Under the pieces are notes generated by a model. That model did not search any database, was not told the DNA's origin, and saw only the letters and a list, made by a program, of their open reading frames with translations. 64,000 nt of DNA from Cytobacillus firmus (GTDB lineage Bacteria; Bacillota; Bacilli; Bacillales; Cytobacillaceae). Made by a program: the position numbers and the translations under genes. Positions 1-64,000 of the stretch are shown here, piece after piece; position 1 is the stretch's first letter, and every line of letters begins with the position of its first letter. The DNA lies in contig NZ_CP086235.1 of assembly GCF_023612095.1 (NCBI RefSeq), positions 2,057,501 through 2,121,500 of the forward strand, in the 5' to 3' direction.

Positions 1-109
1 TCTCTTTTTCATGATTTAAGGAGAATGGAAAGCTGCTGAATGCTTTTCATTCTCTTTTATACATAAACGATGACAATCTATATTCTGTTTTCCAGGAAGG
101 AGTGATGGG

Positions 110-1003
110 ATGGTACAGTCGAAAACGCAAAAACATCTTTTTCTGGCATTTTGTTTGCTGCCTACTTTTATCTTGTTTCTTGTCTTTACAGTATATCCTG
201 CTGTCAATGGCCTTTATTTATCCTTTTTTGAATGGTCGGGAACAAGTGCGGTTAAAGATTTTATAGGGCTAGAACATTATAAAAAATTATTCAATGACTC
301 TGTCATTCTGAAATCTATATTCAATGATTATTTTTTCGTGTTTACGAAAGTAATAGGGATTATGATTTTATCCTTGTTTTTTGCTGTTGCTCTAACACAG
401 CTTCGAATTAAAGAGGCACCGTTTTATCGGGTTGTATTCTTCTTTCCCAATATCATGTCTGTTGTGGTGATCGGGATCTTATGGCAATTTATCTTTGATC
501 CGGATATTGGGCTTATCAATGGGCTGCTTACAGCGATCGGTCTGGAAAGCTGGACGAGACCCTGGCTTGGTTCCATGGAATGGGCGCTTCCCAGTCTGGT
601 ATTGCCAGCCGTATGGGCTGGCATCGGACTGTTTATGCTTTTATTAATGGGCGGAATCATGAATGTGTCGAAAAGTCTCTATGAATCTGCTGAAATCGAT
701 GGAGCAAGCGAATGGCAGCAATTCTGGAACATAACCGTACCACTCATTTGGCCGCAGATTAAGACATCCATTATTTATATTGTGATTACCTCCTTAAATG
801 GATCCTTTGTCATTGTTCAGATTATGACAAATGGCGGACCAGGGAATGCGACAGAGGTAATGGGTTCTTATCTGTATGAAAAGGCCTTTGAAGACTTTCA
901 ATTCGGCTATGGTGCAGCCATAGGTGTTTTAATTTTAGCGGTATCATTGGTTACCGTACTGATCCTGCAATATATTTTAAAAAGAGAAAAAGTAGAATAT
1001 TAA
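110..1003 (+). CDS. Sugar ABC transporter permease (MalF/UgpA type)
   Basis: Integral membrane subunit of a carbohydrate ABC importer of the CUT1 type. The 297-residue protein has about six hydrophobic segments. Its cytoplasmic EAA loop is visible as ESAEIDGASEWQQFWNITVP near residues 192-211; this loop contacts the ATPase. The ATG at 110 follows a GGAAGGAG ribosome binding site. It is followed 17 bp later by the MalG-type partner, so the two form a heterodimeric channel. The binding protein and any dedicated ATPase are not in the window and are probably upstream, or the ATPase is a shared MsmX-type protein encoded elsewhere. Substrate is not readable from sequence; the downstream amino-sugar kinase and amidase-like gene suggest a cell-wall-derived sugar (inference). 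Confidence 0.9.
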   Translation: MVQSKTQKHLFLAFCLLPTFILFLVFTVYPAVNGLYLSFFEWSGTSAVKDFIGLEHYKKLFNDSVILKSIFNDYFFVFTKVIGIMILSLFFAVALTQLRIKEAPFYRVVFFFPNIMSVVVIGILWQFIFDPDIGLINGLLTAIGLESWTRPWLGSMEWALPSLVLPAVWAGIGLFMLLLMGGIMNVSKSLYESAEIDGASEWQQFWNITVPLIWPQIKTSIIYIVITSLNGSFVIVQIMTNGGPGNATEVMGSYLYEKAFEDFQFGYGAAIGVLILAVSLVTVLILQYILKREKVEY

Positions 1004-1020
1004 GGGGAGAGGGGTTTATT

Positions 1021-1857
1021 TTGGGTTATGTCCGATTTTTATCAGCGCTTGCCGTTCGAATTCCATTAATCCTTTGGTCTGTTGTGGTTATTTATCCCAT
1101 TCTCTGGATGTTTATCGGTTCCTTTAAATCCAATGCAGAAATATACGCTTCACCATGGTCCCTGCCAAAAACATTTAACTTTGAAAACTTTGTCCTGGCT
1201 TGGACTGATTTCAATATCGGCACCGCATTTATAAACAGTATTTTCGTCACGATCCTTGGGACCTTCTTATGTTTGGTCCTGGCAATTCCCACTTCTTACG
1301 CACTTGAAAGGCTCCGGTTTAAAGGGAGTGACATTTTATTTAATACGTACCTCTCAACGATGATGATTCCGTCTGTTCTTGGCTGGATTCCCTTATTCTT
1401 TTTATTAATGCGGATGAATTTATTGGATAACCTATGGGCTTTATCCATTGTATACGCGATCTCGCATGTTCCGTTCACGATTTTTATATTAACCAGCTTT
1501 ATGGGAAATGTTCCGCGGGAATTAGAAGAAGCAGCCGCTATCGACGGGATGTCACAATATGGTGTTCTGTTAAAAATAGTTACCCCTTTAGTAAAATCAG
1601 GGATCATTACGGCATCCATCTTAAATGCCGTTTCATTCTGGAATGAATATTTTATGGCACTCATTCTTTTACAAACCGATAGCAAAAATACGCTTGGTGT
1701 GCAAATGGACCTGCTGGCTACACATGCACAATACAATAGTGCTTGGGGAGTATTGTTTGCAGGCCTGACCATAGCTGTCGTCCCGGTAATCATCTTTTAT
1801 GCTCTTTTCCAGCGTCATGTGGTTAAAGGGATGACGGAAGGTGCAGTGAAAGGATAA
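1021..1857 (+). CDS. Sugar ABC transporter permease (MalG/UgpE type)
   Basis: Second membrane subunit of the CUT1 sugar importer, 278 residues. The EAA loop reads EEAAAIDGMSQYGVLLKIVTP near residues 165-185, and several transmembrane stretches are evident. The start is TTG at 1021, preceded by AAGGGGAGAGG; no ATG gives a better fit. It sits directly behind the MalF-type permease and 29 bp ahead of the serine hydrolase, so all four genes from 110 to 3936 look like one transcript. Family assignment is firm, substrate is unknown. Confidence 0.9.
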   Translation: MGYVRFLSALAVRIPLILWSVVVIYPILWMFIGSFKSNAEIYASPWSLPKTFNFENFVLAWTDFNIGTAFINSIFVTILGTFLCLVLAIPTSYALERLRFKGSDILFNTYLSTMMIPSVLGWIPLFFLLMRMNLLDNLWALSIVYAISHVPFTIFILTSFMGNVPRELEEAAAIDGMSQYGVLLKIVTPLVKSGIITASILNAVSFWNEYFMALILLQTDSKNTLGVQMDLLATHAQYNSAWGVLFAGLTIAVVPVIIFYALFQRHVVKGMTEGAVKG

Positions 1858-1886
1858 GCAGTAATAGAAAAAGGTGGTTACATATC

Positions 1887-2963
1887 ATGAAGAATACATT
1901 TTCCAAGGTTACATCTTTTATTGATCAATCAGTACAGGAAAAACAGATACCTGGTGCCGTGGTAGGGGTTGTAACTCCTAATGCTATGCCCTATATTCAC
2001 TTTTCAGGATTTGCCCATACCCAAAAGGGGATCGAAATGAAGGAGGATACAATCTTTGATTTAGCTTCATTAACAAAGGTTGCCGCGACGCTTCCCGTCA
2101 TTTTAACTTTACTTGAAGACGGCAAACTGGATCTGGATGATCCTGTCCATCGCTATATCCCGCAGTTTGAGGTGTTTCAAAAAGAAATAACAATCAAGCA
2201 CTTATTAACCCATACAAGCGGGTTTCCGCCGGAAATAAAGTTTTATGAAAATGATTATACTTTGGAAGAATCCATTCACTTAATCTCTCAAATAAAGAGT
2301 CGAATGAAAACAGGAGAACAGGTTATCTATAGTGATTTAAATTTTATCGTACTTGGATATATGGTCAAGAAACTCACTGGAATGTCTTTAGCAGCTTTTG
2401 CTAATAAAAAGATCTATGAACCTTTAGGGATGTCTGATACTCATTTTAATCCTCCATTTAATAAGATAAATCGAATAGCTGCTACAGAGTTTATCAGCGA
2501 TCTTCAAGAGTATCAGTGGGGTAAGGTTCACGATGAAAACGCAAACCATTTCCATGGGGTAAGCGGCCACGCGGGTCTTTTCTCTACTGTACAGGATTTA
2601 TCCAAATTTGCGAGGATGATATTAAATGGAGGAACCATTGGAAACCAGAAGATTCTATCTAAACAAACGATAGATTTAAGCAAAGAATGCCAGACCCAAA
2701 ATCTGAATTTACGGCGAGGGATTGGCTGGCAATTATATGATCAGCCCTCTTTTTCGGGGCAATATCTCCAAAATGGGTTTGGCCATACCGGATTCACAGG
2801 AACCTCTATATGGTTTGATGGCGAACAGCGTTTCGCAGTGATTATCCTAACGAATCGTGTGCATTTTGGCAGGGAAACGGATATTTCCCGATTCAGGAGA
2901 ATTACCCATAATCTAATATCCTTAGTGATGGAAGACGAACACGAGGTAAAAGGCGATGAATAA
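1887..2963 (+). CDS. Serine hydrolase of the beta-lactamase/PBP4* family (AmiE/YbbE-like)
   Basis: Penicillin-binding-protein fold hydrolase, 358 residues. The class C catalytic set is visible: SLTK at 61-64 (nucleophile Ser61, Lys64), YSD at 148-150 in place of the usual YxN, and HTG at 300-302. No signal peptide is evident, so it probably acts in the cytoplasm. In B. subtilis a related protein, AmiE (YbbE), is encoded with muropeptide-recovery genes. Here it sits between a sugar ABC importer and a BadF-type amino-sugar kinase, which supports a similar amidase/esterase job on imported muropeptides. That assignment is inference; an unrelated esterase is possible. The 3' end overlaps the next gene by 8 bp. 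Confidence 0.8.
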   Translation: MKNTFSKVTSFIDQSVQEKQIPGAVVGVVTPNAMPYIHFSGFAHTQKGIEMKEDTIFDLASLTKVAATLPVILTLLEDGKLDLDDPVHRYIPQFEVFQKEITIKHLLTHTSGFPPEIKFYENDYTLEESIHLISQIKSRMKTGEQVIYSDLNFIVLGYMVKKLTGMSLAAFANKKIYEPLGMSDTHFNPPFNKINRIAATEFISDLQEYQWGKVHDENANHFHGVSGHAGLFSTVQDLSKFARMILNGGTIGNQKILSKQTIDLSKECQTQNLNLRRGIGWQLYDQPSFSGQYLQNGFGHTGFTGTSIWFDGEQRFAVIILTNRVHFGRETDISRFRRITHNLISLVMEDEHEVKGDE

Positions 2964-3936
2964 AAGGAAGAGATGGATTGCGGTTGATGGCGGAGGAACT
3001 AAAACACAATGTGTGATTGGTGACGAAAAAGGCAGGATTCTTGCGGCGACTGCTGGTGAATCAACCAATATCCATTCCAATCCGCATGAGCATGTAAAAA
3101 ATGTTTTACTGGGACTGATTGATGAAGTCTTAATGGCATCTTTCTCCCATGAGGATGAGGTTGAATCCATTCATTTATATTTGGCCGGATGCGGACGAGA
3201 AAAAGATAAAGAAACAATCAAATCGTTTTTTATGCTCACCTCTTATAAACATAAACTGGCAATAGAAAATGATGCTCTCGCAGCACTAGCTGCCGGAACC
3301 TGGGGAGAGCCAGGCATCATTCTAATTGCCGGGACAGGATCCATTGCATATGGGGTCAATCCCTTAACTGGTGATCACGTTCGGGTAGGGGGATGGGGTT
3401 TTCTGCTTGGTGACGAAGGAAGCGGATATTGGATTGGTCAACAAGGCATTCAGGCCGTCATGAAATCCTATGATGGAAGAGAAGCAGCTCCTCTATTAAC
3501 GAATTTAATCAAGGAACACTTTCACGTTAAAGAAGCCCCAGAACTTATCTCCAGTATTTATGGAAATGCAAGTGAGCGCTTAAAAATTGCCAGTGTTGCG
3601 CCGCTAGTCATGCAAGCAGCGGAGAGTAATGATCCAGCAGCCAAACGAATAATAAAGGAAGCGATCGAAGAGCTGTGTATATTAGTCCGTGCTGCAAAGA
3701 AGAGATTAATGCCCGCTGATTCATTGCCTATAGTTATTCATGGCGGACTATTTTCAAATACTTCTTTTCGAGAAGGGTTTATAACTTATATGAAGTCCAA
3801 TGCGGGTGAGGTGCTTATCTTTCCAGCATTCCCTCCAGTTATTGGTGCCTACCTGATGGCACTAAAGGAGAGTGGGATTTTGATAGATGAAAGGAAGAAA
3901 AAGAATTTAGAAATGAGTTGGGACAGATTGAAGTAG
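2956..3936 (+). CDS. BadF/BadG/BcrA/BcrD-type ATPase, probable N-acetylglucosamine/N-acetylmuramate kinase
   Basis: ASKHA-fold sugar kinase of 326 residues. The N-terminal phosphate-binding loop is VDGGGTKTQ (about residues 9-17). A second nucleotide motif reads IAGTGSIAYG, followed by GGWGFLLGDEGSGYWIG, a hallmark of the GlcNAc kinase branch. Family knowledge: relatives phosphorylate GlcNAc, and clostridial MurK phosphorylates both MurNAc and GlcNAc. The gene overlaps the upstream serine hydrolase and ends the operon, just before a palindromic element at 3950. Role in phosphorylating imported cell-wall sugar is inferred from this context. Confidence 0.85.
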   Translation: MNKRKRWIAVDGGGTKTQCVIGDEKGRILAATAGESTNIHSNPHEHVKNVLLGLIDEVLMASFSHEDEVESIHLYLAGCGREKDKETIKSFFMLTSYKHKLAIENDALAALAAGTWGEPGIILIAGTGSIAYGVNPLTGDHVRVGGWGFLLGDEGSGYWIGQQGIQAVMKSYDGREAAPLLTNLIKEHFHVKEAPELISSIYGNASERLKIASVAPLVMQAAESNDPAAKRIIKEAIEELCILVRAAKKRLMPADSLPIVIHGGLFSNTSFREGFITYMKSNAGEVLIFPAFPPVIGAYLMALKESGILIDERKKKNLEMSWDRLK

Positions 3937-3949
3937 TATTTTTAGATAA

Positions 3950-4000
3950 CAGAGGGACGGTTCTGGAGTTTCACCGTGAAACGCCAGAACCGTCCCTGTG
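3950..4000. repeat. GGGACGGTTC palindromic repeat, copy 1
   Basis: Near-perfect hairpin with arms AGGGACGGTTCTGG and CCAGAACCGTCCCT and a small inner inverted repeat TTTCAC/GTGAAA. A related element lies at 6292-6350 and an isolated half at 7651-7662. Such GGGACGGTTC palindromes are dispersed in many Firmicutes and resemble REP-type or MITE-like elements; no transposase is encoded here. It follows the kinase stop codon and could also serve as an RNA hairpin ending that transcript, although it lacks a clear U-run. Confidence 0.75.
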
Positions 4001-4099
4001 TTTCGCCTATGCCAATTTCACTTAAACCAAACCCATATAATCACGGAATCTGGAAATAATAGCGTATAGCAGTAAATATTCCAGCGGGGGTGTGAAGAA

Positions 4100-5137
4100 T
4101 TGGCCAATAAGATGGTAAACCTTTGTATTTATATTACGCCTAGAGGTGGAGTCGAACTCATTGATATTGAAAATGATGTTAAAAGGGCATCGTTAATTTG
4201 GAATCAGTGCGGGATTGAATTCAAGATAAAGAAATTATTTACTCCGATTGAAAAACGGGAATTGGCAGATTTCCTATTTGCTGATAAGGAAATTACCCAT
4301 TGCGGAAATTTAGCAGCTGTTCCTCAAACGCCGGTTATCACAAAGCTAAAAAATATGTTGTCCTTCCGGCCAGAATGTGAGGAAACAGATGTTGCGGTTT
4401 ATTATGTGGATGGAAACACGTTTTCAGATGGAGTCACTAACTCGTGTTTTTACCTTCAGCAAGAAAATGGGAAAAAACGTTTCTCGATTGTCTTAACACT
4501 TGGTGCCATAAACTCCGATCAGCTAGCCCATGAATTAGGACACGCGTTATTCGTTCGAGAGACTGATGGCAAGTTTGATGATCCCGATCCGAAAAGGGAT
4601 CCAGCAGATCGGATTCATAATACGGATCAATGTTACTTGATGCATACACCGGTAACGGGAATCAAAATTTCTCAGCCACAATGCAGGCTGGCGAATAATA
4701 GCATTCTGTTAAAGGATGCCCTGCCGCCAGCAGATCTTTTTCGGATTATAAAATTCCACGGAAGCTTATTTATTGTAGACTATGATTTCCCTGATTCCAA
4801 TGACATGGAAATGTTCGATTTGCCACATAAAGAGCTGAAAGTAAATCCATCTAACATTGTGAATACATGGGAGTTTTCGCATGTTGTAGATGAAGTTCGG
4901 ATTCTGGTGACGCTGAAATTTTACTGGAGTATGGATTCTTCGATTACTCTGAAGTCTTTCTTAACCCTTTACGATGACGATGATGCAGAGGGTTGGAAAG
5001 GTTCTTCAATTCACATTCCAAAGGATGCTCAGAACCTCCATTTTTCTACTGAGGTTATTAATGATGAGGAAGATAATTCTGACGAAAAAGGCCATTTAGT
5101 ATTATTCATTTCAAACGAGATCGACCCCAATCCTTAA
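4100..5137 (+). CDS. Zincin-like protein with HELGH motif, first of a tandem pair; function unknown
   Basis: 345 residues. The zinc-protease motif HELGH is at residues 144-148, in the context AHELGHALFVRE. About 40 residues later comes CYLMHTP, which resembles a metzincin Met-turn. No signal peptide or membrane segment is evident. The C-terminal 130 residues are acidic and look beta-rich. The start is TTG at 4100 behind GGGGGTG. The next gene encodes a full-length paralog 13 bp downstream with the same N-terminal pattern (LC-Y-T, DV-RAS, QCGIEF). I do not recognise a named family. It may be a cytoplasmic metalloprotease or an enzyme-derived structural protein; proteolytic activity is inferred only from the motif. 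Confidence 0.7.
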   Translation: MANKMVNLCIYITPRGGVELIDIENDVKRASLIWNQCGIEFKIKKLFTPIEKRELADFLFADKEITHCGNLAAVPQTPVITKLKNMLSFRPECEETDVAVYYVDGNTFSDGVTNSCFYLQQENGKKRFSIVLTLGAINSDQLAHELGHALFVRETDGKFDDPDPKRDPADRIHNTDQCYLMHTPVTGIKISQPQCRLANNSILLKDALPPADLFRIIKFHGSLFIVDYDFPDSNDMEMFDLPHKELKVNPSNIVNTWEFSHVVDEVRILVTLKFYWSMDSSITLKSFLTLYDDDDAEGWKGSSIHIPKDAQNLHFSTEVINDEEDNSDEKGHLVLFISNEIDPNP

Positions 5138-5150
5138 GGAGGCTGGAAAA

Positions 5151-6212
5151 TTGAGGAACAAATGTGTGAAACTTTGTGTCTATCTTACCCGAGATGTGAG
5201 TAAAAGTGATCATGACCTTATAGAAGATGTTCGTAGAGCTTCGGCAATTTTGGCTCAATGCGGCATCGAATTCCGAGTGAAAAACAGATTTACACCGGAA
5301 AAGCTGCCTGCCCTTAATGTCTCTTTTCAAAATAAAGAAATTAAAGTATGCGGCAGTATTCCGAATACCCCAGAAAATGAAAAGCTAAAACAATTACTGG
5401 CTGTCCGGGAAGAGTGCAATGAGGATGAAGTGGCTGTCTATTATGTTGGGGAAGGTGCTTTTGAAGGAAACTCTGTTTCTTGCTTTTACTTTCAGGAGGA
5501 GAATGACCAAAAGCGATTCTCTGTTGTCTTAACATCTGTTGCCTCTTCTGACTTTTTAGCACATGAGCTTGGACATGCCTTAATGGTTCGTGAACACGGA
5601 AAGTACGATGATCCGATTAATCCTGACCCTGCTGATAAAATTCATAACATCGAACCCTGTAATTTAATGAATAAAACAGTAAAGGGAATAAATTTAAATG
5701 AGAGACAATGCGTGATTGCAAACAAAAGTTCACTGTTAAAAGAATGGTCACCTCCATCGGAAATGTTCAGGAAAATCCATTACCGAGGCAGTTTATTCAT
5801 TAGGGATGATGACTCGGGTCTTTTTGATCCACGTGCAGCGGATTCCGAAACACATACAGTTAAGTCTCATGAGGTAAGGATCGGTCCCTTGAACACCAAT
5901 GATTCCTATTTCCAAGCGATATTTACGACTGATGAAGTTCAAATCTACATTCATTACAACTGGACATGGAATTTTGACTTATCCATCACATTTGAAATTG
6001 GCATGAGTTTGTATGAAGACGATAGTCTCATAAGCGGACTAATTTATGATGACCTGGATGGAGAAAGCTCAAAAGTAGTGACAATTCCTAAAGATGCTGT
6101 GGACGTTGAAGTGAAACTGAATGTCTTTAACGAGGATGAAAACGATACTCACACGTTTGGAAGTCTAAAGCTTTTCGTTTCAAATGAGATAGGATTTTCA
6201 GGTGAGAACTAG
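5151..6212 (+). CDS. Zincin-like protein with HELGH motif, second of a tandem pair; function unknown
   Basis: 353-residue paralog of the preceding protein, collinear over its length. The motif is HELGH at residues 138-142, in AHELGHALMVREHGKYDD. An extra histidine seven residues after the second motif histidine is absent from the first copy, where the position is Thr, so the two copies may differ in metal binding. A Met-turn-like CNLMNK follows. It starts at TTG 5151 behind AAGGAGG. The pair is a two-gene operon ended by the hairpin at 6230. Function is not known to me. Confidence 0.7.
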   Translation: MRNKCVKLCVYLTRDVSKSDHDLIEDVRRASAILAQCGIEFRVKNRFTPEKLPALNVSFQNKEIKVCGSIPNTPENEKLKQLLAVREECNEDEVAVYYVGEGAFEGNSVSCFYFQEENDQKRFSVVLTSVASSDFLAHELGHALMVREHGKYDDPINPDPADKIHNIEPCNLMNKTVKGINLNERQCVIANKSSLLKEWSPPSEMFRKIHYRGSLFIRDDDSGLFDPRAADSETHTVKSHEVRIGPLNTNDSYFQAIFTTDEVQIYIHYNWTWNFDLSITFEIGMSLYEDDSLISGLIYDDLDGESSKVVTIPKDAVDVEVKLNVFNEDENDTHTFGSLKLFVSNEIGFSGEN

Positions 6213-6229
6213 TAAATGTTAGTATAAAC

Positions 6230-6265
6230 AAAAGGCAAACTCGTCATATTTGAGTTTGCCTTTTT
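6230..6265 (+). terminator. Rho-independent terminator
   Basis: Hairpin AAAAGGCAAACTC / GAGTTTGCCTTTTT with an 8-base loop and T-run, 17 bp after the second zincin gene. It closes that operon. Confidence 0.85.
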
Positions 6266-6291
6266 ATGGCTTCAGGATGAAAGTAATTGGA

Positions 6292-6350
6292 AACAAGGGG
6301 CGGTTCGCGCGTTCATACATTGAAAGAGAAACATGTGAACCGTCCCTGTG
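6292..6350. repeat. GGGACGGTTC palindromic repeat, copy 2
   Basis: Outer arms ACAAGGGGCGGTTC and GAACCGTCCCTGTG are diverged relatives of the element at 3950. The inner part differs in sequence, so only the arms are conserved, as in a mobile palindromic element that has drifted. Confidence 0.65.
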
Positions 6351-6455
6351 TTTTTACAGCTATTTGGTTTTCCCCCATAATACTAGGTGGTCTCCCATAT
6401 ATGCAAATTGAATAAACAATATTGTTATTGTGGTAAATGATGACTTTTGTTGTAT

Positions 6456-6508
6456 AAAAAGGATAGATGTATACAGGTGATTATCCTGTTCATTTATCCT
6501 TTTTCTTT
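6456..6508. terminator. Terminator-like hairpin in a gene-free stretch
   Basis: AAAAAGGATAGAT pairs with ATTTATCCTTTTT across a 24-base loop, with T-runs usable in either direction. The surrounding stretch 6213-6776 otherwise holds the terminator at 6230, the palindrome at 6292 and the start of the duplicated segment at about 6567; I see no gene in it. Confidence 0.5.
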
Positions 6509-6776
6509 TACATCTATAAAATGTGTGACATTCTAATCAAGTATTTAGTTCTAAGGTATCCTAGAGATTTAAGATAAGCAGATGTTTTAGCTACCTATTT
6601 TGTAGGCCATTGAACGACCATTTGCCAACAAAATTCTATAAAGTATAATATGAGGATAGAAAAATACAGCAAAAGGAAGAACACTTGATTATTTTTAAGC
6701 AAAAGTCACTAGTCTCTTTTATAGTTGAAAAAGATTAAGTTAAATAGTAAGTCGAACTTGTTAACAGGAGGGAAAG

Positions 6777-7223
6777 ATGAAAATTTATGTGGATGCAGAT
6801 GCTTGTCCGGTGAAAGATATTATTATTGCAGAAGCAAGGGATTTTGAAATTCCGGTTATCCTTGTTACAAGCTTTTCTCATTTTTCTAATGCAGAACAGC
6901 CATCAGGAGTGAAAACCATTTATGTTGATTCTGGAGCAGATGCTGCAGATTATCGGATTGTGAAGTTAGTGGAAAAAGGAGATATTATCGTGACGCAAGA
7001 TTATGGTCTTGCGTCACTAGGTTTAGCAAAAGGAATTACCGTCCTCCACCATAAAGGATTTAGATATACAAATGAAAATATTGACCAATTATTACAAACA
7101 CGTTATTTAAGTGCAATGGCTAGAAAAAGCGGACAGCGAACGAAGGGACCAAAGCCTTTTACAGCAGAAGACCGGGAGCAATTTAGGGATCTTTTTAAAC
7201 AGGTTATTTCACCTAAAATTTAA
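6777..7223 (+). CDS. YaiI/YqxD family protein (UPF0178), copy 1
   Basis: 148 residues, the usual family length. It begins with the acidic motif [13 protein letters not shown] and carries [12 protein letters not shown] and [12 protein letters not shown], a pattern of conserved acidic residues as in PIN/NYN-like nuclease folds. The biochemical role of the family is unproven. Start ATG 6777 follows GGAGGG. Paralog at 25432-25878 (minus strand) is about 91% identical by my count. It is followed 34 bp later by the small gene that also accompanies the second copy. Confidence 0.9.
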
Positions 7224-7257
7224 GCTAAATTAGAGATTCAGAAAGGAGCTAAATATT

Positions 7258-7449
7258 TTGAAGTATTTTAAATCGCAAATGCAACAACTAATTAAGGGAA
7301 ATAAAGAACTCCATACACGCTTTAAAGAACTGAAGGCTGAGCATGGTCTTGAGAAAAACAATGCCCTCAAGGCCTTGTACCATTCAGAAGTTGCGGATGG
7401 AGGAAAGTATCAGGTAGCTTACCAAGCACTTGATCAGCCCAAAAAGTAG
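7258..7449 (+). CDS. 63-residue conserved small protein, copy 1
   Basis: Small, charged and probably helical protein rich in Lys, Glu and Gln. Start is TTG at 7258 behind AAAGGAG. It is conserved with its yaiI-like neighbour in the inverted copy at 25205-25396 with only 5 of 63 differences, which supports it being a real coding gene. I do not recognise a family. Confidence 0.65.
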   Translation: MKYFKSQMQQLIKGNKELHTRFKELKAEHGLEKNNALKALYHSEVADGGKYQVAYQALDQPKK

Positions 7450-7545
7450 ACTCTTATATCTAATTATACTTACTAAAAATTCTGTTATAAATGTTGGATG
7501 GTTATAAGTGGATTAAGTTAGTGACCAAATTATGAAGTGGGTTGC

Positions 7546-7569
7546 TACGCAGTACAACGCTACTGCGTA
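7546..7569. repeat. Perfect 9-bp inverted repeat
   Basis: TACGCAGTA and TACTGCGTA are exact reverse complements separated by 6 bp. It lies between the duplicated segment and the truncated GH30 relic, with no T-run. It may be a relic of a mobile element boundary or a protein-binding site; function is unknown. Confidence 0.5.
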
Positions 7570-7650
7570 TTCGAACGACATATAATTGTTCTCTTTGTAG
7601 AAGAATGTACATATTAACGAGGGCTTGAGACTAATAAATATCTTGAATCA

Positions 7651-7662
7651 CAGAGGGACGGT
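7651..7662. repeat. Half-site of the GGGACGGT element
   Basis: CAGAGGGACGGT is the left arm of the palindrome at 3950 without its partner arm. GH30 coding sequence starts immediately after it, so the half-element marks the breakpoint of that gene. Confidence 0.55.
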
Positions 7663-8462
7663 ATTATTCGAAGTACATAGCGGCGATGGAGGAGGAAGGG
7701 GTGCCCATCTGGGGAATCACCATTCAGAACGAACCTGAAGCCAGGCAGGTATGGGACTCCTGCCTTTACACAGGAGAAGAAGAACGGGATTTTATCAAAA
7801 ATCCACATGAGAAACATGGCCATGGTGATGTAAAGATTATCATCTGGGATCATAACCGTAATGACATTTTCGAGAGAGCCTAAGCCGTCCTGTCCGATCC
7901 AGAAGCTGCTAAATAGTTGTGGGGAACGGGAGTCCATTGGTATGTGTCTGAGGAATTTGAGAATCTTTCCAGGGTTCACGATGCATTCCCTGACAAGCAC
8001 TTAATTTTCACAGAAGGGTGCATAGAAGGCGGTCCACAGATGGGCGAATGGCATACGGGTGAGCGGTATGGCCGAAACATCATCGGCGACTTGAACAATC
8101 ATCTTGAATTATGGATTGACTGGAATCTCGTGCTGAATGAAGAAGACGGACCGAATCATGTGGGGAACTACTGTGATGCGCCAGTGATTGTGGATACGAA
8201 GAAGGATGAGGTTTACAATAACAGCTCCTACTATTATATTGGGCATTTCAGCAAGTTCATTAAGCATGTAGCCAGGCGAATTGGCATCCAGGCATCAAAT
8301 AACCGCCTATTGGCCACCGCCCTTGAGAATATCAATGGTGAAACGGTGGCGGTATTGATGAATGAGAATGACAGTAGAGAAGAAGTATCTATATCCCTTG
8401 GGGGTAAAAGTATGATGCTTATTCTTCCGAAGCATTCTGTAGCGACAATTATTATTTATTGA
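7662..8462 (+). pseudogene. GH30 glycosyl hydrolase relic (C-terminal part)
   Basis: The reading frame from 7662 encodes the C-terminal half of a glycoside hydrolase family 30 enzyme (glucosylceramidase/xylanase type). The acid/base region is IQNEPEA and the nucleophile region is FTEGC. The frame is interrupted by two in-frame stops, TAA at 7881 and TAG at 7911, without a shift: reading through gives ERA-stop-AVLSDPEAAK-stop-LWGTG. The N-terminal half is missing and the sequence starts at a GGGACGGT half-element. Both catalytic glutamates remain, so decay is recent. The relic ends at 8462, before a terminator. Confidence 0.85.
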
Positions 8463-8472
8463 TAGATAGGAG

Positions 8473-8499
8473 AACAGCCCTGAATGGGGGCTGTTTTTT
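8473..8499 (+). terminator. Rho-independent terminator
   Basis: AACAGCCC-TGAAT-GGGGGCTGTT followed by a T-run, 11 bp after the GH30 relic. It also insulates the sigma-54 activator gene downstream. Confidence 0.85.
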
Positions 8500-8753
8500 G
8501 TATATTGTGTAAGACTTGTAAGCATGTATCAGGTGCTTTTTCTTAATACAATTTTGTAGGGTGTCTTATCCATTTCTTAACTATTTTATCGATTATATAT
8601 CTTTCCAAAGAGATATTAAAAAACACTAATACTTAATGAATATTCAGAATTTTCCAGAGGTTTTTCACATTTCAAATCGAATGATATATAGTATCTGCAA
8701 CTTTATAAACTTTCCTGCTCATTAGGAGGAACTAATCTGCGAGGAGGATATTA

Positions 8754-10537
8754 ATGGGTAAATCAATCCTTTTTGAAATTCAAGAAGAAGTGAACTTAGT
8801 GGCTGAAGCCATTAAATCTGTTTTGTCTTTAGAAGTAATTATTTATGATAAAAATAAAGTTGTTGTTACGGCCACAGGCGGGGGCACGCATGCAGTTGTG
8901 GGTGAGCCGGTTCGAGGACATATCATCGCAGAAGTCTTAAAAACAAATCATCCTGTTTACAATTTAGAGCCAGGTTTTCATGACGTATGCATAAGCTGTA
9001 TCCTTCATCAAAATTGCCCTGAAAAATCAGATGTTTCATATCCATTAACACATGAGGGTGAAATTGTCGGGGTTATCAGTTTAACTGCATTCTCTGAAAA
9101 ACAAAAAAATGAATTTAAAGAGAAGCATCGTATTTTATCAAATTACCTCGGGAAAATGGCGGATTTAATCAGCAGTAAAATAAATGGAACATCGCTTTTA
9201 AAGAAATATTTATCCACCTCACAAATGCTGCAAGTGACGATCCAATCCATGTACGAGGGAATCATCGCTGTTGATCAAAAAGGGTCCATTTTAGAGATGA
9301 ATCGTTCTGCAGAAAAAATACTAAATATAAAAAAACAAAATGTTTTAACTTTGAATATTTCAGAAGTTATTCAAAACCTTCCGATTACAAAAGTATTTTC
9401 AACGGGACAAGGATACTCGGATAAAGAATGTTCTCTTGTTGTAAATGGAAAAATGATTCAAGTCATTATCAGTGCTAACCCTCTGATCCATAACAGCCAA
9501 ATTATTGGATGTGCCATTACCCTCAAAGATTTAGCCGAGGTTCAAAAGTTTGCCTATTCTATAACATCAGAGGTAGATGATTCTACATTCGATATTATTG
9601 TGGGAAAAAGCCCTGCTATATTGCAGACAAAGGCGGCAGCCAAAAAAGTTGCGGCAACAGATTCTACCGTCATCTTTTTGGGGAGAGCGGAACAGGGAAG
9701 GAGCTTTTTGCCAGAGCACTGCATCAAGAGAGCAAAAGAGTCAATAAACCATTTCGGGCCATTAATTGTGCAGCCATTCCAGAACATTTACTGGAAAGTG
9801 AATTGTTTGGATATAGCGAGGGTGCGTTTACGGGTGCAAGGAAAAGTGGAAAGCCGGGAAAATTTGAAATGGCACAAGGAGGCACTATTTTTCTGGATGA
9901 AATAGGTGATATGCCATTGCATTTGCAAGTGAAGCTGTTAAGAGTGTTAGAAGAAAGAAAAATTGAACGGATTGGTTCGAATAACTCAATAGATATTGAT
10001 ATCAGAGTCGTTGCAGCAACCCATAAAAACTTAGAAAAAATGGTAGCTGACGGGGAATTTCGGCAGGATTTATTTTTTAGGCTAAGCGTCATTCCGCTTC
10101 ATATTCCCCCATTGAGGGAAAGAGATGGGGATATTCCCGTCCTGCTCCAGCATTTTGTACAGCACTACGATAAAATTACGGGAAAGAAAGTGAGAGGTTT
10201 CACTCCTGATGCGGAGAATCGGCTTTGTTCGTACAACTGGCCAGGTAATATACGTGAACTTCAAAATGCTGTGGAATATGCCATAAACATGGCAACTGAC
10301 CACTGGATTAGAGTAGAAAACCTGCCTCCGAGAATCCGTGAACAAAATCACCTGAATGCTGATAAAGAAAATATTACTCTGGCAGAAATGGAAGAAAAAA
10401 TGATAATGGATGCATTAAAGAGATATGGTGATACATTGAATGGAAAGAAACAAGCTGCAGATGAACTTGGTATAAATGTAGCAACTCTGTACAGGAAAAT
10501 TAATAAATACGAGCTTAATCGCAAAATGCAATTATAG
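8754..10537 (+). CDS. Sigma-54-dependent transcriptional activator (frameshifted in this sequence)
   Basis: A 594-residue bacterial enhancer-binding protein once one base is restored. Order: N-terminal sensor (about 1-140, with a Cys-rich [14 protein letters not shown] stretch), PAS (about 155-265), AAA+ (about 280-515) and a Fis-type HTH (about 545-590, [19 protein letters not shown]). GAFTGA, the sigma-54 contact loop, begins near residue 357. Walker A (GESGTGKE, about 310-317) is disrupted: the G run at 9680-9683 has four G where five restore the frame. Translation splits into 8754-9905 and 9803-10537. Start ATG 8754 follows AGGAGG. It probably activates the divergent-free operon downstream through the promoter at 10726. 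The sensor ligand is unknown; it is presumably the operon substrate. Confidence 0.88.
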
Positions 10538-10630
10538 TTAGCAAATTGCGATTACGTTAAAAACATAGCTGATTTGTCTTTTCTTCTAAATTTGGACAGA
10601 TCTCCTATGTTTTTTTTGCAATTTGCGAAC
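10519..10630. promoter_or_regulatory. Candidate upstream activator sites for the sigma-54 regulator
   Basis: Three similar AT-centred motifs occur 96-207 bp upstream of the -24 element: CGCAAAATGCAATTA (10520-10534), AGCAAATTGCGATTA (10540-10554) and TTGCAATTTGCGAAC (10616-10630). The common core is GCAAATTGC or its complement. The distance is right for an enhancer-binding protein. The first overlaps the 3' end of the regulator gene. Assignment is by position and repetition only. Confidence 0.5.
10561..10617 (+). terminator. Terminator of the sigma-54 activator gene
   Basis: AAACATAG with a following imperfect stem (TGATTTGTC / GACAGATCT) pairs to CTATGTTT and runs into eight T. It separates the regulator transcript from the operon. 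Confidence 0.65.
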
Positions 10631-10725
10631 AATGGACCTTAGTGATGTTTTCAATAAAAGAGAAGCTGTCCTGAATAACCCTATTAAACTGGGAGTCTTA
10701 AAGTAAAATATAGAAAATTCACAAC

Positions 10726-10743
10726 TTGGCACGGTACTTGCAT
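10726..10743 (+). promoter_or_regulatory. Sigma-54 (RpoN/SigL) promoter
   Basis: TTGGCACG-N4-TTGCAT matches the -24/-12 consensus TGGCAC-N5-TTGC with the invariant GG and GC exactly 10 bp apart. It lies 38 bp before the ATG at 10781 and directly after a gene for a sigma-54 activator. The whole operon 10781-25027 is expected to depend on SigL. Confidence 0.92.
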
Positions 10744-10780
10744 TCTAACTAGTTGAAGTAAAAAAACGAGGGGGAGTGCA

Positions 10781-11761
10781 ATGAGAATCATAAATAAAAT
10801 GTTTATGATGAAGTCCGTTCAGACTTTATTGAAGACATGTCTAAATGTAAAGCCTGGAGAAAACCTATTGATTCTAACGGATACAAATACGACTGAGATT
10901 GGAGAGGTTTTCGCACTTGCTGGTGAAGGGATGGGAGCAGAGGTTGTTATGACAATCATGAATCCCACCACAAGGCATGGGGATGAACCGCCAAGAATCA
11001 TTGCAGAAGCAATGAAAGCAGCTGATGCGATCGTTGCTCCGACAACTTTTTCTATTAATCATTCCACTGCCAGAAAAGAAGCAAGTAATGCAGGAGCAAG
11101 ATTAATATTTATGCCCGATGCGAATGACGAGGTTTTCTTAGATGGTTCACTGGATATCGATTATTTTGCACAAAAGAAAATAATCGATAAGGTATCCACC
11201 ATACTTGAAGAAGGAGAACGATTGAGCATAACAACCCATTTAGGTACAGAGCTTTCTATGTCCATATCAGGACGTCATGCTGTACCTCAAACTGGAATTT
11301 GCCATGAACCTGGAAGCATTTCACCCCCTCCTTGCATTGAAACAGCAGTGGCACCAATAGAAGGAACGACAGAAGGAATCATGTACATTGATGGGGCCAT
11401 TGTGCCGGGAAGGGCTTGTGAAGATCCAGTTAAAGTAGTCTTTAGAGAAGGTAAAATCATTTCCATTGAAGGAAAAGAAGATGCTGAAATGCTTAAGCAA
11501 ACGCTGGAAAGTTACAATCATCCCAATGTATATTGCGCAGTGGAAATGGGAATTGGCATGAATCCAAAGGCGAAAATTGGCAGAGGAGGGCAGCTGGAAG
11601 ACGAGGCAGAGTACGGAACGATGCATATTGGAATTGGCAATGGCATTACATTTGGAAGCAGTATCAGAGCCCCGGGGCATTGTGATTTAGTGATTCGAAA
11701 ACCGACTATCAAGGTGGATGGGAAAATCCTTATGAAAGATGGAGAACTCTATATAGATTAG
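10781..11761 (+). CDS. M29-like aminopeptidase / NicX-type metalloenzyme family protein, copy 1
   Basis: 326 residues. It resembles the family that holds thermophilic aminopeptidases (M29) and NicX-type 2,5-dihydroxypyridine dioxygenases: a Rossmann-like N-terminal half (NLLILTDTNTTEIG, DAIVAPTTFSINHSTARKEA) and a metal-rich C-terminal half (AVAPIEGTTEGIMYIDG, EMGIGMNPKAKIGRGGQLEDE, GPGHCDLV-like APGHCDLVIRKP). It is the first gene behind the sigma-54 promoter. A paralog lies at 16857. Hydrolase, amide-opening or ring-opening activity is possible; sequence alone does not decide. Confidence 0.65.
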   Translation: MRIINKMFMMKSVQTLLKTCLNVKPGENLLILTDTNTTEIGEVFALAGEGMGAEVVMTIMNPTTRHGDEPPRIIAEAMKAADAIVAPTTFSINHSTARKEASNAGARLIFMPDANDEVFLDGSLDIDYFAQKKIIDKVSTILEEGERLSITTHLGTELSMSISGRHAVPQTGICHEPGSISPPPCIETAVAPIEGTTEGIMYIDGAIVPGRACEDPVKVVFREGKIISIEGKEDAEMLKQTLESYNHPNVYCAVEMGIGMNPKAKIGRGGQLEDEAEYGTMHIGIGNGITFGSSIRAPGHCDLVIRKPTIKVDGKILMKDGELYID

Positions 11762-11774
11762 GGAGGAGGTTTGT

Positions 11775-13292
11775 TTGGGAGAAATAAGTCTAATCGGCGA
11801 ATCACTGGCCAGTTTCTTTACAGTTAAAATCATGCTTTTATTTCTTATTGGCACAGTTGCCGGAATGGCAGTCGGTGCACTTCCAGGTCTAACTACTACC
11901 ATGGGAGTATCCTTGCTGATTTCATTTACCTGGGGGATGGAATGGATAGAAGCAATGGTTCTAATTGTGTCTGTTCATATAGGAGGAACCTATGGAGGAT
12001 CCACGCCAGCCATCTTCTTAAATATCCCGGGTACTCCGGCCTCAGCTGCGACTGCTATGGATGGCTATCCAATGGCCCAGCGGGGGGAAGGAGGACTGGC
12101 AAGAGGACTGGCAACCTTCCAATCCTTTTTAGGTACTATTCTGGCGGCTGTTTTATTTCTGATAGGGGCGCCGCTCCTGCTGGATTTAAGTATGAATTTC
12201 GGATCATGGGAGTATTTTCTGCTAGCCATGTTTGGAATTATTCTCAGCGCAAACCTAACGGCTGCATCATTGTCGAAAGGGCTAATTTCCGGGATCTTAG
12301 GACTAGCTTTAGCCACAGTGGGAATGGATAAGATCACAGGCGCACAGCGTTTTACTTTTGGAGAAAGTGCACTCATGGATGGCTTTAGTCTAATTGCAGT
12401 CTTAATCGGAGTATTTGGAATTGCTGAGGTAATCGACTCTATTATGCAGCTCAAGAAGCCTTTAAAAGCAGAGAAATTCCAATCTATTTTTCCCCCGTGG
12501 AAGATGTTGGTGAAGTTTTTGCCCGCCGGCGGAAGATCTTCTGTTATAGGAGCAGCGATAGGAGCGATACCGGGTGTTGGAGCAGATGTAGCAGCCTGGG
12601 TTTCATATGATGTGGCTCGCCGAAGAAGCAAGAAGCCTGAGACGTTTGGCAAAGGAAATCCAGAAGGAATCGTTGCGGCAGAAACGGCAAATAACGCTTG
12701 TGTGCCAGGTACATATATACCGATGTTAATTCTTGGTATCCCTGGTGATGCAGTCACAGCAGTTATTATAGGGGGACTTTTACTTCACGGATTGCAGCCA
12801 GGTCCGCTTTTACTCACACAAAATCCTGATATATTGAATCAGTTTTTTATCATTTTAACGATATCTGCTGCGTTTATGCTTGTGTTTGGATTATTTTTCT
12901 CTTATTTTTTTCAGAAAATCCTATCTGTTCCCAGAAGTATAGTTTTGCTTATTGTAACGGTATTTAGTGTGGTAGGGACATTTGCAGTAAACAATCGGCC
13001 ATTTGATATTGGAATTATGTTCCTTTTTGGCATCATCGGTTTTCTTATGCGTAAAGTCGGGCTGGCTGCCCCGCCTTTAGTGTTAGGATTGATCCTTGGT
13101 TTAATGGCGGAACAGAATTTCCGAAGAGCCATGGTGAGTGCGGATTATTCGTTCGTGCCATTCTTCACACGGCCAATTAGTCTTTTCTTGCTGGTCTGTA
13201 TTGTATTTTTGATTTTGAATCAAAATTCATTCCTGACAAAACGCGTAAAACATCTGTGGAGGAAAATAAAGCCTAAGGGGGCTAACTTATGA
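11775..13292 (+). CDS. Tripartite tricarboxylate transporter, large permease TctA
   Basis: 505 residues with about 11-12 hydrophobic segments. Family signatures are GTVAGMAVGALPGLTTTMGVSLL near the N-terminus, GGTYGGSTPAIFLNIPGTP, and the internal repeat-like GAIPGVGADVAAW and PMLILGIPGDAVTAV. TctA is the large membrane subunit of a secondary transporter that works with a binding protein (next gene) and TctB. Start is TTG 11775 behind GGGAGGAGG, 13 bp after the preceding gene. Its 3' end overlaps tctC by 4 bp. Substrates in this family are carboxylates; the specific one is unknown. Confidence 0.93.
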   Translation: MGEISLIGESLASFFTVKIMLLFLIGTVAGMAVGALPGLTTTMGVSLLISFTWGMEWIEAMVLIVSVHIGGTYGGSTPAIFLNIPGTPASAATAMDGYPMAQRGEGGLARGLATFQSFLGTILAAVLFLIGAPLLLDLSMNFGSWEYFLLAMFGIILSANLTAASLSKGLISGILGLALATVGMDKITGAQRFTFGESALMDGFSLIAVLIGVFGIAEVIDSIMQLKKPLKAEKFQSIFPPWKMLVKFLPAGGRSSVIGAAIGAIPGVGADVAAWVSYDVARRRSKKPETFGKGNPEGIVAAETANNACVPGTYIPMLILGIPGDAVTAVIIGGLLLHGLQPGPLLLTQNPDILNQFFIILTISAAFMLVFGLFFSYFFQKILSVPRSIVLLIVTVFSVVGTFAVNNRPFDIGIMFLFGIIGFLMRKVGLAAPPLVLGLILGLMAEQNFRRAMVSADYSFVPFFTRPISLFLLVCIVFLILNQNSFLTKRVKHLWRKIKPKGANL

Positions 13293-14332
13293 AACTAAAA
13301 ATGATGTTTCTGACTCTATTTTCAGGGGTTCTGATATTAAGCGCCTGTGCTGGAAACCAATCAAATCAAAAGGCATCTGGAAACAGCGAAGAAGCAGAAA
13401 GTGATTACCCTTCACAGCCAATTGAAATTATTGTCGGTTTTAGTGAGGGAGGCGGTACTGACACAATGGCACGGACCCTGCAGCCAATCCTTCAGGAAGA
13501 ACTGGGAGAATCCGTTGCGGTGAGGAACATGCCTGGAGCTTCCAGTGCATTGGCTCTTGAGTATGTTAACGAACAAGAGTCTGACGGACACACCATCCTA
13601 TTTCAAACCGATCTGATCCGTGTATTTCCAACAATGGGCATGACAGATTTAACATACAAGGATTTCGAGCAAATTGGAATTGGCGCAATGGGGATTGCCA
13701 ATTTTACAGTTAAAGACGAATCTGACCTGAAAACGTTTGATGATGTGGTTCGGCTCTTGAAAGATGGAAATGCAAAGGTTGGTGTGGCAGCGATTGGGGA
13801 CCCTTGGCACCTCACTTTGGAGATTGTGAATAGTGTCGTGGGTGGAGATGCAGAAATTATTACGTATGATTCTGGTGCAAATGCTGCCATGGCTGCTATG
13901 AAAGGTGAGGTAGATTTCTCTATCAGCGGGGTTAATGAGGTAGTGGATCTGCTGAGGGCAGGGGATTTACGATCACTGGCTGTTATGGATAATAAACCGT
14001 TTGAAGTTGATGGACTTGAATCAATCCCGCCGGTCACTGATTTTGTTTCTGATTTGAAAAAATATGTACCGGAAGGAACCTGGTGGGGGCCAGCTGTAAA
14101 AAGCGGAACACCTGAAGAAATCGTAACTAAAATTAGAGACGCATACAACAAAGCGATCAGCAGTGATGAATTTAAGGAATTTACAAAAAAACGGGCAATT
14201 ATCCTAACAGATATTGAAGATAGTCAAGAATATACAAAACAAATCACCGAAAAAACAAGCTGGCTGCTTTGGGATATTGGTGTGGGAAAACGATCACCAG
14301 AAGAAGTAGGAATTAGCCGGCCGAAAGAGTGA
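13289..14332 (+). CDS. Tripartite tricarboxylate transporter, substrate-binding lipoprotein TctC
   Basis: 347 residues with a lipoprotein signal peptide; the lipobox LSAC places the lipidated Cys at residue 20. The mature part carries the TctC/Bug signature PIEIIVGFSEGGGTDTMAR and KDFEQIGIG. It binds the substrate outside the membrane and delivers it to TctA/TctB. ATG 13289 overlaps the tctA stop. Gene order here is A-C-B. Confidence 0.93.
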   Translation: MKLKMMFLTLFSGVLILSACAGNQSNQKASGNSEEAESDYPSQPIEIIVGFSEGGGTDTMARTLQPILQEELGESVAVRNMPGASSALALEYVNEQESDGHTILFQTDLIRVFPTMGMTDLTYKDFEQIGIGAMGIANFTVKDESDLKTFDDVVRLLKDGNAKVGVAAIGDPWHLTLEIVNSVVGGDAEIITYDSGANAAMAAMKGEVDFSISGVNEVVDLLRAGDLRSLAVMDNKPFEVDGLESIPPVTDFVSDLKKYVPEGTWWGPAVKSGTPEEIVTKIRDAYNKAISSDEFKEFTKKRAIILTDIEDSQEYTKQITEKTSWLLWDIGVGKRSPEEVGISRPKE

Positions 14333-14347
14333 TAGAAAGGAGAAAAG

Positions 14348-14794
14348 ATGCGGATAAATAAAGATTATCTTTTGGCGGGCATTGTTTTCGCGATTGGTCT
14401 CTTTTTTGTAATAGGCAGCTATAATTTCCCGCCAGGAGAACATTTTTTAAATTCATCTCGTTCATTTCCCATGCTGCTCGGCTATAGTTTGATAGGTTTA
14501 TCAATCTGGCAGTTTGCCCAAACGTTCAGAAAGAAAAAAGAGGAGGAAGAGGAAACGGCTTCTGCCTCCATTCAGGAAGTTAAAAGAGGGATAGTCTATC
14601 TGCTTTTAACAGTTGTTTATATCTTTCTGTTAATACCTTTCATAGGGTTTCTGTATTCTACTTTAATCTTTTTACTCATTGGAATGCTCTATTATAAGGA
14701 AGTTCGATGGTATACGGCCACATTAGTATCCATAGGGATGATTGGATTCATCTATGTGGTGTTTGAAAAACTCATGTATATTCGATTACCTTGA
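14348..14794 (+). CDS. Tripartite tricarboxylate transporter, small membrane subunit TctB
   Basis: 148 residues with four hydrophobic segments separated by a highly charged KKKEEEEET loop, the usual TctB topology. It starts at ATG 14348 after AGAAAGGAG. It completes the TctABC set. It is followed by a 119-bp gap, the longest within the operon; I see no terminator there. Confidence 0.85.
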   Translation: MRINKDYLLAGIVFAIGLFFVIGSYNFPPGEHFLNSSRSFPMLLGYSLIGLSIWQFAQTFRKKKEEEEETASASIQEVKRGIVYLLLTVVYIFLLIPFIGFLYSTLIFLLIGMLYYKEVRWYTATLVSIGMIGFIYVVFEKLMYIRLP

Positions 14795-14913
14795 AAAACG
14801 AAATTATTATTTACTCTCTTACATGATCCAATGATTCAATGAAAGACGAGGAGACAGGATTTAAAGAATTCGCTGTAAAAGGAAATCAAATAATAGATAT
14901 GGCGGTGATTTAA

Positions 14914-16038
14914 ATGAGGATAAAGCAAACAATTGAAAGAGTTCCCGGAGGGCTGATGGTCATCCCGCTGATGCTTGGCGCTTTATTTAATACGATTGAT
15001 CAGCTTCACATTCCATTTATAATGAATTTCCTTAAAAGCATAGGGGTATCGCCGGTTGAAGAAGGAATTTATGAGTTTATGAAAATCGGAGGATTCTCGG
15101 AAGCACTCTTTAAGACAGGAACGTTAACGCTCATTGGCTTGTTCTTATTTTGTGCAGGCAGCCAGATGAATTTGCGGGTAGGCGGAAAGGCCTTAAAGAA
15201 AGGAATTCTATTAACAGGAAGCAAGTGCTTGACAGGGATTGCCATCGGTATTTTATTTGGGGTGTTTTTTGACCCAATGGACGGTCTGCTTGGATTATCT
15301 ACTCTGGCCATTATTGCCGCTATGACCAATGGGAATGAAGGAATGTATGCAGTGTTGACAGGGCAATACGGAAACCGGTCAGATGTTGGGGCCATTTCCG
15401 TCCTGACTCTGAATGACGGTCCTTTTTTCACCATGCTGGCTTTGGGGATGGTTGGCGTTAATTTTCCTTTAATCGCATTCATAGCTGTCTTGCTTCCAAT
15501 CGCTTTAGGAATGCTGTTAGGGAATCTGGATGAAGATATTCGGGAGTTTTTAAAGCCTGGAGAAACGCTGCTTGTACCATTCTTTGCTTTCTGTCTTGGA
15601 GCAGGGATGAATTTTATGAGTTTCTTTAATCCTGAAGCTGTTTGGGGAGGTTTAGCTCTCGGGTTTGCCACAGTCATTTTTACCGCATTAACAGGAATCC
15701 TGGTTTATAGGCTATTTGGAGAAAAAAGTACGATTGGCCCTGTTGCAGAAGCATCGACTGCCGGGAACGCAGTGGGGACACCTGCTGCAATCGCAGCGGC
15801 AGCATCAGTGGCAGCGGGTGCAGGTCTGATGACGGTGGAAAAGGCTCGAAGTTTTCAGGAAATTGCCAATTTAGCCACAATACAAATTTCCATTTCTACT
15901 ATTACTACCTCGATATTATGCCCAATAGCCGTCATTTTATGGGATAAGTATCAAAGAAGCAAAGGCATAGATGGACGTCTGGAGGATATACCCAGGAAAA
16001 AAATAAAAATCTCTGCTGAGCTCGAACAGGAATCTTAG
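14914..16038 (+). CDS. KdgT-family permease (2-keto-3-deoxygluconate permease-like)
   Basis: 374 residues with about ten hydrophobic segments. Typical for the family are the start IKQTIERVPGGLMVIPLMLGA (first part), AAMTNGNEGMYAVLTGQYG, GDVGA-like RSDVGAISVLTLNDGPFFTM and EASTAGNAVGTPAAI. Known members import 2-keto-3-deoxygluconate or related acids with protons. Having both Tct and KdgT transporters in one operon suggests two substrates, or uptake plus export of an intermediate. Substrate is inferred only to be an organic acid. Confidence 0.85.
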   Translation: MRIKQTIERVPGGLMVIPLMLGALFNTIDQLHIPFIMNFLKSIGVSPVEEGIYEFMKIGGFSEALFKTGTLTLIGLFLFCAGSQMNLRVGGKALKKGILLTGSKCLTGIAIGILFGVFFDPMDGLLGLSTLAIIAAMTNGNEGMYAVLTGQYGNRSDVGAISVLTLNDGPFFTMLALGMVGVNFPLIAFIAVLLPIALGMLLGNLDEDIREFLKPGETLLVPFFAFCLGAGMNFMSFFNPEAVWGGLALGFATVIFTALTGILVYRLFGEKSTIGPVAEASTAGNAVGTPAAIAAAASVAAGAGLMTVEKARSFQEIANLATIQISISTITTSILCPIAVILWDKYQRSKGIDGRLEDIPRKKIKISAELEQES

Positions 16039-16054
16039 AAGGGTGATGAAAAGG

Positions 16055-16819
16055 TTGGAAAAAATTCATGCTGAAATATCCGATTTTATTTGCACCATTA
16101 CCATTAAAAACCCGCCAATGAATATTTTGACGAAAGAGTTTCGGCAGGAGTTTGTTCCTTATATGGAGGAGCTTAAAACCTCTTCGGATGTCAGGGTTAT
16201 TGTCCTTACTGGAGAAGGGGATCGGGCATTTTGCGCAGGAGCCGATTTAAACGAAGAAGGAGAGCTGACACCTGAATCCGTCAGGCACTTCTTAGAAGAA
16301 GATTGCAGAATTTACGATATTGTCAATGAAATGCCCCAGCCTGTCATTGCCGCAGTTAATGGCTATGCGTTTGGCGGAGGGTTCGAGCTTGCCTTAGCCT
16401 GTGATATCCGTATCATTTCGGAACGTGCGAAGCTATGTGCAGCAGGGGTAAAGGTTGGACTGGTTGTGGGACCAACCCGGTTAGTAAGACTGCTGGGTGA
16501 AGCATATGCCAAAGAAGTGATTTTGACAGGCAGAACCATAACAGCTGAGGAAGCATTTCAAAGAGGGCTGGCCAGCAGAGTGGTATCTCATGACAAGCTG
16601 CTGGCAGAAGCGCAGGAATGGGCACAGCTGATTGCTTCCCGTGCTCCAATCGCAGTAAGACATGCTAAGAACACAATTCAGAAGACCATGGATGCAGAGT
16701 GGCAGGAAGCAATGAAACAGGAATTGGATGCGTTTATTGAATGTCAGGATACATGGGATCACAAGCATGCGATTGAATCGTTCTTTAACAAAAAGCCGCC
16801 AGTATTTAAAGGGATATAG
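16055..16819 (+). CDS. Enoyl-CoA hydratase/isomerase family protein (CaiD-like position)
   Basis: About 254 residues, crotonase fold. The oxyanion-hole segments are GDRAFCAGADL and AVNGYAFGGGFELALACDIRI. It acts on a CoA thioester, adding water across or moving a double bond. I prefer TTG 16055, nine bases after GAAGGGTG, over GTG 16043 or ATG 16046, which sit too close to the ribosome site. It shares the operon with a family III CoA transferase and a CaiE-like protein, the same trio of families as in carnitine operons. Confidence 0.88.
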   Translation: MEKIHAEISDFICTITIKNPPMNILTKEFRQEFVPYMEELKTSSDVRVIVLTGEGDRAFCAGADLNEEGELTPESVRHFLEEDCRIYDIVNEMPQPVIAAVNGYAFGGGFELALACDIRIISERAKLCAAGVKVGLVVGPTRLVRLLGEAYAKEVILTGRTITAEEAFQRGLASRVVSHDKLLAEAQEWAQLIASRAPIAVRHAKNTIQKTMDAEWQEAMKQELDAFIECQDTWDHKHAIESFFNKKPPVFKGI

Positions 16820-16856
16820 TTAGTTATAAAAATTGAATCAGGGAGTTGTTTTAAAA

Positions 16857-17852
16857 ATGAAAGAAGCACTAATGTACCCGGCTGCTACTGCACTAGTAAA
16901 AGTTCTGGCAGGTGTTGAGAGCGGGGAAAAGGTTGTCATCTTAACAGATTTTTTAACGGATGGAATCACAAAAGTTCTGGCATCTGTTGTTTGTTCACTC
17001 GACGCAGAGCCCATCACGATCTCCATGCCGCCAAGGAAAGGGCATGGAGATGCATTGCCGGATGCAGTGGCAGCGGCTATGAAAGAGGCAGATGTGATCA
17101 TCGCACCGACAACTTATAATATTGCCCATACAAAAGCACGCCATGATGCGCAAAAGGCCGGGGCCCGCGTATTAATCTTACCTGAAGCACATGAAGACAT
17201 TTTATTAAGCAAGGGGCTGCGTGCTGACTTTGCTGCACTAAGACCTCAAGTTGAGAAACTGGCAGACCTATTGACCAATGGAGAATCTGTCCGCATTACA
17301 ACATCCCTTGGAACAGATTTAAGATTCTCCATCAAAGGCAGGTCAGGCAGAGCCTTAACAGGGTTTGCAAATAGCACGGATGTTTCGGCAGCGCACTGTA
17401 TAGAATCCAGCATTGCCCCTGTTGAAGGAACCGCTGAAGGTATTTTAGTGGTGGATGGAAGTATTCCGGGAGTTGGTTTAATGGAGACTCCGGTTGAAGT
17501 GGTATTTAAGGAAGGAAAGGCCGTTTCGATTACGGGAGGCAGAGAAGCGGAGCAATTCAGGAAGATATTAATGGAGAAGAATGATGAAGAAGGAAATATC
17601 TATTTTGCTGGTGAGTTTGGCATAGGCATGAATCCGGAATGTGAATTGGAAAACAGCATGCTAAGTGATGAAGGTGTTTTTGGAACCATCCATATTGCTT
17701 TAGGTACGAATGCATATATTGGGGGAACTGTTAAGGCCAAAGGGCATTACGATATGGTCGTTAAGGATCCCCGGGTAGAAATTGACGGGAGACTTATTCT
17801 GGACAATCAGGAACTCTATTTAATTGAAGATAAAGCCTTAAATAGACTTTGA
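16857..17852 (+). CDS. M29-like aminopeptidase / NicX-type metalloenzyme family protein, copy 2
   Basis: 331-residue paralog of the operon's first gene, with matching blocks: VVILTDFLTDGITK, HGDALPDAVAAAMKEADVIIAPTTY, SIAPVEGTAEGILVVDGSIPG, EFGIGMNPECELE and KGHYDMVVKDP. ATG 16857 is preferred over an upstream in-frame TTG at 16833, which lies before the ribosome site GGGAG at 16841. Two divergent copies in one operon point to two related reactions or a heteromeric enzyme. Substrate is unknown. Confidence 0.65.
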   Translation: MKEALMYPAATALVKVLAGVESGEKVVILTDFLTDGITKVLASVVCSLDAEPITISMPPRKGHGDALPDAVAAAMKEADVIIAPTTYNIAHTKARHDAQKAGARVLILPEAHEDILLSKGLRADFAALRPQVEKLADLLTNGESVRITTSLGTDLRFSIKGRSGRALTGFANSTDVSAAHCIESSIAPVEGTAEGILVVDGSIPGVGLMETPVEVVFKEGKAVSITGGREAEQFRKILMEKNDEEGNIYFAGEFGIGMNPECELENSMLSDEGVFGTIHIALGTNAYIGGTVKAKGHYDMVVKDPRVEIDGRLILDNQELYLIEDKALNRL

Positions 17853-17889
17853 AACAGTGGAATTCATTTTATAGAAGGAGATGATTTGA

Positions 17890-19035
17890 ATGGGTGCATT
17901 GGAAGGCATTAGAGTAATTGACTTGAGCCAGGTCATGGCAGGGCCATATTGCGGTATGCTGCTGGCTGATATGGGTGCTGATGTTATAAAAGTGGAACCG
18001 CCAAAAGGTGAGAGTACCAGAAGATGGTCCCCATATAAGGAAGGGGAGAGCGGTGCGTTTATGGCGATAAATCGCAACAAGCGCAGCATAACGCTTGATT
18101 TAAAAAGCAGTGAAGATCAGAAGGTGTTTTACAAGTTAATTGAAACTGCGGATATTTTGATAGAAAATTTCCGCCCCGGGGTTGTAAAGCGACTGGGAGT
18201 TGACTATGAAACCCTCAATCAGATAAATCCGAAACTCATCTATTGCTCTATTTCCGGATTTGGCCAGTATGGCCCATATTCCTCCCGTGGCGGTTATGAC
18301 TTAATCGCACAGGGAATGACCGGCATTATGAGTGTGACAGGTGAACGGAATGGCAACCCGGTGAAATGCGGACTTCCGATTATCGATTTGGGTTCTGGCC
18401 TGTTTTCTGTCTATGGTATTTTATCCGCATTGTATGCAAGGGTTCATTCCAATGAGGGGCAGTATATTGACGCATCTTTATATGATACGGGAATCGCATT
18501 GTCGGTTTGGGAAAGCACTCAATATTGGTTTACGGGAGAAACACCTGCACCTACTGGAAGCGGACACCGCTTGTCTGCTCCTTACCAGGCATTTCGTGCC
18601 AGTGATGGTTATTTTACTGTTGGTGCAGATACACCGCATCATTGGCCCGTGTTCTGCCAGATCATCGGCAGACCTGAATTCTTATCGGATGACCGATTTG
18701 TTGATGATGCCTCCCGAATTCAGCACTTAAATGAATTTGTCAGATTAATTGAAGAGAAAACAAGTCTGAATCCAAGACACTACTGGCTGGAAAAATTCGA
18801 GAAAGCGGGGATTCCCGCAGGCCCGATCAATACCTATCCTGAATCTTTAAATGACCAGCACACACTATCCAGAAGAATGGTAGAAGAGGTTGTACACCCT
18901 GTTGCCGGGAAAATAAAAGCATTAGGGATTCCTGTTAAACTATCAAAAACACCTGGAAAGGTTGCAAAAGCTGCGCCTGTACTGGGAGAACATAAGGAAG
19001 AGATTTTAAAAGAATTAGGGCTCGCAGCTAAATAA
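17890..19035 (+). CDS. Family III CoA transferase (CaiB/BaiF/Frc type)
   Basis: 381 residues. Family signatures: GALEGIRVIDLSQVMAGPYC, LADMGADVIKVEPP, FMAINRNKRSITLDLKS and the catalytic-Asp segment SRGGYDLIAQGMTGIM. The enzyme moves CoA from a donor thioester to a carboxylic acid, so it probably activates the operon substrate for the crotonase-fold enzyme. ATG 17890 follows AAGGAG. Closest characterised relatives act on oxalate, carnitine, bile acids or succinate/mesaconate; sequence alone does not choose. Confidence 0.92.
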   Translation: MGALEGIRVIDLSQVMAGPYCGMLLADMGADVIKVEPPKGESTRRWSPYKEGESGAFMAINRNKRSITLDLKSSEDQKVFYKLIETADILIENFRPGVVKRLGVDYETLNQINPKLIYCSISGFGQYGPYSSRGGYDLIAQGMTGIMSVTGERNGNPVKCGLPIIDLGSGLFSVYGILSALYARVHSNEGQYIDASLYDTGIALSVWESTQYWFTGETPAPTGSGHRLSAPYQAFRASDGYFTVGADTPHHWPVFCQIIGRPEFLSDDRFVDDASRIQHLNEFVRLIEEKTSLNPRHYWLEKFEKAGIPAGPINTYPESLNDQHTLSRRMVEEVVHPVAGKIKALGIPVKLSKTPGKVAKAAPVLGEHKEEILKELGLAAK

Positions 19036-19073
19036 CATTTAAATCCTGCTACTCAGTAAGGAGAAGGATATAC

Positions 19074-19601
19074 ATGATTAAACCTTTAAAAGGACGTGTT
19101 CCATCCATTCATGCCGAAACCATGGTACACGGCTCGGCACAAGTGATAGGAGACGTCAGAATAGCCAAGAATGTGAGTGTATGGCCTCAATCAGTCTTAC
19201 GGGCAGATGATGATAATTTTATCGAAATTGGTGAAGGAAGCAATATTCAGGACGGGTGTATCTGTCATGTGACACCAGAGGCTCCATTAAGGATAGGGAG
19301 AATGGTAACGGTAGGGCATGGTGCCATTTTACATGCCTGTACGGTCGAGGATGGAGCATTGATTGGCATCGGTTCTATTATCTTAGATGGAGCGGTCATT
19401 GAAAAAGGAGCACAAGTGGGAGCGGGTGCATTAGTTCCTCCAGGGAAAGTGATTCCAAAAGGCAGCTTGGCTGTTGGAGTTCCTGCCAAAATTGTGCGTG
19501 AACTAACAGAGAATGAAAGACATGACCTGGAAAAAAATGCAGAAGAATACATTGAGCTATGGAAACGCGATTATCGTGAAGAGAGTGAGGAGTCATTATG
19601 A
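19074..19601 (+). CDS. Gamma-carbonic-anhydrase-like hexapeptide protein (CaiE/PaaY type)
   Basis: 175 residues with left-handed beta-helix hexapeptide repeats. The His-bearing turn VGHGAILHACTVEDGALIGIG is typical of gamma-carbonic anhydrase-like proteins; CaiE and PaaY are members linked to CoA pathways. It may be a CoA-thioester housekeeping hydrolase or a carbonic anhydrase. It starts at ATG 19074 after AAGGAG and overlaps the aminotransferase start by 4 bp. Confidence 0.88.
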   Translation: MIKPLKGRVPSIHAETMVHGSAQVIGDVRIAKNVSVWPQSVLRADDDNFIEIGEGSNIQDGCICHVTPEAPLRIGRMVTVGHGAILHACTVEDGALIGIGSIILDGAVIEKGAQVGAGALVPPGKVIPKGSLAVGVPAKIVRELTENERHDLEKNAEEYIELWKRDYREESEESL

Positions 19602-20904
19602 TTAATGAGAATAAAAGTTTAGCAGAAAGAGGAGACAGTGTTCTGCCCCCGGCTGCCAACAGAGTAACGAGGATAGGTGTAACGAAAGCATTTGGCTCAA
19701 CCGTAGAGGATGAAAACGGAAAAAAATATCTCGATTTTGCCAGCGGTGTAGGAGTAAATAATGTTGGACACTGCCATCCCGAGGTAATTGAAGCGGTAAA
19801 GCAGCAGCTGGATACGATGATTCATATTGGCCATAATGTGGCCTACTATCCATCCTATATTCAACTGGCGGAGAAGTTAAACGAATTAACCGGAAAAGAG
19901 AAGATGGTGTACTTTTCAAATAGCGGAGCAGAAGCGAATGAGGGAGCAATAAAATTAGCAAAAAAAGCGACAAAGCGTCCAGCCATTTTATCATTCAAAC
20001 GGGGATTCCATGGACGGACACTCGCAGCGACATCGATCACTTTCTCAAGCTCAGCTTATCGTCAGGATTATGAAGGCCTTCTTCCAAGCGTATATGCTTG
20101 TGAATATCCATATCCTTTTAGAACCGGGCTTAGTTATGAAGAAGAGACGAAACGATGTATTCAAAGCATCCATGAAGTATTCCAGTATCAAGTTGCTCCA
20201 TCCCAGGTAGCAGCCATAATCCTTGAACCAGTACAGGGAGAGGGAGGGTATATTGTACCCCGAAAGAATTTTTGAAACAAATAAGAGAAATATGTAATCA
20301 GCATGGGATATTGCTTATTTTTGATGAAGTACAGACCGGATTCGGAAGAACAGGGAAAATGTTTGCTTATGAACATTTTGGAGTTGAGCCGGACATTCTT
20401 ACCTTAGGAAAGGGAATTGCTTCAGGCTTCCCTTTAAGTGCCATCATTGCCAAGAAAGAAATTATGGAGAAATGGGAGCCGGGAACACATGGAGGCACTT
20501 ATGGCGGAAATCCTGTCTCGTGTGCGGCTGCCTTGGCTTCCATTGAAATTTTAAAACGGGAAGGGATAGATAATGCCCAAACTTTAGGGGGATATTTAAA
20601 GCAGCAATTATATGATTTACAGTCAGAATATTCCGTTATTGGTGATGTTAGAGGTCTGGGCCTGATGATTGGCATTGAGTTCACGGATGAAAAAGGCTGC
20701 CCGGATGCCAGTACAGTAAATTGGCTGAAGAATTTTGCTTTAGAAAACGGAGTCATTCTTTTAACCTGCGGCACTGAGAAGAATGTTTTGCGGTTTATCC
20801 CGCCTGTAACGGTATTAAAAGAGGAACTTGATCAAGCAGTTTCTGTACTGAAAGAAGGATTGCAGCAGCTCGCAAAAAAGGAGAACGGTCATGCTATATA
20901 TTAA
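19598..20904 (+). CDS. Class III aminotransferase, GabT-like (frameshifted in this sequence)
   Basis: PLP enzyme of 435 residues once one base is restored. Signatures: NVGHCHPEVIEAVKQQ, SGAEANEGAIKLAKK, LIFDEVQTGFGRTGKMFAYEH and the PLP-Lys segment LTLGKGIASGFPLSAI. The frame breaks at the C run 20258-20261: four C are present and five restore GEGGYIVPPKEFLKQI. The pieces translate as 19598-20275 and 20272-20904. The family converts omega-amino groups to semialdehydes (4-aminobutyrate and similar). It stands directly before a semialdehyde dehydrogenase, so the two steps are probably sequential. Confidence 0.88.
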
Positions 20905-22315
20905 TGGAGAATGGAAATCTTCTAATAAAAATAAATCGATAACTGTGTATAATCCTGCTACTTTAGAAAAATTCGGTACGGTCGCTTATGGAGGAAAGGA
21001 AGAAGCCGAGGAAGCCATCCAGGCAGCATCCGCTGCCTTTCAAGACTGGAAGAAAACAAGCGCAGTTGAAAAATCGCAATATCTGAGAAAGATTGCCGAT
21101 TGTCTAAGAGACAGAGAAGAAGAACTGGCAGTAACCATTACGAAAGAGATGGGTAAACCCCTGAAAGAATCCATTGGTGAAGTCAAACTGGCGATTTCCT
21201 ATATGGATTGGTATGCAGAGGAAGCGAAGCGTATTTATGGAGAGACGATTCCAGCTTCCAGCCGTGATAAGCGCATACTGGTACTGCAGGAGCCAGTTGG
21301 GGTGACGGGTGCGATTACACCATGGAACTTTCCAGCCGCCATGGTTACCCGCAAAATTGCCCCAGCGTTAGCTGCCGGGTGTCCTGTCATCCTAAAACCA
21401 GCTTCAGCTACTCCCTTAACGGCAGTGAAGATATTCGAAGCCATTCATCAGGCTGGTCTGCCAAAAGGAGTAGCCAATTTGATTATTGGACCTTCTAATG
21501 AGATTGCCCAAACGTTATTAGACAGCAAGCAGGTGCGAAAACTGACTTTCACAGGTTCAACGGCAGTTGGGAAAAAGCTGATGAGAGACGCATCCAATAC
21601 GGTCAAAAAAGTTTCAATGGAATTAGGCGGTCATGCCCCCTTTATCGTATTTGAGGATGCTGATTTAGAGAAAGCAGCAGAAGCAGCGGTTGCGAGCAAG
21701 TTCAGGAATGCAGGACAAACGTGTGTATGCACAAACCGGATTTATGTTCAGAAGGAAGCAGCAGAGGAATTTACCCGCTTGTTTGCAGAAAAGGTAAATC
21801 GTCTGCAAATCGGGAATGGCATGGATGATGATACAGATATTGGGCCATTAATTAATGAAGAAAGCCTTGATAAAGTTGTTGAACATGTGGAAGATGCCAA
21901 AGAAAAAGGCGGTGTGGTGATTTGCGGCGGATCACTGGCAGATATGGATGCTAAAGGTGTATTCTATCAGCCTACTGTTATTCAACATGCAAATGAGTCG
22001 ATGAAGATTGCAAGAGAAGAAACTTTTGGCCCAGTGGTGCCGATTTTCACCTTTGAAACGGAAGAAGAAGCAATCGAACGGGCAAATCATCCAGAATACG
22101 GACTTGCATCTTACTGCTTCACTTCGGATTTAAATCGCGCCTTCCGGGTAATGGAATCTCTCGAATATGGCATTATTGGCATTAATGATGCGATGCCGAC
22201 AACAGCACAAGCCCCGTTCGGAGGAATGAAGGAAAGCGGTGTAGGAAGGGAAGGCGGCAAGTACGGAATGATGGAGTATCTGGAAGAGAAGTTTGTGTCA
22301 TTGAATATTGGATAA
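20891..22315 (+). CDS. NAD(P)-dependent semialdehyde dehydrogenase (GabD-like ALDH)
   Basis: 474 residues. ALDH motifs are visible: GAITPWNFPAAM, FTGSTAVGKKL, the catalytic Glu in ELGGHAPFI and the catalytic Cys in FRNAGQTCVCTNRIYV, the succinate-semialdehyde dehydrogenase pattern. It overlaps the aminotransferase by 14 bp and starts at ATG 20891 behind AAGGAG, so the two are translationally linked. It should oxidise the semialdehyde formed by the aminotransferase. A similar ALDH is encoded at 39231. Confidence 0.9.
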   Translation: MLYINGEWKSSNKNKSITVYNPATLEKFGTVAYGGKEEAEEAIQAASAAFQDWKKTSAVEKSQYLRKIADCLRDREEELAVTITKEMGKPLKESIGEVKLAISYMDWYAEEAKRIYGETIPASSRDKRILVLQEPVGVTGAITPWNFPAAMVTRKIAPALAAGCPVILKPASATPLTAVKIFEAIHQAGLPKGVANLIIGPSNEIAQTLLDSKQVRKLTFTGSTAVGKKLMRDASNTVKKVSMELGGHAPFIVFEDADLEKAAEAAVASKFRNAGQTCVCTNRIYVQKEAAEEFTRLFAEKVNRLQIGNGMDDDTDIGPLINEESLDKVVEHVEDAKEKGGVVICGGSLADMDAKGVFYQPTVIQHANESMKIAREETFGPVVPIFTFETEEEAIERANHPEYGLASYCFTSDLNRAFRVMESLEYGIIGINDAMPTTAQAPFGGMKESGVGREGGKYGMMEYLEEKFVSLNIG

Positions 22316-22332
22316 TCAAAGGGGCCATCAGA

Positions 22333-23732
22333 ATGGAATTATTAATGAAGGAAATAAGAAGCATGATACCTTCAGACCAAATTTTTACGAGTTTGGCTGA
22401 TCGATATAGTTATAGTTATGATGCTTCATTCGGCAGCTATCTTCCTGAAGTGGTCATCCAGGTGAAAAATAAGGAAGAGATTTCTTCCCTTCTGAAGCTG
22501 GCCAATTCATTTAACATACCGGTATACCCCAGAGGTCAGGGAACTTCCTTAAGTGGAGGTCCTCTCCCTGTTAAGGGGGGATGGTTTTAGACATGTCCCA
22601 ATGGAATGGTGATTTAAAAATTTACCCTGATGATTTGGTGGCAGTCGTATCACCGGGTGTACTGACAGCGGACATCAATAAAGAAGCAGAAAAGTTTGGA
22701 CTCATGTACCCCCCAGATCCCAGCAGTGCCCATGTATCAACAATTGGAGGGAATTTAGCGGAAAACTCCGGCGGACCAAGGGGCTTAAAATATGGAGTAA
22801 CGAAGGATTATGTTATTGGTTTGGAAGTGGTGACACCTGAGGGAGAAATAATCAAAACAGGCGGAAAGACAATAAAAAATGTAACTGGATATGACTTAAC
22901 AAAATTGATCGTTGGATCGGAAGGCACGCTTGGCATCATTACGGAAGCAACACTGAAATTAGTGCCCAAGCCTCCGGCATCAAAGACCATGATGGCTGTC
23001 TTTGATGATCTTGTACAGTCAGGACAAGCGATTTCGAAAATATTAACTTCCGGAATCCTTCCGGCCAAAATGGAAATAATGGATCAGTCCTCCATAATAG
23101 CTGTGGAGAACTATCAGCCGCTGGGGCTTCCTATTGACGCAGAAGCCATTCTTTTAATAGAACTTGATGGCCACCCTCTGGCTATTGAAGAAGAAATGAA
23201 AACAATAGAAGAGATTTTTACAGACTTTGAATCTGTGAAAGTGAAAATTGCAGAAAATCAGGACGAAGCACAGAGTTACTGGAGAGCAAGGAAGCTGGTT
23301 TCCCCGGCTATTGTAAAGATAAAACCGACGAAAGTTTCTGAAGATGCCACAGTGCCCCGCAGTAAGATTCCCGATATGTTCCAAAAACTAAAAGAAATCC
23401 GTGAGAAATACGATATTCACCTAGTCGTGTTTGGGCATGCGGGTGACGGGAACCTTCATCCTAATATTATCTGTGATAAAAGAGATACGGAGGAAATGAT
23501 CCGGGTTGAAAAAGCCGTAGAGGAAATCTTTAAAGCGGCTGTTGAACTGGGAGGGACACTATCCGGTGAACATGGAATCGGAACATTGAAAGCTCCTTTT
23601 ATGGAGATGGAATTGGGTGCAGCCGGTCTTGATATGATGAAGAGAATTAAACAAATATGGGACCCGAATAACATTTTAAATCCAGGTAAAATCTTTCCAG
23701 AAGAAGGCCAGAAGCTGGTGCTTAGGGAATGA
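22333..23732 (+). CDS. glcD: FAD-linked 2-hydroxyacid oxidase, GlcD-like (frameshifted in this sequence)
   Basis: 466 residues once one base is restored. The FAD-binding type 4 domain carries PRGQGTSLSGGPLP and PPDPSSAHVSTIGGNLAENSGGP. The C-terminal domain has GHAGDGNLHPNI and ends HGIGTLKAPFM...ILNPGKIFP, as in glycolate/D-lactate oxidases. The break is in the G run 22575-22580: six G are present and seven restore VKGGMVLDMSQ. Pieces translate as 22333-22590 and 22581-23732. Its partner glcF overlaps the stop by 4 bp. The actual hydroxyacid (glycolate, D-lactate, 2-hydroxyglutarate or other) is not known. Confidence 0.9.
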
Positions 23733-25027
23733 GTACAGGAGCCGCTCTAAAAGACAGATTACATTATAAGGAGACGTTTAATTGTGTCCAATGCGGATAT
23801 TGCCTGCCGGTTTGCCCCACTTACGAAACGATGAAGAGCGAGGTGCATTCGCCGCGTGGCCGCATTAATCTTGTCAAAATGCTGGCAGAAGACAAGATCA
23901 AGGCAGAGGATCTGCGGGAACCCATCGAAAAGTGCCTTGGATGCCGCGCCTGCGAAACTGCCTGCCCCACCAGTGTTCAGTACGGGAAGATACTAGAAGG
24001 AGCAAAAGAGGTTCTAGAATTTGCAGAGCAAAAATCGAGAGCGCAAAAAATAAGTGAATCATTGATTTTTGATCAAATGTTTTCATCAAAGAGATGGATG
24101 AATACAATAGGTAATCTTTCATGGTTTTATCAAAAGTCCGGGCTGCAGAAAATGGCACAAAGAACAGGGATCACTCAGCTTGCTCCGCTTCACATGGGGA
24201 CATTTGAGTCTGTTCTCCCTGATCTTCCATCTCCGGCAGAACGGAAAAACAGGGCCCGCCTTTACAAAGCCATTGGTTCCAGAAAAATCACTGTTGGATT
24301 TATTACCGGCTGTGTAATGGATGCCATTTTCTATGAGACGAACAGGAACACAATTGACCTTCTGACAAAGGCTGGAGCTGACATACTTATTCCTGAGAGT
24401 CAGACTTGCTGTGGAGCGCTGCATGCACATGCAGGGAAAATTGCGGACGCTAAAGCTCTTGCCAAACGAAATATTGAGGCATTTGAAAAGGAGGAAGCAG
24501 ACTATATCGTTAACAATGCTGGAGGATGCGGCGCGACGCTTTTGGAATATGGCGAACTATTTAAGGGAAACATCGAATGGGAAAGCCGTGCACAAGCTTT
24601 TTCTAATAAAGTAAGAGATATTTCACAGGTGCTAGCTGAATTAGATGGTCTGAACTTTACAAAGGAAGTGAATGGAACCATAACCCTTCAGCCATCCTGT
24701 CATATGATTAATGTTCAAAAGGTGAAAGATGAGCCAATATCTTTATTAAAGCAAGTAAAAAGCAAAGGGTACCGTGAAATGAAAGACAAAGAACGGTGCT
24801 GTGGATCGGCTGGCATCTACAATATTGTTAACTATGAGGATTCCATGGAAATATTGGATAGTAAAATGAAAAATGCGAAAGACACAAATGCATCTATAAT
24901 TGTTACTTCCAATCCAGGCTGTCTGCTGCAAATGAAATTAGGGATTCAAAGGGAAGGGCTTGAGAAGAGTGTAAGGGCTATTCATTTTGTGGATTTGCTG
25001 ATTGAGGCTGGGGCGGTTTCTAAATAA
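23729..25027 (+). CDS. glcF: Iron-sulfur subunit of glycolate oxidase-like enzyme, GlcF
   Basis: 432 residues. Two [4Fe-4S] motifs are seen near the N-terminus, CVQCGYCLPVCP and CLGCRACETACP. Two CCG-type domains follow (SQTCCGALHAHAG, and ERCCGSAGIYN near the C-terminus), which form the electron-transfer part of the GlcDF complex. GTG/ATG overlap with glcD (ATG 23729) implies coupled translation. It is the last gene of the operon; a terminator follows at 25100. Confidence 0.93.
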   Translation: MSTGAALKDRLHYKETFNCVQCGYCLPVCPTYETMKSEVHSPRGRINLVKMLAEDKIKAEDLREPIEKCLGCRACETACPTSVQYGKILEGAKEVLEFAEQKSRAQKISESLIFDQMFSSKRWMNTIGNLSWFYQKSGLQKMAQRTGITQLAPLHMGTFESVLPDLPSPAERKNRARLYKAIGSRKITVGFITGCVMDAIFYETNRNTIDLLTKAGADILIPESQTCCGALHAHAGKIADAKALAKRNIEAFEKEEADYIVNNAGGCGATLLEYGELFKGNIEWESRAQAFSNKVRDISQVLAELDGLNFTKEVNGTITLQPSCHMINVQKVKDEPISLLKQVKSKGYREMKDKERCCGSAGIYNIVNYEDSMEILDSKMKNAKDTNASIIVTSNPGCLLQMKLGIQREGLEKSVRAIHFVDLLIEAGAVSK

Positions 25028-25099
25028 TTTATAAATATAGAAATTGAAGTAGCAGCTTAAATAGATTTACCTGGTACTTTTGAAATTTGATGGCGCTAT

Positions 25100-25129
25100 C
25101 CGCACAGTGAGAATACTGTGCGGTTTTTT
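25100..25129 (+). terminator. Terminator of the sigma-54 operon
   Basis: CCGCACAGT-N6-ACTGTGCGG followed by TTTTTT, 73 bp after glcF. No comparable hairpin is seen upstream within the operon. Confidence 0.92.
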
Positions 25130-25145
25130 GAATAAAATTTTATTG

Positions 25146-25167
25146 AGAGGGGGGCAGCCCCTCTTTT
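25146..25167. terminator. GC-rich hairpin between convergent genes
   Basis: GAGGGG-N5-CCCCTC followed by TTTT; a second hairpin where the operon meets the converging duplicated genes. It lies at the edge of duplicated segment copy 2. Confidence 0.6.
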
Positions 25168-25204
25168 CGAGGAATTTTTAGTAGTCTAAATAAGATATAA
25201 GTGA

Positions 25205-25396
25205 CTACTTCTTGGGCTGATCAAGTGCTTGGTAAGCTGCCTGATACTTTCCTCCATCCGTAACTTCTGAATGGTACAAGGCCTTGAGGGCATTGTTTTT
25301 TTCAAGACCATGCTCAACCTTCAGTTCTTTAAAGCGTGTATGCAATTCTTTGTTTTCCTTAATTAGTTGTTGCATTTGAGATTTTAAATACTTCAA
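25205..25396 (-). CDS. 63-residue conserved small protein, copy 2
   Basis: Five substitutions relative to copy 1 at 7258-7449, with the same TTG start, ribosome site and spacing to the yaiI-like gene. Conservation of the frame without gaps supports a real protein. Function is unknown. Confidence 0.65.
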   Translation of the reverse strand: MKYLKSQMQQLIKENKELHTRFKELKVEHGLEKNNALKALYHSEVTDGGKYQAAYQALDQPKK

Positions 25397-25431
25397 GGTA
25401 TTTACATCCTTTCTGAATCTCTGAGTTTAGC

Positions 25432-25878
25432 CTAGCTATTATTAGAAATAACCTGTCTAAAAAGATCCCTAAATTGCTCCCGGTCTTCTGCTGTAAAAGG
25501 CTTTGGTCCCTTTGTTCGCTGTCCGCCCTTTCTAGCCATTGCACTTAAATAACGTGTTTGTAATAATTGGTCTATATTTTCATTTGTATATCTAAATCCT
25601 TTATGGTGAAGTACGATCACTCCTTTTGCTAAACCTAGTGAAGCAAGACCATAATCTTGCGTGACGATAATATCTCCTTTTTCCACTAACTTCACAATTC
25701 GATAATCTGCAGCTTCTGCTCCAGAATCAACATAAATGGTTTCCACTCCGGATGGCTGTTTTGCATTAGAAAAATGAGAAAAGCTTGTAACAAGGATAAC
25801 CGGAATTTCAAAAGTCCTTGCTTCAGAAATAATAATTTCTTTCACCGGACAAGCATCTGCATCCACATAAATTTTCAT
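25432..25878 (-). CDS. YaiI/YqxD family protein (UPF0178), copy 2
   Basis: 148 residues; 13 differences from copy 1, mostly conservative, with the last three residues (NNS versus PKI) the most divergent. All the acidic motif residues ([29 protein letters not shown]) are kept, so both copies look functional. Start ATG follows GGAGGG as in copy 1. Confidence 0.9.
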
Positions 25879-26179
25879 CTTTCCCTCCTGTTAAGAAGTT
25901 CTACTCAATAAAACTTTACCTTTTCAAAGGGATTTGTGACTTTGTTAAAAAATGATCAAAAGTTCTTCCTTTTGCTATAATTTTCTTTCCTCATATTATA
26001 CTTTATAGATTGTGTTGGCAAATGGAGGTTCAATTGCGCACAAAATAGTTGCTATATCCTCTGCTTTTATTAAATCGCAAAGTCTTCTGTGTTCTCAATA
26101 TCCATAGTATATTGATTAATTTTGCAGGTGAGTGGAGAGGGTCTGATTGTATAGCTACGGTTATTATTCATAGGAAAAC

Positions 26180-26206
26180 AGCCCATTGATTGGGGCTTTT
26201 TCTTTT
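26180..26206 (+). terminator. Terminator-like hairpin upstream of mcrB
   Basis: AGCCC-N8-GGGCT followed by TTTTCTTTT. It resembles the hairpin at 8473 (both AACAGCCC...GGGGCT). The stretch 25879-26349 holds this hairpin, the edge of the duplicated segment to about 26078 and the mcrB promoter region; I see no gene in it. Confidence 0.65.
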
Positions 26207-26292
26207 GTGTGACAGAACATAGTAGATAAGAATCATTCTTCTTTTTTTAAAGGGGAAGTTTTTTACCCCTCTTAATTTTTGAACTGTTTAAC

Positions 26293-26320
26293 TGGTATAC
26301 TATTACCATATGAATGGTAA
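26293..26320 (+). promoter_or_regulatory. Extended -10 promoter with adjacent palindrome, upstream of mcrB
   Basis: TGGTATACT fits an extended -10 (TGnTATAAT-like). Directly behind it lies a perfect inverted repeat TTACCAT-N4-ATGGTAA (26303-26320), where transcription would start. The palindrome could be an operator or an RNA hairpin in the leader. The mcrB ATG is at 26350. Assignment is inference from spacing. Confidence 0.5.
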
Positions 26321-26349
26321 GTTGAGATTTTTCAGGGAGGAAATGGCAA

Positions 26350-28815
26350 ATGGGGAACTGGATTTTTCAAGGCAATCCGAAACAATTTGATGTTGATACA
26401 TATATAGAAAAAAATGAAATCGTAGATTGGAATATTCGGCAAAAGCAATTTTTGGATGAGGTACAAGCTGGGGATAAGGTGTTCATTTGGAGATCGGATG
26501 GTGGCAATAAAAACACTGGAGGTGTTATTGCCTTTTGTGAAATTGTTTCCGAGCCCTATGAAGATGATGAAAATGATAAGGTTGATCTCAGAATTCTTGA
26601 GAAGCGACTGGCTCCTGAGACTGGTATGCTTTTGCGCCATGAATTAAAAGAACTTCCTGAAATCACGAATTTAATGATCTTTAGAATGCCGCAAAACACG
26701 AACTACAGACTAACGGACGAAGAATTTGAGCGCCTCTACCAACTATGGGTATCACCAGAGAAATTGGCTGAAAAACTAAATATGACAATTGTTGAAAAAT
26801 ATCTACATTCCTTTAAGGATCAGGCTGAAAATTGGTTTGAAAACAACTCGGATTACTTACAAGAAAGTTATCAATTTTTCAGTCACTTCAAGCAAAAAGA
26901 CCATTTAAACAAAATAAAGTGGGAGGATGTGCAGGAGCTTGGTGAGCACATCAATGCTTTCAGGATGGCACTCGCTAAAAAAAGAGCTCTAGGAAATCCT
27001 AATGCATCCATTGAGCATTACCGCAATAGTTTCAACTATTTAATTCATGGAACCGAACCGCTTAAAAGAAGAATGGACCAATTTGTCCATCATGAAGATT
27101 ATAAGCTATTTGGCTTTGGGTATAGCGTTGTCAGTGAGCTTATAGGAAATATTTTTCCGGAAGAATTTTGCTTTTACAACCAGAGAGACCGAGTAGCGGC
27201 AGAAAATATACTCGAACTAACTCCTGGATATGCACGAGGAGATACCTTCGGTGATAAGTTCATCAAATTTCAGGAATGCCTAAAGGAAAATGGAATAGTG
27301 GAAAAGTACGTGGAGGTAGTCGGCAAACAAACCACCCTTCCAATTTTCTATGAAATAGATCAATTTTTTAGCTATCTTTTTGAAAATTTCGGCAAGAAAG
27401 AAACTGTTATTGCAGAAGAAGAAACGATTCCTCAATACTGGCTCTTGGCTGCTGGAGAAGGAGACTTCATGTGGGAGGATTTCAAGGAAAATGAGCATAT
27501 TGCAATTGGGTGGGATGAATTAGGTGATTTAAAAGCTTATGGAAGCAAACGAGAAATAATGGAGGCTCTGAAGGAGCTCTATGAAGTTGACTATAACCCA
27601 AGTAATGATGCACTCGCTAACTATCAGTTTGCCAACGAAATAAGTGCAGGTGATTATGTACTTGTTAAACGAGGGACACACAAGCTTATAGGATACGGTA
27701 AAATTGTATCGGAATACAAATTTGATCCTGCAAGAGAATCTTTCAAATCATTACGTAAAGTTGAGTGGATATCACAAGGAGAGTGGGATGTAGAAACAAC
27801 ACTTCATAGTAAAACCTTAACAAACATCACACCATATGATGAGTACTTGGAAAGGTTGCTTGCTTCTATTGGTAAAGAAGGAAAAACGGTTTATCCAACC
27901 TCAGAGGATAATTCCACATTAGTAAAGGAAAGTGAGAAGGTAACGATTCCTTACACACATGAACAGCTTCTCAGTGAGGTATTCATGACACAAGATAAAG
28001 TTGAGGATATCCTCGAAACATTGGATTATAAAAAGAACATTATCCTACAAGGCCCACCAGGTGTTGGAAAAACATTTGTAGCCAAGCGCCTTGCTTATCT
28101 TCATATGGGAACAAAAGATGACAGCAAAGTGGAAATGCTGCAATTCCACCAATCTTATTCATACGAAGACTTCATTCGTGGATATAAGCCTAATACACAA
28201 GGGCATTTCACTCTAAAAGATGGTATTTTCTATTCATTCTGTAAGAAAGCGATAGAAGATCAGGATAACAATTACTATATGATTATTGATGAAATCAACA
28301 GGGGAAATTTATCCAAAATCTTTGGTGAGCTTATGATGTTAACCGAGGCAGACAAACGAGGTAATAAATTCGCGGTTAAGCTTGCATACAGCGAGGGAGA
28401 AGAAACCTTCTACATTCCCAAAAACCTTTACCTCATTGGAACCATGAACACGGCGGACAGATCTTTGGCTTTGGTTGATTATGCATTAAGAAGAAGATTT
28501 TCCTTTATCAATTTAGAACCAGCTTTCCATACAGAGCAATTTCATGATTATTTAATCAACAAGGGAATTAGCCAGGGATTTATTGACAAGCTTATAGCTG
28601 GCATTACGGACATTAATCAAGCAATTACAAATGACACGATTAATCTAGGTAAAGGTTATGAAATCGGTCATAGCTATTTCTGTCCAGCAACAGAACAGGT
28701 AGATGATGAACAAAAATGGTATGAGCGAATCATTCGTCTGGAAATCGCTCCACTCTTAAGGGAATACTGGTTTGATCAGGAGGACAAAGTCGATGAACTC
28801 CTTGACAGACTCTAA
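26350..28815 (+). CDS. mcrB: McrB-type GTPase with EVE-like modified-base sensing domains
   Basis: 821 residues. An N-terminal EVE-like domain (about 1-125, GNWIFQGNP, DKVFIWRSDGG) is followed by a helical middle region. A second EVE-like region (about 361-480, PQYWLLAAGEG, GDYVLVKRGTHKLIGYG) comes next, then the McrB AAA+ GTPase. Walker A is GPPGVGKT at 568-575, Walker B IDEINRGN with Asp647-Glu648, and the family signature MNTADRS begins at 699. McrB recognises modified DNA and, with McrC, translocates and cleaves it. The ATG at 26350 follows GGGAGG. mcrC overlaps its end by 23 bp. EVE domains typically bind modified cytosine, so the target is probably phage DNA carrying modified bases. Confidence 0.92.
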   Translation: MGNWIFQGNPKQFDVDTYIEKNEIVDWNIRQKQFLDEVQAGDKVFIWRSDGGNKNTGGVIAFCEIVSEPYEDDENDKVDLRILEKRLAPETGMLLRHELKELPEITNLMIFRMPQNTNYRLTDEEFERLYQLWVSPEKLAEKLNMTIVEKYLHSFKDQAENWFENNSDYLQESYQFFSHFKQKDHLNKIKWEDVQELGEHINAFRMALAKKRALGNPNASIEHYRNSFNYLIHGTEPLKRRMDQFVHHEDYKLFGFGYSVVSELIGNIFPEEFCFYNQRDRVAAENILELTPGYARGDTFGDKFIKFQECLKENGIVEKYVEVVGKQTTLPIFYEIDQFFSYLFENFGKKETVIAEEETIPQYWLLAAGEGDFMWEDFKENEHIAIGWDELGDLKAYGSKREIMEALKELYEVDYNPSNDALANYQFANEISAGDYVLVKRGTHKLIGYGKIVSEYKFDPARESFKSLRKVEWISQGEWDVETTLHSKTLTNITPYDEYLERLLASIGKEGKTVYPTSEDNSTLVKESEKVTIPYTHEQLLSEVFMTQDKVEDILETLDYKKNIILQGPPGVGKTFVAKRLAYLHMGTKDDSKVEMLQFHQSYSYEDFIRGYKPNTQGHFTLKDGIFYSFCKKAIEDQDNNYYMIIDEINRGNLSKIFGELMMLTEADKRGNKFAVKLAYSEGEETFYIPKNLYLIGTMNTADRSLALVDYALRRRFSFINLEPAFHTEQFHDYLINKGISQGFIDKLIAGITDINQAITNDTINLGKGYEIGHSYFCPATEQVDDEQKWYERIIRLEIAPLLREYWFDQEDKVDELLDRL

Positions 28816-29829
28816 AATACCGATTAGAAACCTATACTATATGCTTTGCTATGCATGGGGGCATCTTGCAGAGAAAGACATGGCCGATGTAGCCCGTGAA
28901 GATGAAAAGGACATTAAACACCTTTTAACAAGAATACTTCTTGTAAAGCTCCGCTCGCTCATCAAGCGGGGCTTTTACCGGGAATATAAATCCTATCAGG
29001 AGGAAACAGGAACTTTAAAAGGGAGGATTCACTTCCAGGAATCAATCAAAACGTTTTCTTTTAAAAGAGGTAAAATGCACTGTGAATTCGAAGAAATGAC
29101 CCATGATATCGTTCATAACCAGGTTATTAAGTCAATTTTATTCTCACTACTGCAAAACCAGCAGCTAGATAAACAATTGAAAGAAGAGATCCAGCAATTG
29201 TATCCTTACTTTGCTGAAGTTGCAGTCATAAAGTTAAACCTAAGGATCTTTCAGGAGATCAAGTTGCACAGAAGCAATCAGCACTATCGTTTTGTGCTAG
29301 ATATCTGCCGTTTTCTTTATGAATCATTGCTATTAAACGAGGATAATGGCGAATCCCAATTTGCTGATTTTGAACGGGATCCCAAGGCAATGGCTCGATT
29401 ATTTGAGGAATTTGTGCGTAACTTCTACAAAAAGGAAATGCAACAATATAAGGTGTATCGTGAAAATATTTATTGGGATGCTGAGGGGAAGACACAAATT
29501 ATCTTCCTTTGATGCAAACCGATATTTCTCTGGAAAACACCAATCGGAAAATAATCATAGATACGAAATACTATCAACATGCATTGACACAAAATTTCGG
29601 TTCACAGAAGATAATAAGTGGGAATTTGTATCAAATTTTTGCATATCTTAGCAATTGCCGGAAAGCCGAGGGGAAGGAAACTATAGGCATGCTGCTTTAT
29701 CCTAAAACAGGGAAGGATTTAGATCTTTCTTACAATATTAATGCTTATCCAGTTAAAATAATGACTGTGGATTTAGGGCGTGATTGGGTATTTATTAATA
29801 ATAGATTGAAAGACATTATTTCTATATAA
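28793..29829 (+). CDS. mcrC: McrC-type nuclease subunit (frameshifted in this sequence)
   Basis: 345 residues once one base is restored. The N-terminal part carries IPIRNLYYMLCYAW, a start typical of this McrC group. The C-terminal part is a PD-(D/E)xK nuclease with Asp244 in LMQTDISL and Asp257-x-Lys259 in IIIDTKYY. The G run at 29485-29488 has four G; five restore WDAEGEDTNYLPLMQTD. Pieces translate as 28772-29512 and 29509-29829. I prefer ATG 28793, nine bases after CAGGAGG, over the upstream TTG. It needs McrB to act. If the shift is real the nuclease domain would be lost and the system inactive. Confidence 0.88.
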
Positions 29830-30089
29830 ATAGTTAAATTAATTTTTGTTTATATTAAATCAAAGAGAAATCCGATGAGTTTAAAACTATTAAACCAAAT
29901 TTAAAAGTTTTTTTGGTTTATTTTAGAATTAATTGTGGTGAACCGTATCTCAAGTAATGGTAAACAAGGAAATTGAATTTACAGTTCATATTAAAAATTG
30001 AGCAATTAAAGAAGGTTAATAAGTTAAAGGATAGCCCAAACTCTTAACAAAAGATTAAGCAAGCTTCAATTTTATGTGTGACTATATTA

Positions 30090-30136
30090 AAAAAGAAGTA
30101 TGACTTCATGTATCCTTGGAAGCATACTTCTTTTTT
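30090..30136 (+). terminator. Rho-independent terminator after mcrBC
   Basis: AAAGAAGTATG pairs perfectly with CATACTTCTTT and runs into T6. It lies 260 bp after mcrC in the gene-free stretch 29830-30274; nothing else in that stretch is recognisable apart from AT-rich sequence ahead of the helicase gene. Confidence 0.85.
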
Positions 30137-30274
30137 AATGAGGTTGCCCTGGTACTTTCTTCACTAATAATGAAAATATAATAAATAACAACGGGATAGT
30201 GGTTTTTGTTAGAATTTACGTAATAAGTTCTTTTTTTTGTATTTAAAATAGGTAATGTCCAAACGAGGTGGAGT

Positions 30275-33200
30275 ATGGTTAAAGAAGGAATCTATGAAGA
30301 AATTATCAATAGTCAATTAAAAAGAGAGCTTAGTAGTCTCGAGCTAGATACATATGATATAGGAAAAGAAACTATTGATGTAGAAGAGGCTAGAAAGCTC
30401 TTATCAACTTATATTTCATCTGTAACACGAAAAGCTTTAAGATTTGTTCGAGAAACTGAAAAAGATGATAAGTTGGCATTACTTGAACAGATTAAAACTT
30501 GTAATTCAATCATCAAAACATTAAGTGAATGTCTAGACGAGGAAGAATTTCAATCGCTAAAAATTGAAGAGGATGGCGAAGTTTTAACACATATCTATTC
30601 AAAGATAAACTCGGTGAAAAGTATACGGAAACAGAATATCGCTCGACCAGTGACATCTATTTCACAAAGTTCATTATTCACTGGTTCTAATTACGAACCG
30701 AATATGCTTGGAGAGATCAAAAAAGAAATATTATCAGCAGATTCAATCGATATGCTAGTTTCTTTTATTAAATGGAGCGGGTTAAGATGTATTCTTGATG
30801 AATTAAGGGTTTTTACTAATAGAGGTGGTAAACTTAATGTTATTACGACATCTTATATGGAAGCTACAGATTATAAAGCGGTTCTTGAATTAAGTCAGCT
30901 ACCAAATACCGAATTAAAAATCTCTTTCGATATTGATAGGACAAGGCTTCATGCAAAGGCATATTTATTTAAGAGAGAGACAGGTTTCAGTACAGCTTAT
31001 ATCGGTTCATCTAATCTTTCCAATCCAGCATTAACTTCTGGCTTAGAGTGGAATCTAAAAGTAACTGAAAAAGATTCCTATGATATTATTAAAAAATTTG
31101 AAGCAACGTTCGAAAGCTATTGGAATGATAAAGAATTTGTGCTTTTTGATCATGAAAAGGAACATGATAAGGAAAGATTAAAGCTTGCCCTTTCTAAAAG
31201 TAAAAGCTCAAATGACGATAGGTATCATTTTGTATTCGATATTCAACCTTATTATTATCAAAAGGAAATATTAGAAAAGTTACAGGTCGAACGTAAGGTT
31301 TTTGGAAGAAGAAAAAACTTAATTGTTGCAGCTACAGGTGTAGGAAAAACAGTTATTTCTGCTTTTGATTATAAGAATTACTATAACCAAAATCGTCATG
31401 CAGCAAAATTATTATTTGTTGCTCATCGTGAGGAAATATTAAAACAAAGTCTAGATACATTTCGTGCTATATTAAAGGATGCCAATTTTGGCGATTTACT
31501 AGTAGGTAACCATCAGCCTAGTTCTCTTGATCATTTATTTGTAAGTATCCAAAGCTTCAATAGTAAAAAATTATATGAAAATACAACAGCAGATTTCTAT
31601 GATTTTATTATTGTGGATGAATTTCACCATGCTGCTGCTAATTCTTATCAAACACTTTTAGATTATTATAAACCAAACATCCTTGTAGGATTAACCGCTA
31701 CCCCAGAAAGAATGGATGGTAAAAATATTTTAACGTATTTTGACGATTCAATTGCAGCAGAAATGAGGTTAACGGAAGCGATCAACCAAAAGTTATTAAG
31801 CCCATTTCAATATTTTTGTGTAAGTGATACAGTAGATCTTTCTAAGTTAAAATGGAGTAGAAAGGGTTATGAAATTAAAGAATTAGAAAACGTTTATACG
31901 TCTAACTCTATAAGAAGTAACCAAATTGTTCAAAGTCTCAAGAAATATGTAACGGACATAGACGAAGTAAAAGGATTAGGCTTTTGTGTATCCATCGCAC
32001 ATGCAAAGTATATGGCTGACTATTTTAATCAAGTGGGAGTCCCCTCTATTGCCTTATATAATAATATGGAATCCAATGTTCGTAGAGATGCCCAGAGGCA
32101 ATTGGTTAGCGGAGAAATAAAGATGATTTTTGTTGTAGATCTTTACAATGAAGGAATTGATATTCCTGAGGTGAATACCATCCTTTTCTTAAGACCAACA
32201 GAAAGCTTAACGGTATTCCTACAGCAGCTTGGAAGAGGATTAAGATTATCTGAAGGTAAAGAATGCTTAACGGTTTTAGATTTTGTCGGCCAGGCCCATA
32301 AAAATTACAATTTCGAAGAAAAGTTTCGGGCTCTCATAGGCAAAACCAAACATTCCATTAAACATTATGTCGAAAATGGATTTTTCAATCTACCAAAGGG
32401 GTCTTTCATTCAGCTTGAGAAACAAGCTAAGGAGTATATATTAAAAAATATTAATTCAAGTACTAATACAAGAGGTAACCTTATAGCCAAAATGAAATTT
32501 TTTGAACAGGATACCGGTTTGGAACTCAATTTATATAATTTCATTAACCACTATCACCTATCCATTTATGACTTTTATGGGAAAAACGGAGATAGGAGTT
32601 TTGTAAGAATGAAGGTGGAGGCAGGTATACGGGAGGATTTTCAATGTGAAAACGAAAAGATGATTACGAGCAAACTTCCGAATTTATTCTTCCTCAATTC
32701 ACCATCGCTTCTCCAATTTCTTATGAAATACATAGAGAAGCAGGAAGTTCATAATGAAGAGGAGAGGTTAATGTTAAATCTCTTTTATTATTCTTTTTAT
32801 AAGGCGCATCCTGAGAAAGAGGGATACTCAACAATTGAAGATGGCATAAATCAGATTATTTCAATACCAGAGTTTAAACAGGAGATTGCGGATATTTTAA
32901 CCTACCTAATCCAATCTTTGACGACTTTGGAAATGAGCCACGACTTCCATTTTACATGTCCATTGCGTGTCCATTGTAAATACTCTACCTCTCAGATCCT
33001 GGCATCACTTGACTATTATAATGAAAACCAGAGTCCTGAGTTTCGTGAAGGTGTGAAGTATTTTAGAGAGAAGGACTTGGATATCTTTTTTATTACCTTA
33101 AATAAATCAGAAAAAGATTTCTCCCCTTCCACCATGTACAATGACTATGCGATTAATGAAAAACTTATTCACTGGCAAACTCAAAGCCGGGTTTCTGAAA

Positions 33201-33427
33201 GCAGTGAAACAGCGAAAAGGTATATTCAACATCGAAAAAATAATCATAAGATTGCTTTATTTGTAAGGGAATATAAAAAAGAATATGGCTATACAGCACC
33301 ATTTATCTTTTTAGGAACAGCTGATTATGTAAATCACTCAGGAAGTAAGCCGATGAATTTTATTTGGAATCTTAGAGAAGAAATGCCAGCTTACTTGGTG
33401 CCAAAAGCGAATAAGAATATACTGTGA
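30275..33427 (+). CDS. Large defence-type helicase: PLD-like nuclease, SF2 helicase and DUF3427
   Basis: 1050 residues. After an N-terminal region of about 110 residues comes a phospholipase D-like domain with HAK at 226-228 and GSSN near 246; the canonical Asp after HxK is not present. The superfamily II helicase core follows: Walker A ATGVGKT at 353-359, DEFHH from Asp448, motif III-like LTATPERMDG and motif VI QQLGRGLR. The remaining 350 residues match the DUF3427 type of C-terminal region. Such proteins are frequent in defence islands. Start ATG 30275 follows GAGGTGGAG. It converges with a NUDIX gene. A role in sensing or cutting foreign DNA is inferred. Confidence 0.85.
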   Translation: MVKEGIYEEIINSQLKRELSSLELDTYDIGKETIDVEEARKLLSTYISSVTRKALRFVRETEKDDKLALLEQIKTCNSIIKTLSECLDEEEFQSLKIEEDGEVLTHIYSKINSVKSIRKQNIARPVTSISQSSLFTGSNYEPNMLGEIKKEILSADSIDMLVSFIKWSGLRCILDELRVFTNRGGKLNVITTSYMEATDYKAVLELSQLPNTELKISFDIDRTRLHAKAYLFKRETGFSTAYIGSSNLSNPALTSGLEWNLKVTEKDSYDIIKKFEATFESYWNDKEFVLFDHEKEHDKERLKLALSKSKSSNDDRYHFVFDIQPYYYQKEILEKLQVERKVFGRRKNLIVAATGVGKTVISAFDYKNYYNQNRHAAKLLFVAHREEILKQSLDTFRAILKDANFGDLLVGNHQPSSLDHLFVSIQSFNSKKLYENTTADFYDFIIVDEFHHAAANSYQTLLDYYKPNILVGLTATPERMDGKNILTYFDDSIAAEMRLTEAINQKLLSPFQYFCVSDTVDLSKLKWSRKGYEIKELENVYTSNSIRSNQIVQSLKKYVTDIDEVKGLGFCVSIAHAKYMADYFNQVGVPSIALYNNMESNVRRDAQRQLVSGEIKMIFVVDLYNEGIDIPEVNTILFLRPTESLTVFLQQLGRGLRLSEGKECLTVLDFVGQAHKNYNFEEKFRALIGKTKHSIKHYVENGFFNLPKGSFIQLEKQAKEYILKNINSSTNTRGNLIAKMKFFEQDTGLELNLYNFINHYHLSIYDFYGKNGDRSFVRMKVEAGIREDFQCENEKMITSKLPNLFFLNSPSLLQFLMKYIEKQEVHNEEERLMLNLFYYSFYKAHPEKEGYSTIEDGINQIISIPEFKQEIADILTYLIQSLTTLEMSHDFHFTCPLRVHCKYSTSQILASLDYYNENQSPEFREGVKYFREKDLDIFFITLNKSEKDFSPSTMYNDYAINEKLIHWQTQSRVSESSETAKRYIQHRKNNHKIALFVREYKKEYGYTAPFIFLGTADYVNHSGSKPMNFIWNLREEMPAYLVPKANKNIL

Positions 33428-33440
33428 TTTAGGAAGGTAG

Positions 33441-33473
33441 AAAATAGTCTTCTCTAATTTGGGAAGACTATTT
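33441..33473. terminator. Bidirectional terminator between helicase and NUDIX genes
   Basis: AAAATAGTCTTC and GAAGACTATTT form a hairpin between the convergent genes; it overlaps the NUDIX stop codon at 33468. Confidence 0.8.
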
Positions 33474-33863
33474 CTCTACGATTAAGTGCTCAACAACTGG
33501 TATATCAGCAGGAGCCCACTTTAAAGACTCGAGGTTTTCTTTTTTTAGCCAAATAAGTTTTGAATGTTCATTTGGAATTGGCGTTCCATCTATAATATTG
33601 CAAGATATTGTAAAAAGGTTAATGATAAATGAATCGTATTCATGAGAGTTATTATGAAATAATTCCTTTGCTTCAATTCTACAATTTAACTCTTCAAATA
33701 TTTCTCTCTCTACAGCAGTATAGATATCCTCTTTTTTCTCCACTTTACCGCCAGGAAACTCCCACAGATTTGACAATGTCATTTCAGGGGCCCTTAGAGC
33801 ACATAAGATCTCATTATTCTCATTTTCAATTATTCCTGCGACAACCTTTATTATTTTTTTCAA
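33468..33863 (-). CDS. NUDIX hydrolase, MutT-like (deoxy)nucleoside triphosphate pyrophosphohydrolase
   Basis: 131 residues. The NUDIX box is clear: GGKVEKKED...EREIFEELN, with Asn in place of the last Gly. The start IKVVAGIIENENNEILCALR and ALRAPEMTLSNLWEFPGGK match MutT-type 8-oxo-dGTP or CTP pyrophosphohydrolases. It is encoded on the opposite strand inside a run of DNA-targeting proteins. It could be a housekeeping enzyme or act with the neighbouring helicase by altering nucleotides; the second is inference. ATG 33863 follows GGAGGAC on the minus strand. Confidence 0.9.
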   Translation of the reverse strand: MKKIIKVVAGIIENENNEILCALRAPEMTLSNLWEFPGGKVEKKEDIYTAVEREIFEELNCRIEAKELFHNNSHEYDSFIINLFTISCNIIDGTPIPNEHSKLIWLKKENLESLKWAPADIPVVEHLIVEK

Positions 33864-33981
33864 TGGATGTCCTCCTATTCAAAATTGTAGTTAATTATTT
33901 TCTCCAAATAGTACAATTCTTCCATCTAACTGGTATATTAATACTATACTAAATAAGCTATCAATTAGTAAGGAGAGCATA

Positions 33982-34824
33982 GTGATACCATTAATTAGCT
34001 TTTTTAAAAAGAGAAAAGATGAAGAACAGCAAAATCCAAAAATAACATTAGATCAAATAGAAGAGAAAAAGACTGAAAAGGTTGCTACCCGTATAGGTGA
34101 GTTAGGAGAATACAAAATCGATATTCAATTACATCAGCTTCCGAAAGATTTTAAGCATCTGAGCGATTTGCTAGTTGAAAACCCAAAAGCAAAGACAGGT
34201 TATTCACAGCTTGATCATATAGTGATTACTCCGTTTGGTGTCTTTGTAATAGAAACTAAAAATTATCAAGGAACCATTTATGGAGGAAAAGATAGAAAAA
34301 CATGGTCCGTAAATGGCAAGTTTAAAATGATGAATCCATTTATTCAAAATTATGGACATATACAAGCATTAAAAAACTTCCTTGATCAAAAATACCATCA
34401 TCTATTTATTTCAATGGTTTCCTTTACGAAACGCTGCACGTTTAAAATTGATGACCTCGAACTTAGAAAAATTGCTTCTAATGACTTAATTGTATATGAC
34501 GTGGAATTATTCGATTACATACATAGGAAAGTATCGGTTCTAAAACTGCAGCATAAAGAGCCTTTGCTTAATGATAGTGAGGTTTTAATGATTTATGACG
34601 CAATTTATGCAGCAAATATAACAGATCCATCTATTAGAGAGAAGCATGTGCAAATGCTAAAAGAAAGTAAGTCTAATAAAAAAGAGACAGTTACTAAGAA
34701 GAATCAGTCGGAAAAATGCTGCGTATGCAACATAACTGTTTCGGACAAAGTGAAAGCATTTTGTTTGTCGAACAAAAGGTTTAATGGGAAGATCTTTTGT
34801 TTTGAGCATCAAAAAGATTTATAA
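33982..34824 (+). CDS. NERD domain protein (nuclease-related)
   Basis: 280 residues. The NERD domain (about 30-140) shows LGELGEY-like RIGELGEYKI, QLDHIVITPFGVFVIETKNYQGTIYG and NPFIQNYGHI. The E-x-K of IETKNY and the upstream Asp fit the restriction-endonuclease fold. The C-terminus carries four Cys/His positions (CCVCNITV, FCFEHQ) that may bind zinc. Start GTG 33982 follows AAGGAGAG. It is divergent from the NUDIX gene and lies in the defence island. Nuclease activity is likely from the fold, unproven for this protein. Confidence 0.85.
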   Translation: MIPLISFFKKRKDEEQQNPKITLDQIEEKKTEKVATRIGELGEYKIDIQLHQLPKDFKHLSDLLVENPKAKTGYSQLDHIVITPFGVFVIETKNYQGTIYGGKDRKTWSVNGKFKMMNPFIQNYGHIQALKNFLDQKYHHLFISMVSFTKRCTFKIDDLELRKIASNDLIVYDVELFDYIHRKVSVLKLQHKEPLLNDSEVLMIYDAIYAANITDPSIREKHVQMLKESKSNKKETVTKKNQSEKCCVCNITVSDKVKAFCLSNKRFNGKIFCFEHQKDL

Positions 34825-34850
34825 AAATAATTACTTAAAGGGAGTCGAAT

Positions 34851-35174
34851 GTGCCTATCTACAACAAACTTGTCCGAGACCGCATCCCAGAGGTTATTAC
34901 TCGTAATGGAAAAACGTGTTCAACAAGAATATTAGATAATGAAGAATACATAGAAGAATTAAAGAAAAAGAGCTTCGAAGAGCTAGAGGAATACGTTAAA
35001 GCACAAACTGATGAGGAAGCAATGGAGGAACTTGCAGATATTCTGGAAATCCTTCATGCATTGGCCAAAGTTCATGGTTCTACTATTCGGGATGTGGATG
35101 ATATCCGTAAAAGTAAAGTGGAAAAAAGAGGTGGATTTCGAGATAAAGTATTCCTAATTGAGGTTGAAGATTAA
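34851..35174 (+). CDS. MazG-like / phosphoribosyl-ATP pyrophosphohydrolase-like protein
   Basis: 107 residues. YNKLVRDRIPEVI near the start and the helix EEAMEELADILEILHAL mark the all-alpha NTP pyrophosphohydrolase group; ELADILE holds the metal-binding acids. Despite the usual name, family members outside histidine operons are thought to clean the nucleotide pool. GTG 34851 follows GGGAGTCG. Lies between NERD and HNH genes. Confidence 0.88.
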   Translation: MPIYNKLVRDRIPEVITRNGKTCSTRILDNEEYIEELKKKSFEELEEYVKAQTDEEAMEELADILEILHALAKVHGSTIRDVDDIRKSKVEKRGGFRDKVFLIEVED

Positions 35175-35210
35175 TCATGAAATTATAATGGATCGGGGAA
35201 AGAGAAAGTT

Positions 35211-36213
35211 ATGAGCCATAAACTGCAAGTGGGTGAAATGAACGCTGCCTATTTAACCGACAAAGAAATATGGGGGCACTTTAATTATATCTTTTCATCA
35301 AGATCGCGAAACTCAACAACATATAAATTCGTTTTGATTAAGTCTTTAATCGAGAATCTCTACAATGCGAATGAAAAATTGGAGCTACATTATGATTCTT
35401 TATTTAACAGTTTTTCAAGGATTTATTGGAATCTCGTCATTCATCATGATCTTAATCAGATTAATATGATGGGCAAGAAAGCAGAGGTTCAGAGCATTTT
35501 GCTTAACGTGCAATCAAAGCATCAAATCCCGAACACCTTTGTTTTCGATAAGCTATCAAACGAATTGCAAATCTTTATCGTGAATAAAGTAAAAAAGAAA
35601 TGCAAGGTCAATGTAATGGGAGCGATTTATGGAGATACCTCCGGAACTATTTATGATTTTGATAATGAACAGGAAGTCCTCCGCTTTAATCCTGCTTTCT
35701 TTTCTTTTATGCAGCGCTATCAGCGCGTGTTGAAGTATATGTCCAACTATCAATTGGCTCTTTTTCTGGAAAAGTTCAATGAACAAGGAGATACTTCTCG
35801 GCTTTTACTTAAGGTTGAAAATGTCTCCAAACGTTCATCATTAGATCCTTTTTATCAAGTGCTTGCTTCTTTCTATGGGGGAAATGCTTTTATTGCGGTA
35901 AAACTATCAAGAAGAAGGAACAAGCCCATGTCGATCATTTTATCCCTGGAGCTTTGTTCAAGCGGATCAACTATGGAATTTAGTGATTGCTTGCACAGCC
36001 TGCAATCTCGCAAAAAATGATAAGCTGGCAACCAATATATTTTTAGAAACTCTGATTGATCGGAATGGAACCTTCCTTATTATGCCGGAGCTTAATGGAA
36101 GAGAAGACATGAAAGTATACACAAACAAAAAACTGATGGATTTATATGAACATACGATTGATAACGGATATACGGATATATGGGTACCGAAGAAGAATCA
36201 TGCAGATGGTTAA
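35211..36213 (+). CDS. HNH endonuclease (two frameshifts in this sequence)
   Basis: 334 residues once two bases are restored. The N-terminal 215 residues show no domain I recognise. The C-terminal HNH nuclease reads CFYCGK, then EQAHVDHFIPWSF, then NLVIACTACNLAKNDKL, with two CxxC zinc pairs and the catalytic His in HVDH. The frame is lost at the G run 35877-35881 (five G, six needed) and at the C run 35944-35946 (three C, four needed). Pieces translate as 35211-36020 in the first frame and 35983-36213 in the last. ATG 35211 follows GGGGAAAGAG. It closes the defence island. Confidence 0.85.
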
Positions 36214-36273
36214 GTGTATAAATATGATTAGTATCATCTCTTATGCACTCTTTTCACAAATAGAACCAAAAGT

Positions 36274-36312
36274 AGACAAATCGAGACACTGTCTCAATTT
36301 GTCTATTTTTTT
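36274..36312 (+). terminator. Rho-independent terminator after the HNH gene
   Basis: AGACAAAT-GAGAC pairs with GTCTC-ATTTGTCT followed by T7. It separates the defence island from the sugar cluster. Confidence 0.88.
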
Positions 36313-36423
36313 ATAAAGGGGAAAAGAAAGAATATAGTAACTTATAATACGCTAACCAGACATTCTCACCACAAGCTATAAATTCATATATAACAGAATA
36401 TTTGAAAATTTTAATAAATAAGA

Positions 36424-36453
36424 TTGACAAATAAATAAGGGCAAGTTTATTAT
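36424..36453 (+). promoter_or_regulatory. Sigma-A promoter of the IclR regulator gene
   Basis: Perfect -35 TTGACA (36424-36429), 18-bp spacer and -10 TATTAT (36448-36453). It is 63 bp before the regulator ATG. Confidence 0.7.
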
Positions 36454-36475
36454 AATTACATAAACAAACATCATA

Positions 36476-36486
36476 GAAACAGTTTC
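36476..36486. promoter_or_regulatory. Candidate IclR operator
   Basis: GAAAC-A-GTTTC is a perfect palindrome within ATAGAAACAGTTTCAAT, between the promoter and the iclR-family gene. KdgR-type IclR proteins bind similar GAAACA/TGTTTC palindromes. Autoregulation is inferred. Confidence 0.5.
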
Positions 36487-36515
36487 AATAATATAAAAAG
36501 AAAAGGAGTCTTTTG

Positions 36516-37301
36516 ATGGCAGTTGAAAAAAAGCTCAGGATACAGTCTGTTGACCGAGTGCTTGATATATTAGAAGAAATAGCACAGGAGAAGAATGGTA
36601 TTACTGTTAGCGAAATAGCAAAAAGATTAAACCTGCAAATAAGTACTACATATAACCTGTTAAATACCTTGAAAATGAGAGATTATGTTTATCAAGATAT
36701 TGAAACAAAAAAATATTTTATAGGTGTTAAAATCATGAGTTTGAAAAATACCTATACAAACAATTTAGATATTCAGAAGGTTGCTGCCCCGTATCTCGAT
36801 GAATTGCATAAGGAAATCGCAGAGACAATCCATTTAAGTATTAGAGTAGGCAGTCATGTAGTTCCTGTTCACCGATTAGAAGCGAAACATGCAATTCGTG
36901 TGGATAGTGAGTACGTTGGTAATAAAGGACCACTATATTGTACAGCCACAGGAAGGGCATTATTATTAAGTTTACCAGAAAGTGAGCTAGATTGTTTTCT
37001 TAACAGGATAGATATATTGCCTTTTACTGAACATACCATTACAGACATAGAAAAGATTAAAGAAGAACTGGCTAATAGTAAAGCCAGAGGCTATACTCGT
37101 GACTTTATGGAGTATCAGCAAGGGGTTTTTTGTATAGGTGCCCCTATTTATAACTACAACTCAGATGTAATTTCTTCCATAAGCGTTTCCGTTCCCTCCC
37201 TTAGATTTAGTCCTCATGAGCAAGAGCGTATCACAAACAATGTAATAAAGACTGCGCAGAAAATATCTCAACAATTAGGATATCAACAAGAATCTGTATA
37301 A
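36516..37301 (+). CDS. IclR-family transcriptional regulator
   Basis: 261 residues. The N-terminal winged HTH (about 8-68) reads VDRVLDILEEIA...GITVSEIAKRLNLQISTTYNLLNTL. The effector domain follows (IHLSIRVGSHVVPVHRLEAKHAIRV, YCTATGRALLLSLPE, RGYTRDFMEYQQGVFCIGAPIYN). ATG 36516 is preferred over the adjacent TTG because the GGAG site sits seven bases upstream. It precedes, with a terminator in between, a sugar catabolism and uptake cluster it probably controls. Confidence 0.93.
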   Translation: MAVEKKLRIQSVDRVLDILEEIAQEKNGITVSEIAKRLNLQISTTYNLLNTLKMRDYVYQDIETKKYFIGVKIMSLKNTYTNNLDIQKVAAPYLDELHKEIAETIHLSIRVGSHVVPVHRLEAKHAIRVDSEYVGNKGPLYCTATGRALLLSLPESELDCFLNRIDILPFTEHTITDIEKIKEELANSKARGYTRDFMEYQQGVFCIGAPIYNYNSDVISSISVSVPSLRFSPHEQERITNNVIKTAQKISQQLGYQQESV

Positions 37302-37302
37302 C

Positions 37303-37337
37303 AAAAAATATAAGAGTTTTATCTCTTATATTTTTTT
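37303..37337 (+). terminator. Terminator between iclR-type gene and catabolic operon
   Basis: AAAATATAAGAG pairs with CTCTTATATTTT and runs into T7. A weak TTGAAA-N19-TATAAT (37336-37366) just behind may be the promoter of the next operon. Confidence 0.8.
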
Positions 37338-37385
37338 GAAATATATAAAGAAAGAGTTTTTATAATATAAAAAGAGGTGGTATTT

Positions 37386-39200
37386 GTGCGATTAACTGGC
37401 AGTGAAATTATTTTAGAACACTTGATCCAAGAAGAGGTTCCTTACATTATTGGTATACCTGGTCACGGAATATTAAGTTTTGTTGATTCCTTTGTTAAAC
37501 GGAAAGATAAAATTAAAAGTATTATGCCAAGACATGAACAGAGTTCCATCCATATGGCAGATGGTTATTACAGGGTAAAAAAGAAACCGCTTGCAACATA
37601 TGCGTCGATAGGTCCAGGGGCGATTAATACAGCAGTTGGTCTTGCAACTAGTTTCGTAGATTCTGTCCCTGTCTTTACTGTAGTAGGGGAAACCCATACA
37701 CATATGTTTGGCAGAGGGGTACTCCAGGAAATCCAAAAATACAATTGGGCAAATTCCGTTCGAGTATTTGAACCTATTACCAAAAAGAGCTGGCAGGCTA
37801 CAAGAGTCGAACAATTACCCAGAATTATGAATAGTGCATTTAATGAGATGATGACAGGCAGAAGAGGCCCTGTTCTACTAAATTTACCAATGGATGTTCA
37901 AGCAGATTCGATAGACGTCACATTAGATGATTCCAGGAAAAGAAGAGTTTCAGATGACTATACAGAAATTATGGCTATACCCGGGATTGAGAAAGCTGTA
38001 AATATATTGCTAAATGCTAAGCGTCCTGTGATTTTAGCAGGGGGAGGGATCCATGCATCAAGTGCTTATGAAGAGTTGAAAAATTTAGCAGAAGCAACAG
38101 GTTCTGCAGTTTTATGCACTTTCAGTGGCAAAAGTGCTATAGAAGAAGATCATTCTTTATATGGTTGGATTGCCGGATCCAAAGGTACCCACTGTGGAAA
38201 CAGTATTGCTAAAGAGGCTGATGTTATTCTTGCAGTAGGCTGCAGGTTTGCAGATGAGACAACATCCTCCTACCGAAAAGGGGTTTCATTTAATTTTCCT
38301 GATACGAAATTAATTCATGTAGATATTGATCCACACGAAATAGGTAAAAATTATCCTGTGGAAATTGGAATTGTTGGCAATGCAAAAGATGTTCTAGCCA
38401 ATATGATTCGATACATTCATGAGAATCAATTAATGAAGGACTGGCAGGATTCTGATTATTATCATGAAATACAACGTAAGAAAAACGAATGGTTTGCATA
38501 TATGCATAAGATTCAGAATGATAATCGCTCACCTGCAACTATTTCTCGTTTTTATAAGGAATTAAGAGAATACTTAGATAGAGATGCGATAGTTGTGACA
38601 TCCTCAGGTAATAGCCAGGCACAAATTTTACAAGAGTTCCCTTTCCTTGCCCCGGGAACTAATGTCACAACAGGAGGATTTTCTACCATGGGATATGCAT
38701 TCCCTGCAGCTTTAGGGGCAAAGTTAGCTGCTCCAGACAAACAGGTTTGTGCAGTAGTGGGGGATGGGGATTTTTCGATGACCCTGCAAGAACTTGCCAC
38801 AGCTGTACAATACAATATTCCAATTGTAGTTATTGTTCTCAATAACTCAGGCTGGCAAGCTATTACAGACCTGCAAATTTCTGCGTTTGGTAAGGAGCGA
38901 ATTATGGCAACAGAATTCAGGATGGATAATGAGGGGGAACTTTATACCCCTAATTTCGCTCAGGTAGCAGCAGGATTTGGTGTTCATTCTCAACACATCT
39001 CCAATCCTAATGAGATTAAGTCTGCTTTAAAAAATGCTTTCAAACAAAATGGACCATCGCTTATCGAAATTACAGTAAATCGTGAATATCCATATTCAGG
39101 TGGAATCTCAACAGGATGGTGGGATGTGCCAGTACCAACTTATCTTTCAGATAAACGAAAGGTTTACGAAAAAGAAAAAGCAGAAGAAAGTGTACTTTAA
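37386..39200 (+). CDS. Thiamine diphosphate-dependent enzyme of the acetolactate synthase/IolD group
   Basis: 604 residues. Three-domain TPP enzyme: catalytic Glu51 in MPRHEQ, a central Rossmann domain (VILAGGGIHASSAYEEL), and the TPP-Mg motif GDGDFSM...VVIVLNNSGW. The C-terminus STGWWDVPVPTYL resembles IolD and related carboligases. GTG 37386 after AGAGGTGG is the likely start; an in-frame GTG at 37377 lies inside that site. In this cluster it may decarboxylate a 2-keto acid or cleave a cyclic dione. It is not likely to be the biosynthetic acetolactate synthase, because no small subunit or ilv neighbours are present. Confidence 0.82.
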   Translation: MRLTGSEIILEHLIQEEVPYIIGIPGHGILSFVDSFVKRKDKIKSIMPRHEQSSIHMADGYYRVKKKPLATYASIGPGAINTAVGLATSFVDSVPVFTVVGETHTHMFGRGVLQEIQKYNWANSVRVFEPITKKSWQATRVEQLPRIMNSAFNEMMTGRRGPVLLNLPMDVQADSIDVTLDDSRKRRVSDDYTEIMAIPGIEKAVNILLNAKRPVILAGGGIHASSAYEELKNLAEATGSAVLCTFSGKSAIEEDHSLYGWIAGSKGTHCGNSIAKEADVILAVGCRFADETTSSYRKGVSFNFPDTKLIHVDIDPHEIGKNYPVEIGIVGNAKDVLANMIRYIHENQLMKDWQDSDYYHEIQRKKNEWFAYMHKIQNDNRSPATISRFYKELREYLDRDAIVVTSSGNSQAQILQEFPFLAPGTNVTTGGFSTMGYAFPAALGAKLAAPDKQVCAVVGDGDFSMTLQELATAVQYNIPIVVIVLNNSGWQAITDLQISAFGKERIMATEFRMDNEGELYTPNFAQVAAGFGVHSQHISNPNEIKSALKNAFKQNGPSLIEITVNREYPYSGGISTGWWDVPVPTYLSDKRKVYEKEKAEESVL

Positions 39201-39230
39201 AATCATTAACCAAATAAGGAGGAGAACAGT

Positions 39231-40673
39231 TTGAGTAAGCTTTACATTAATGGAAGATGGAGTGCATCGGAAACTGGGAGGGAATTTAATAGTTATAATC
39301 CTGCTAATGGGTCTCTTTTAGATAGTGTAGCAGATGGCAATCGAGAAGATACCGCTAATGCTATCCACGCTGCAGAAGAAGCCTTTAAAAAGTGGTCAGT
39401 TGTGCCGGCTATTCAACGCTCTGATTACTTAATGGCTTGTTATGACTCGATGATTAAGAATCAGGATCTATTAGCCGAAATGATTACGAGAGAACAGGGG
39501 AAACCACTGAAAGAAGCAATAAATGAGGTAGGATATGCAGCAAGTTTTTTCAGATGGTATGCAGAGGAAGCCAGAAGAATCTATGGAGAGACCCTTCCTT
39601 CAAATGCTGCCGATAAGAGAATCGTAATATCTAGACAGCCTGTAGGAGTTGTTGCTGCGATCACCCCTTGGAATTTCCCGCTAGCTATGATTACTAGAAA
39701 GATAGCACCAGCTTTAGCAGCAGGGTGTACTGTAGTTGTAAAACCTGCAGAACAAACACCTTTAAATGCTGTAACGTTGTTTAAAGTGTTAGAAGAATGC
39801 AATTTACCTCCCGGTGTAATAAACCTCATCACGACTTCACAACCTAGAGACGTTGGAGAAGAACTGCTACACAATCCTGCTGTAAAAAAGATTACATTTA
39901 CTGGTTCAACAGACGTTGGCAAGTATTTAACAAAAGAAGCTTCAAATCAGATGAAACGTGTATCAATGGAACTTGGAGGTCATGCACCTTTTATAGTATT
40001 TGATGATGCTGATATAGAAGATGCTGTAAATGGCGTAATAGCAAGTAAATTCAGAAATGCTGGTCAGACATGTGTTTGTGCAAATCGCATATATGTTCAG
40101 GAGTCAATAATGGATGAGTTCATCAGTTTGTTTGCTGAAAAAGTTAATGCATTTTCTGTTGGTGAAGGCTTCAAAAGTGAAGTGGATATTGGACCACTTA
40201 TCGATAAGGACGCCATCCAAAAATCCAAAAATCACATTGAGGACGCTCTGAACAAGGGTGCGAAACTTATTACAGGCGGCAAACAAATTAATGGAGAAGG
40301 TAATTTTTTTGAACCTACCATTTTATTAGACGTAGCTGAAGATATGTATATTTGTCAGGAAGAAACGTTTGGTCCTGTTGCACCCATCCTTACGTTTAAG
40401 ACAGAGAACGAAGTTATAGAGCGTGCAAATAATGTTCCATATGGACTCGCTGCATACTTTTATACCAACGATTACAGTCGCTCAATACGTGTTTCTGAAA
40501 AACTGGAGTATGGCATAATCGGGCTTAACGATGCTATTCCAGCGGTTGCGCAGGCTCCATTTGGAGGGATGAAGGAATCTGGTGTTGGACGTGAAGGAGG
40601 AAAGGAAGGTTTGCTGGATTTCCTGGAAACTAAATATATATCTATGAAATTTAAGAATGAGTGTGAGCAATAA
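39231..40673 (+). CDS. Aldehyde dehydrogenase (succinate/ketoglutarate-semialdehyde type)
   Basis: 480 residues. Key segments: AAITPWNFPLAMI, FTGSTDVGKYL, catalytic Glu in ELGGHAPFIVFDDAD and catalytic Cys in FRNAGQTCVCANRIYV. It starts at TTG 39231 behind AAGGAGG. It stands between the TPP enzyme and the dehydratase, so it may oxidise an aldehyde released by either. A related ALDH lies at 20891 in the sigma-54 operon. Confidence 0.9.
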   Translation: MSKLYINGRWSASETGREFNSYNPANGSLLDSVADGNREDTANAIHAAEEAFKKWSVVPAIQRSDYLMACYDSMIKNQDLLAEMITREQGKPLKEAINEVGYAASFFRWYAEEARRIYGETLPSNAADKRIVISRQPVGVVAAITPWNFPLAMITRKIAPALAAGCTVVVKPAEQTPLNAVTLFKVLEECNLPPGVINLITTSQPRDVGEELLHNPAVKKITFTGSTDVGKYLTKEASNQMKRVSMELGGHAPFIVFDDADIEDAVNGVIASKFRNAGQTCVCANRIYVQESIMDEFISLFAEKVNAFSVGEGFKSEVDIGPLIDKDAIQKSKNHIEDALNKGAKLITGGKQINGEGNFFEPTILLDVAEDMYICQEETFGPVAPILTFKTENEVIERANNVPYGLAAYFYTNDYSRSIRVSEKLEYGIIGLNDAIPAVAQAPFGGMKESGVGREGGKEGLLDFLETKYISMKFKNECEQ

Positions 40674-42337
40674 TGAAAAACAGAACATCTTATGGAGACA
40701 AGGGGTTCAGCGAGTTTTTAGTAACTGCATTTCAAAGACAACTGGGACATCATCCTGATGATTTTCAAAAGCCGGTAATTGGTATATGTAATACCTCAAG
40801 TGAAGTGAATCGTTGTCATAGCCACCTTAAACCAATGATAGAAGCAATTAAAAGGGGAGTAATTATGGCGGGAGGAACTCCACTGGAGTTTCCAGTCATA
40901 TCATTAGGCGAAATGTTTACTAGCCCAACAACAATGTTATACAGAAATTTGCTTGCAATGGATGCAGAAGAAATGATAAGGGCCCAACCAATTGATGGTG
41001 TTGTGTTAATTGGAGGTTGTGATAAAGTTACACCAGCTTTGCTTATGGGAGCTGTTAGTGCAGATAAACCAGCGATTATGTTTACTGGTGGTCCTATGAA
41101 TAATGGAGAATATAAGGGCAAAATACTTGGTGCCTGTTCTGACTGCAGACATTTCTGGCAAGAATATAAGGCTGGAACGGTCAGTGAAGAAGAACTGAAT
41201 GAAATCAATTCAAGATTGGCACCAACTGCCGGACATTGCATGGTTATGGGGACTGCAAGTACTATGGCTGCCTGTACGGAAGCGATGGGAATGATGCTTC
41301 CGGGAGGTGCGGCAATACCGGCAACTCATAACGAAAGACTATCTCATGCCCAGGAAACAGGTAGAGCAATTGTAAGACTTGTAAATGAAGATCAAAGGCC
41401 ATCCAAACTATTAACTAAGCAATCTTTTGAAAATGCAATCAGAGTTTTAATGGCAATTGGGGGTTCAACAAATGCTGTTATTCATTTGATAGCAATTGCA
41501 AGAAGGCGAGGTATTACACTAAAGCTTGAAGATTTTGATCGTCTTAGTAATACTACCCCTTTTATAGGAAATATCCGTCCTGCCGGCGAGTATCAAATGG
41601 AAGACTTTTATTATGCTGGTGGTGTCAATTCAATAATAAAAGAACTCTTGTCATTGATGAGTAAAGATGAAATGACCGTTACCGGTAAAACAATTGCTGA
41701 AAATATAAAAGATCATAAGGTGGATGAAGTCTACCGCCATATAATAAAGCCAGTCCACAACCCTTTATATAAGGATGGTGGAATCGTTGTATTAAAAGGA
41801 AATTTATCTCCAAACGGCTGTATTGTTAAACCTAAAGCTGCGACAAAGAAGTTGTTAAAGCACAGGGGAAAAGCAGTTGTATTCCAATCAATTGCCGATA
41901 TGGAACAACGAATTAATGATCCGAACTTGGAAGTTACAGAGGATAGTGTCCTTGTTTTGCAAAATGCAGGTCCAAAAGGAGCACCGGGAATGCCAGAGGC
42001 TGGAATGATTCCAATTCCTCGAAAGTTGCTTGAAATAGGTGTAAGGGATATGGTGAGAATTTCAGACTGTCGTATGAGCGGCACAGCATTTGGAACCGTT
42101 ATTTTACATGTAGCCCCAGAAGCTGCAGTGGGCGGGCCATTAGCACTGGTTAGGGAAGGGGATGAAATTGAATTAAATATTGAAGAGAAACAACTAACTC
42201 TTCATGTAGAAACGGAAGTATTAGAGAGCAGAAGAAAAGAATGGGCGCCACCGGAATTGGTTGAAAGAGGGTATACGAAATTATATCAACAACATGTTCT
42301 ACAGGCTGATGAGGGATGCGACTTTAATTTTTTATAA
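40673..42337 (+). CDS. IlvD/Edd-family dehydratase (probable aldonate dehydratase)
   Basis: 554 residues. Iron-sulfur Cys positions appear in GICNTSSEVNRCH, IGGCDKVTPALLMG and GHCMVMGTASTMA. The segment GACSDCRHFWQEYKAGTVSE is unlike biosynthetic IlvD and closer to sugar-acid dehydratases. The C-terminal NAGPKGAPGMPEAGMIPIP and RISDCRMSGTAFGT are canonical. The family turns aldonates into 2-keto-3-deoxyaldonates. ATG 40673 overlaps the ALDH stop by one base. Sugar-acid role is inferred from the cluster. Confidence 0.87.
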   Translation: MKNRTSYGDKGFSEFLVTAFQRQLGHHPDDFQKPVIGICNTSSEVNRCHSHLKPMIEAIKRGVIMAGGTPLEFPVISLGEMFTSPTTMLYRNLLAMDAEEMIRAQPIDGVVLIGGCDKVTPALLMGAVSADKPAIMFTGGPMNNGEYKGKILGACSDCRHFWQEYKAGTVSEEELNEINSRLAPTAGHCMVMGTASTMAACTEAMGMMLPGGAAIPATHNERLSHAQETGRAIVRLVNEDQRPSKLLTKQSFENAIRVLMAIGGSTNAVIHLIAIARRRGITLKLEDFDRLSNTTPFIGNIRPAGEYQMEDFYYAGGVNSIIKELLSLMSKDEMTVTGKTIAENIKDHKVDEVYRHIIKPVHNPLYKDGGIVVLKGNLSPNGCIVKPKAATKKLLKHRGKAVVFQSIADMEQRINDPNLEVTEDSVLVLQNAGPKGAPGMPEAGMIPIPRKLLEIGVRDMVRISDCRMSGTAFGTVILHVAPEAAVGGPLALVREGDEIELNIEEKQLTLHVETEVLESRRKEWAPPELVERGYTKLYQQHVLQADEGCDFNFL

Positions 42338-42356
42338 AAGCTAGGGGGAAATTAAA

Positions 42357-43391
42357 ATGGGTTTCTTGATAAAGAAGTGGAATTTGTCTAGTTTGTTCGT
42401 CATTAGTCTATTAGTATTGCTATTTATATCAGGTTGTGCCAACCAGCAAAGCGAAGAAGCAACGGCAAGTAACAAAAGCGAAAACCTCTCTGATTCAGAA
42501 GATACCATTTCAATCGGGGTAAGTATCCAAGGATTTAAAGGGATGTTTACGAACTATATTCGAGCCGGAATAATGGAAGAAGCAAAAAAGCATGGGAAAA
42601 GTGTGAATGTTGTTGTTGTAGATGCTGAGGACAGAGCTGATAAGCAGATTGGTCAAATTGAAAATTTTATTAGCCAGGGGGCAGATGCTATTATTTTAAA
42701 CCCGGTAGATAGAATTGCATCTGCACCAGCTGTGGATGCAGCAGTAAAAGCAGGCATACCGATCATTACTGTTAATACTCAAACAGACAATCAAAGCAAA
42801 GCAAGCGCATTTGTAGGATCTGATGATTTTGAAGCTGGAAAAATACAAATGGATTTCATCGCTAAGGAATTAGGCGGGAAAGGCAACGTTGCCATCTTAC
42901 ATGGGGCGATGGGGCATTCTGCTCAAATCGGAAGATATGAAGGCTATAAATCAATCTTAGAAGAAAATCCTAATATGCAAATTATTTTTGAAAACACAGC
43001 AGAATGGCAAACAGATAAAGCATTATCTATAGTTGAAAACTGGCTGGTCACAGGGAAAAATATAGATGCCATAGCAGCGAACAGCGACACAATGGCACTA
43101 GGGGCCAAGTCTGCAATTGATGCAGTGGGGAAATCTAATGACATTCTTGTTCTTGGTATGGACGCAATCCCAAATATGCTTAAAGGTATAGAAAATGGAC
43201 AAATTAGTGGGACAATTTGGCAAGATGGAATTGGCCAAGGTAAATATTCTTTAGATCTAGCTGTTAAAGCAGCAAAGGGTGAAACGATTGATGACTATTT
43301 AATTCCTTATGAGTTAATCACGAAGGAAAACATCGATAAATATAAAAAAATGGCCGAAGAACGCGATGAATTATCAGAAAAGTACAATTAA
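42357..43391 (+). CDS. Sugar ABC transporter substrate-binding lipoprotein (RbsB-like)
   Basis: 344 residues with a lipoprotein signal peptide; lipobox ISGC gives Cys27. The mature part is a type I periplasmic-binding fold: ISIGVSIQGF at the start of the fold, GADAIILNPVDRIAS, VNTQTDNQSKASAFVGSDD and AANSDTMALGA. It captures a monosaccharide or polyol for the RbsA/RbsC-type proteins that follow. ATG 42357 follows AGGGGG. Confidence 0.92.
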   Translation: MGFLIKKWNLSSLFVISLLVLLFISGCANQQSEEATASNKSENLSDSEDTISIGVSIQGFKGMFTNYIRAGIMEEAKKHGKSVNVVVVDAEDRADKQIGQIENFISQGADAIILNPVDRIASAPAVDAAVKAGIPIITVNTQTDNQSKASAFVGSDDFEAGKIQMDFIAKELGGKGNVAILHGAMGHSAQIGRYEGYKSILEENPNMQIIFENTAEWQTDKALSIVENWLVTGKNIDAIAANSDTMALGAKSAIDAVGKSNDILVLGMDAIPNMLKGIENGQISGTIWQDGIGQGKYSLDLAVKAAKGETIDDYLIPYELITKENIDKYKKMAEERDELSEKYN

Positions 43392-43430
43392 TTAACGGGA
43401 GATGTCATCCACATAAAGGCGGTGGTTTCA

Positions 43431-44933
43431 ATGACAGGTCAAAATATCCTCCAAATGCAAAATATCCATAAAGCATTTGGAGGGGTAATTGCCCTAGATA
43501 ATGTTTCATTTAATGTAAAAAAGGGTTCTGTCCATGCTTTGATGGGTGAAAACGGAGCGGGTAAGTCAACTCTTATGAAAATATTGTTAGGTATCAATAA
43601 GCCCGATCAAGGGACGATTTGTATTGATAATAAGGAAGTAACATGGGACAAACCATCGGATGCTTTAGCTGCTGGAATATCTATGATCCACCAAGAATTG
43701 AATCCTGTTCCGCATCTAAGTATTGCTGAAAATATTTTTCTGGGCAGGGAGCCAATTAATAAAAGAACAGGCTTTATTGACTATAAAAGGATGAACGAAG
43801 AAACCAGTCATTTACTTAAAGAACTGGATTTACAGGTCGCACCGACTGAGCTGGTAGCAAACTTAAGTGTAGCTAAAATACAGCTTATTGAAATTGCAAA
43901 AGCAATATCTTATCAAGCTCAAATTGTTGTGATGGACGAACCAACTTCAGCTATTAGCAATAAAGAAGTGGATAAATTATTTCAAATCATCCAAAAGCTC
44001 AAAACTAATGGTGTAACAGTTATATATATTTCACACAAAATGGAAGAGGTTTTTTCGATATGTGATGATGTAACTGTTCTCAGGGATGGGTCTTTCATTG
44101 GCACAGAGAGTATTCGTGAAATTAATATGAATCAACTGGTTTCTATGATGGTAGGAAGAAAAATTGAAGATGTGTTTCCTCAAGTAACTCATAACACTGG
44201 AGAGGTTATATTGAAAGCCAATAACCTCGAATCAAAAGGTCTCTTTCAAAATATTAGCTTTCAGCTTAAGAAAGGGGAAATCTTAGGATTTGCTGGACTT
44301 ATGGGCGCAGGCAGGACTGAAATTATGGAAGCTATTTTCGGCTTACGTAAATTAGACAAAGGAGAATTGATCTACAAAGGTAAAAAAGTCATATTCAAAC
44401 ATCCGCAAGATGCAGTTAAAAACAAAATAATTTTAGTGCCGGAAGACAGAAAAAATTCAGGCCTGGTCCTAAATCATTCAATACGTCAAAATATCAGCCT
44501 TACAACCATTGGAAATTATACACAAAAAGGCTTGATTAAAGCCAAAAAGGAAAGAAGCGTAGTAGAGAGAATTATCGAAAAACTCAGGATAAAGGTAAGT
44601 AACATGGAGCAATCAGCTTCTTCTTTAAGTGGAGGAAATCAGCAAAAAGTGGTTCTAGCTAAGTGTCTTCTATCAGACCCGGAAATTATTATTCTTGATG
44701 AGCCTACAAGAGGGATTGATATTAAAGCAAAATCTGAAATATACAAGATTATAAACGAACTTGCTCAGCAAGGAAAAGGCATTATAATGATTTCATCAGA
44801 AATGCCGGAAATATTGGGGCTTAGTGATAGAATCCTCGTCCTCCACCAGGGTCAAATTACCGGAGAACTCTTGAAAAAAGATGCTACTCAAGAAAAAATA
44901 CTTCAATTGGCCATGGGTAGGAACGTTTCATAA
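43431..44933 (+). CDS. Sugar ABC transporter ATP-binding protein (RbsA-like, two nucleotide-binding domains)
   Basis: 500 residues. The first domain has Walker A GENGAGKST and Walker B VVMDEPTSAI. Its signature loop reads NLSVAKIQLIEIAKA, not the canonical LSxGQ form. The second has LMGAGRTE in place of Walker A, LSGGNQQKVVLAKC and IILDEPTRGID, the usual degenerate RbsA pattern. ATG 43431 is preferred over GTG 43422 because the GGCGGTGG site precedes it. It powers the permease encoded next. Confidence 0.93.
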   Translation: MTGQNILQMQNIHKAFGGVIALDNVSFNVKKGSVHALMGENGAGKSTLMKILLGINKPDQGTICIDNKEVTWDKPSDALAAGISMIHQELNPVPHLSIAENIFLGREPINKRTGFIDYKRMNEETSHLLKELDLQVAPTELVANLSVAKIQLIEIAKAISYQAQIVVMDEPTSAISNKEVDKLFQIIQKLKTNGVTVIYISHKMEEVFSICDDVTVLRDGSFIGTESIREINMNQLVSMMVGRKIEDVFPQVTHNTGEVILKANNLESKGLFQNISFQLKKGEILGFAGLMGAGRTEIMEAIFGLRKLDKGELIYKGKKVIFKHPQDAVKNKIILVPEDRKNSGLVLNHSIRQNISLTTIGNYTQKGLIKAKKERSVVERIIEKLRIKVSNMEQSASSLSGGNQQKVVLAKCLLSDPEIIILDEPTRGIDIKAKSEIYKIINELAQQGKGIIMISSEMPEILGLSDRILVLHQGQITGELLKKDATQEKILQLAMGRNVS

Positions 44934-44948
44934 GAAGGAGGGACTAAG

Positions 44949-45932
44949 TTGAAGGCTAATACACATTTGGAAAGTCAAACCAAAAATATATGGTCGCAAA
45001 GTCGATTGAAGATTAAAGGTTATGCAGGTAAATACGGTATTTTAATTGGTTTTATTGCGATCTGTATCTTTTTATCATTTGCTTCACCAGTATTTTTAAC
45101 CTCTGCTAATTTAATTAATATCCTAAAACAAGTCTCTATTATTGGGATTGTTTCCATGGGTATGACGATGATCATTATTAGCGGCGGAATTGACCTATCA
45201 GTAGGATCAATTCTAGCCCTTACTTCTGTAGTAGTAGCAGTATGTGCCCAAAATAGCATACCTCTTATCTTGTGTATACTAATTGCTATTGCTGTAGGCG
45301 GACTTGCAGGAATGATTAACGGATATGTAACAGCAAAAGGAGCAATTTCCCCATTTATTGTTACGCTTGGAATGATGACGGTTGCAAGGGGAATTGCTTT
45401 AATAATTAGTAATGGTATGCCGGTTTCGGGATTGCCGGAGACATTTTTCACATTGGGAAGCACGGTTTTCCTTGGTCTCCCTTTACCGGTCTATATTTTT
45501 TTCTTAATGATTTTCGTGACAACCATTTTATTGAAAAAGACGAGGTTTGGGAGACACCTATATGCGATTGGTGGAAATGAACAAGCAGCATTGGTGTCGG
45601 GTATTAATATTACTAAAGTAAAAGTTTGGGTTTATGTTATAGGGGGATTATTGACTGGTCTGGCCGGAGTAGTTCTGGCTGCAAGGGTTGGAGCAGGTCA
45701 GCCAAATGCTGCTGTCGGGTATGAACTAGATGCCATTGCAGCTGTTGTTATTGGCGGTGTAAGCTTTTCAGGGGGGATTGGACACCCATTAGGCGCTTTA
45801 CTAGGTACTCTAATTATCGGGGTTATTAATAATGGCCTTGACCTGATGAATGTTCCAACTTATTATCAACAGATTATTAAAGGGCTCATAATTGTTGCTG
45901 CAGTGTTGTTGGATAAGAATAGAGCTAAATAA
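44949..45932 (+). CDS. Sugar ABC transporter permease (RbsC-like)
   Basis: 327 residues with 8-10 hydrophobic segments. Family segments: GMTMIIISGGIDLSVGSILAL, RTRFGRHLYAIGGNEQAA-like KKTRFGRHLYAIGGNEQAA, and AVVIGGVSFSGGIGHPLGALLG. It is the channel of a CUT2 sugar importer with the two preceding proteins. TTG 44949 follows AAGGAGGG. Confidence 0.93.
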   Translation: MKANTHLESQTKNIWSQSRLKIKGYAGKYGILIGFIAICIFLSFASPVFLTSANLINILKQVSIIGIVSMGMTMIIISGGIDLSVGSILALTSVVVAVCAQNSIPLILCILIAIAVGGLAGMINGYVTAKGAISPFIVTLGMMTVARGIALIISNGMPVSGLPETFFTLGSTVFLGLPLPVYIFFLMIFVTTILLKKTRFGRHLYAIGGNEQAALVSGINITKVKVWVYVIGGLLTGLAGVVLAARVGAGQPNAAVGYELDAIAAVVIGGVSFSGGIGHPLGALLGTLIIGVINNGLDLMNVPTYYQQIIKGLIIVAAVLLDKNRAK

Positions 45933-45949
45933 ACAGGATAGGGGTGCCA

Positions 45950-47041
45950 ATGTTGAAAACTATTAATGTATGTATTGTAGGCTGCGGACGGATTTCTACT
46001 CTAAACTCACTGGGGTATTTAGATCATCCAGATGCAAAAATATATGCTGTATGTGATTTGGATGAAGAGAAAGCCATGGAAAAAGCTAAAGAATGGGGGG
46101 CAGAAAAGATATATTCTGATTACTATGAAGTTCTAAACGATCCAAATATTGATGCAGTAGAGTTATTAGTTCCTCACCATCTTCATTGCTCCATGACTGT
46201 AAAGGCATGTGAAGCTGGTAAGCACGTGTCTGTGCAGAAACCAATGGCTTTAACAATCGAAGAAGCCGATCAAATGGTTGAAGCTGCACGAAAAAACAAG
46301 GTCAAATTGAAAGTTTATGAAAACTTTGTTAGTTACCCACCTTATGTAAAAGCAAAAGAATTAATTGATGCGGGGGAGATTGGTGATCCAATTTCGATAA
46401 GAATTAAACTGAACGCAGGAAAACAGGATACAGGGTGGGAAGTTACTAAAGATACTTGGTCATGGAGAATGAACGAAGAAATATGCGGTGGAGGTCCTTT
46501 GGTTTTTGATGATGGCTACCATAAATTCTCTTTAGCCAGATATCTAATGGGAGATATAGAAAAGGTTTCCGCCTGGATTGATCGAACAGATGTTATACCA
46601 GGAGAATTCTATGAAGACGCTCCTGCAATGATTATGTGGAAATATAAAAATAGTAAAAAATATGGAATAATGGACGTTACCTATTCAAAAGATCTACACA
46701 TTAATACAGATTATTATGCTTGTGACGAACGAGTAGAAGTTACCGGATCAAAAGGCGTGCTTTGGATAACCAGATGTACTGCTAAAATGTTACAAATTCC
46801 TACTCTTATTGTTTACCGTGATGGAAAAACTATAAACTACGAAGATTTAAGAGACGACTGGGCCGATTCCTTCATTGATTCTACAAAGAACTTTATCGAG
46901 GCTATAAAAAATGACACAGAGCCATTACTCAATGGGGAAGAGGGAAGGGAAGTATTAAAGTTCGCTTTAGCGGCTATTGAATCCTCTAAGAGAAAACAAG
47001 AAATTAATATCGATCAATTGTTTACTCCAATTAAAAATTAA
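45950..47041 (+). CDS. Gfo/Idh/MocA-family oxidoreductase
   Basis: 363 residues. The N-terminal Rossmann domain begins INVCIVGCGRISTL, and the catalytic-Lys segment is HVSVQKPMALTIEEADQMVEAA. The C-terminal domain holds WSWRMNEEICGGGPLVFDDGYHKFSLARYLMG with the His that usually assists catalysis. The family oxidises sugars or polyols with NAD(P). As the last catabolic gene after the importer, it may oxidise the imported sugar. ATG 45950 is chosen over GTG 45944, which lies within the ribosome site. Confidence 0.9.
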   Translation: MLKTINVCIVGCGRISTLNSLGYLDHPDAKIYAVCDLDEEKAMEKAKEWGAEKIYSDYYEVLNDPNIDAVELLVPHHLHCSMTVKACEAGKHVSVQKPMALTIEEADQMVEAARKNKVKLKVYENFVSYPPYVKAKELIDAGEIGDPISIRIKLNAGKQDTGWEVTKDTWSWRMNEEICGGGPLVFDDGYHKFSLARYLMGDIEKVSAWIDRTDVIPGEFYEDAPAMIMWKYKNSKKYGIMDVTYSKDLHINTDYYACDERVEVTGSKGVLWITRCTAKMLQIPTLIVYRDGKTINYEDLRDDWADSFIDSTKNFIEAIKNDTEPLLNGEEGREVLKFALAAIESSKRKQEINIDQLFTPIKN

Positions 47042-47060
47042 TTTGTAGAGGAGTAAATAT

Positions 47061-47318
47061 ATGAATCATTTTGTATTGTTCATATTGTACTTTATTCCGA
47101 TTACATTATGCTTTATTTTTATTCCATATTCACAGAATAGAGTAAATAAAAAACATATACCAGGCTTAACATTAATAATAATCTCAATTGTTTTTATGGG
47201 GTTACTATTTCTACTTAAGACCCCTTACTTCCCAATCCTCTTTTCACTAGGTGTGTCTATACTGCTTTCTGGGGTGATTGTACTTACTACTAGTTATATT
47301 AAGATATTAAAACATTAA
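47061..47318 (+). CDS. Small membrane protein, function unknown
   Basis: 85 residues with three strongly hydrophobic stretches and a basic loop (NRVNKKH). ATG 47061 follows GGAG. It is 19 bp behind the oxidoreductase gene and before a terminator, so it may belong to the same transcript. I do not recognise a family. Confidence 0.6.
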   Translation: MNHFVLFILYFIPITLCFIFIPYSQNRVNKKHIPGLTLIIISIVFMGLLFLLKTPYFPILFSLGVSILLSGVIVLTTSYIKILKH

Positions 47319-47351
47319 ATAAAATTTGAATCGTAGAGGAGACTTTTCTAT

Positions 47352-47388
47352 GAAAGAATCGATCATGTGTGATCGGTTCTTTCTTTTA
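47352..47388 (+). terminator. Terminator of the sugar cluster
   Basis: GAAAGAATCGATCA pairs with TGATCGGTTCTTTC, then a T-rich tail. The stretch 47319-47663 otherwise contains only the motif TGCAGGTGAGTGGA (47510) shared with 26123 and AT-rich sequence ahead of purU; I see no gene. Confidence 0.8.
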
Positions 47389-47663
47389 TCTACAAAAGGT
47401 ATTCACTTGTAAGCTGAATGGTTTGGAAGTATTATATGAATAATTTTAAGAGTTAAGGGAGACGCACATATTTTTTTCGGGTTGATATCACCAAATGCCA
47501 CTTGATTAAATGCAGGTGAGTGGACAGTGGCCTAGATGCTTTTCAGCATTCCTCCATGTAAAACTATCCCATAAACCCAAATAAATAACTTTATAAAAAA
47601 TATGCTTTTAAATCCTGAACAATAAGTCTATTATAGTAATTAAAATTAAAAAAGGAGATTCAT

Positions 47664-48563
47664 ATGATTTCATCTATTCAAGATCAACTTCAAGTATTTA
47701 GAGAAAGTCAAAAAAACAGGGGGCGGCTGCTTATCAATTGTCCTGATCAACCGGGTATTGTGGCTGCTGTATCCCAGTTTCTGTTCCAGCATGATGCTAA
47801 TATTATCGAATCGAGTCAATATTCGACGAATCCAGAGGGTGGCACCTTTTTTATCCGAATCGAGTTTGAATGTCCGGGTTTACAGTCGAAGGAAGAAGAG
47901 TTGAAGAGTCAATTTAAGGAAATCGCAGAAACATTTTCAATGGAATGGAAATTAGCATTTGTTTATGAATTGAAGAAGACAGCTATTTTCGTATCAAAAG
48001 AACTTCATTGTTTACGTGAGCTGTTATGGGAATGGCAAAGTGGTGATTTGCTTACCGACATCGCTCTTATTGTAAGCAATCACGAGGAAGCAAGACAAAT
48101 TGCAGAATCCATGCATATTCCATTCTTTTACATACCAGCAAGCAAAGAAAATAGAGAGGAAGTGGAAGAAAGACAGCTGCAGCTTTTAAAAGAATTTGAT
48201 ATTGACTTAATCATCTTAGCCAGATATATGCAAATTTTGACGCCAGCCTTTGTTGGGGCTCATCCGTTCAAGATCATTAATATTCATCACTCTTTCCTTC
48301 CTGCATTTGTTGGTGCGAGGCCATATGATCGAGCCCATCAGCGCGGAGTAAAAATAATTGGGGCAACGTCTCATTATGTTACAAACGATCTTGACGAAGG
48401 ACCAATCATTGAACAAGATATCAAGCGTGTCGACCACCGGGATCATATAGATGATCTAAAAAAGAGCGGACGTTCTATTGAAAGAAGTGTTCTTGCCAGA
48501 GCGGTTAAATGGCATTTAGAAGACCGGATTATTGTTCATGAAAATAAAACAATTGTTTTTTAA
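47664..48563 (+). CDS. purU: Formyltetrahydrofolate deformylase
   Basis: 299 residues. An N-terminal ACT domain (RLLINCPDQPGIVAAVSQFL) is joined to a formyltransferase-type catalytic domain with NIHHSFLPAFVGARPYDRAH and the catalytic Asp in GATSHYVTNDLDEGPIIEQD. It hydrolyses 10-formyl-THF to THF and formate, balancing one-carbon units and feeding purine synthesis. ATG 47664 follows AAAGGAG. It is monocistronic; a weak hairpin follows at 48654. Confidence 0.95.
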   Translation: MISSIQDQLQVFRESQKNRGRLLINCPDQPGIVAAVSQFLFQHDANIIESSQYSTNPEGGTFFIRIEFECPGLQSKEEELKSQFKEIAETFSMEWKLAFVYELKKTAIFVSKELHCLRELLWEWQSGDLLTDIALIVSNHEEARQIAESMHIPFFYIPASKENREEVEERQLQLLKEFDIDLIILARYMQILTPAFVGAHPFKIINIHHSFLPAFVGARPYDRAHQRGVKIIGATSHYVTNDLDEGPIIEQDIKRVDHRDHIDDLKKSGRSIERSVLARAVKWHLEDRIIVHENKTIVF

Positions 48564-48653
48564 GAAAAAGGATCTGTAATGAGCGCCTGTCTCTCAGTTA
48601 AGTAATGCATTTTCATGTGATCTGCCCCCTGTAAAGAAGAGAGTGTAAATAAT

Positions 48654-48705
48654 AAAAAAGCCATAGGCAGCTTTAGCTCTATATCCCATAGGGCTAAGGC
48701 CTTTT
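48654..48705 (+). terminator. Probable terminator after purU
   Basis: AAAAAAGCC and TTTAGC pair with GGCTAA and GGCCTTTT around a long loop; the stem is interrupted. Confidence 0.55.
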
Positions 48706-48746
48706 AAGTGTTTTTGGTTTACTGCTGAAGATTTTACCGTAATGTA

Positions 48747-49199
48747 ATGGGAAGAACTTGTACTACGATTAAAATAGGGATTAGCTTAGAGGCAAATGAG
48801 AATGAGGCAGCCATGGAATTAAAATTGCATGAACAAATCCCCCATTTTCCTTTAGATGAGCTTTGGGGGGAGTGATCAAATTGAGCAGACATAACACTTA
48901 TCAAATTGGACAGATCTTCTATATTCAAAAAGTTCAGAGTTCCAGGCAAAGTAAAGAGTTTTGAACAGACAGATGCTTATGTGTATGAAGTTCTTGAGTC
49001 GTTTTCTCAAAAAATGGATGAGGCAATCGTGCAGTCTATTCTTTGGAGAGAATCCACTGATGAGATAACCATGACTCCACGAAAACTGTTCATGCATACG
49101 GTCATTCACGAATACCACCACAAAGGACAGATTATGGCGATGGCCCGCCAGTTGGGGTATGAACCGCCAAATACAGATGTTCTGGTAACGAGAAATTAG
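48747..49199 (+). pseudogene. DinB-family relics (two C-terminal fragments)
   Basis: The frame from 48747 would read DELWGGVIKLSRHNTYQIGQIFYIQK if the G run at 48865-48870 had one more base. HNTYQIGQI resembles a DinB C-terminal metal-binding helix. A second frame, 48906-49199, encodes EVLESFSQKMDEA and ends HTVIHEYHHKGQIMAMARQLGYEPPN, the C-terminal half of another DinB protein without its N-terminal half. The two overlap in different frames, so at most one can be expressed as a truncated protein. An intact DinB gene follows on the other strand. Confidence 0.5.
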
Positions 49200-49210
49200 A
49201 TTAAAATATG

Positions 49211-49260
49211 AAAGGATGCCCCATGGTGCAGTTCTTACTGTCGAGAGGCATCCTTTGTTT
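49211..49260. terminator. Bidirectional terminator between DinB relic and DinB gene
   Basis: AAAGGATGCC pairs with GGCATCCTTT between convergent reading frames. Confidence 0.75.
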
Positions 49261-49289
49261 CGTTTATGACGAAATTAAAATCATTTATT

Positions 49290-49760
49290 TTAGTTCTTTA
49301 CTTCTAAATGATTAATAACCCGTTCCATCGCTTGAATATGCCCCAAATGGTTTGCCTCATGAAATAGCGCAAATTCAGCTAATTCACCAAAGGTTTCAAG
49401 TCCCAAAAATGGTTTATCCAGCTTTTCATTTAACTGTTCAGCTGGAATTTGCTGTATTCGGGCCAATTGATCCTTCAACTGTATAATGAGCTCATCTGTT
49501 TCAGGAATATCACCTTTCCAATCTGCCGGCTTAGTACCGTTCCCAAATAATTCAATATAGTTTGCAGGGAGGTGGGTTGTTTTGCGGGGAAAGCCAAACA
49601 TAAACTGTTCACAGACCGTTAATACATGGCCAATATGCCAATGGATCGTGTTGTTAAAACCGTCTGGCTGTATCCTGGCTACATCCTTTGATATTGACCC
49701 GCTCTTATTAATAAAATAACCTCTTGTCTTCTCAAACTGTTTAAACACTAGTTCATTCAT
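49290..49760 (-). CDS. DinB-family protein
   Basis: 156 residues. Four-helix DinB/YfiT fold with the metal-ligand histidines in NTIHWHIGHVLTV and FHEANHLGHIQAM. The family includes thiol-transferase-like and damage-induced proteins, and no specific reaction can be assigned. ATG 49760 after AAGGGGAG is preferred over the TTG six codons upstream, which precedes that site. Upstream, 49761-50078 holds no gene or clear signal that I can see. Confidence 0.85.
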   Translation of the reverse strand: MNELVFKQFEKTRGYFINKSGSISKDVARIQPDGFNNTIHWHIGHVLTVCEQFMFGFPRKTTHLPANYIELFGNGTKPADWKGDIPETDELIIQLKDQLARIQQIPAEQLNEKLDKPFLGLETFGELAEFALFHEANHLGHIQAMERVINHLEVKN

Positions 49761-50078
49761 TTCTTTCTCCCCTTCCAAATATTCTCATCTGTTAATATAA
49801 CAAAAATTTGTAAAGGTTAGGAGGGTCAATGGACTGAATTGATTTCTTTTTATTTTTTTAGTGGCGATTTTTTTATGGCAGTGTTACATCCAGCCTAGCA
49901 CCGTCTTGCGCGATTGGGTAAAGCGGGAGAAATAATAGGTCCAGCTGACTAATGTGCTAAGCCCTCCAGGTTGATTTTAGCTAGCAATTTTTAATATAAA
50001 CACTTTACAGATAGAATTAACTATGTTAAATTCTATTTATCTAAGGATTCTGAAATTTCAAAAAGATGGTGTGAGTGA

Positions 50079-50441
50079 ATGAGTTGGACTGCTGGCCCAT
50101 TTAAACAGGAACTGATCAAGGACTATAACAATATCAATCTTCTTTTGTTTAACATCGGTGTCAAAAGTCAAAGAGTCGAGTTTTTGGGGGATAAGATATT
50201 AATTTTCGCCAATCATAAGAGAATTCCATCTCTTAAACATTTGGACGAGATTAATCGCTTTGTAACCCGAATGACTGACATTGCCATCATAGATAGCTAT
50301 AAGGAACATTTAAGAAATGTCCTTGAAGAAAAATATGGGATGAAGGTACTTTCTATATTAAAGGACTATGATCCCTTAACTGAACTTTCGGGTACTATCA
50401 TTACCCTGGATCGCGATACAAGTGCCTATATTTCCAGGTAA
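50079..50441 (+). CDS. Hypothetical protein, possibly DUF2294-type
   Basis: 120 residues, soluble and charged. The second half (SYKEHLRNVLEEKYGMKVLSILKDYDPLTELSGTI in part) resembles the C-terminal part of DUF2294 proteins, but the match is from memory and weak. Start ATG 50079 follows GGTGTGAG at moderate spacing. It is a single gene with a strong terminator at 50485. Confidence 0.5.
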   Translation: MSWTAGPFKQELIKDYNNINLLLFNIGVKSQRVEFLGDKILIFANHKRIPSLKHLDEINRFVTRMTDIAIIDSYKEHLRNVLEEKYGMKVLSILKDYDPLTELSGTIITLDRDTSAYISR

Positions 50442-50484
50442 CTAAATACTGGTGACTGGTCCATTGAACTCTTAAGAGTGCATT

Positions 50485-50545
50485 AAAACCGTCAGTGCAA
50501 GCTTTCAGACTACCGTCTGTTTGTTTTGTGCTGACGGTTTTTTTA
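50485..50545 (+). terminator. Rho-independent terminator
   Basis: AAAACCGTCAG pairs with CTGACGGTTTT across a long loop and runs into T7. Confidence 0.8.
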
Positions 50546-50593
50546 TAGGCTGTTTTCGCAAAGTTTGTTGCTATTTATATTATATTTACTGAG

Positions 50594-50738
50594 TTGATTG
50601 TAGTGGAAGGTTTACTCAAGGTAGCCTATTCAACGTCCTACGGGAGTAGCGGGACAGGTGAGACCCCACAGACGCGTAGCGTCGAGGAGGCTCACCGCCC
50701 GCCCCGTGGTTCGCTGAGCATCCTCTCACTGCAATCAA
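50594..50738. repeat. Bacillaceae-type extragenic palindromic element with terminal inverted repeats
   Basis: 145 bp bounded by TTGATTGTAGTGGA and its near complement TCACTGCAATCAA. The interior is GC-rich and highly structured: GGGACAGGTGAGACC pairs in part with GAGGCTCACCGCCCG. It is much richer in GC than its surroundings. Sequences with GGACAGGTGAGACCCC and GAGGCTCACCGCCCGCCCC cores are widely dispersed in Bacillus-group genomes (recognised from memory). It encodes no plausible protein and looks like a MITE-like element; transcription into a structured RNA is possible. Confidence 0.75.
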
Positions 50739-50818
50739 CGGACAACATTGATAAGCGAAAAACAACAATTTATACGAAAAGAGCCTTTTTATAAAAAAAT
50801 AGAGGAGGAACCAACATT

Positions 50819-51841
50819 ATGAAAACAGTAGAAGATGTATTGATTGCGCTGGATGAGTTGACAGGAGGAAGAGTGGTTAAATCTCTAAATGACATTACGA
50901 GAGGTGAGCATCCCTTTGTCATTATGAAGTCTTCCAACATTCCCGGAAAAGAGATCATTGAAACGCCTGGTCTTGTCTATGGTGATATGAAAAAAGAAGT
51001 CAAAAAAGTAGCAGTTGCTATGACCATGACAGAAGGATGCATCGAACTTGCCGGCGCTACTGGTGTCGATGCCATTGTTGCTCATCATCCGATAGCGGAA
51101 GCGGCTAATTCAGGTGGAGTAATCTTAAAAAACTATCTGGATTTGTATAATGTCGCCGCATTTGAATTGCATGAAGCTTTCCATGGATTACATCCCGGCA
51201 TTCCTTTTTTGCACGGCCATCAGGTATACCGGACTGAGGTTTCTTATGGAGGAGTACACGGAAACATTTTTTATGCAGGGAAAGTACTCCCCGAGGTGAA
51301 AACGCTGGGTGATATGTTAACTCGGCTGGACAATTTTATGGGTCTGAAAGTTGAAGAGGAACTGTTACATACTGAAAAGGAAATACGCAATAGTCCATCT
51401 TTGTCTGAAACGAGTATAGTGACACGCGGGAGAATTGCTCATGGAGAAGAGACAAGCCCCGTGAACAATATTGTGCATATTTTCCCGCATACCGGATTTT
51501 CCCCTGAACATTTGCGCCTAGCAATCCAGGAACACCCGGAGGCTGACACAGTTCTCGCTAGCATTAGCCGGGTTTATGATGGACATCCGCTTATCGAAAC
51601 AGCTAAGGAGTTAGGTCTTAATTTTATTATCGGAAATTGCCATGTATTAGAAATACTCGAAAATGGATTACCTTTAGCTTACGCCTTGGATAGGCTGCTG
51701 CCTGATGTTGAAGTAGTTGTTTTTCGGGAACGTGTGACAAGCATATCCCTAAATGAAATGGGAGCTCCTCAGTTAAAGAAATATGCAGAGGAAATGGCTG
51801 AGGGGTATCTATTGAAAAAAACGGCTGTCCATACACTATAA
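50819..51841 (+). CDS. Nif3-like dinuclear metal-centre family protein
   Basis: 340 residues. The segment GVDAIVAHHPIAEAANSGG resembles the metal-binding HHP motif of NIF3/YqfO proteins, and other His/Glu residues (ELHEAFHGLHPG, HIFPHTGFSPEH) could complete the site. Biochemical roles in the family are unsettled. ATG 50819 follows GAGGAGG. It is 17 bp ahead of a gate-domain membrane protein, suggesting a two-gene operon for a metabolite. Family assignment is moderate because overall similarity was judged by eye. Confidence 0.6.
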   Translation: MKTVEDVLIALDELTGGRVVKSLNDITRGEHPFVIMKSSNIPGKEIIETPGLVYGDMKKEVKKVAVAMTMTEGCIELAGATGVDAIVAHHPIAEAANSGGVILKNYLDLYNVAAFELHEAFHGLHPGIPFLHGHQVYRTEVSYGGVHGNIFYAGKVLPEVKTLGDMLTRLDNFMGLKVEEELLHTEKEIRNSPSLSETSIVTRGRIAHGEETSPVNNIVHIFPHTGFSPEHLRLAIQEHPEADTVLASISRVYDGHPLIETAKELGLNFIIGNCHVLEILENGLPLAYALDRLLPDVEVVVFRERVTSISLNEMGAPQLKKYAEEMAEGYLLKKTAVHTL

Positions 51842-51858
51842 AAAAGGAGTGAAGGTAA

Positions 51859-52980
51859 ATGAGCGAGGTTAAATCGTTAGTCCAAGAGAATTTAGAAATA
51901 GAGGAGAACAGTGTCCCGATTCCTTTAACGAGAAAATGGACAAGGGTTGAAGCAGTCGGTCTTGGTTTAGTCATCCTCTCACTGCTAGTATTGTTAATCA
52001 CGCCAGGTACATTAGCCGGGTTATTTACTTCCATTGTCGATCAAGTTTTCCCGGTTATCGTAGGGATATTTTTAACCGGTACGGTAGGGGTTTCCATTAT
52101 TGTTAGTGTCATTATTGGCCGGGTACTGGAAAGGCTGGGATTTACGGATGCGCTAATTCGGATCTTCATTCCTGTTACAAAACTGATGAAAGTCAATTCA
52201 GCGGTTATCATTCCAAGTATATATAATATTCTTGGTGATATTAATGCTGCCGGGAAAATTGCCGGACCGATCTTGATCCGTTCAGGAGCAACAAAAGCAG
52301 AGCAGAAAATAGCGGTAGCCACCATGGTTCAATCCCAACAGTCATTTGCTACATTTATGTTAGGCATGGTTGCACTAACGGCAGTAGGGGCCAATGCCTT
52401 TATCGTGGTCGTGCTGGCTGTTTTCATGCCTGTCATTGTTGTCCCGTTTCTGCTTTCTAAAACCATTTACCGGGATACGAAAGCTGTCCAAATTGCAAAA
52501 CTGCCCCAATTTACACCGAAGACTGGATTTCTCCCGACTTTGTTTAATGGAGCCAGGGAGGGGGCAGAGCTTTTATTCCTTCTCATTATACCGGCTGCCG
52601 CTGTCGTGTTTGCTGCAATTGGGGTTTTGGATTACATTGGCATATGGTCAAAATTTGAATCCGGCTTATCAGCCGTTTTGTTAGCTCTAAATATTCATCC
52701 TGAGACCGGAATTCTCTCCATATTGGCTAGCCCGGCGCTGGCAATGGCCCAGCTTTCGGAAGTTGCGGGTTCTTTGGATCCGCGTTTGGTCATCGGCTCC
52801 TTCGTATTAGCTTCATCCGGTTTGCCTTTGGCTACTATCTTTGGTCAAATTCCGGTTATATGGGCAGCTAATTCTGACCTTAGTGAAAAGGAGGCAATGG
52901 GAGCGGCTTTATTAGGAATCGTCATGCGTATTTTGACAGCCTTTTTAATAGTTTATTTCTTAACGCCGATATTGGTTTAA
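51859..52980 (+). CDS. Nucleoside-recognition (gate) domain membrane protein
   Basis: 373 residues with about nine hydrophobic segments. The segments FPVIVGIFLTGTVGVSIIVSVIIGRVLERLG and NGAREGAELLFLLIIPAAAVVFAAIG match gate-domain proteins, such as nucleoside transporters and spore maturation proteins. ATG 51859 follows AAAGGAG. It probably moves the substrate of the co-transcribed Nif3-like protein, or a product of it; the substrate is unknown. Confidence 0.75.
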   Translation: MSEVKSLVQENLEIEENSVPIPLTRKWTRVEAVGLGLVILSLLVLLITPGTLAGLFTSIVDQVFPVIVGIFLTGTVGVSIIVSVIIGRVLERLGFTDALIRIFIPVTKLMKVNSAVIIPSIYNILGDINAAGKIAGPILIRSGATKAEQKIAVATMVQSQQSFATFMLGMVALTAVGANAFIVVVLAVFMPVIVVPFLLSKTIYRDTKAVQIAKLPQFTPKTGFLPTLFNGAREGAELLFLLIIPAAAVVFAAIGVLDYIGIWSKFESGLSAVLLALNIHPETGILSILASPALAMAQLSEVAGSLDPRLVIGSFVLASSGLPLATIFGQIPVIWAANSDLSEKEAMGAALLGIVMRILTAFLIVYFLTPILV

Positions 52981-52990
52981 TGCTCCAAGA

Positions 52991-53454
52991 TTAAATTTTT
53001 CCCAGCAAAAATGAGAGATCGATCAAATATTGATCAGGAGGGATCTTTTTAATTGATTGGGGATCCAGGTGGAGCTCTGTTTTTCTTAACAGATTGTTTT
53101 CCTCGCCCCACAAGAAAAGAACGGCCGTTTGATGAATGGGTTCCATAATCCCTTTCATCGGCGCAAGCAATTCAATCTTAAGATCATCCAAGGGAAAATC
53201 AGGACGGCTAATAAGCTTACAAGGTGCTGTTTGGAGGGGTTCATAGTGATTTCTTGTATGATCAGATAGATAATGGATTCTCCCGGTAGCTGTAATTCTT
53301 TTATCAGGGAGGATCAGTCCTGATTCATGATAGATATCTCTTCCGATTGAGGAAGGGATCTTTTTTTGTTCCATAAAATGGACATCGAAAAAGTGTGGCC
53401 AGGCAAAATCGTCCATGCTCTCTTGGCTATCAGTTCAAATCCGATAAAGGACAT
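52991..53454 (-). CDS. Hypothetical protein, possibly frameshifted near its 5' end
   Basis: The open frame 52991-53416 gives 141 residues starting MDDFAWPHFF, with no good ribosome site. An upstream ATG at 53454 with AAAGAGGGA ahead of it starts MSFIGFELIAK in another frame. Adding one G near 53420 joins the two as IAKESMDDFAWPHFF. No domain is recognised. Confidence 0.45.
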
Positions 53455-53605
53455 GGCTATCCCTCTTTCCTGTTGCTCGATACTGATGTTTATGCACTAA
53501 AAATCTAAAAATAACTGGGTTCTTAAGTATACTCTCAGCAAACGGTAATAAATGTTAAATGAAAATAGGTGCCCTTTATAGTGCGCGCATTTTTAAAGAA
53601 TTAAG

Positions 53606-53632
53606 TGTCACAAAAGAAATCACAGAATCGTT
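53606..53632 (+). promoter_or_regulatory. ECF41-type promoter of the carboxymuconolactone decarboxylase-like gene
   Basis: TGTCACA (53606-53612), 16 bp, CGTT (53629-53632). This fits the ECF41 sigma consensus TGTCACA-N16-CGTC except for the last base. The identical pair occurs in front of the ECF41 sigma gene at 55348-55374 on the other strand. Confidence 0.85.
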
Positions 53633-53668
53633 ATATATATGAGCTAGATTAAGAGAGGCAGGTGAAAG

Positions 53669-53740
53669 ATGAAAAGTAGCGATTATATAGTAATTAATGA
53701 ACTAGAATTAATAATATTGTTTTGTATAAAGACATCATGA
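53669..53740 (+). CDS. Possible 23-codon leader ORF
   Basis: ATG 53669 is preceded by AGAGGCAGGTG and ends at TGA 53738-53740, abutting an ATG at 53741 that is in frame with the decarboxylase-like gene. It lies inside the leader made from the ECF41 promoter. It could couple translation or be chance; there is no other support. Confidence 0.3.
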   Translation: MKSSDYIVINELELIILFCIKTS

Positions 53741-53818
53741 ATGGGTCGATTTTTCCTTAAACTAGATTTTATTCCAGTAGAATATCAATTAATAATAAAG
53801 AATAGGGGTATATCAGAT

Positions 53819-54295
53819 ATGACACAGCGAATTAATTATATGCAGCAATCACCAGAATTCTTTCATAAAATGATGGCACTGAGCAACGCAGAAAAGGAAA
53901 GTTCTATTGAAGAAAAAACCCTTCATCTCGTTCATATTAGAGCTTCACAATTGAATGGGTGCGGCTTCTGCCTGGATATGCATATCAAGCAGGCAAAAAT
54001 CCATGGTGAGACGGAGCTTCGCCTATATCATACTCCTATTTGGCGGGAATCCAACTTGTTTAGCCAACGCGAACGAGCTGCGCTGGAATGGACAGAGATT
54101 TTAACAAAGATGCCTGAACACGGAGTGTCTGATAGTATTTATGAATATGTTCGAGAGCAGTTTTCAAAAAAGGAAATATCAGATCTTACCTTCTCGGTAA
54201 TGGCAATTAATGCGTGGAACCGCATTAACGTTGCTTTCAAAACGGTTCCTGGATCAGCTGACACTGCATTTGGATTGACAAAAGCTGGACTTTAA
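53819..54295 (+). CDS. Carboxymuconolactone decarboxylase/AhpD-like protein (ECF41 target)
   Basis: 158 residues. The AhpD-type redox motif CGFC is at 48-51 in RASQLNGCGFCLDMH, followed by the conserved His. ATG 53819 is preferred, with GGGGT ahead; the frame is open back to ATG 53741. Family knowledge: ECF41 sigma factors lie next to carboxymuconolactone decarboxylase, oxidoreductase or epimerase genes (COE) and transcribe them. The promoter at 53606 fits. It probably serves in peroxide or electrophile defence; the natural substrate is unknown. Confidence 0.9.
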   Translation: MTQRINYMQQSPEFFHKMMALSNAEKESSIEEKTLHLVHIRASQLNGCGFCLDMHIKQAKIHGETELRLYHTPIWRESNLFSQRERAALEWTEILTKMPEHGVSDSIYEYVREQFSKKEISDLTFSVMAINAWNRINVAFKTVPGSADTAFGLTKAGL

Positions 54296-54357
54296 TTCTT
54301 AACTACGTCAGTACGGGTCAGGTGCTTTAATAGACTCAATGAAATAATAAAAAATCA

Positions 54358-54404
54358 ACAAGACCCGTAGATAATCCATTTGAAATGGCTATCTTACGGG
54401 TCTT
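54358..54404. terminator. Bidirectional terminator between convergent ECF41 target and sigma gene
   Basis: CAAGACCCGTAGATA pairs with ATCTTACGGGTCTTG, with an inner CCATTT/AAATGG stem. Confidence 0.88.
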
Positions 54405-54431
54405 GTATAATAATTCTATTAATCCTCTAGA

Positions 54432-55288
54432 TCATAATTTCTGTAGTTTATCAGGGTTTCGAATTATATAGATATTGCGTATTAGATTTCCCTCTGCGTG
54501 TATGATCCCCAAAGTATGAATACCCTCATTGGATCGAAGAATGAAAGCAGGTTGCTCGTTAACTTGTGCGGTTTCAATATATGGAGTCCCCTCAATCATT
54601 GACACATTGCGTAAAGGTCCAAGAAGAAATTGGGCTACGAGATCTTGTGTTTTAATTGGATATTCGGCAGCCCTTGCCTTCCCGCCGCCATCTGATACAA
54701 GTACAATGTTTTGGTCCAGCACTGATACCATCTGTTTCATGTTTCCCTGTTTTAGTGCTTCCAGAAAATCATCAATTAGCTCTTTAGAAGTTATCTCAGT
54801 TTGCATAAGTTCTTCAGAGGTAATCCCCATTTTTGAACGGGCACGACTAAAGAGCTTCCGGCAGTTCACCTCACTTTTTTCAATGGTCTCTGCAATTTCC
54901 GGATAGTCGAATCCAAGTGCCTCACGAAGGACAAAGACAACACGCTCTGTTGGCGTCAGTCTTTCAAGCAGTACTATCATAGCGTAAGACAGAAGATCGT
55001 CACGCTCGACGGATTCCATTGAATCTATAGTCGAATTCAGGAGGGGTTCCGGCAGCCATTCTCCAAAATAATGCTCTCTTTTTTTCGGGCTGATTTTTGT
55101 ATATCACGACAGCGATTTGTAACCATCTTGCAAAGATAGGCTTTAGGCTCAGTGAGCTTCTCCTTTGGTACCTCATATAATTTCAAAAAAACATCATGCA
55201 CAACGTCTTCTGCGTCTGAAGCAGTTCCTGTCAGCTGATAGGCAAGCTTAAACAGCAATGGTTTATATTGCTTGTACATCTCTAGCAT
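54432..55288 (-). CDS. ECF41-group sigma factor with SnoaL-like extension (frameshifted in this sequence)
   Basis: 285 residues once one base is restored. Region 2 (QLTGTASDAEDVVHDVFLKLY) and region 4 (LTPTERVVFVLREALGFDYPEIAETI) are followed by a SnoaL-like C-terminal domain. The group hallmarks are the linker WLPEP, seen only after frame repair, the DGGGK motif in LVSDGGGKARAAE and the terminal NPDKL. On the plus strand the T run 55079-55085 has seven bases and eight restore the frame; pieces translate as 55037-55288 and 54432-55019. No anti-sigma gene is nearby, as expected, since the fused domain controls activity. It is probably autoregulated from 55348-55374. Confidence 0.9.
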
Positions 55289-55347
55289 TGTTTCACTTCC
55301 ATTCTTTATCTATAAATTGCTGATTCATAGCAGAGGCTACAACTATA

Positions 55348-55374
55348 GAACGAGCAGAGAACAGATTTTGTGAC
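55348..55374 (-). promoter_or_regulatory. ECF41-type autoregulatory promoter of the sigma gene
   Basis: On the minus strand TGTCACA, exactly 16 bp, CGTT, about 60 bp before the sigma gene ATG at 55288. It has the same -35, spacing and -10 as the promoter at 53606. The interval 55289-55542 also holds a weak sigma-G-like GCATA-N16-TATAATA (55481-55508) ahead of the germination operon. Confidence 0.85.
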
Positions 55375-55542
55375 AAAGATAGGAGAGCTTGTGAAATTAG
55401 TACATAACATTTCCTGTTTTGCTGCTAATATGTGCTTGTTTCACACTATGCTGCTGTTATATCTAAATAGCACAACTCCCGCATATTTCTGGGGGAATGG
55501 TTATAATACCCAAGGAATCCGAAGCAGCTGGAGTGATCAGTC

Positions 55543-56988
55543 GTGCGTTTCATTAGCAAATCTATCCAAGAGAATGAGAAATACCTGAAAGAAAAATTTA
55601 ACCGTTCGTCAGACATTGTAATACGCACGCTGGTATTAAAGAATGAAACCATTCTTTTATTTATTTATTTAGAAGGACTGACCAAGGTGCAGAGTGTAGA
55701 GGAAAATATTCTAAAACCTCTCATTTTCAGCGGATTGCCGTCAGGGATTGATGTAATTGAATCACTGTCTGAGATGCTTAGACGCGAATGGGTTCCACTT
55801 ACAAATGTTAAGTCTGAGAGGTCCTTGGAGGAATTAGTGCAGCATGTACTGAAGGGAAGTCTTGTTATATTGGCTGATGGTGAAACTTCTGCGGTCATCG
55901 CTCAGGTTCAGGATTTCGAGAAGAGAAGCATTCAAGAATCACAAAAGGAATCAACCTTGCGCGGAACAAAGGAGGCTTTCGTCGAGAGTATTCGAACAAA
56001 TACTTCACTGATTAGGCGAAGGATCATTCATCCGCAATTAAAGATGGAATCCTCTACGATAGGAACTTATACGCAAACGGAAGTTGTCCTTGCCTACATA
56101 CAAGGGCACGCCGATGAGAGTGTCATATCACAAGTTAGAACCAGGCTTGAAAAGATTGATGCTGACGGAGTAATCGACTCAGCTTATATAGAGGAGTGGA
56201 TTGAAAATAATCCTTTATCCATGTTCTCACAAATTCAGAATACGGAAAGGCCGGATATTGTTACAGCTTGTTTATTAGAAGGAAAGGTCGCCATCATTAC
56301 AAATGGAACGCCATTTGTCCTTATTCTTCCCTTTACTTTTTGGGAGGGACTGCAATCAGCAGACGACTTTTTTGAGAGATTTGTGTTCATTACTTTGACG
56401 AGAATCATACGGTACTTGATGACCTTCATTTCTTTCGCTTTACCTGCTATTTATGTCGCGCTAACGACATTCCACCCTGAGATGGTACCGCGACAGCTAA
56501 TGTTCAGTATTGCTGCAGCCAGAGAGAATTCACCCTTCCCGACCTTCTTTGAGGTATTTCTTATGATGGTCGTATTTGACGGATTGCAAGAGGCCGGCGT
56601 TCATCTTCCAAACCGGCTCGGTCCCGTAATGAGCATAATAGGGGCTCTCATTATTGGACAGGCAGCTGTAGAAGCTGGCATCATATCGACGCCAATTATC
56701 ATTGTGATTTCTTTAACGGGCGTAGCGGGATACACTATTGCTAGATATAGTGCGACACTTCCTTTTCGAATCATTCGCTACCTTATGTTGTTTATTACAG
56801 GTGCACTCGGTTTCTTCGGATTTGCCTTTGGCATTATTATCTTATTGATTCATCTTGTTACACTTGAGTCTTTTGGAACTCCCTATTTCAGTCCGGTAGC
56901 CCCGTTTGATGGCAAAAAAATTAAAAACCTCGTAATCCGCTCACCACTATGGAGTAAGAACAGACAGAAGAAAGAGAGTGTAAAATGA
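55543..56988 (+). CDS. Spore germination receptor subunit A (GerA/GerAA family)
   Basis: 481 residues. A soluble N-terminal part (IRTLVLKNETILLFIYLEGL, TNTSLIRRRI) is followed by a membrane region with the family pattern PFTFWEGLQSADDFFERF and ENSPFPTFFEVFLMM, then LPNRLGPVMSIIGALIIGQAAVEAG. It acts in the inner spore membrane, sensing germinants together with the B and C subunits encoded next. GTG 55543 has GGAG eight bases upstream. The nutrient ligand is not readable. Confidence 0.93.
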   Translation: MRFISKSIQENEKYLKEKFNRSSDIVIRTLVLKNETILLFIYLEGLTKVQSVEENILKPLIFSGLPSGIDVIESLSEMLRREWVPLTNVKSERSLEELVQHVLKGSLVILADGETSAVIAQVQDFEKRSIQESQKESTLRGTKEAFVESIRTNTSLIRRRIIHPQLKMESSTIGTYTQTEVVLAYIQGHADESVISQVRTRLEKIDADGVIDSAYIEEWIENNPLSMFSQIQNTERPDIVTACLLEGKVAIITNGTPFVLILPFTFWEGLQSADDFFERFVFITLTRIIRYLMTFISFALPAIYVALTTFHPEMVPRQLMFSIAAARENSPFPTFFEVFLMMVVFDGLQEAGVHLPNRLGPVMSIIGALIIGQAAVEAGIISTPIIIVISLTGVAGYTIARYSATLPFRIIRYLMLFITGALGFFGFAFGIIILLIHLVTLESFGTPYFSPVAPFDGKKIKNLVIRSPLWSKNRQKKESVK

Positions 56989-58150
56989 GACGACGGATTA
57001 TATTCACTTTTATATCGTTTTTTCTACTCATTTTAGCCTCTGGCTGTGAGAATTTTGTTGAACCGAACCAATTAGCTTTCGTTATCGGCACGGCATTGGA
57101 CCATGATGAAAGCGGTGTAATCGAGGTTAGCCATCAAATTGTCATTCCTTCACAGATCAGTGGAAGTGAAGGGGGAGGCAGTTCCAGCGGCTCAGAAAGT
57201 TTTATTGTCTTATCGGCCAAAGGCAAAGATATTATTGAAGCCAACCGGAAGATTCAGAGAAAGATGTCCCGCAGATTAATGGAAAATCATCGCATCCTTA
57301 TTGCTCTTAGTGAAGAACTATTTGAAAAGCATGATGTAAGCCAATTATTTGATAAGCTAAACAGGGATCCTGCAAACAATCTAAGAGACATTACGATTAT
57401 GATAAAAGGCGGAAGTGCCAAGGACTTCCTTATGCAAGGACATCCCATGGATCATCTATCCAGCATAGCAGCTGGAAAAGAGATGAAGCTGAACAAAATG
57501 AGTAAATTCACATCCAAACAGCTTGCTATAGACATACTTTCTGACGGGTACAGACCCTTGATTCCGGTTTTCAATGTTGAAGAGATTCAAGTGAGTAGTA
57601 ATAAGAAGCAGTCAATTGGTTTACTGTCAGGCTTTGCTATTATGAACAAAGATCTTAAAGTTAGTGGAATTCTCGATGATGTGGAAGGTTCAGAAGCAGC
57701 CTGGATGGCCGGAAAAGAACATTTCAGGGGATAACGATTCCTTGGAAGGACGGGAAAGGAACATTATCATTCAGGTTTACCAGACTCAAACGCCAGATCC
57801 GATCTGTTAAAGGCGAAGATCCGGATCACATTATTTTATCAGTGAAAGCGCAGGCCTATCTTCTTGAAAATACAACATCATTGGATTTGTACGAGGTAGA
57901 AAACATTGTAGAAGTTCAGAAATACCTTAACGACCAGGTTCAAAAAGAGCTGCAAAAAACTGTAGCTAAAGTACAGGAATTTGGGCCTGATGTCTTTGGT
58001 ATCGGCGAACATCTGCATCGTGAATTTCCATATTGGTGGAGATCACAAAAAGAACACTGGGATGAAACATTCAAGGAAACCGATATTACGGTTCAAGCGA
58101 AAATTAGGATTAGGTCACTTGGAACGAGCGGACAAAGATTCAGTAAATGA
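56985..58150 (+). CDS. Spore germination lipoprotein, Ger(x)C family (frameshifted in this sequence)
   Basis: 388 residues once one base is restored. The lipoprotein signal peptide ends LASGC with Cys21. The mature part carries AFVIGTALDHD, RRLMENHRILIALSEELF and the C-terminal domain (VKAQAYLLENTT, QKELQKTVAKVQEFGPDVFGIGEHLHREFPYWW in part). The G run 57727-57730 has four G; five restore KEHFRGITIPWKDG. ATG 56985 overlaps gerA by 4 bp. Germinant receptor C subunit on the inner spore membrane. Confidence 0.9.
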
Positions 58151-58171
58151 GGATTTGGAGGGATTAGATTG

Positions 58172-59272
58172 ATGAAGGTAACGGGTTATCAATTATTTTG
58201 GCTGATTAGTATCTCTTCCATCATCTTATTTTCTTATATCCCTATCAAGCTGGCGGCTGAGCACACTCTCCAGGATGCCTGGATTTCTATTTTGCTTGGG
58301 AGTATGGTCATGATGGCTATCACTTGGATCATGCTTCAAGTATGCATGCAAAATAAGGATAAATCGTTAGTGGAGTTTATGAAAGACCTTTTTGGAACTT
58401 TTCTTGGAAAAATTTTAGTCACTTTTTATTTCATTCATTGGTTCATACAAATGTCTACTATTACAAGAGGTATCACTGAATTTCAAAATTTAGTGCTGCT
58501 GCACGAGATGCCGATGATCGTCATTTTACTGTGTATGTTGTTTCTGATTGTCTATGTCATGTTCAAAGGCGGGATTATAGCAATAAGCCGTTGCGCAGAG
58601 GTGATCGGCCCTTTTTTTATTTTTTTAAATTTCATCCAGTTACTTTTGAGTCCTCAGGAGATGGACCTAAATCGAATATTGCCTGTCTTTGTGGATTCGG
58701 GCTGGGGAAATATTTTAAAGGGTACTTTATATTCATTCAACTATATGATCGATCCTTCGATCATTCTCATGCTCTTCTTCTTTGCCGAAAATAAAAGAAC
58801 TGCTGCAAAAGGGATTATTTGGGGAACCGCTGTTGCTATGCTATGGGGGGTACTAACCACACTGGTTCTTCTGTTTATAACCGGACCGAATATAACCTCT
58901 GAAATGGTCGTTCCCGTATACTCCATTACGAAGCTCGTTTCCATTCTGGATTTTATTCAAAATATCGATGCCTTTTATATTACCTTTTGGGTCATGGGGG
59001 CTTTTATTAAGCTATCAGTAGTCTTGTTCATCCTAAGCTATGGCTTAGCCGAGTGGACAGGGGTAAAGAATTGGAAACTTTTCGCATGTATTACGACGCT
59101 GGTATTGCTGGCATTTGTAATTTATAGTACATACGATATTCGAATTGGTTACGAATTTAAAACCATGTACTTAATTGGTTTCCTTTATCCCTTGATCTAT
59201 ATTATCATTCCGATGCTATTGTGGGTGATTGGAAGTATAAAATCTCATCGTAAAATTTCCAGCATCAAGTAA
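58172..59272 (+). CDS. Spore germination permease-like subunit B (GerB/endospore germination permease)
   Basis: 366 residues with about ten hydrophobic segments, APC-type fold. Typical segments are ITGYQLFWLISISSIIL-like TGYQLFWLISISS, HTLQDAWISILLGS, GRCAEV-like ISRCAEVIGPFFI and NYMIDPSIILMLFFF. GGAGGG precedes both TTG 58169 and ATG 58172; I choose ATG. It is the last gene of the A-C-B germination operon. A short hairpin (GCTTCCTT/AAGGAAGC, 59311-59330) follows without a T-run. Confidence 0.92.
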   Translation: MKVTGYQLFWLISISSIILFSYIPIKLAAEHTLQDAWISILLGSMVMMAITWIMLQVCMQNKDKSLVEFMKDLFGTFLGKILVTFYFIHWFIQMSTITRGITEFQNLVLLHEMPMIVILLCMLFLIVYVMFKGGIIAISRCAEVIGPFFIFLNFIQLLLSPQEMDLNRILPVFVDSGWGNILKGTLYSFNYMIDPSIILMLFFFAENKRTAAKGIIWGTAVAMLWGVLTTLVLLFITGPNITSEMVVPVYSITKLVSILDFIQNIDAFYITFWVMGAFIKLSVVLFILSYGLAEWTGVKNWKLFACITTLVLLAFVIYSTYDIRIGYEFKTMYLIGFLYPLIYIIIPMLLWVIGSIKSHRKISSIK

Positions 59273-59536
59273 GCTGGTTGTTTTTAGATATATATGTTAT
59301 TTCTAATGCTTCCTTGTCACAGAAGGAAGCATGAAGTCGTTATATTTGCGATAAGTCCTACAGTTGAGGAGATGTTGTGCCGATAAAGTAAACTTTAGAG
59401 AGGGATAAATACATAACACTATCAAAGGAATAGCCGGATACCAAATTATTTACAGAATTAAATGGAATGTGTAAGAATTTTTAGCCTTGGTTCCTATCGG
59501 GTTTAACTTTAATAGTTGTAAAGTTGGTGAAATATC

Positions 59537-60462
59537 ATGGAATTAAGACAATTAGAATACTTTATGGCAATTTGTGAAGAAATGCATTTTACCAGGACTG
59601 CGGAAAAACTTCGAATTGGACAACCTACTTTAAGCTATCAAATTAAAGCTTTGGAAGATGAGTTGGGTGTTCGTTTATTTGATCGTTTAGGGAAAAAAAT
59701 AGCAATTACTGAAGCAGGTGAAATTCTCCGGGAACATTGCATTAAAGTATTCCAGAATTTAAATTGCGCGAATGAAAAGATAGAAGAGCTTCAAAAAATC
59801 AAAAGAGGAAAATTAGTCATTGGTACCCTCCCTGGAGATTTAAACCATGTCGCATCAATGGTCTTAATCATGTTTCATGCCAGGTATCCGGACATTCAGG
59901 TTAAAATAATTTCATCAAATGATGTGACGGAGAAGGTGAAACAAAACGAAATAGACTTGGCACTGACTCTGACGCCACCCTCAGATGAGAGTTTGACGTA
60001 TATTCCATTATACGAGGATGAATATTTTTTGACAGTCCGGGCAGGTCATGAGTGGGCTGAAAAAAAGAGATAGAATTTAGGGAGTTAACAGGCATCCCTC
60101 TCATTTTGAACCCTAAATGTCATTTGTTTAGGCAATCTCTTGATGACGAAAGTATATCTTATGGAATGGAACTCCAATCTGTCATTGAATCAACCGACTC
60201 AGGGTCGATGTTAAGTCTAGTGAAGGGAGGAATAGGTGCTGCTATTATTTCATGTACCCTCTTCTCTCAGGAAAATGAAGGGCTAAAAGCAATAAGAATT
60301 ATCAATCCAACAATTAAAAGGGAAGTCACTATTATCCACCATAAACAAAAATATATAGGAACAGCTGCAAGAGGTTTTATCGAATTATTAATGAAATACA
60401 TAGAAGAGAAAAAAATCAATGATGGAAGTCCAGAGCGGCAGCATTTCTCAATATGCCAGTAG
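59537..60462 (+). CDS. LysR-family transcriptional regulator (frameshifted in this sequence)
   Basis: 308 residues once one base is restored, the normal family length. The N-terminal HTH is MELRQLEYFMAICEEMHFTR (start) through QPTLSYQIKALEDELGVRLFDR. The effector domain follows (KLVIGTLPGD, SGSMLSLVKGGIGAAI). The A run at 60060-60066 has seven A; eight restore AEKKEIEFRELTGIPLIL. Pieces translate as 59537-60073 and 60106-60462. Its target is not evident; no divergent partner is present. Confidence 0.9.
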
Positions 60463-60575
60463 TTGTTTACTCAATTGTAACTACATCGGAAGCAGATGGC
60501 AGGCCAGACTCAGGAAGTTGAGCGCCTAGAAGTGGTTCGGTTCCCTATCTAAATATTATGCAAGAAAATTACTTA

Positions 60576-60606
60576 CCCCTGTACAGCTTACGGCAGGGGT
60601 TTTTTG
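60576..60606 (+). terminator. Rho-independent terminator
   Basis: CCCCTG-N12-CAGGGG followed by T6. It lies in the gene-free stretch 60463-60837, which otherwise shows no recognisable gene, only an AAGGAGG site at 60758 followed by the three-codon frame ATG GTT TCG TAA. Confidence 0.88.
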
Positions 60607-60837
60607 CATTTCAAAATAAAGTTGCCGGGAGCTGTGACAGATGTTTTTGGTTTTTTGCAGGGAATCATCTAATTTTTGAATGAATTCGATTGAAAATATT
60701 GTATTGTTTAAATTTCAGAATTTATCTAATCTTATGTCTAGTGCTTGACTACTTCTTAAGGAGGGATGAAACATGGTTTCGTAAATAAGCCTGCTGCTAA
60801 TTTTGCATATAAAAAGTCGAGAGGAGAATTAATCATT

Positions 60838-63800
60838 TTGAAAAGAAGATTCCGTATCATTCAAATTACTCTTATTTCCCTATTATCTTTCATTCTCTTA
60901 TTAAACCTTGTTCTTCCAACTAACACAATAGCAGGTGGGAATCATGATGAGAGATTACCAATGTCTGCTATTGGAATCACTTCAGAGACTAATAAGATAA
61001 ATTCAAAAGTAGCCAAACAATTTCAGGAACAAGATAAAGTGACTTTCCTATTAAAGTTAAAGGATCAAGTGGATACGAATCAGGTTGCAATGGCTGCAGC
61101 TGAAAAAGCGAAGAAACTGAAACAAACCGCTGCAAGTACAGAGCTTCAGGTTCGCTCTGCCATTGTATCCTCATTAAGAAATAAGGCAACGGAGACTCAG
61201 GCTGAGCTCATGGATTTCCTTGAGCAATCCAAATTAGAAGGTAATGTAAGTAATATTCAATCCTTCTATATTGTGAATGCTATCGCCGTAACAGCAACGG
61301 AAGAAGTGATGGAGAAACTCGCAAAGTATCCTGAGGTAGCAAAAGTACTCCCAAATGAAACGCGGCAACTTTTCGCACCTATTACTCCTAAGGGGATACC
61401 TTCAAATGAAACCTCATCCACGGTGGAATGGGGAGTGAAAAGAGTCGGTGCACCACAAGTATGGGATATGGGAATCGATGGCTCTGGAATTGTGGTAGCG
61501 AGCATTGATACAGGAGTTCAATGGGATCATCCCGCATTAAAAGAAAAATACCGGGGTTATAATTCAATGCAGCCCAATCAGCCAGACCATCAAGTGAACT
61601 GGTTCGATGCAATCGATGGAGAAGAAGCTCCATATGATGATTTAAAACATGGTACCCATACGGTTGGGACAATTCTTGGCTCGGAACCTGATGGAAGCAA
61701 CCAAATTGGTGTTGCCCCTGGAGCAAAATGGATTGCAGTTAAAGCATTCTCTGAGGCAGGCGGTAAGGATATCGACTTGCTCGAGGCTGGGGAATGGATA
61801 TTGGCCCCAAAAGATGCCGAGGGCAATCCGCATCCTGAATTGGCCCCAGATATAGTAAACAACTCATGGGGTGGAGGATCAAGTCTGGATGAATGGTATC
61901 TTCCTATGGTGCAAAATTGGAGGTCTGCCAACATCTTCCCTGTATTTGCGGCAGGCAATAGCGGTTCAGACGAGGGGACGATTTCAAATCCGGCGAATTA
62001 TCCGGAATCATTTGCTGTAGCAGCAACAGATGATCAAAATTCGCTAGCTTGGTTTTCATCTCGCGGGCCATCTCCATATGACGATATTAAACCGGATGTT
62101 TCTGCTCCGGGTGTGTCTATTCGTTCTGCTGTACCGACCAATGACTATGAGCTTATGAGTGGGACATCAATGGCGACGCCTCATATTGCAGGAGTTGTGG
62201 CGTTAGTAAAACAGGCGAATTCATCTCTTACAATTGACCAAATAGAAAAAGTATTGATGGATACAGCTATTCCGTTGACAAGCTCAGTATATCCGGCTTC
62301 GCCTAACTATGGGTTTGGTCACGGATTTGTTAATGCGTACAATGCTATAAAATCGGTGAATGCTGGAACAGGTGTGATTCAAGGTGAGGTCGTCCATGAT
62401 GGAAAGGATGCAACAAAGCCAACTTATCAGCATACTTCCCTGGAGTATGTTTACGACCAGGTGGTTTTACCATTAACAATTGAAGTGCAAGATAATATCA
62501 GTGTAGCATCAGTAGAAATTCAGTATTTAGCAGATCAAGACTGGAAGACTATAAAAGCGGAAAGGACTGCTGGTGATTTTAGAAATGGGACCTACCAAGC
62601 AGTGGTACCAGGGGAAGATATTAGGGAAAACCTATTTACGTATAAATGGAGAATCGAAGATTATGGAAAAAATGAAGTAATAACCTCCAACTATGAAATA
62701 GAAGTGAAGCCTGCAATTACGACCGGGTATTCTCATGATTTTGAATCTGTTCCAGAAGGCTGGTATTCTGAAGGGATTAATAATGATTGGGAATGGGGGG
62801 CCCCTGTCGATCGACCAGATAAGGCTTATTCCGGACAAAAGGTATATGGAACGAATGTGGATGGGTCGCATGCATTTAATTCGTCCTCTCTTCTCCATAT
62901 GCCTCCAATAGACCTTCCGGATGGCAAGAATGCCTATTTGCAGTTTAAGCAATGGTATGACTTTAGTCCGGATGGAGTTGTTGAATCTACAGATTTTGGA
63001 GCAGTACTTGTCTCTTTAGATGGTGAGAATTGGGAGAGGCTTTATAGAACGGAACCAAGTAAGTATCATCATGAGATTCCGATTGAGTACACAACAGAAG
63101 ACTGGATTGATGGGGAGGTAGATCTTACTGCTTACGCCGGAAAGCGGATTTATATCAGTTTTTATATGAATGCCGTCCAAACAGGCTTTGAAACGAGAGA
63201 GTATTCAGGCTGGTATGTTGATAACGTAGAGTTATCTGAAAGATCATATAAAACTGGCGGAGAACAGAAGACGTTTGGCAAGAACCAAAATACTGAAGTT
63301 CATTTAAAAGAGAATGTTGGCAGCAATGTCTTAGCCCCAAGTGCAACATTTGTTGAGAATACAATAATTCAATCCAATGTTTTACCAATCCTTGGAAAGG
63401 TTACACTATTGGATTCCGGCTATTCTGTAGCGACAAATCCTGCTGATGGATCTTATATCATGATGCATAATACAGGTGATTTCACGATACGTGCAGAAGC
63501 ATATGGGTTTCATCCAAAAGAACAGCCCGTTTCAATCCCAGAGGATGGGATCGTCCAAGCAGACTTTAATTTGAAGCCTTTAGCTTACGGAACGATCGAG
63601 GGGGTTGTTAAAGACAAAGCAACTGGAAAACCGCTTATGAATGCTGTTCTTTCATTAGTCGAGGATGCATCCATTACCCCAGTGAAAACAGATAGCAAGG
63701 GCCGATTTACGCTGACTGCTTTTGAGGGCAGCTATACATTACATGCGTTCAAAAACAATTATCTATATAATGAGCTTTCGGTTACTATCTCGCCAAAGAA

Positions 63801-64000
63801 AAAAACTAGAAAGAATATTGAACTGAAGAGGTATATTGGGTTTCCTGGAGAAATCGGTTACGATGATGGCACTGGAGAAAATTCCTGGTTTTGGAGAGGT
63901 GCTAATAATGGCTTTGGCATACGAATGTCTCTGGAAGAAGGAATTACTAAATCGTGGGTAACAGGTGGGTTATTCAAAGTTAATACGAATTTCCCTTCTG
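60838..64000 (+). CDS. bpr: Bacillopeptidase F-like S8 serine protease, 3' end beyond the window
   Basis: At least 1054 residues; open to the window edge. TTG 60838 follows GAGGAG and starts MKRRFRIIQ plus a secretion signal ending near NTIAGG. A propeptide-like region (about 50-185, ending in the VAKVLPNE inhibitor I9 pattern) precedes the subtilisin domain. The catalytic triad is Asp224 (ASIDTGV), His271 (KHGTHTVG) and Ser444 (GTSMATPHIAG), with the oxyanion Asn in AAGNSG. Then come an immune inhibitor A/MAM-like region (HDFESVPEGWYSEG...WEWG) and carboxypeptidase-regulatory-like repeats (GTIEGVVKDKATGKPLMNA). Secreted, degradative protease. An in-frame ATG at 60766 is too close to its ribosome site. 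Confidence 0.9.
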   Translation, partial: MKRRFRIIQITLISLLSFILLLNLVLPTNTIAGGNHDERLPMSAIGITSETNKINSKVAKQFQEQDKVTFLLKLKDQVDTNQVAMAAAEKAKKLKQTAASTELQVRSAIVSSLRNKATETQAELMDFLEQSKLEGNVSNIQSFYIVNAIAVTATEEVMEKLAKYPEVAKVLPNETRQLFAPITPKGIPSNETSSTVEWGVKRVGAPQVWDMGIDGSGIVVASIDTGVQWDHPALKEKYRGYNSMQPNQPDHQVNWFDAIDGEEAPYDDLKHGTHTVGTILGSEPDGSNQIGVAPGAKWIAVKAFSEAGGKDIDLLEAGEWILAPKDAEGNPHPELAPDIVNNSWGGGSSLDEWYLPMVQNWRSANIFPVFAAGNSGSDEGTISNPANYPESFAVAATDDQNSLAWFSSRGPSPYDDIKPDVSAPGVSIRSAVPTNDYELMSGTSMATPHIAGVVALVKQANSSLTIDQIEKVLMDTAIPLTSSVYPASPNYGFGHGFVNAYNAIKSVNAGTGVIQGEVVHDGKDATKPTYQHTSLEYVYDQVVLPLTIEVQDNISVASVEIQYLADQDWKTIKAERTAGDFRNGTYQAVVPGEDIRENLFTYKWRIEDYGKNEVITSNYEIEVKPAITTGYSHDFESVPEGWYSEGINNDWEWGAPVDRPDKAYSGQKVYGTNVDGSHAFNSSSLLHMPPIDLPDGKNAYLQFKQWYDFSPDGVVESTDFGAVLVSLDGENWERLYRTEPSKYHHEIPIEYTTEDWIDGEVDLTAYAGKRIYISFYMNAVQTGFETREYSGWYVDNVELSERSYKTGGEQKTFGKNQNTEVHLKENVGSNVLAPSATFVENTIIQSNVLPILGKVTLLDSGYSVATNPADGSYIMMHNTGDFTIRAEAYGFHPKEQPVSIPEDGIVQADFNLKPLAYGTIEGVVKDKATGKPLMNAVLSLVEDASITPVKTDSKGRFTLTAFEGSYTLHAFKNNYLYNELSVTISPKKKTRKNIELKRYIGFPGEIGYDDGTGENSWFWRGANNGFGIRMSLEEGITKSWVTGGLFKVNTNFPS

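Follow-up and report, generated by a model that had tools for sequence, protein, structure and literature searches.

Enterobacteria carry the cai operon for carnitine, with CaiB, CaiD and CaiE; the gab (GABA) operon of Bacillus is sigma-54-dependent; and the itaconate and mesaconate pathways combine a family III CoA-transferase with a crotonase in a CoA-transferase-hydratase logic. Similar to cai, the operon described here, which lies in the 64-kb stretch of DNA that we analysed (the window), brings together a family III CoA-transferase, a crotonase and a CaiE-like hexapeptide protein. It differs, however, in that its CoA-transferase scores 136 against a cut-off of 413 for L-carnitine CoA-transferase and its hexapeptide protein 116.9 against 305 for CaiE (NF010150), and in that it lacks CaiA and CaiC and adds a pair of M29-fold proteins, an aminotransferase with an aldehyde dehydrogenase (ALDH), and GlcDF. 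With gab it shares a sigma-54 activator next to a GABA-transaminase-like aminotransferase, and an enzyme resembling succinate-semialdehyde dehydrogenase (SSADH). In contrast with gab, the aminotransferase and ALDH are here dispensable parts of a CoA operon, and at 3.745 Mb the genome contains a separate GABA-transaminase-like gene that has a sigma-54 site and an activator to itself. The CoA-transferase and crotonase logic is common to the itaconate and mesaconate pathways, but no citramalyl-CoA lyase is found among the 13 genes and the CoA-transferase reaches 322 against a cut-off of 700 for the mesaconate family.

The two M29-fold proteins, M29A and M29B, have described relatives of their own. 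NicX, 2,5-dihydroxypyridine 5,6-dioxygenase (7cn3; PMC7910607), has the same overall fold and is the best sequence match, but two of its four iron ligands are replaced in both operon proteins and the M29 ligands are present. The M29 aminopeptidases AmpT, AmpS and PepS share the fold (TM 0.58-0.64) and five ligand positions, whereas this genome's M29 peptidase is about 75-80 residues longer than the operon proteins, which fall under the Pfam cut-off and are linked to acid importers. The initial annotation knew of no described pathway with this gene set, and likewise none of the papers listed in searches of an open-access library described the combination; a term search within PMC6615313 gave no match to this operon. 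The enzyme folds at the locus are known, while their combination matched nothing described in these searches; the set is compact, conserved and apparently dedicated.

A sigma-54 operon and its adjoining activator

The 13 genes, all on the plus strand and separated by gaps of -14 to 119 bp, lie between a sigma-54 site and an intrinsic terminator (Table 1). The promoter is the sole zero-mismatch sigma-54 site of the window. As the pattern with up to two mismatches occurs 11 times against 10.5 expected, only the exact match is informative; in the 4.38-Mb genome exact TTGGCAY-N5-TTGCW is found 17 times, the operon promoter included, and the reversed control pattern 0 times. The terminator has the most G-C pairs of the 27 terminator-like sites between positions 8400 and 26400 (15.7 expected from shuffles), and the remaining plus-strand matches from promoter to terminator all fall within genes. 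In the 119-bp gap (14795-14913) pattern searches found no terminator-like or sigma-70-like match and no sigma-54-like site scoring at least 10 of 12 positions; one 10/12 site lies inside tctC at 13466. The proposal that one sigma-54 promoter and one terminal hairpin frame the genes as a single unit is upheld on sequence evidence, as are the domain calls for TctA, TctC and TctB, KdgT, the crotonase (ECH), the family III CoA-transferase, the hexapeptide (gamma-carbonic anhydrase, gamma-CA) protein, the class III aminotransferase, ALDH, GlcD and GlcF.

Table 1. Features of the operon and its upstream region (positions in the window).
Feature	Position	Strand	Details
Sigma-54 activator	8754..10537	+	SpoVT_C/GAF-like, PAS, AAA with GAFTGA motif, Fis-type HTH
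Candidate enhancer site 1	10519..10531	.	Palindromic TYGCAWWWTGCRA; overlaps 3' end of activator gene
Candidate enhancer site 2	10539..10551	.	One mismatch in window; exact in nine other loci
Candidate enhancer site 3	10616..10628	.	Palindrome match
Sigma-54 -24/-12 promoter	10726..10742	+	TTGGCAC-N5-TTGCA, exact consensus
M29A, M29-fold putative hydrolase	10781..11761	+	326 aa; fold and metal-ligand alignment
TctA, large membrane subunit, tripartite tricarboxylate-type transporter	11775..13292	+	PF01970
TctC, solute-binding protein	13289..14332	+	PF03401
TctB, small membrane subunit	14348..14794	+	PF07331
KdgT-family permease	14914..16038	+	PF03812
Crotonase-superfamily enzyme	16043..16819	+	PF00378, 205 bits
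M29B, M29-fold putative hydrolase	16833..17852	+	331-339 aa; conserved start 16857; fold and metal-ligand alignment
Family III CoA-transferase	17890..19035	+	PF02515, 450 bits; nearest succinate-glutarate/mesaconate type
Gamma-CA-like hexapeptide protein, CaiE/PaaY relative	19074..19601	+	Profile match
Class III (omega-)aminotransferase	19598..20904	+	ORFs 19598-20275 and 20272-20904; frameshift near 20.26 kb
SSADH-like ALDH	20891..22315	+	Profile match
GlcD-like FAD 2-hydroxyacid dehydrogenase subunit	22333..23732	+	Frameshift near 22.58 kb
GlcF-like Fe-S subunit	23729..25027	+	Profile match
Intrinsic terminator	25100..25123	+	10-pair stem, 6 G-C pairs, then TTTTTT

The earlier count of 13 genes stood, but the activator and the enhancer array had been left out. 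Three candidate enhancer sites precede the -24 element at distances of about 110, 187 and 207 bp. With at most one mismatch each they recur at about -207/-187/-110 in nine loci and at -178/-158/-78 in a tenth (L064), and for none of the ten loci did any of 1000 shuffles yield as many as three. Both the sigma-54 site (10-12 of 12 consensus positions) and the three palindromic sites are present in 10 of 10 loci, Ammoniphilus included. It should be emphasized that the case for the enhancers is one of clustering, conservation and genome count, the window count by itself being unremarkable (four matches with up to one mismatch against 2.4 expected, a number that 23 of 100 shuffles attain). Genome-wide the exact motif is found only three times, twice at this operon, and thus the adjoining activator looks dedicated to it. 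The hallmarks of a sigma-54-dependent operon are all found here: a -24/-12 element, an AAA+ activator bearing the GAFTGA motif, and candidate enhancer sites. At the level of sequence the operon is confirmed as real.

Metal ligands and neighbours of the M29-fold proteins

By fold, as by sequence, the nearest solved structure is NicX, a dioxygenase (TM 0.79, against 0.64 for AmpT and about 0.6 for PepS). It could be argued from this likeness that the operon opens the ring of an N-heterocyclic acid oxidatively, as NicX does, and then degrades the product in a CoA-dependent manner. This, however, is very improbable. Of the NicX iron ligands, His318 and Asp320 are kept, whereas in both proteins Glu aligns with His265, and Ser302 is matched by Ala in M29B and by Gly in M29A. 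The set E183/E253/H279/H297/D299, in contrast, is present in 46 of 46 aligned relatives, and all five positions, which we take to be the E, E, H, H, D metal ligands of peptidase family M29, match the full-length M29 peptidase that the genome also encodes. The 13 genes include no hydroxylase or formamidase, and M29B-like proteins are widely distributed in the phylum (at E<=1e-40 in 101 of 398 sampled genomes, of which 96 lie outside the class), their carriers plausibly including many anaerobes. The description 'NicX-like' in the initial annotation thus holds for the fold and the nearest structure but not for the metal ligands; similarly, of its suggested entry reactions uptake plus hydrolysis is supported, while oxidative opening of the NicX type is doubtful. 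With peptidase ligands in a NicX/M29 fold, M29A and M29B probably act as hydrolases and not as ring-cleaving dioxygenases. The two are not sisters in the tree, and their target bonds may therefore differ.

The two proteins score 26.1 and 25.2 bits with PF02073, just under its gathering score of 27, and NCBIfam gave no family for M29A, M29B, TctA or TctC. M29A-type matches were found in 24 other genomes (31 matches), and one stretch each from 20 of these was examined. Of 37 other loci, three (L054, L055 and L096) have Tct genes next to the M29-like gene and most have none there; AbgT stands beside it in L097, an M20-family hydrolase lies downstream in L096, and the version of the operon in L065 contains a TRAP transporter. 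Overall the neighbours are mixed (AroM, radical SAM, M17, M20, AbgT, SSF and Tct) and favour amide or peptide chemistry only loosely. Plasmid matches to M29B (152 records) and to the crotonase (1860 records) were all below 60% identity.

The CoA branch and the dispensable genes

CoA-dependent catabolism, as first proposed, is supported. The CoA-transferase scores 339.9 bits against the succinate-glutarate cut-off of 750 (NF052585), and the hexapeptide protein 125.8 against 319.6 for PaaY (TIGR02287). The catalytic glutamates of rat enoyl-CoA hydratase are Glu144 and Glu164. In the operon crotonase the first is kept and the second aligns with Gly, in a loop three residues shorter; both changes occur in 7 of 7 aligned orthologues, the seven rows including L062, apparently the same contig as L040. 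Plain hydration, the reaction suggested earlier, is therefore doubtful, and decarboxylation, C-X cleavage or hydrolysis is more likely. A role like that of methylmalonyl-CoA decarboxylase is not claimed, as the position that we take to be its active-site His reads Ala by eye. The predicted crotonase structure (pLDDT 41) was not used.

The permease exceeds the Pfam KdgT threshold (298.8 against 25) but not that of TIGR00793 (178.6 against 453.8), and both it and TctACB belong to presumably acid-importing families. Scored on the intact L040 copy, the aminotransferase falls below the GABA transaminase family TIGR00700 (451.3 against 506.65) and passes the broader PRK08117 (596.5 against 574); the ALDH narrowly misses the SSADH family TIGR01780 (617.6 against 646.35 bits), and intact L040 GlcD is below the glycolate oxidase family TIGR00387 (521.3 against 567.9 bits). 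The nearest structures are GABA transaminases for the aminotransferase and SSADH for the ALDH. These affinities, together with the presumed acid importers and the succinate-glutarate/mesaconate likeness of the CoA-transferase, would fit a dicarboxylate/GABA-type pathway devoid of amide chemistry. Here Tct and KdgT would import a C4-C6 acid for degradation by the CoA-transferase and crotonase, GabT/GabD and GlcDF would take GABA-like and 2-hydroxyacid side substrates, and the M29-like proteins would be unrelated or auxiliary. We regard such a pathway as credible but rather unlikely: M29B is among the genes that all 10 loci retain, and the genome already has the other GABA-transaminase-like gene under its own activator.

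A search for the gene set in other Firmicutes was positive: of 10 loci, the window among them, seven carry the full complement of 13 genes, two a reduced set and one a rearranged set; L062, whose scores equal those of L040, was left out of these counts. In Ammoniphilus the activator occurs together with the CoA-transferase, crotonase and M29B, and neither GlcDF nor a gamma-CA match was found within the 21 kb examined. The two compact relatives keep the activator, KdgT, crotonase, M29B, CoA-transferase, gamma-CA-like protein and GlcDF. Both retain ALDH relics (L063, E 3e-38 and 1e-12; L041, E 6e-4), indicating that genes were lost there and that parts of the operon are dispensable. One of them, G340, lacks the aminotransferase and has none of this type elsewhere in its genome at E<=1e-80; the pathway may thus not necessarily yield an amino acid. 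The single linear route via GabT/GabD that had been envisaged is difficult to reconcile with these losses, the rest of the operon being kept.

A proposed pathway and the interrupted genes

The operon probably imports and breaks down an amide-containing organic acid; the binding of the activator, every reaction, the reaction order and the substrate class are what we infer from the genes. Upon sensing substrate or product, the activator would bind the three enhancer sites. Two entry modules, TctACB with M29A and KdgT with M29B, would each take up amide-linked carboxylic acids and then split them. The CoA-transferase would activate the released, probably di-, carboxylic acid, the crotonase would process the CoA ester, and the gamma-CA-like protein might clear stalled CoA esters. 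GlcDF would oxidize any 2-hydroxyacid set free to its 2-oxoacid, while a released omega-amino acid would be handled by the aminotransferase and semialdehyde dehydrogenase. That two importer and hydrolase entries feed one CoA branch and GlcDF-type 2-hydroxyacid oxidation is, in our judgement, about an even chance. NicX-fold proteins with peptidase ligands and a crotonase lacking the second catalytic Glu alter the chemistry to be expected, and identification of the substrate could assign functions to two uncharacterized protein groups, of which one occurs widely in the phylum.

A 2023 paper (PMC10393543) gives the pantothenase protein as unidentified. That M29B is this enzyme, in an operon degrading pantothenate or another 2-hydroxyacyl-omega-amino acid, is a long shot, and pantothenate itself is a speculative substrate. 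M29B would split pantothenate to pantoate and beta-alanine; pantoate, a D-2-hydroxyacid, would be oxidized by GlcDF, and beta-alanine would yield malonate via the aminotransferase and ALDH, malonyl-CoA via the CoA-transferase and, with the crotonase as decarboxylase, acetyl-CoA. If true, only the gamma-CA-like protein and the second M29 protein would be left without a role. By reasoning, we discarded routes for carnitine, itaconate, lysine/glutarate, lactams and hydroxyproline, their partner genes being missing or the family scores lying far under cut-off.

In this assembly frameshifts interrupt the aminotransferase and GlcD genes, both earlier treated as whole, and also the activator gene, which reads as two overlapping ORFs with the frameshift near 9.7 kb. 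Relatives that carry them have them uninterrupted: the activator (589-594 aa) in nine other loci, the aminotransferase (435 aa) in seven and GlcD in eight. It could be argued that in this strain the operon is in decay and no longer works, the more so as comparison with G307 over about 200 kb flagged as broken 9 of the 37 conserved genes on the side of the window's genome and 0 of 42 in the reverse direction. A frame change lies behind four of the nine, three of them operon genes; the other five carry a stop flag only, which an upstream alternative start can produce. Decay is nevertheless unlikely on these data. A 41-kb tract nearly identical to AMY 5.1.1 differs by 5 substitutions and 9 indels, all nine being one-base deletions in the window at homopolymer runs (two within the operon, seven outside); the activator frameshift falls outside this tract. 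Nine homopolymer deletions against only five substitutions are the usual mark of sequencing error, and thus the operon frameshifts point to errors of this kind. The host is a soil relative of Bacillus, and the operon is conserved in a few species, its intact carriers including Cytobacillus firmus AMY 5.1.1 and Sporosarcina globispora DSM 4.

Organization and regulation of the operon

The proposal of the initial annotation that 13 genes are framed by one sigma-54 promoter and one terminator is borne out, at the level of sequence, by the ORF listing and by domain and motif scans, and these + strand genes constitute one candidate sigma-54 transcription unit. The ORF listing and domain scans give the order M29A, TctA, TctC, TctB, KdgT-like permease, crotonase, M29B, family III CoA-transferase and gamma-CA-like protein, followed by a class III aminotransferase (AT), an SSADH-like aldehyde dehydrogenase (ALDH), GlcD and GlcF, with spacings of -14 to 119 bp; M29A and M29B are M29-fold putative hydrolases. 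The terminator scan was noisy (27 sites in 8400-26400 versus 15.7 expected), and all + strand terminator-like sites between the promoter and the terminator are intragenic. Nothing resembling a terminator or a sigma-70 promoter was found in the 119-bp gap, nor any sigma-54-like site at 10 or more of 12 positions; sites matching 10-11 of 12 lie within coding sequence, in the window's tctC (13466) and also in L040, L059, L060, L063 and L064.

Coordinates of operon features in the window
Feature	Position	Strand	Remark
Sigma-54 -24/-12 element	10726-10742	+	Sole zero-mismatch match in 64 kb
Intrinsic terminator	25100-25123	+	From terminator scan
Activator	8754-10537	+	Split in window assembly
Class III aminotransferase	19598-20904	+	Split in window assembly
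GlcD	22333-23732	+	Split in window assembly

A sigma-54 site (10-12 of 12 consensus positions) lies 3' of the gene for the adjoining sigma-54 activator in all ten loci compared (the window, L039, L040, L041, L059, L060, L061, L063, L064 and L065). The AAA domain of the activator contains a GAFTGA motif. This promoter precedes whichever gene leads: usually M29A, KdgT in L041 and L063, and CoA-transferase in Ammoniphilus. Three palindromic sites, TYGCAWWWTGCRA, each with at most one mismatch, are located upstream of it in all ten loci, ~207, 187 and 110 bp from the -24 element in nine (206-210, 186-189 and 109-120) and 178, 158 and 78 bp in L064. Three palindromes were attained by 0 of 1000 shuffles per locus, a significance somewhat overstated because the motif was derived from those same sequences, and the window's motif count is ordinary (4 occurrences allowing one mismatch, against 2.4 expected). 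The case for the palindromes rests instead on their conserved spacing and on scarcity across the genome, where the exact motif is found just three times, twice at the operon, and a reversed control pattern never. Thus, the activator looks dedicated to the 13-gene operon. Upstream of the activator gene a 10-of-12 sigma-70-like site (8664-8692), of a type about as frequent as in shuffles (43 versus 39.5), may be the activator's own promoter. A C-terminal fragment of a GH30-family glycoside hydrolase (7917-8459) lies just 5' of the activator, a position occupied by short reading frames in L039 and L040.

The M29-like pair, the crotonase and other enzymes

The M29-like proteins had been described as NicX-like, and NicX is indeed their top match by sequence and fold (TM 0.79; model mean pLDDT 77), with M29 peptidases ranking after it (AmpT 0.64, PepS 0.58-0.61, AmpS 0.59). 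The iron ligands of NicX are reported to be His265, Ser302, His318 and Asp320 (PMC7910607). By alignment these positions are Glu253, Ala281, His297 and Asp299 in M29B, and Glu, Gly, His and Asp in M29A; the likeness to NicX does not extend to two of its four ligands, His265 and Ser302, which are replaced. Residues E183, E253, H279, H297 and D299 align, in contrast, with E, E, H, H and D of the genome's own full-length M29 peptidase, which we take to be the M29 metal ligands, and are invariant in all 46 aligned relatives (operon proteins and neighbours scoring >120 bits and 300 residues). Retention of these five positions indicates that M29A and M29B, which fall one to two bits under the Pfam M29 cut-off, are most likely M29-type hydrolases. 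The two share 39% identity; a FastTree of the 46 sequences does not place them as sisters, though support for the clade uniting them is weak (0.298). Elsewhere, Tct genes adjoin an M29-like gene in 3 of 37 loci (L054, L055 and L096, the last with an M20 hydrolase 3' of that gene) and most of the 37 lack a Tct gene; in L097 the neighbour is AbgT, and in L047 it is an SSF symporter.

The crotonase, previously proposed to hydrate a CoA ester, does belong to the superfamily (PF00378). Alignment with 5jbx and 3kqf, however, reveals that the second catalytic Glu (the pair being Glu144 and Glu164 in rat enzyme numbering) is replaced by Gly, a change shared by all seven aligned orthologues, and that the next loop is three residues shorter, making a plain hydratase role doubtful.

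The remaining enzymes all lie under specific equivalog cut-offs: the AT is nearest to GABA transaminases, the ALDH to SSADH, GlcD to glycolate oxidase and lactate dehydrogenase subunits, and the CoA-transferase to succinate-glutarate and mesaconate types. The initial view that no described pathway has this gene set accords with the open-access literature, where no description of the operon was found (weak evidence, as the library searched omits the majority of subscription journals); a term search of a paper on Clostridiales sigma-54 regulons gave no hits (PMC6615313). What is new is the gene combination together with two active-site departures, in the M29-like pair and the crotonase; the parts are known families.

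Distribution and possible substrates

The search in other Firmicutes that the initial annotation proposed finds the set again: all 13 genes are present in 7 of the 10 loci, window included. L063 (Bacillus sp. FJAT-14578) has neither M29A-TctACB nor an intact ALDH, and L041 (G340) is missing M29A-TctACB, AT and ALDH. ALDH fragments persist in the expected place in L063 (41 and 76 residues; E 1e-12 and 3e-38) and, a weaker case, in L041 (25 residues, 64% identity, E 6e-4), and thus the gene was lost. M29A-TctACB was likely lost also, judging from a short ORF in L063 (MNTIRKIK, versus MNTIRKM at the M29A start of L064); no TctACB relics were found in either locus. Both retain the regulator, KdgT, crotonase, M29B, CoA-transferase, gamma-CA and GlcDF. 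The Ammoniphilus resinae locus (L065) holds the activator, CoA-transferase, crotonase, a TRAP transporter, M29B and a different class III aminotransferase, with no GlcDF or gamma-CA match within the fetched stretch. Common to all ten loci are the activator, CoA-transferase, crotonase and M29B.

In the order-level sample of 397 genomes, 25 have an M29A-type match (E<=1e-30), the window's own among them; of the remaining 24, 20 were inspected, and 3 of these (G307, G327 and G340) have the operon. In the class-level sample of 398 genomes, crotonase orthologues (E<=1e-70) occur in 2, again counting the window's own. Close M29B relatives, sought by two 7-residue patterns in a named genome collection, gave 7 loci, one apparently L040's contig again. 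By these searches the operon is rare, yet present in more than one genus.

It could be argued from the AT and ALDH that the operon serves GABA turnover. The genome, however, has a second GABA-T-like gene (G000:C1:3744068-3746368). A separate sigma-54 site accompanies it (3745421), and another sigma-54 activator is encoded next to it (3745868); this locus is probably the classical gab system. The operon-type AT was not found in the G340 or Ammoniphilus genome (E<=1e-80). GABA turnover as such is thus unlikely to be the core function. We favour a scheme, all of whose reactions we infer, in which two importer-hydrolase entries would feed one CoA branch and 2-hydroxyacid oxidation. Its boldest specific version, that the operon degrades pantothenate with M29B as pantothenase, is speculative; it draws on chemical fit and on a published statement that the protein responsible for pantothenase activity is unknown (PMC10393543). 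Against it, AT and ALDH are dispensable in relatives and are more like GABA-type enzymes than like known beta-alanine ones, the second M29 protein is left without a task and, to our knowledge, no KdgT or Tct member transports pantothenate.

Frameshifts and the AMY 5.1.1 tract

The families originally assigned to AT and GlcD stand, but the ORF listing shows that these genes and the activator are each frameshifted in the window, which had gone unnoticed. Each is one intact ORF in G307 and G327 (L039 and L040); the activator is unbroken in L041, L059-L061 and L063-L065 as well, AT in L059-L061, L063 and L064, and GlcD in L041, L059-L061, L063 and L064. Between 16,082 and ~57,000 the window differs from C. 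firmus AMY 5.1.1 by 5 substitutions but 9 indels in 41 kb; at every indel a single base is missing from a homopolymer run of the window (2 within the operon, 7 outside). We read these deletions as sequencing errors, and the operon is therefore probably functional in this strain. Counter to sequencing error, the activator frameshift falls outside the 41-kb tract and three of four frame changes versus G307 fall in the operon. Over 200 kb compared with G307, 9 of 37 conserved genes were flagged in the window's genome, and 0 of 42 in the reverse direction. Nine homopolymer deletions per 41 kb mean that the assembly may hold many spurious frameshifts, which suggests equal caution over its other pseudogene calls.

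The flanks of the tract are only ~84-95% identical to AMY 5.1.1, its left breakpoint being the crotonase gene start, within the operon; the tract looks like a recent exchange between lineages. Inverted DUF188 (YaiI/YqxD) genes flank the operon at 6777-7223 (+) and 25432-25878 (-), with 93% identity over 145 residues. Related fetched stretches carry one copy, left in L062 (partial) and right in L059, and so the window fits a hybrid of two chromosome arrangements. At 26350-29829 an EVE-AAA protein gene precedes one of the McrBC family, an arrangement that resembles type IV restriction systems; the McrBC-family gene is broken into two ORFs, close to a homopolymer run in which the window has one base fewer than AMY 5.1.1.
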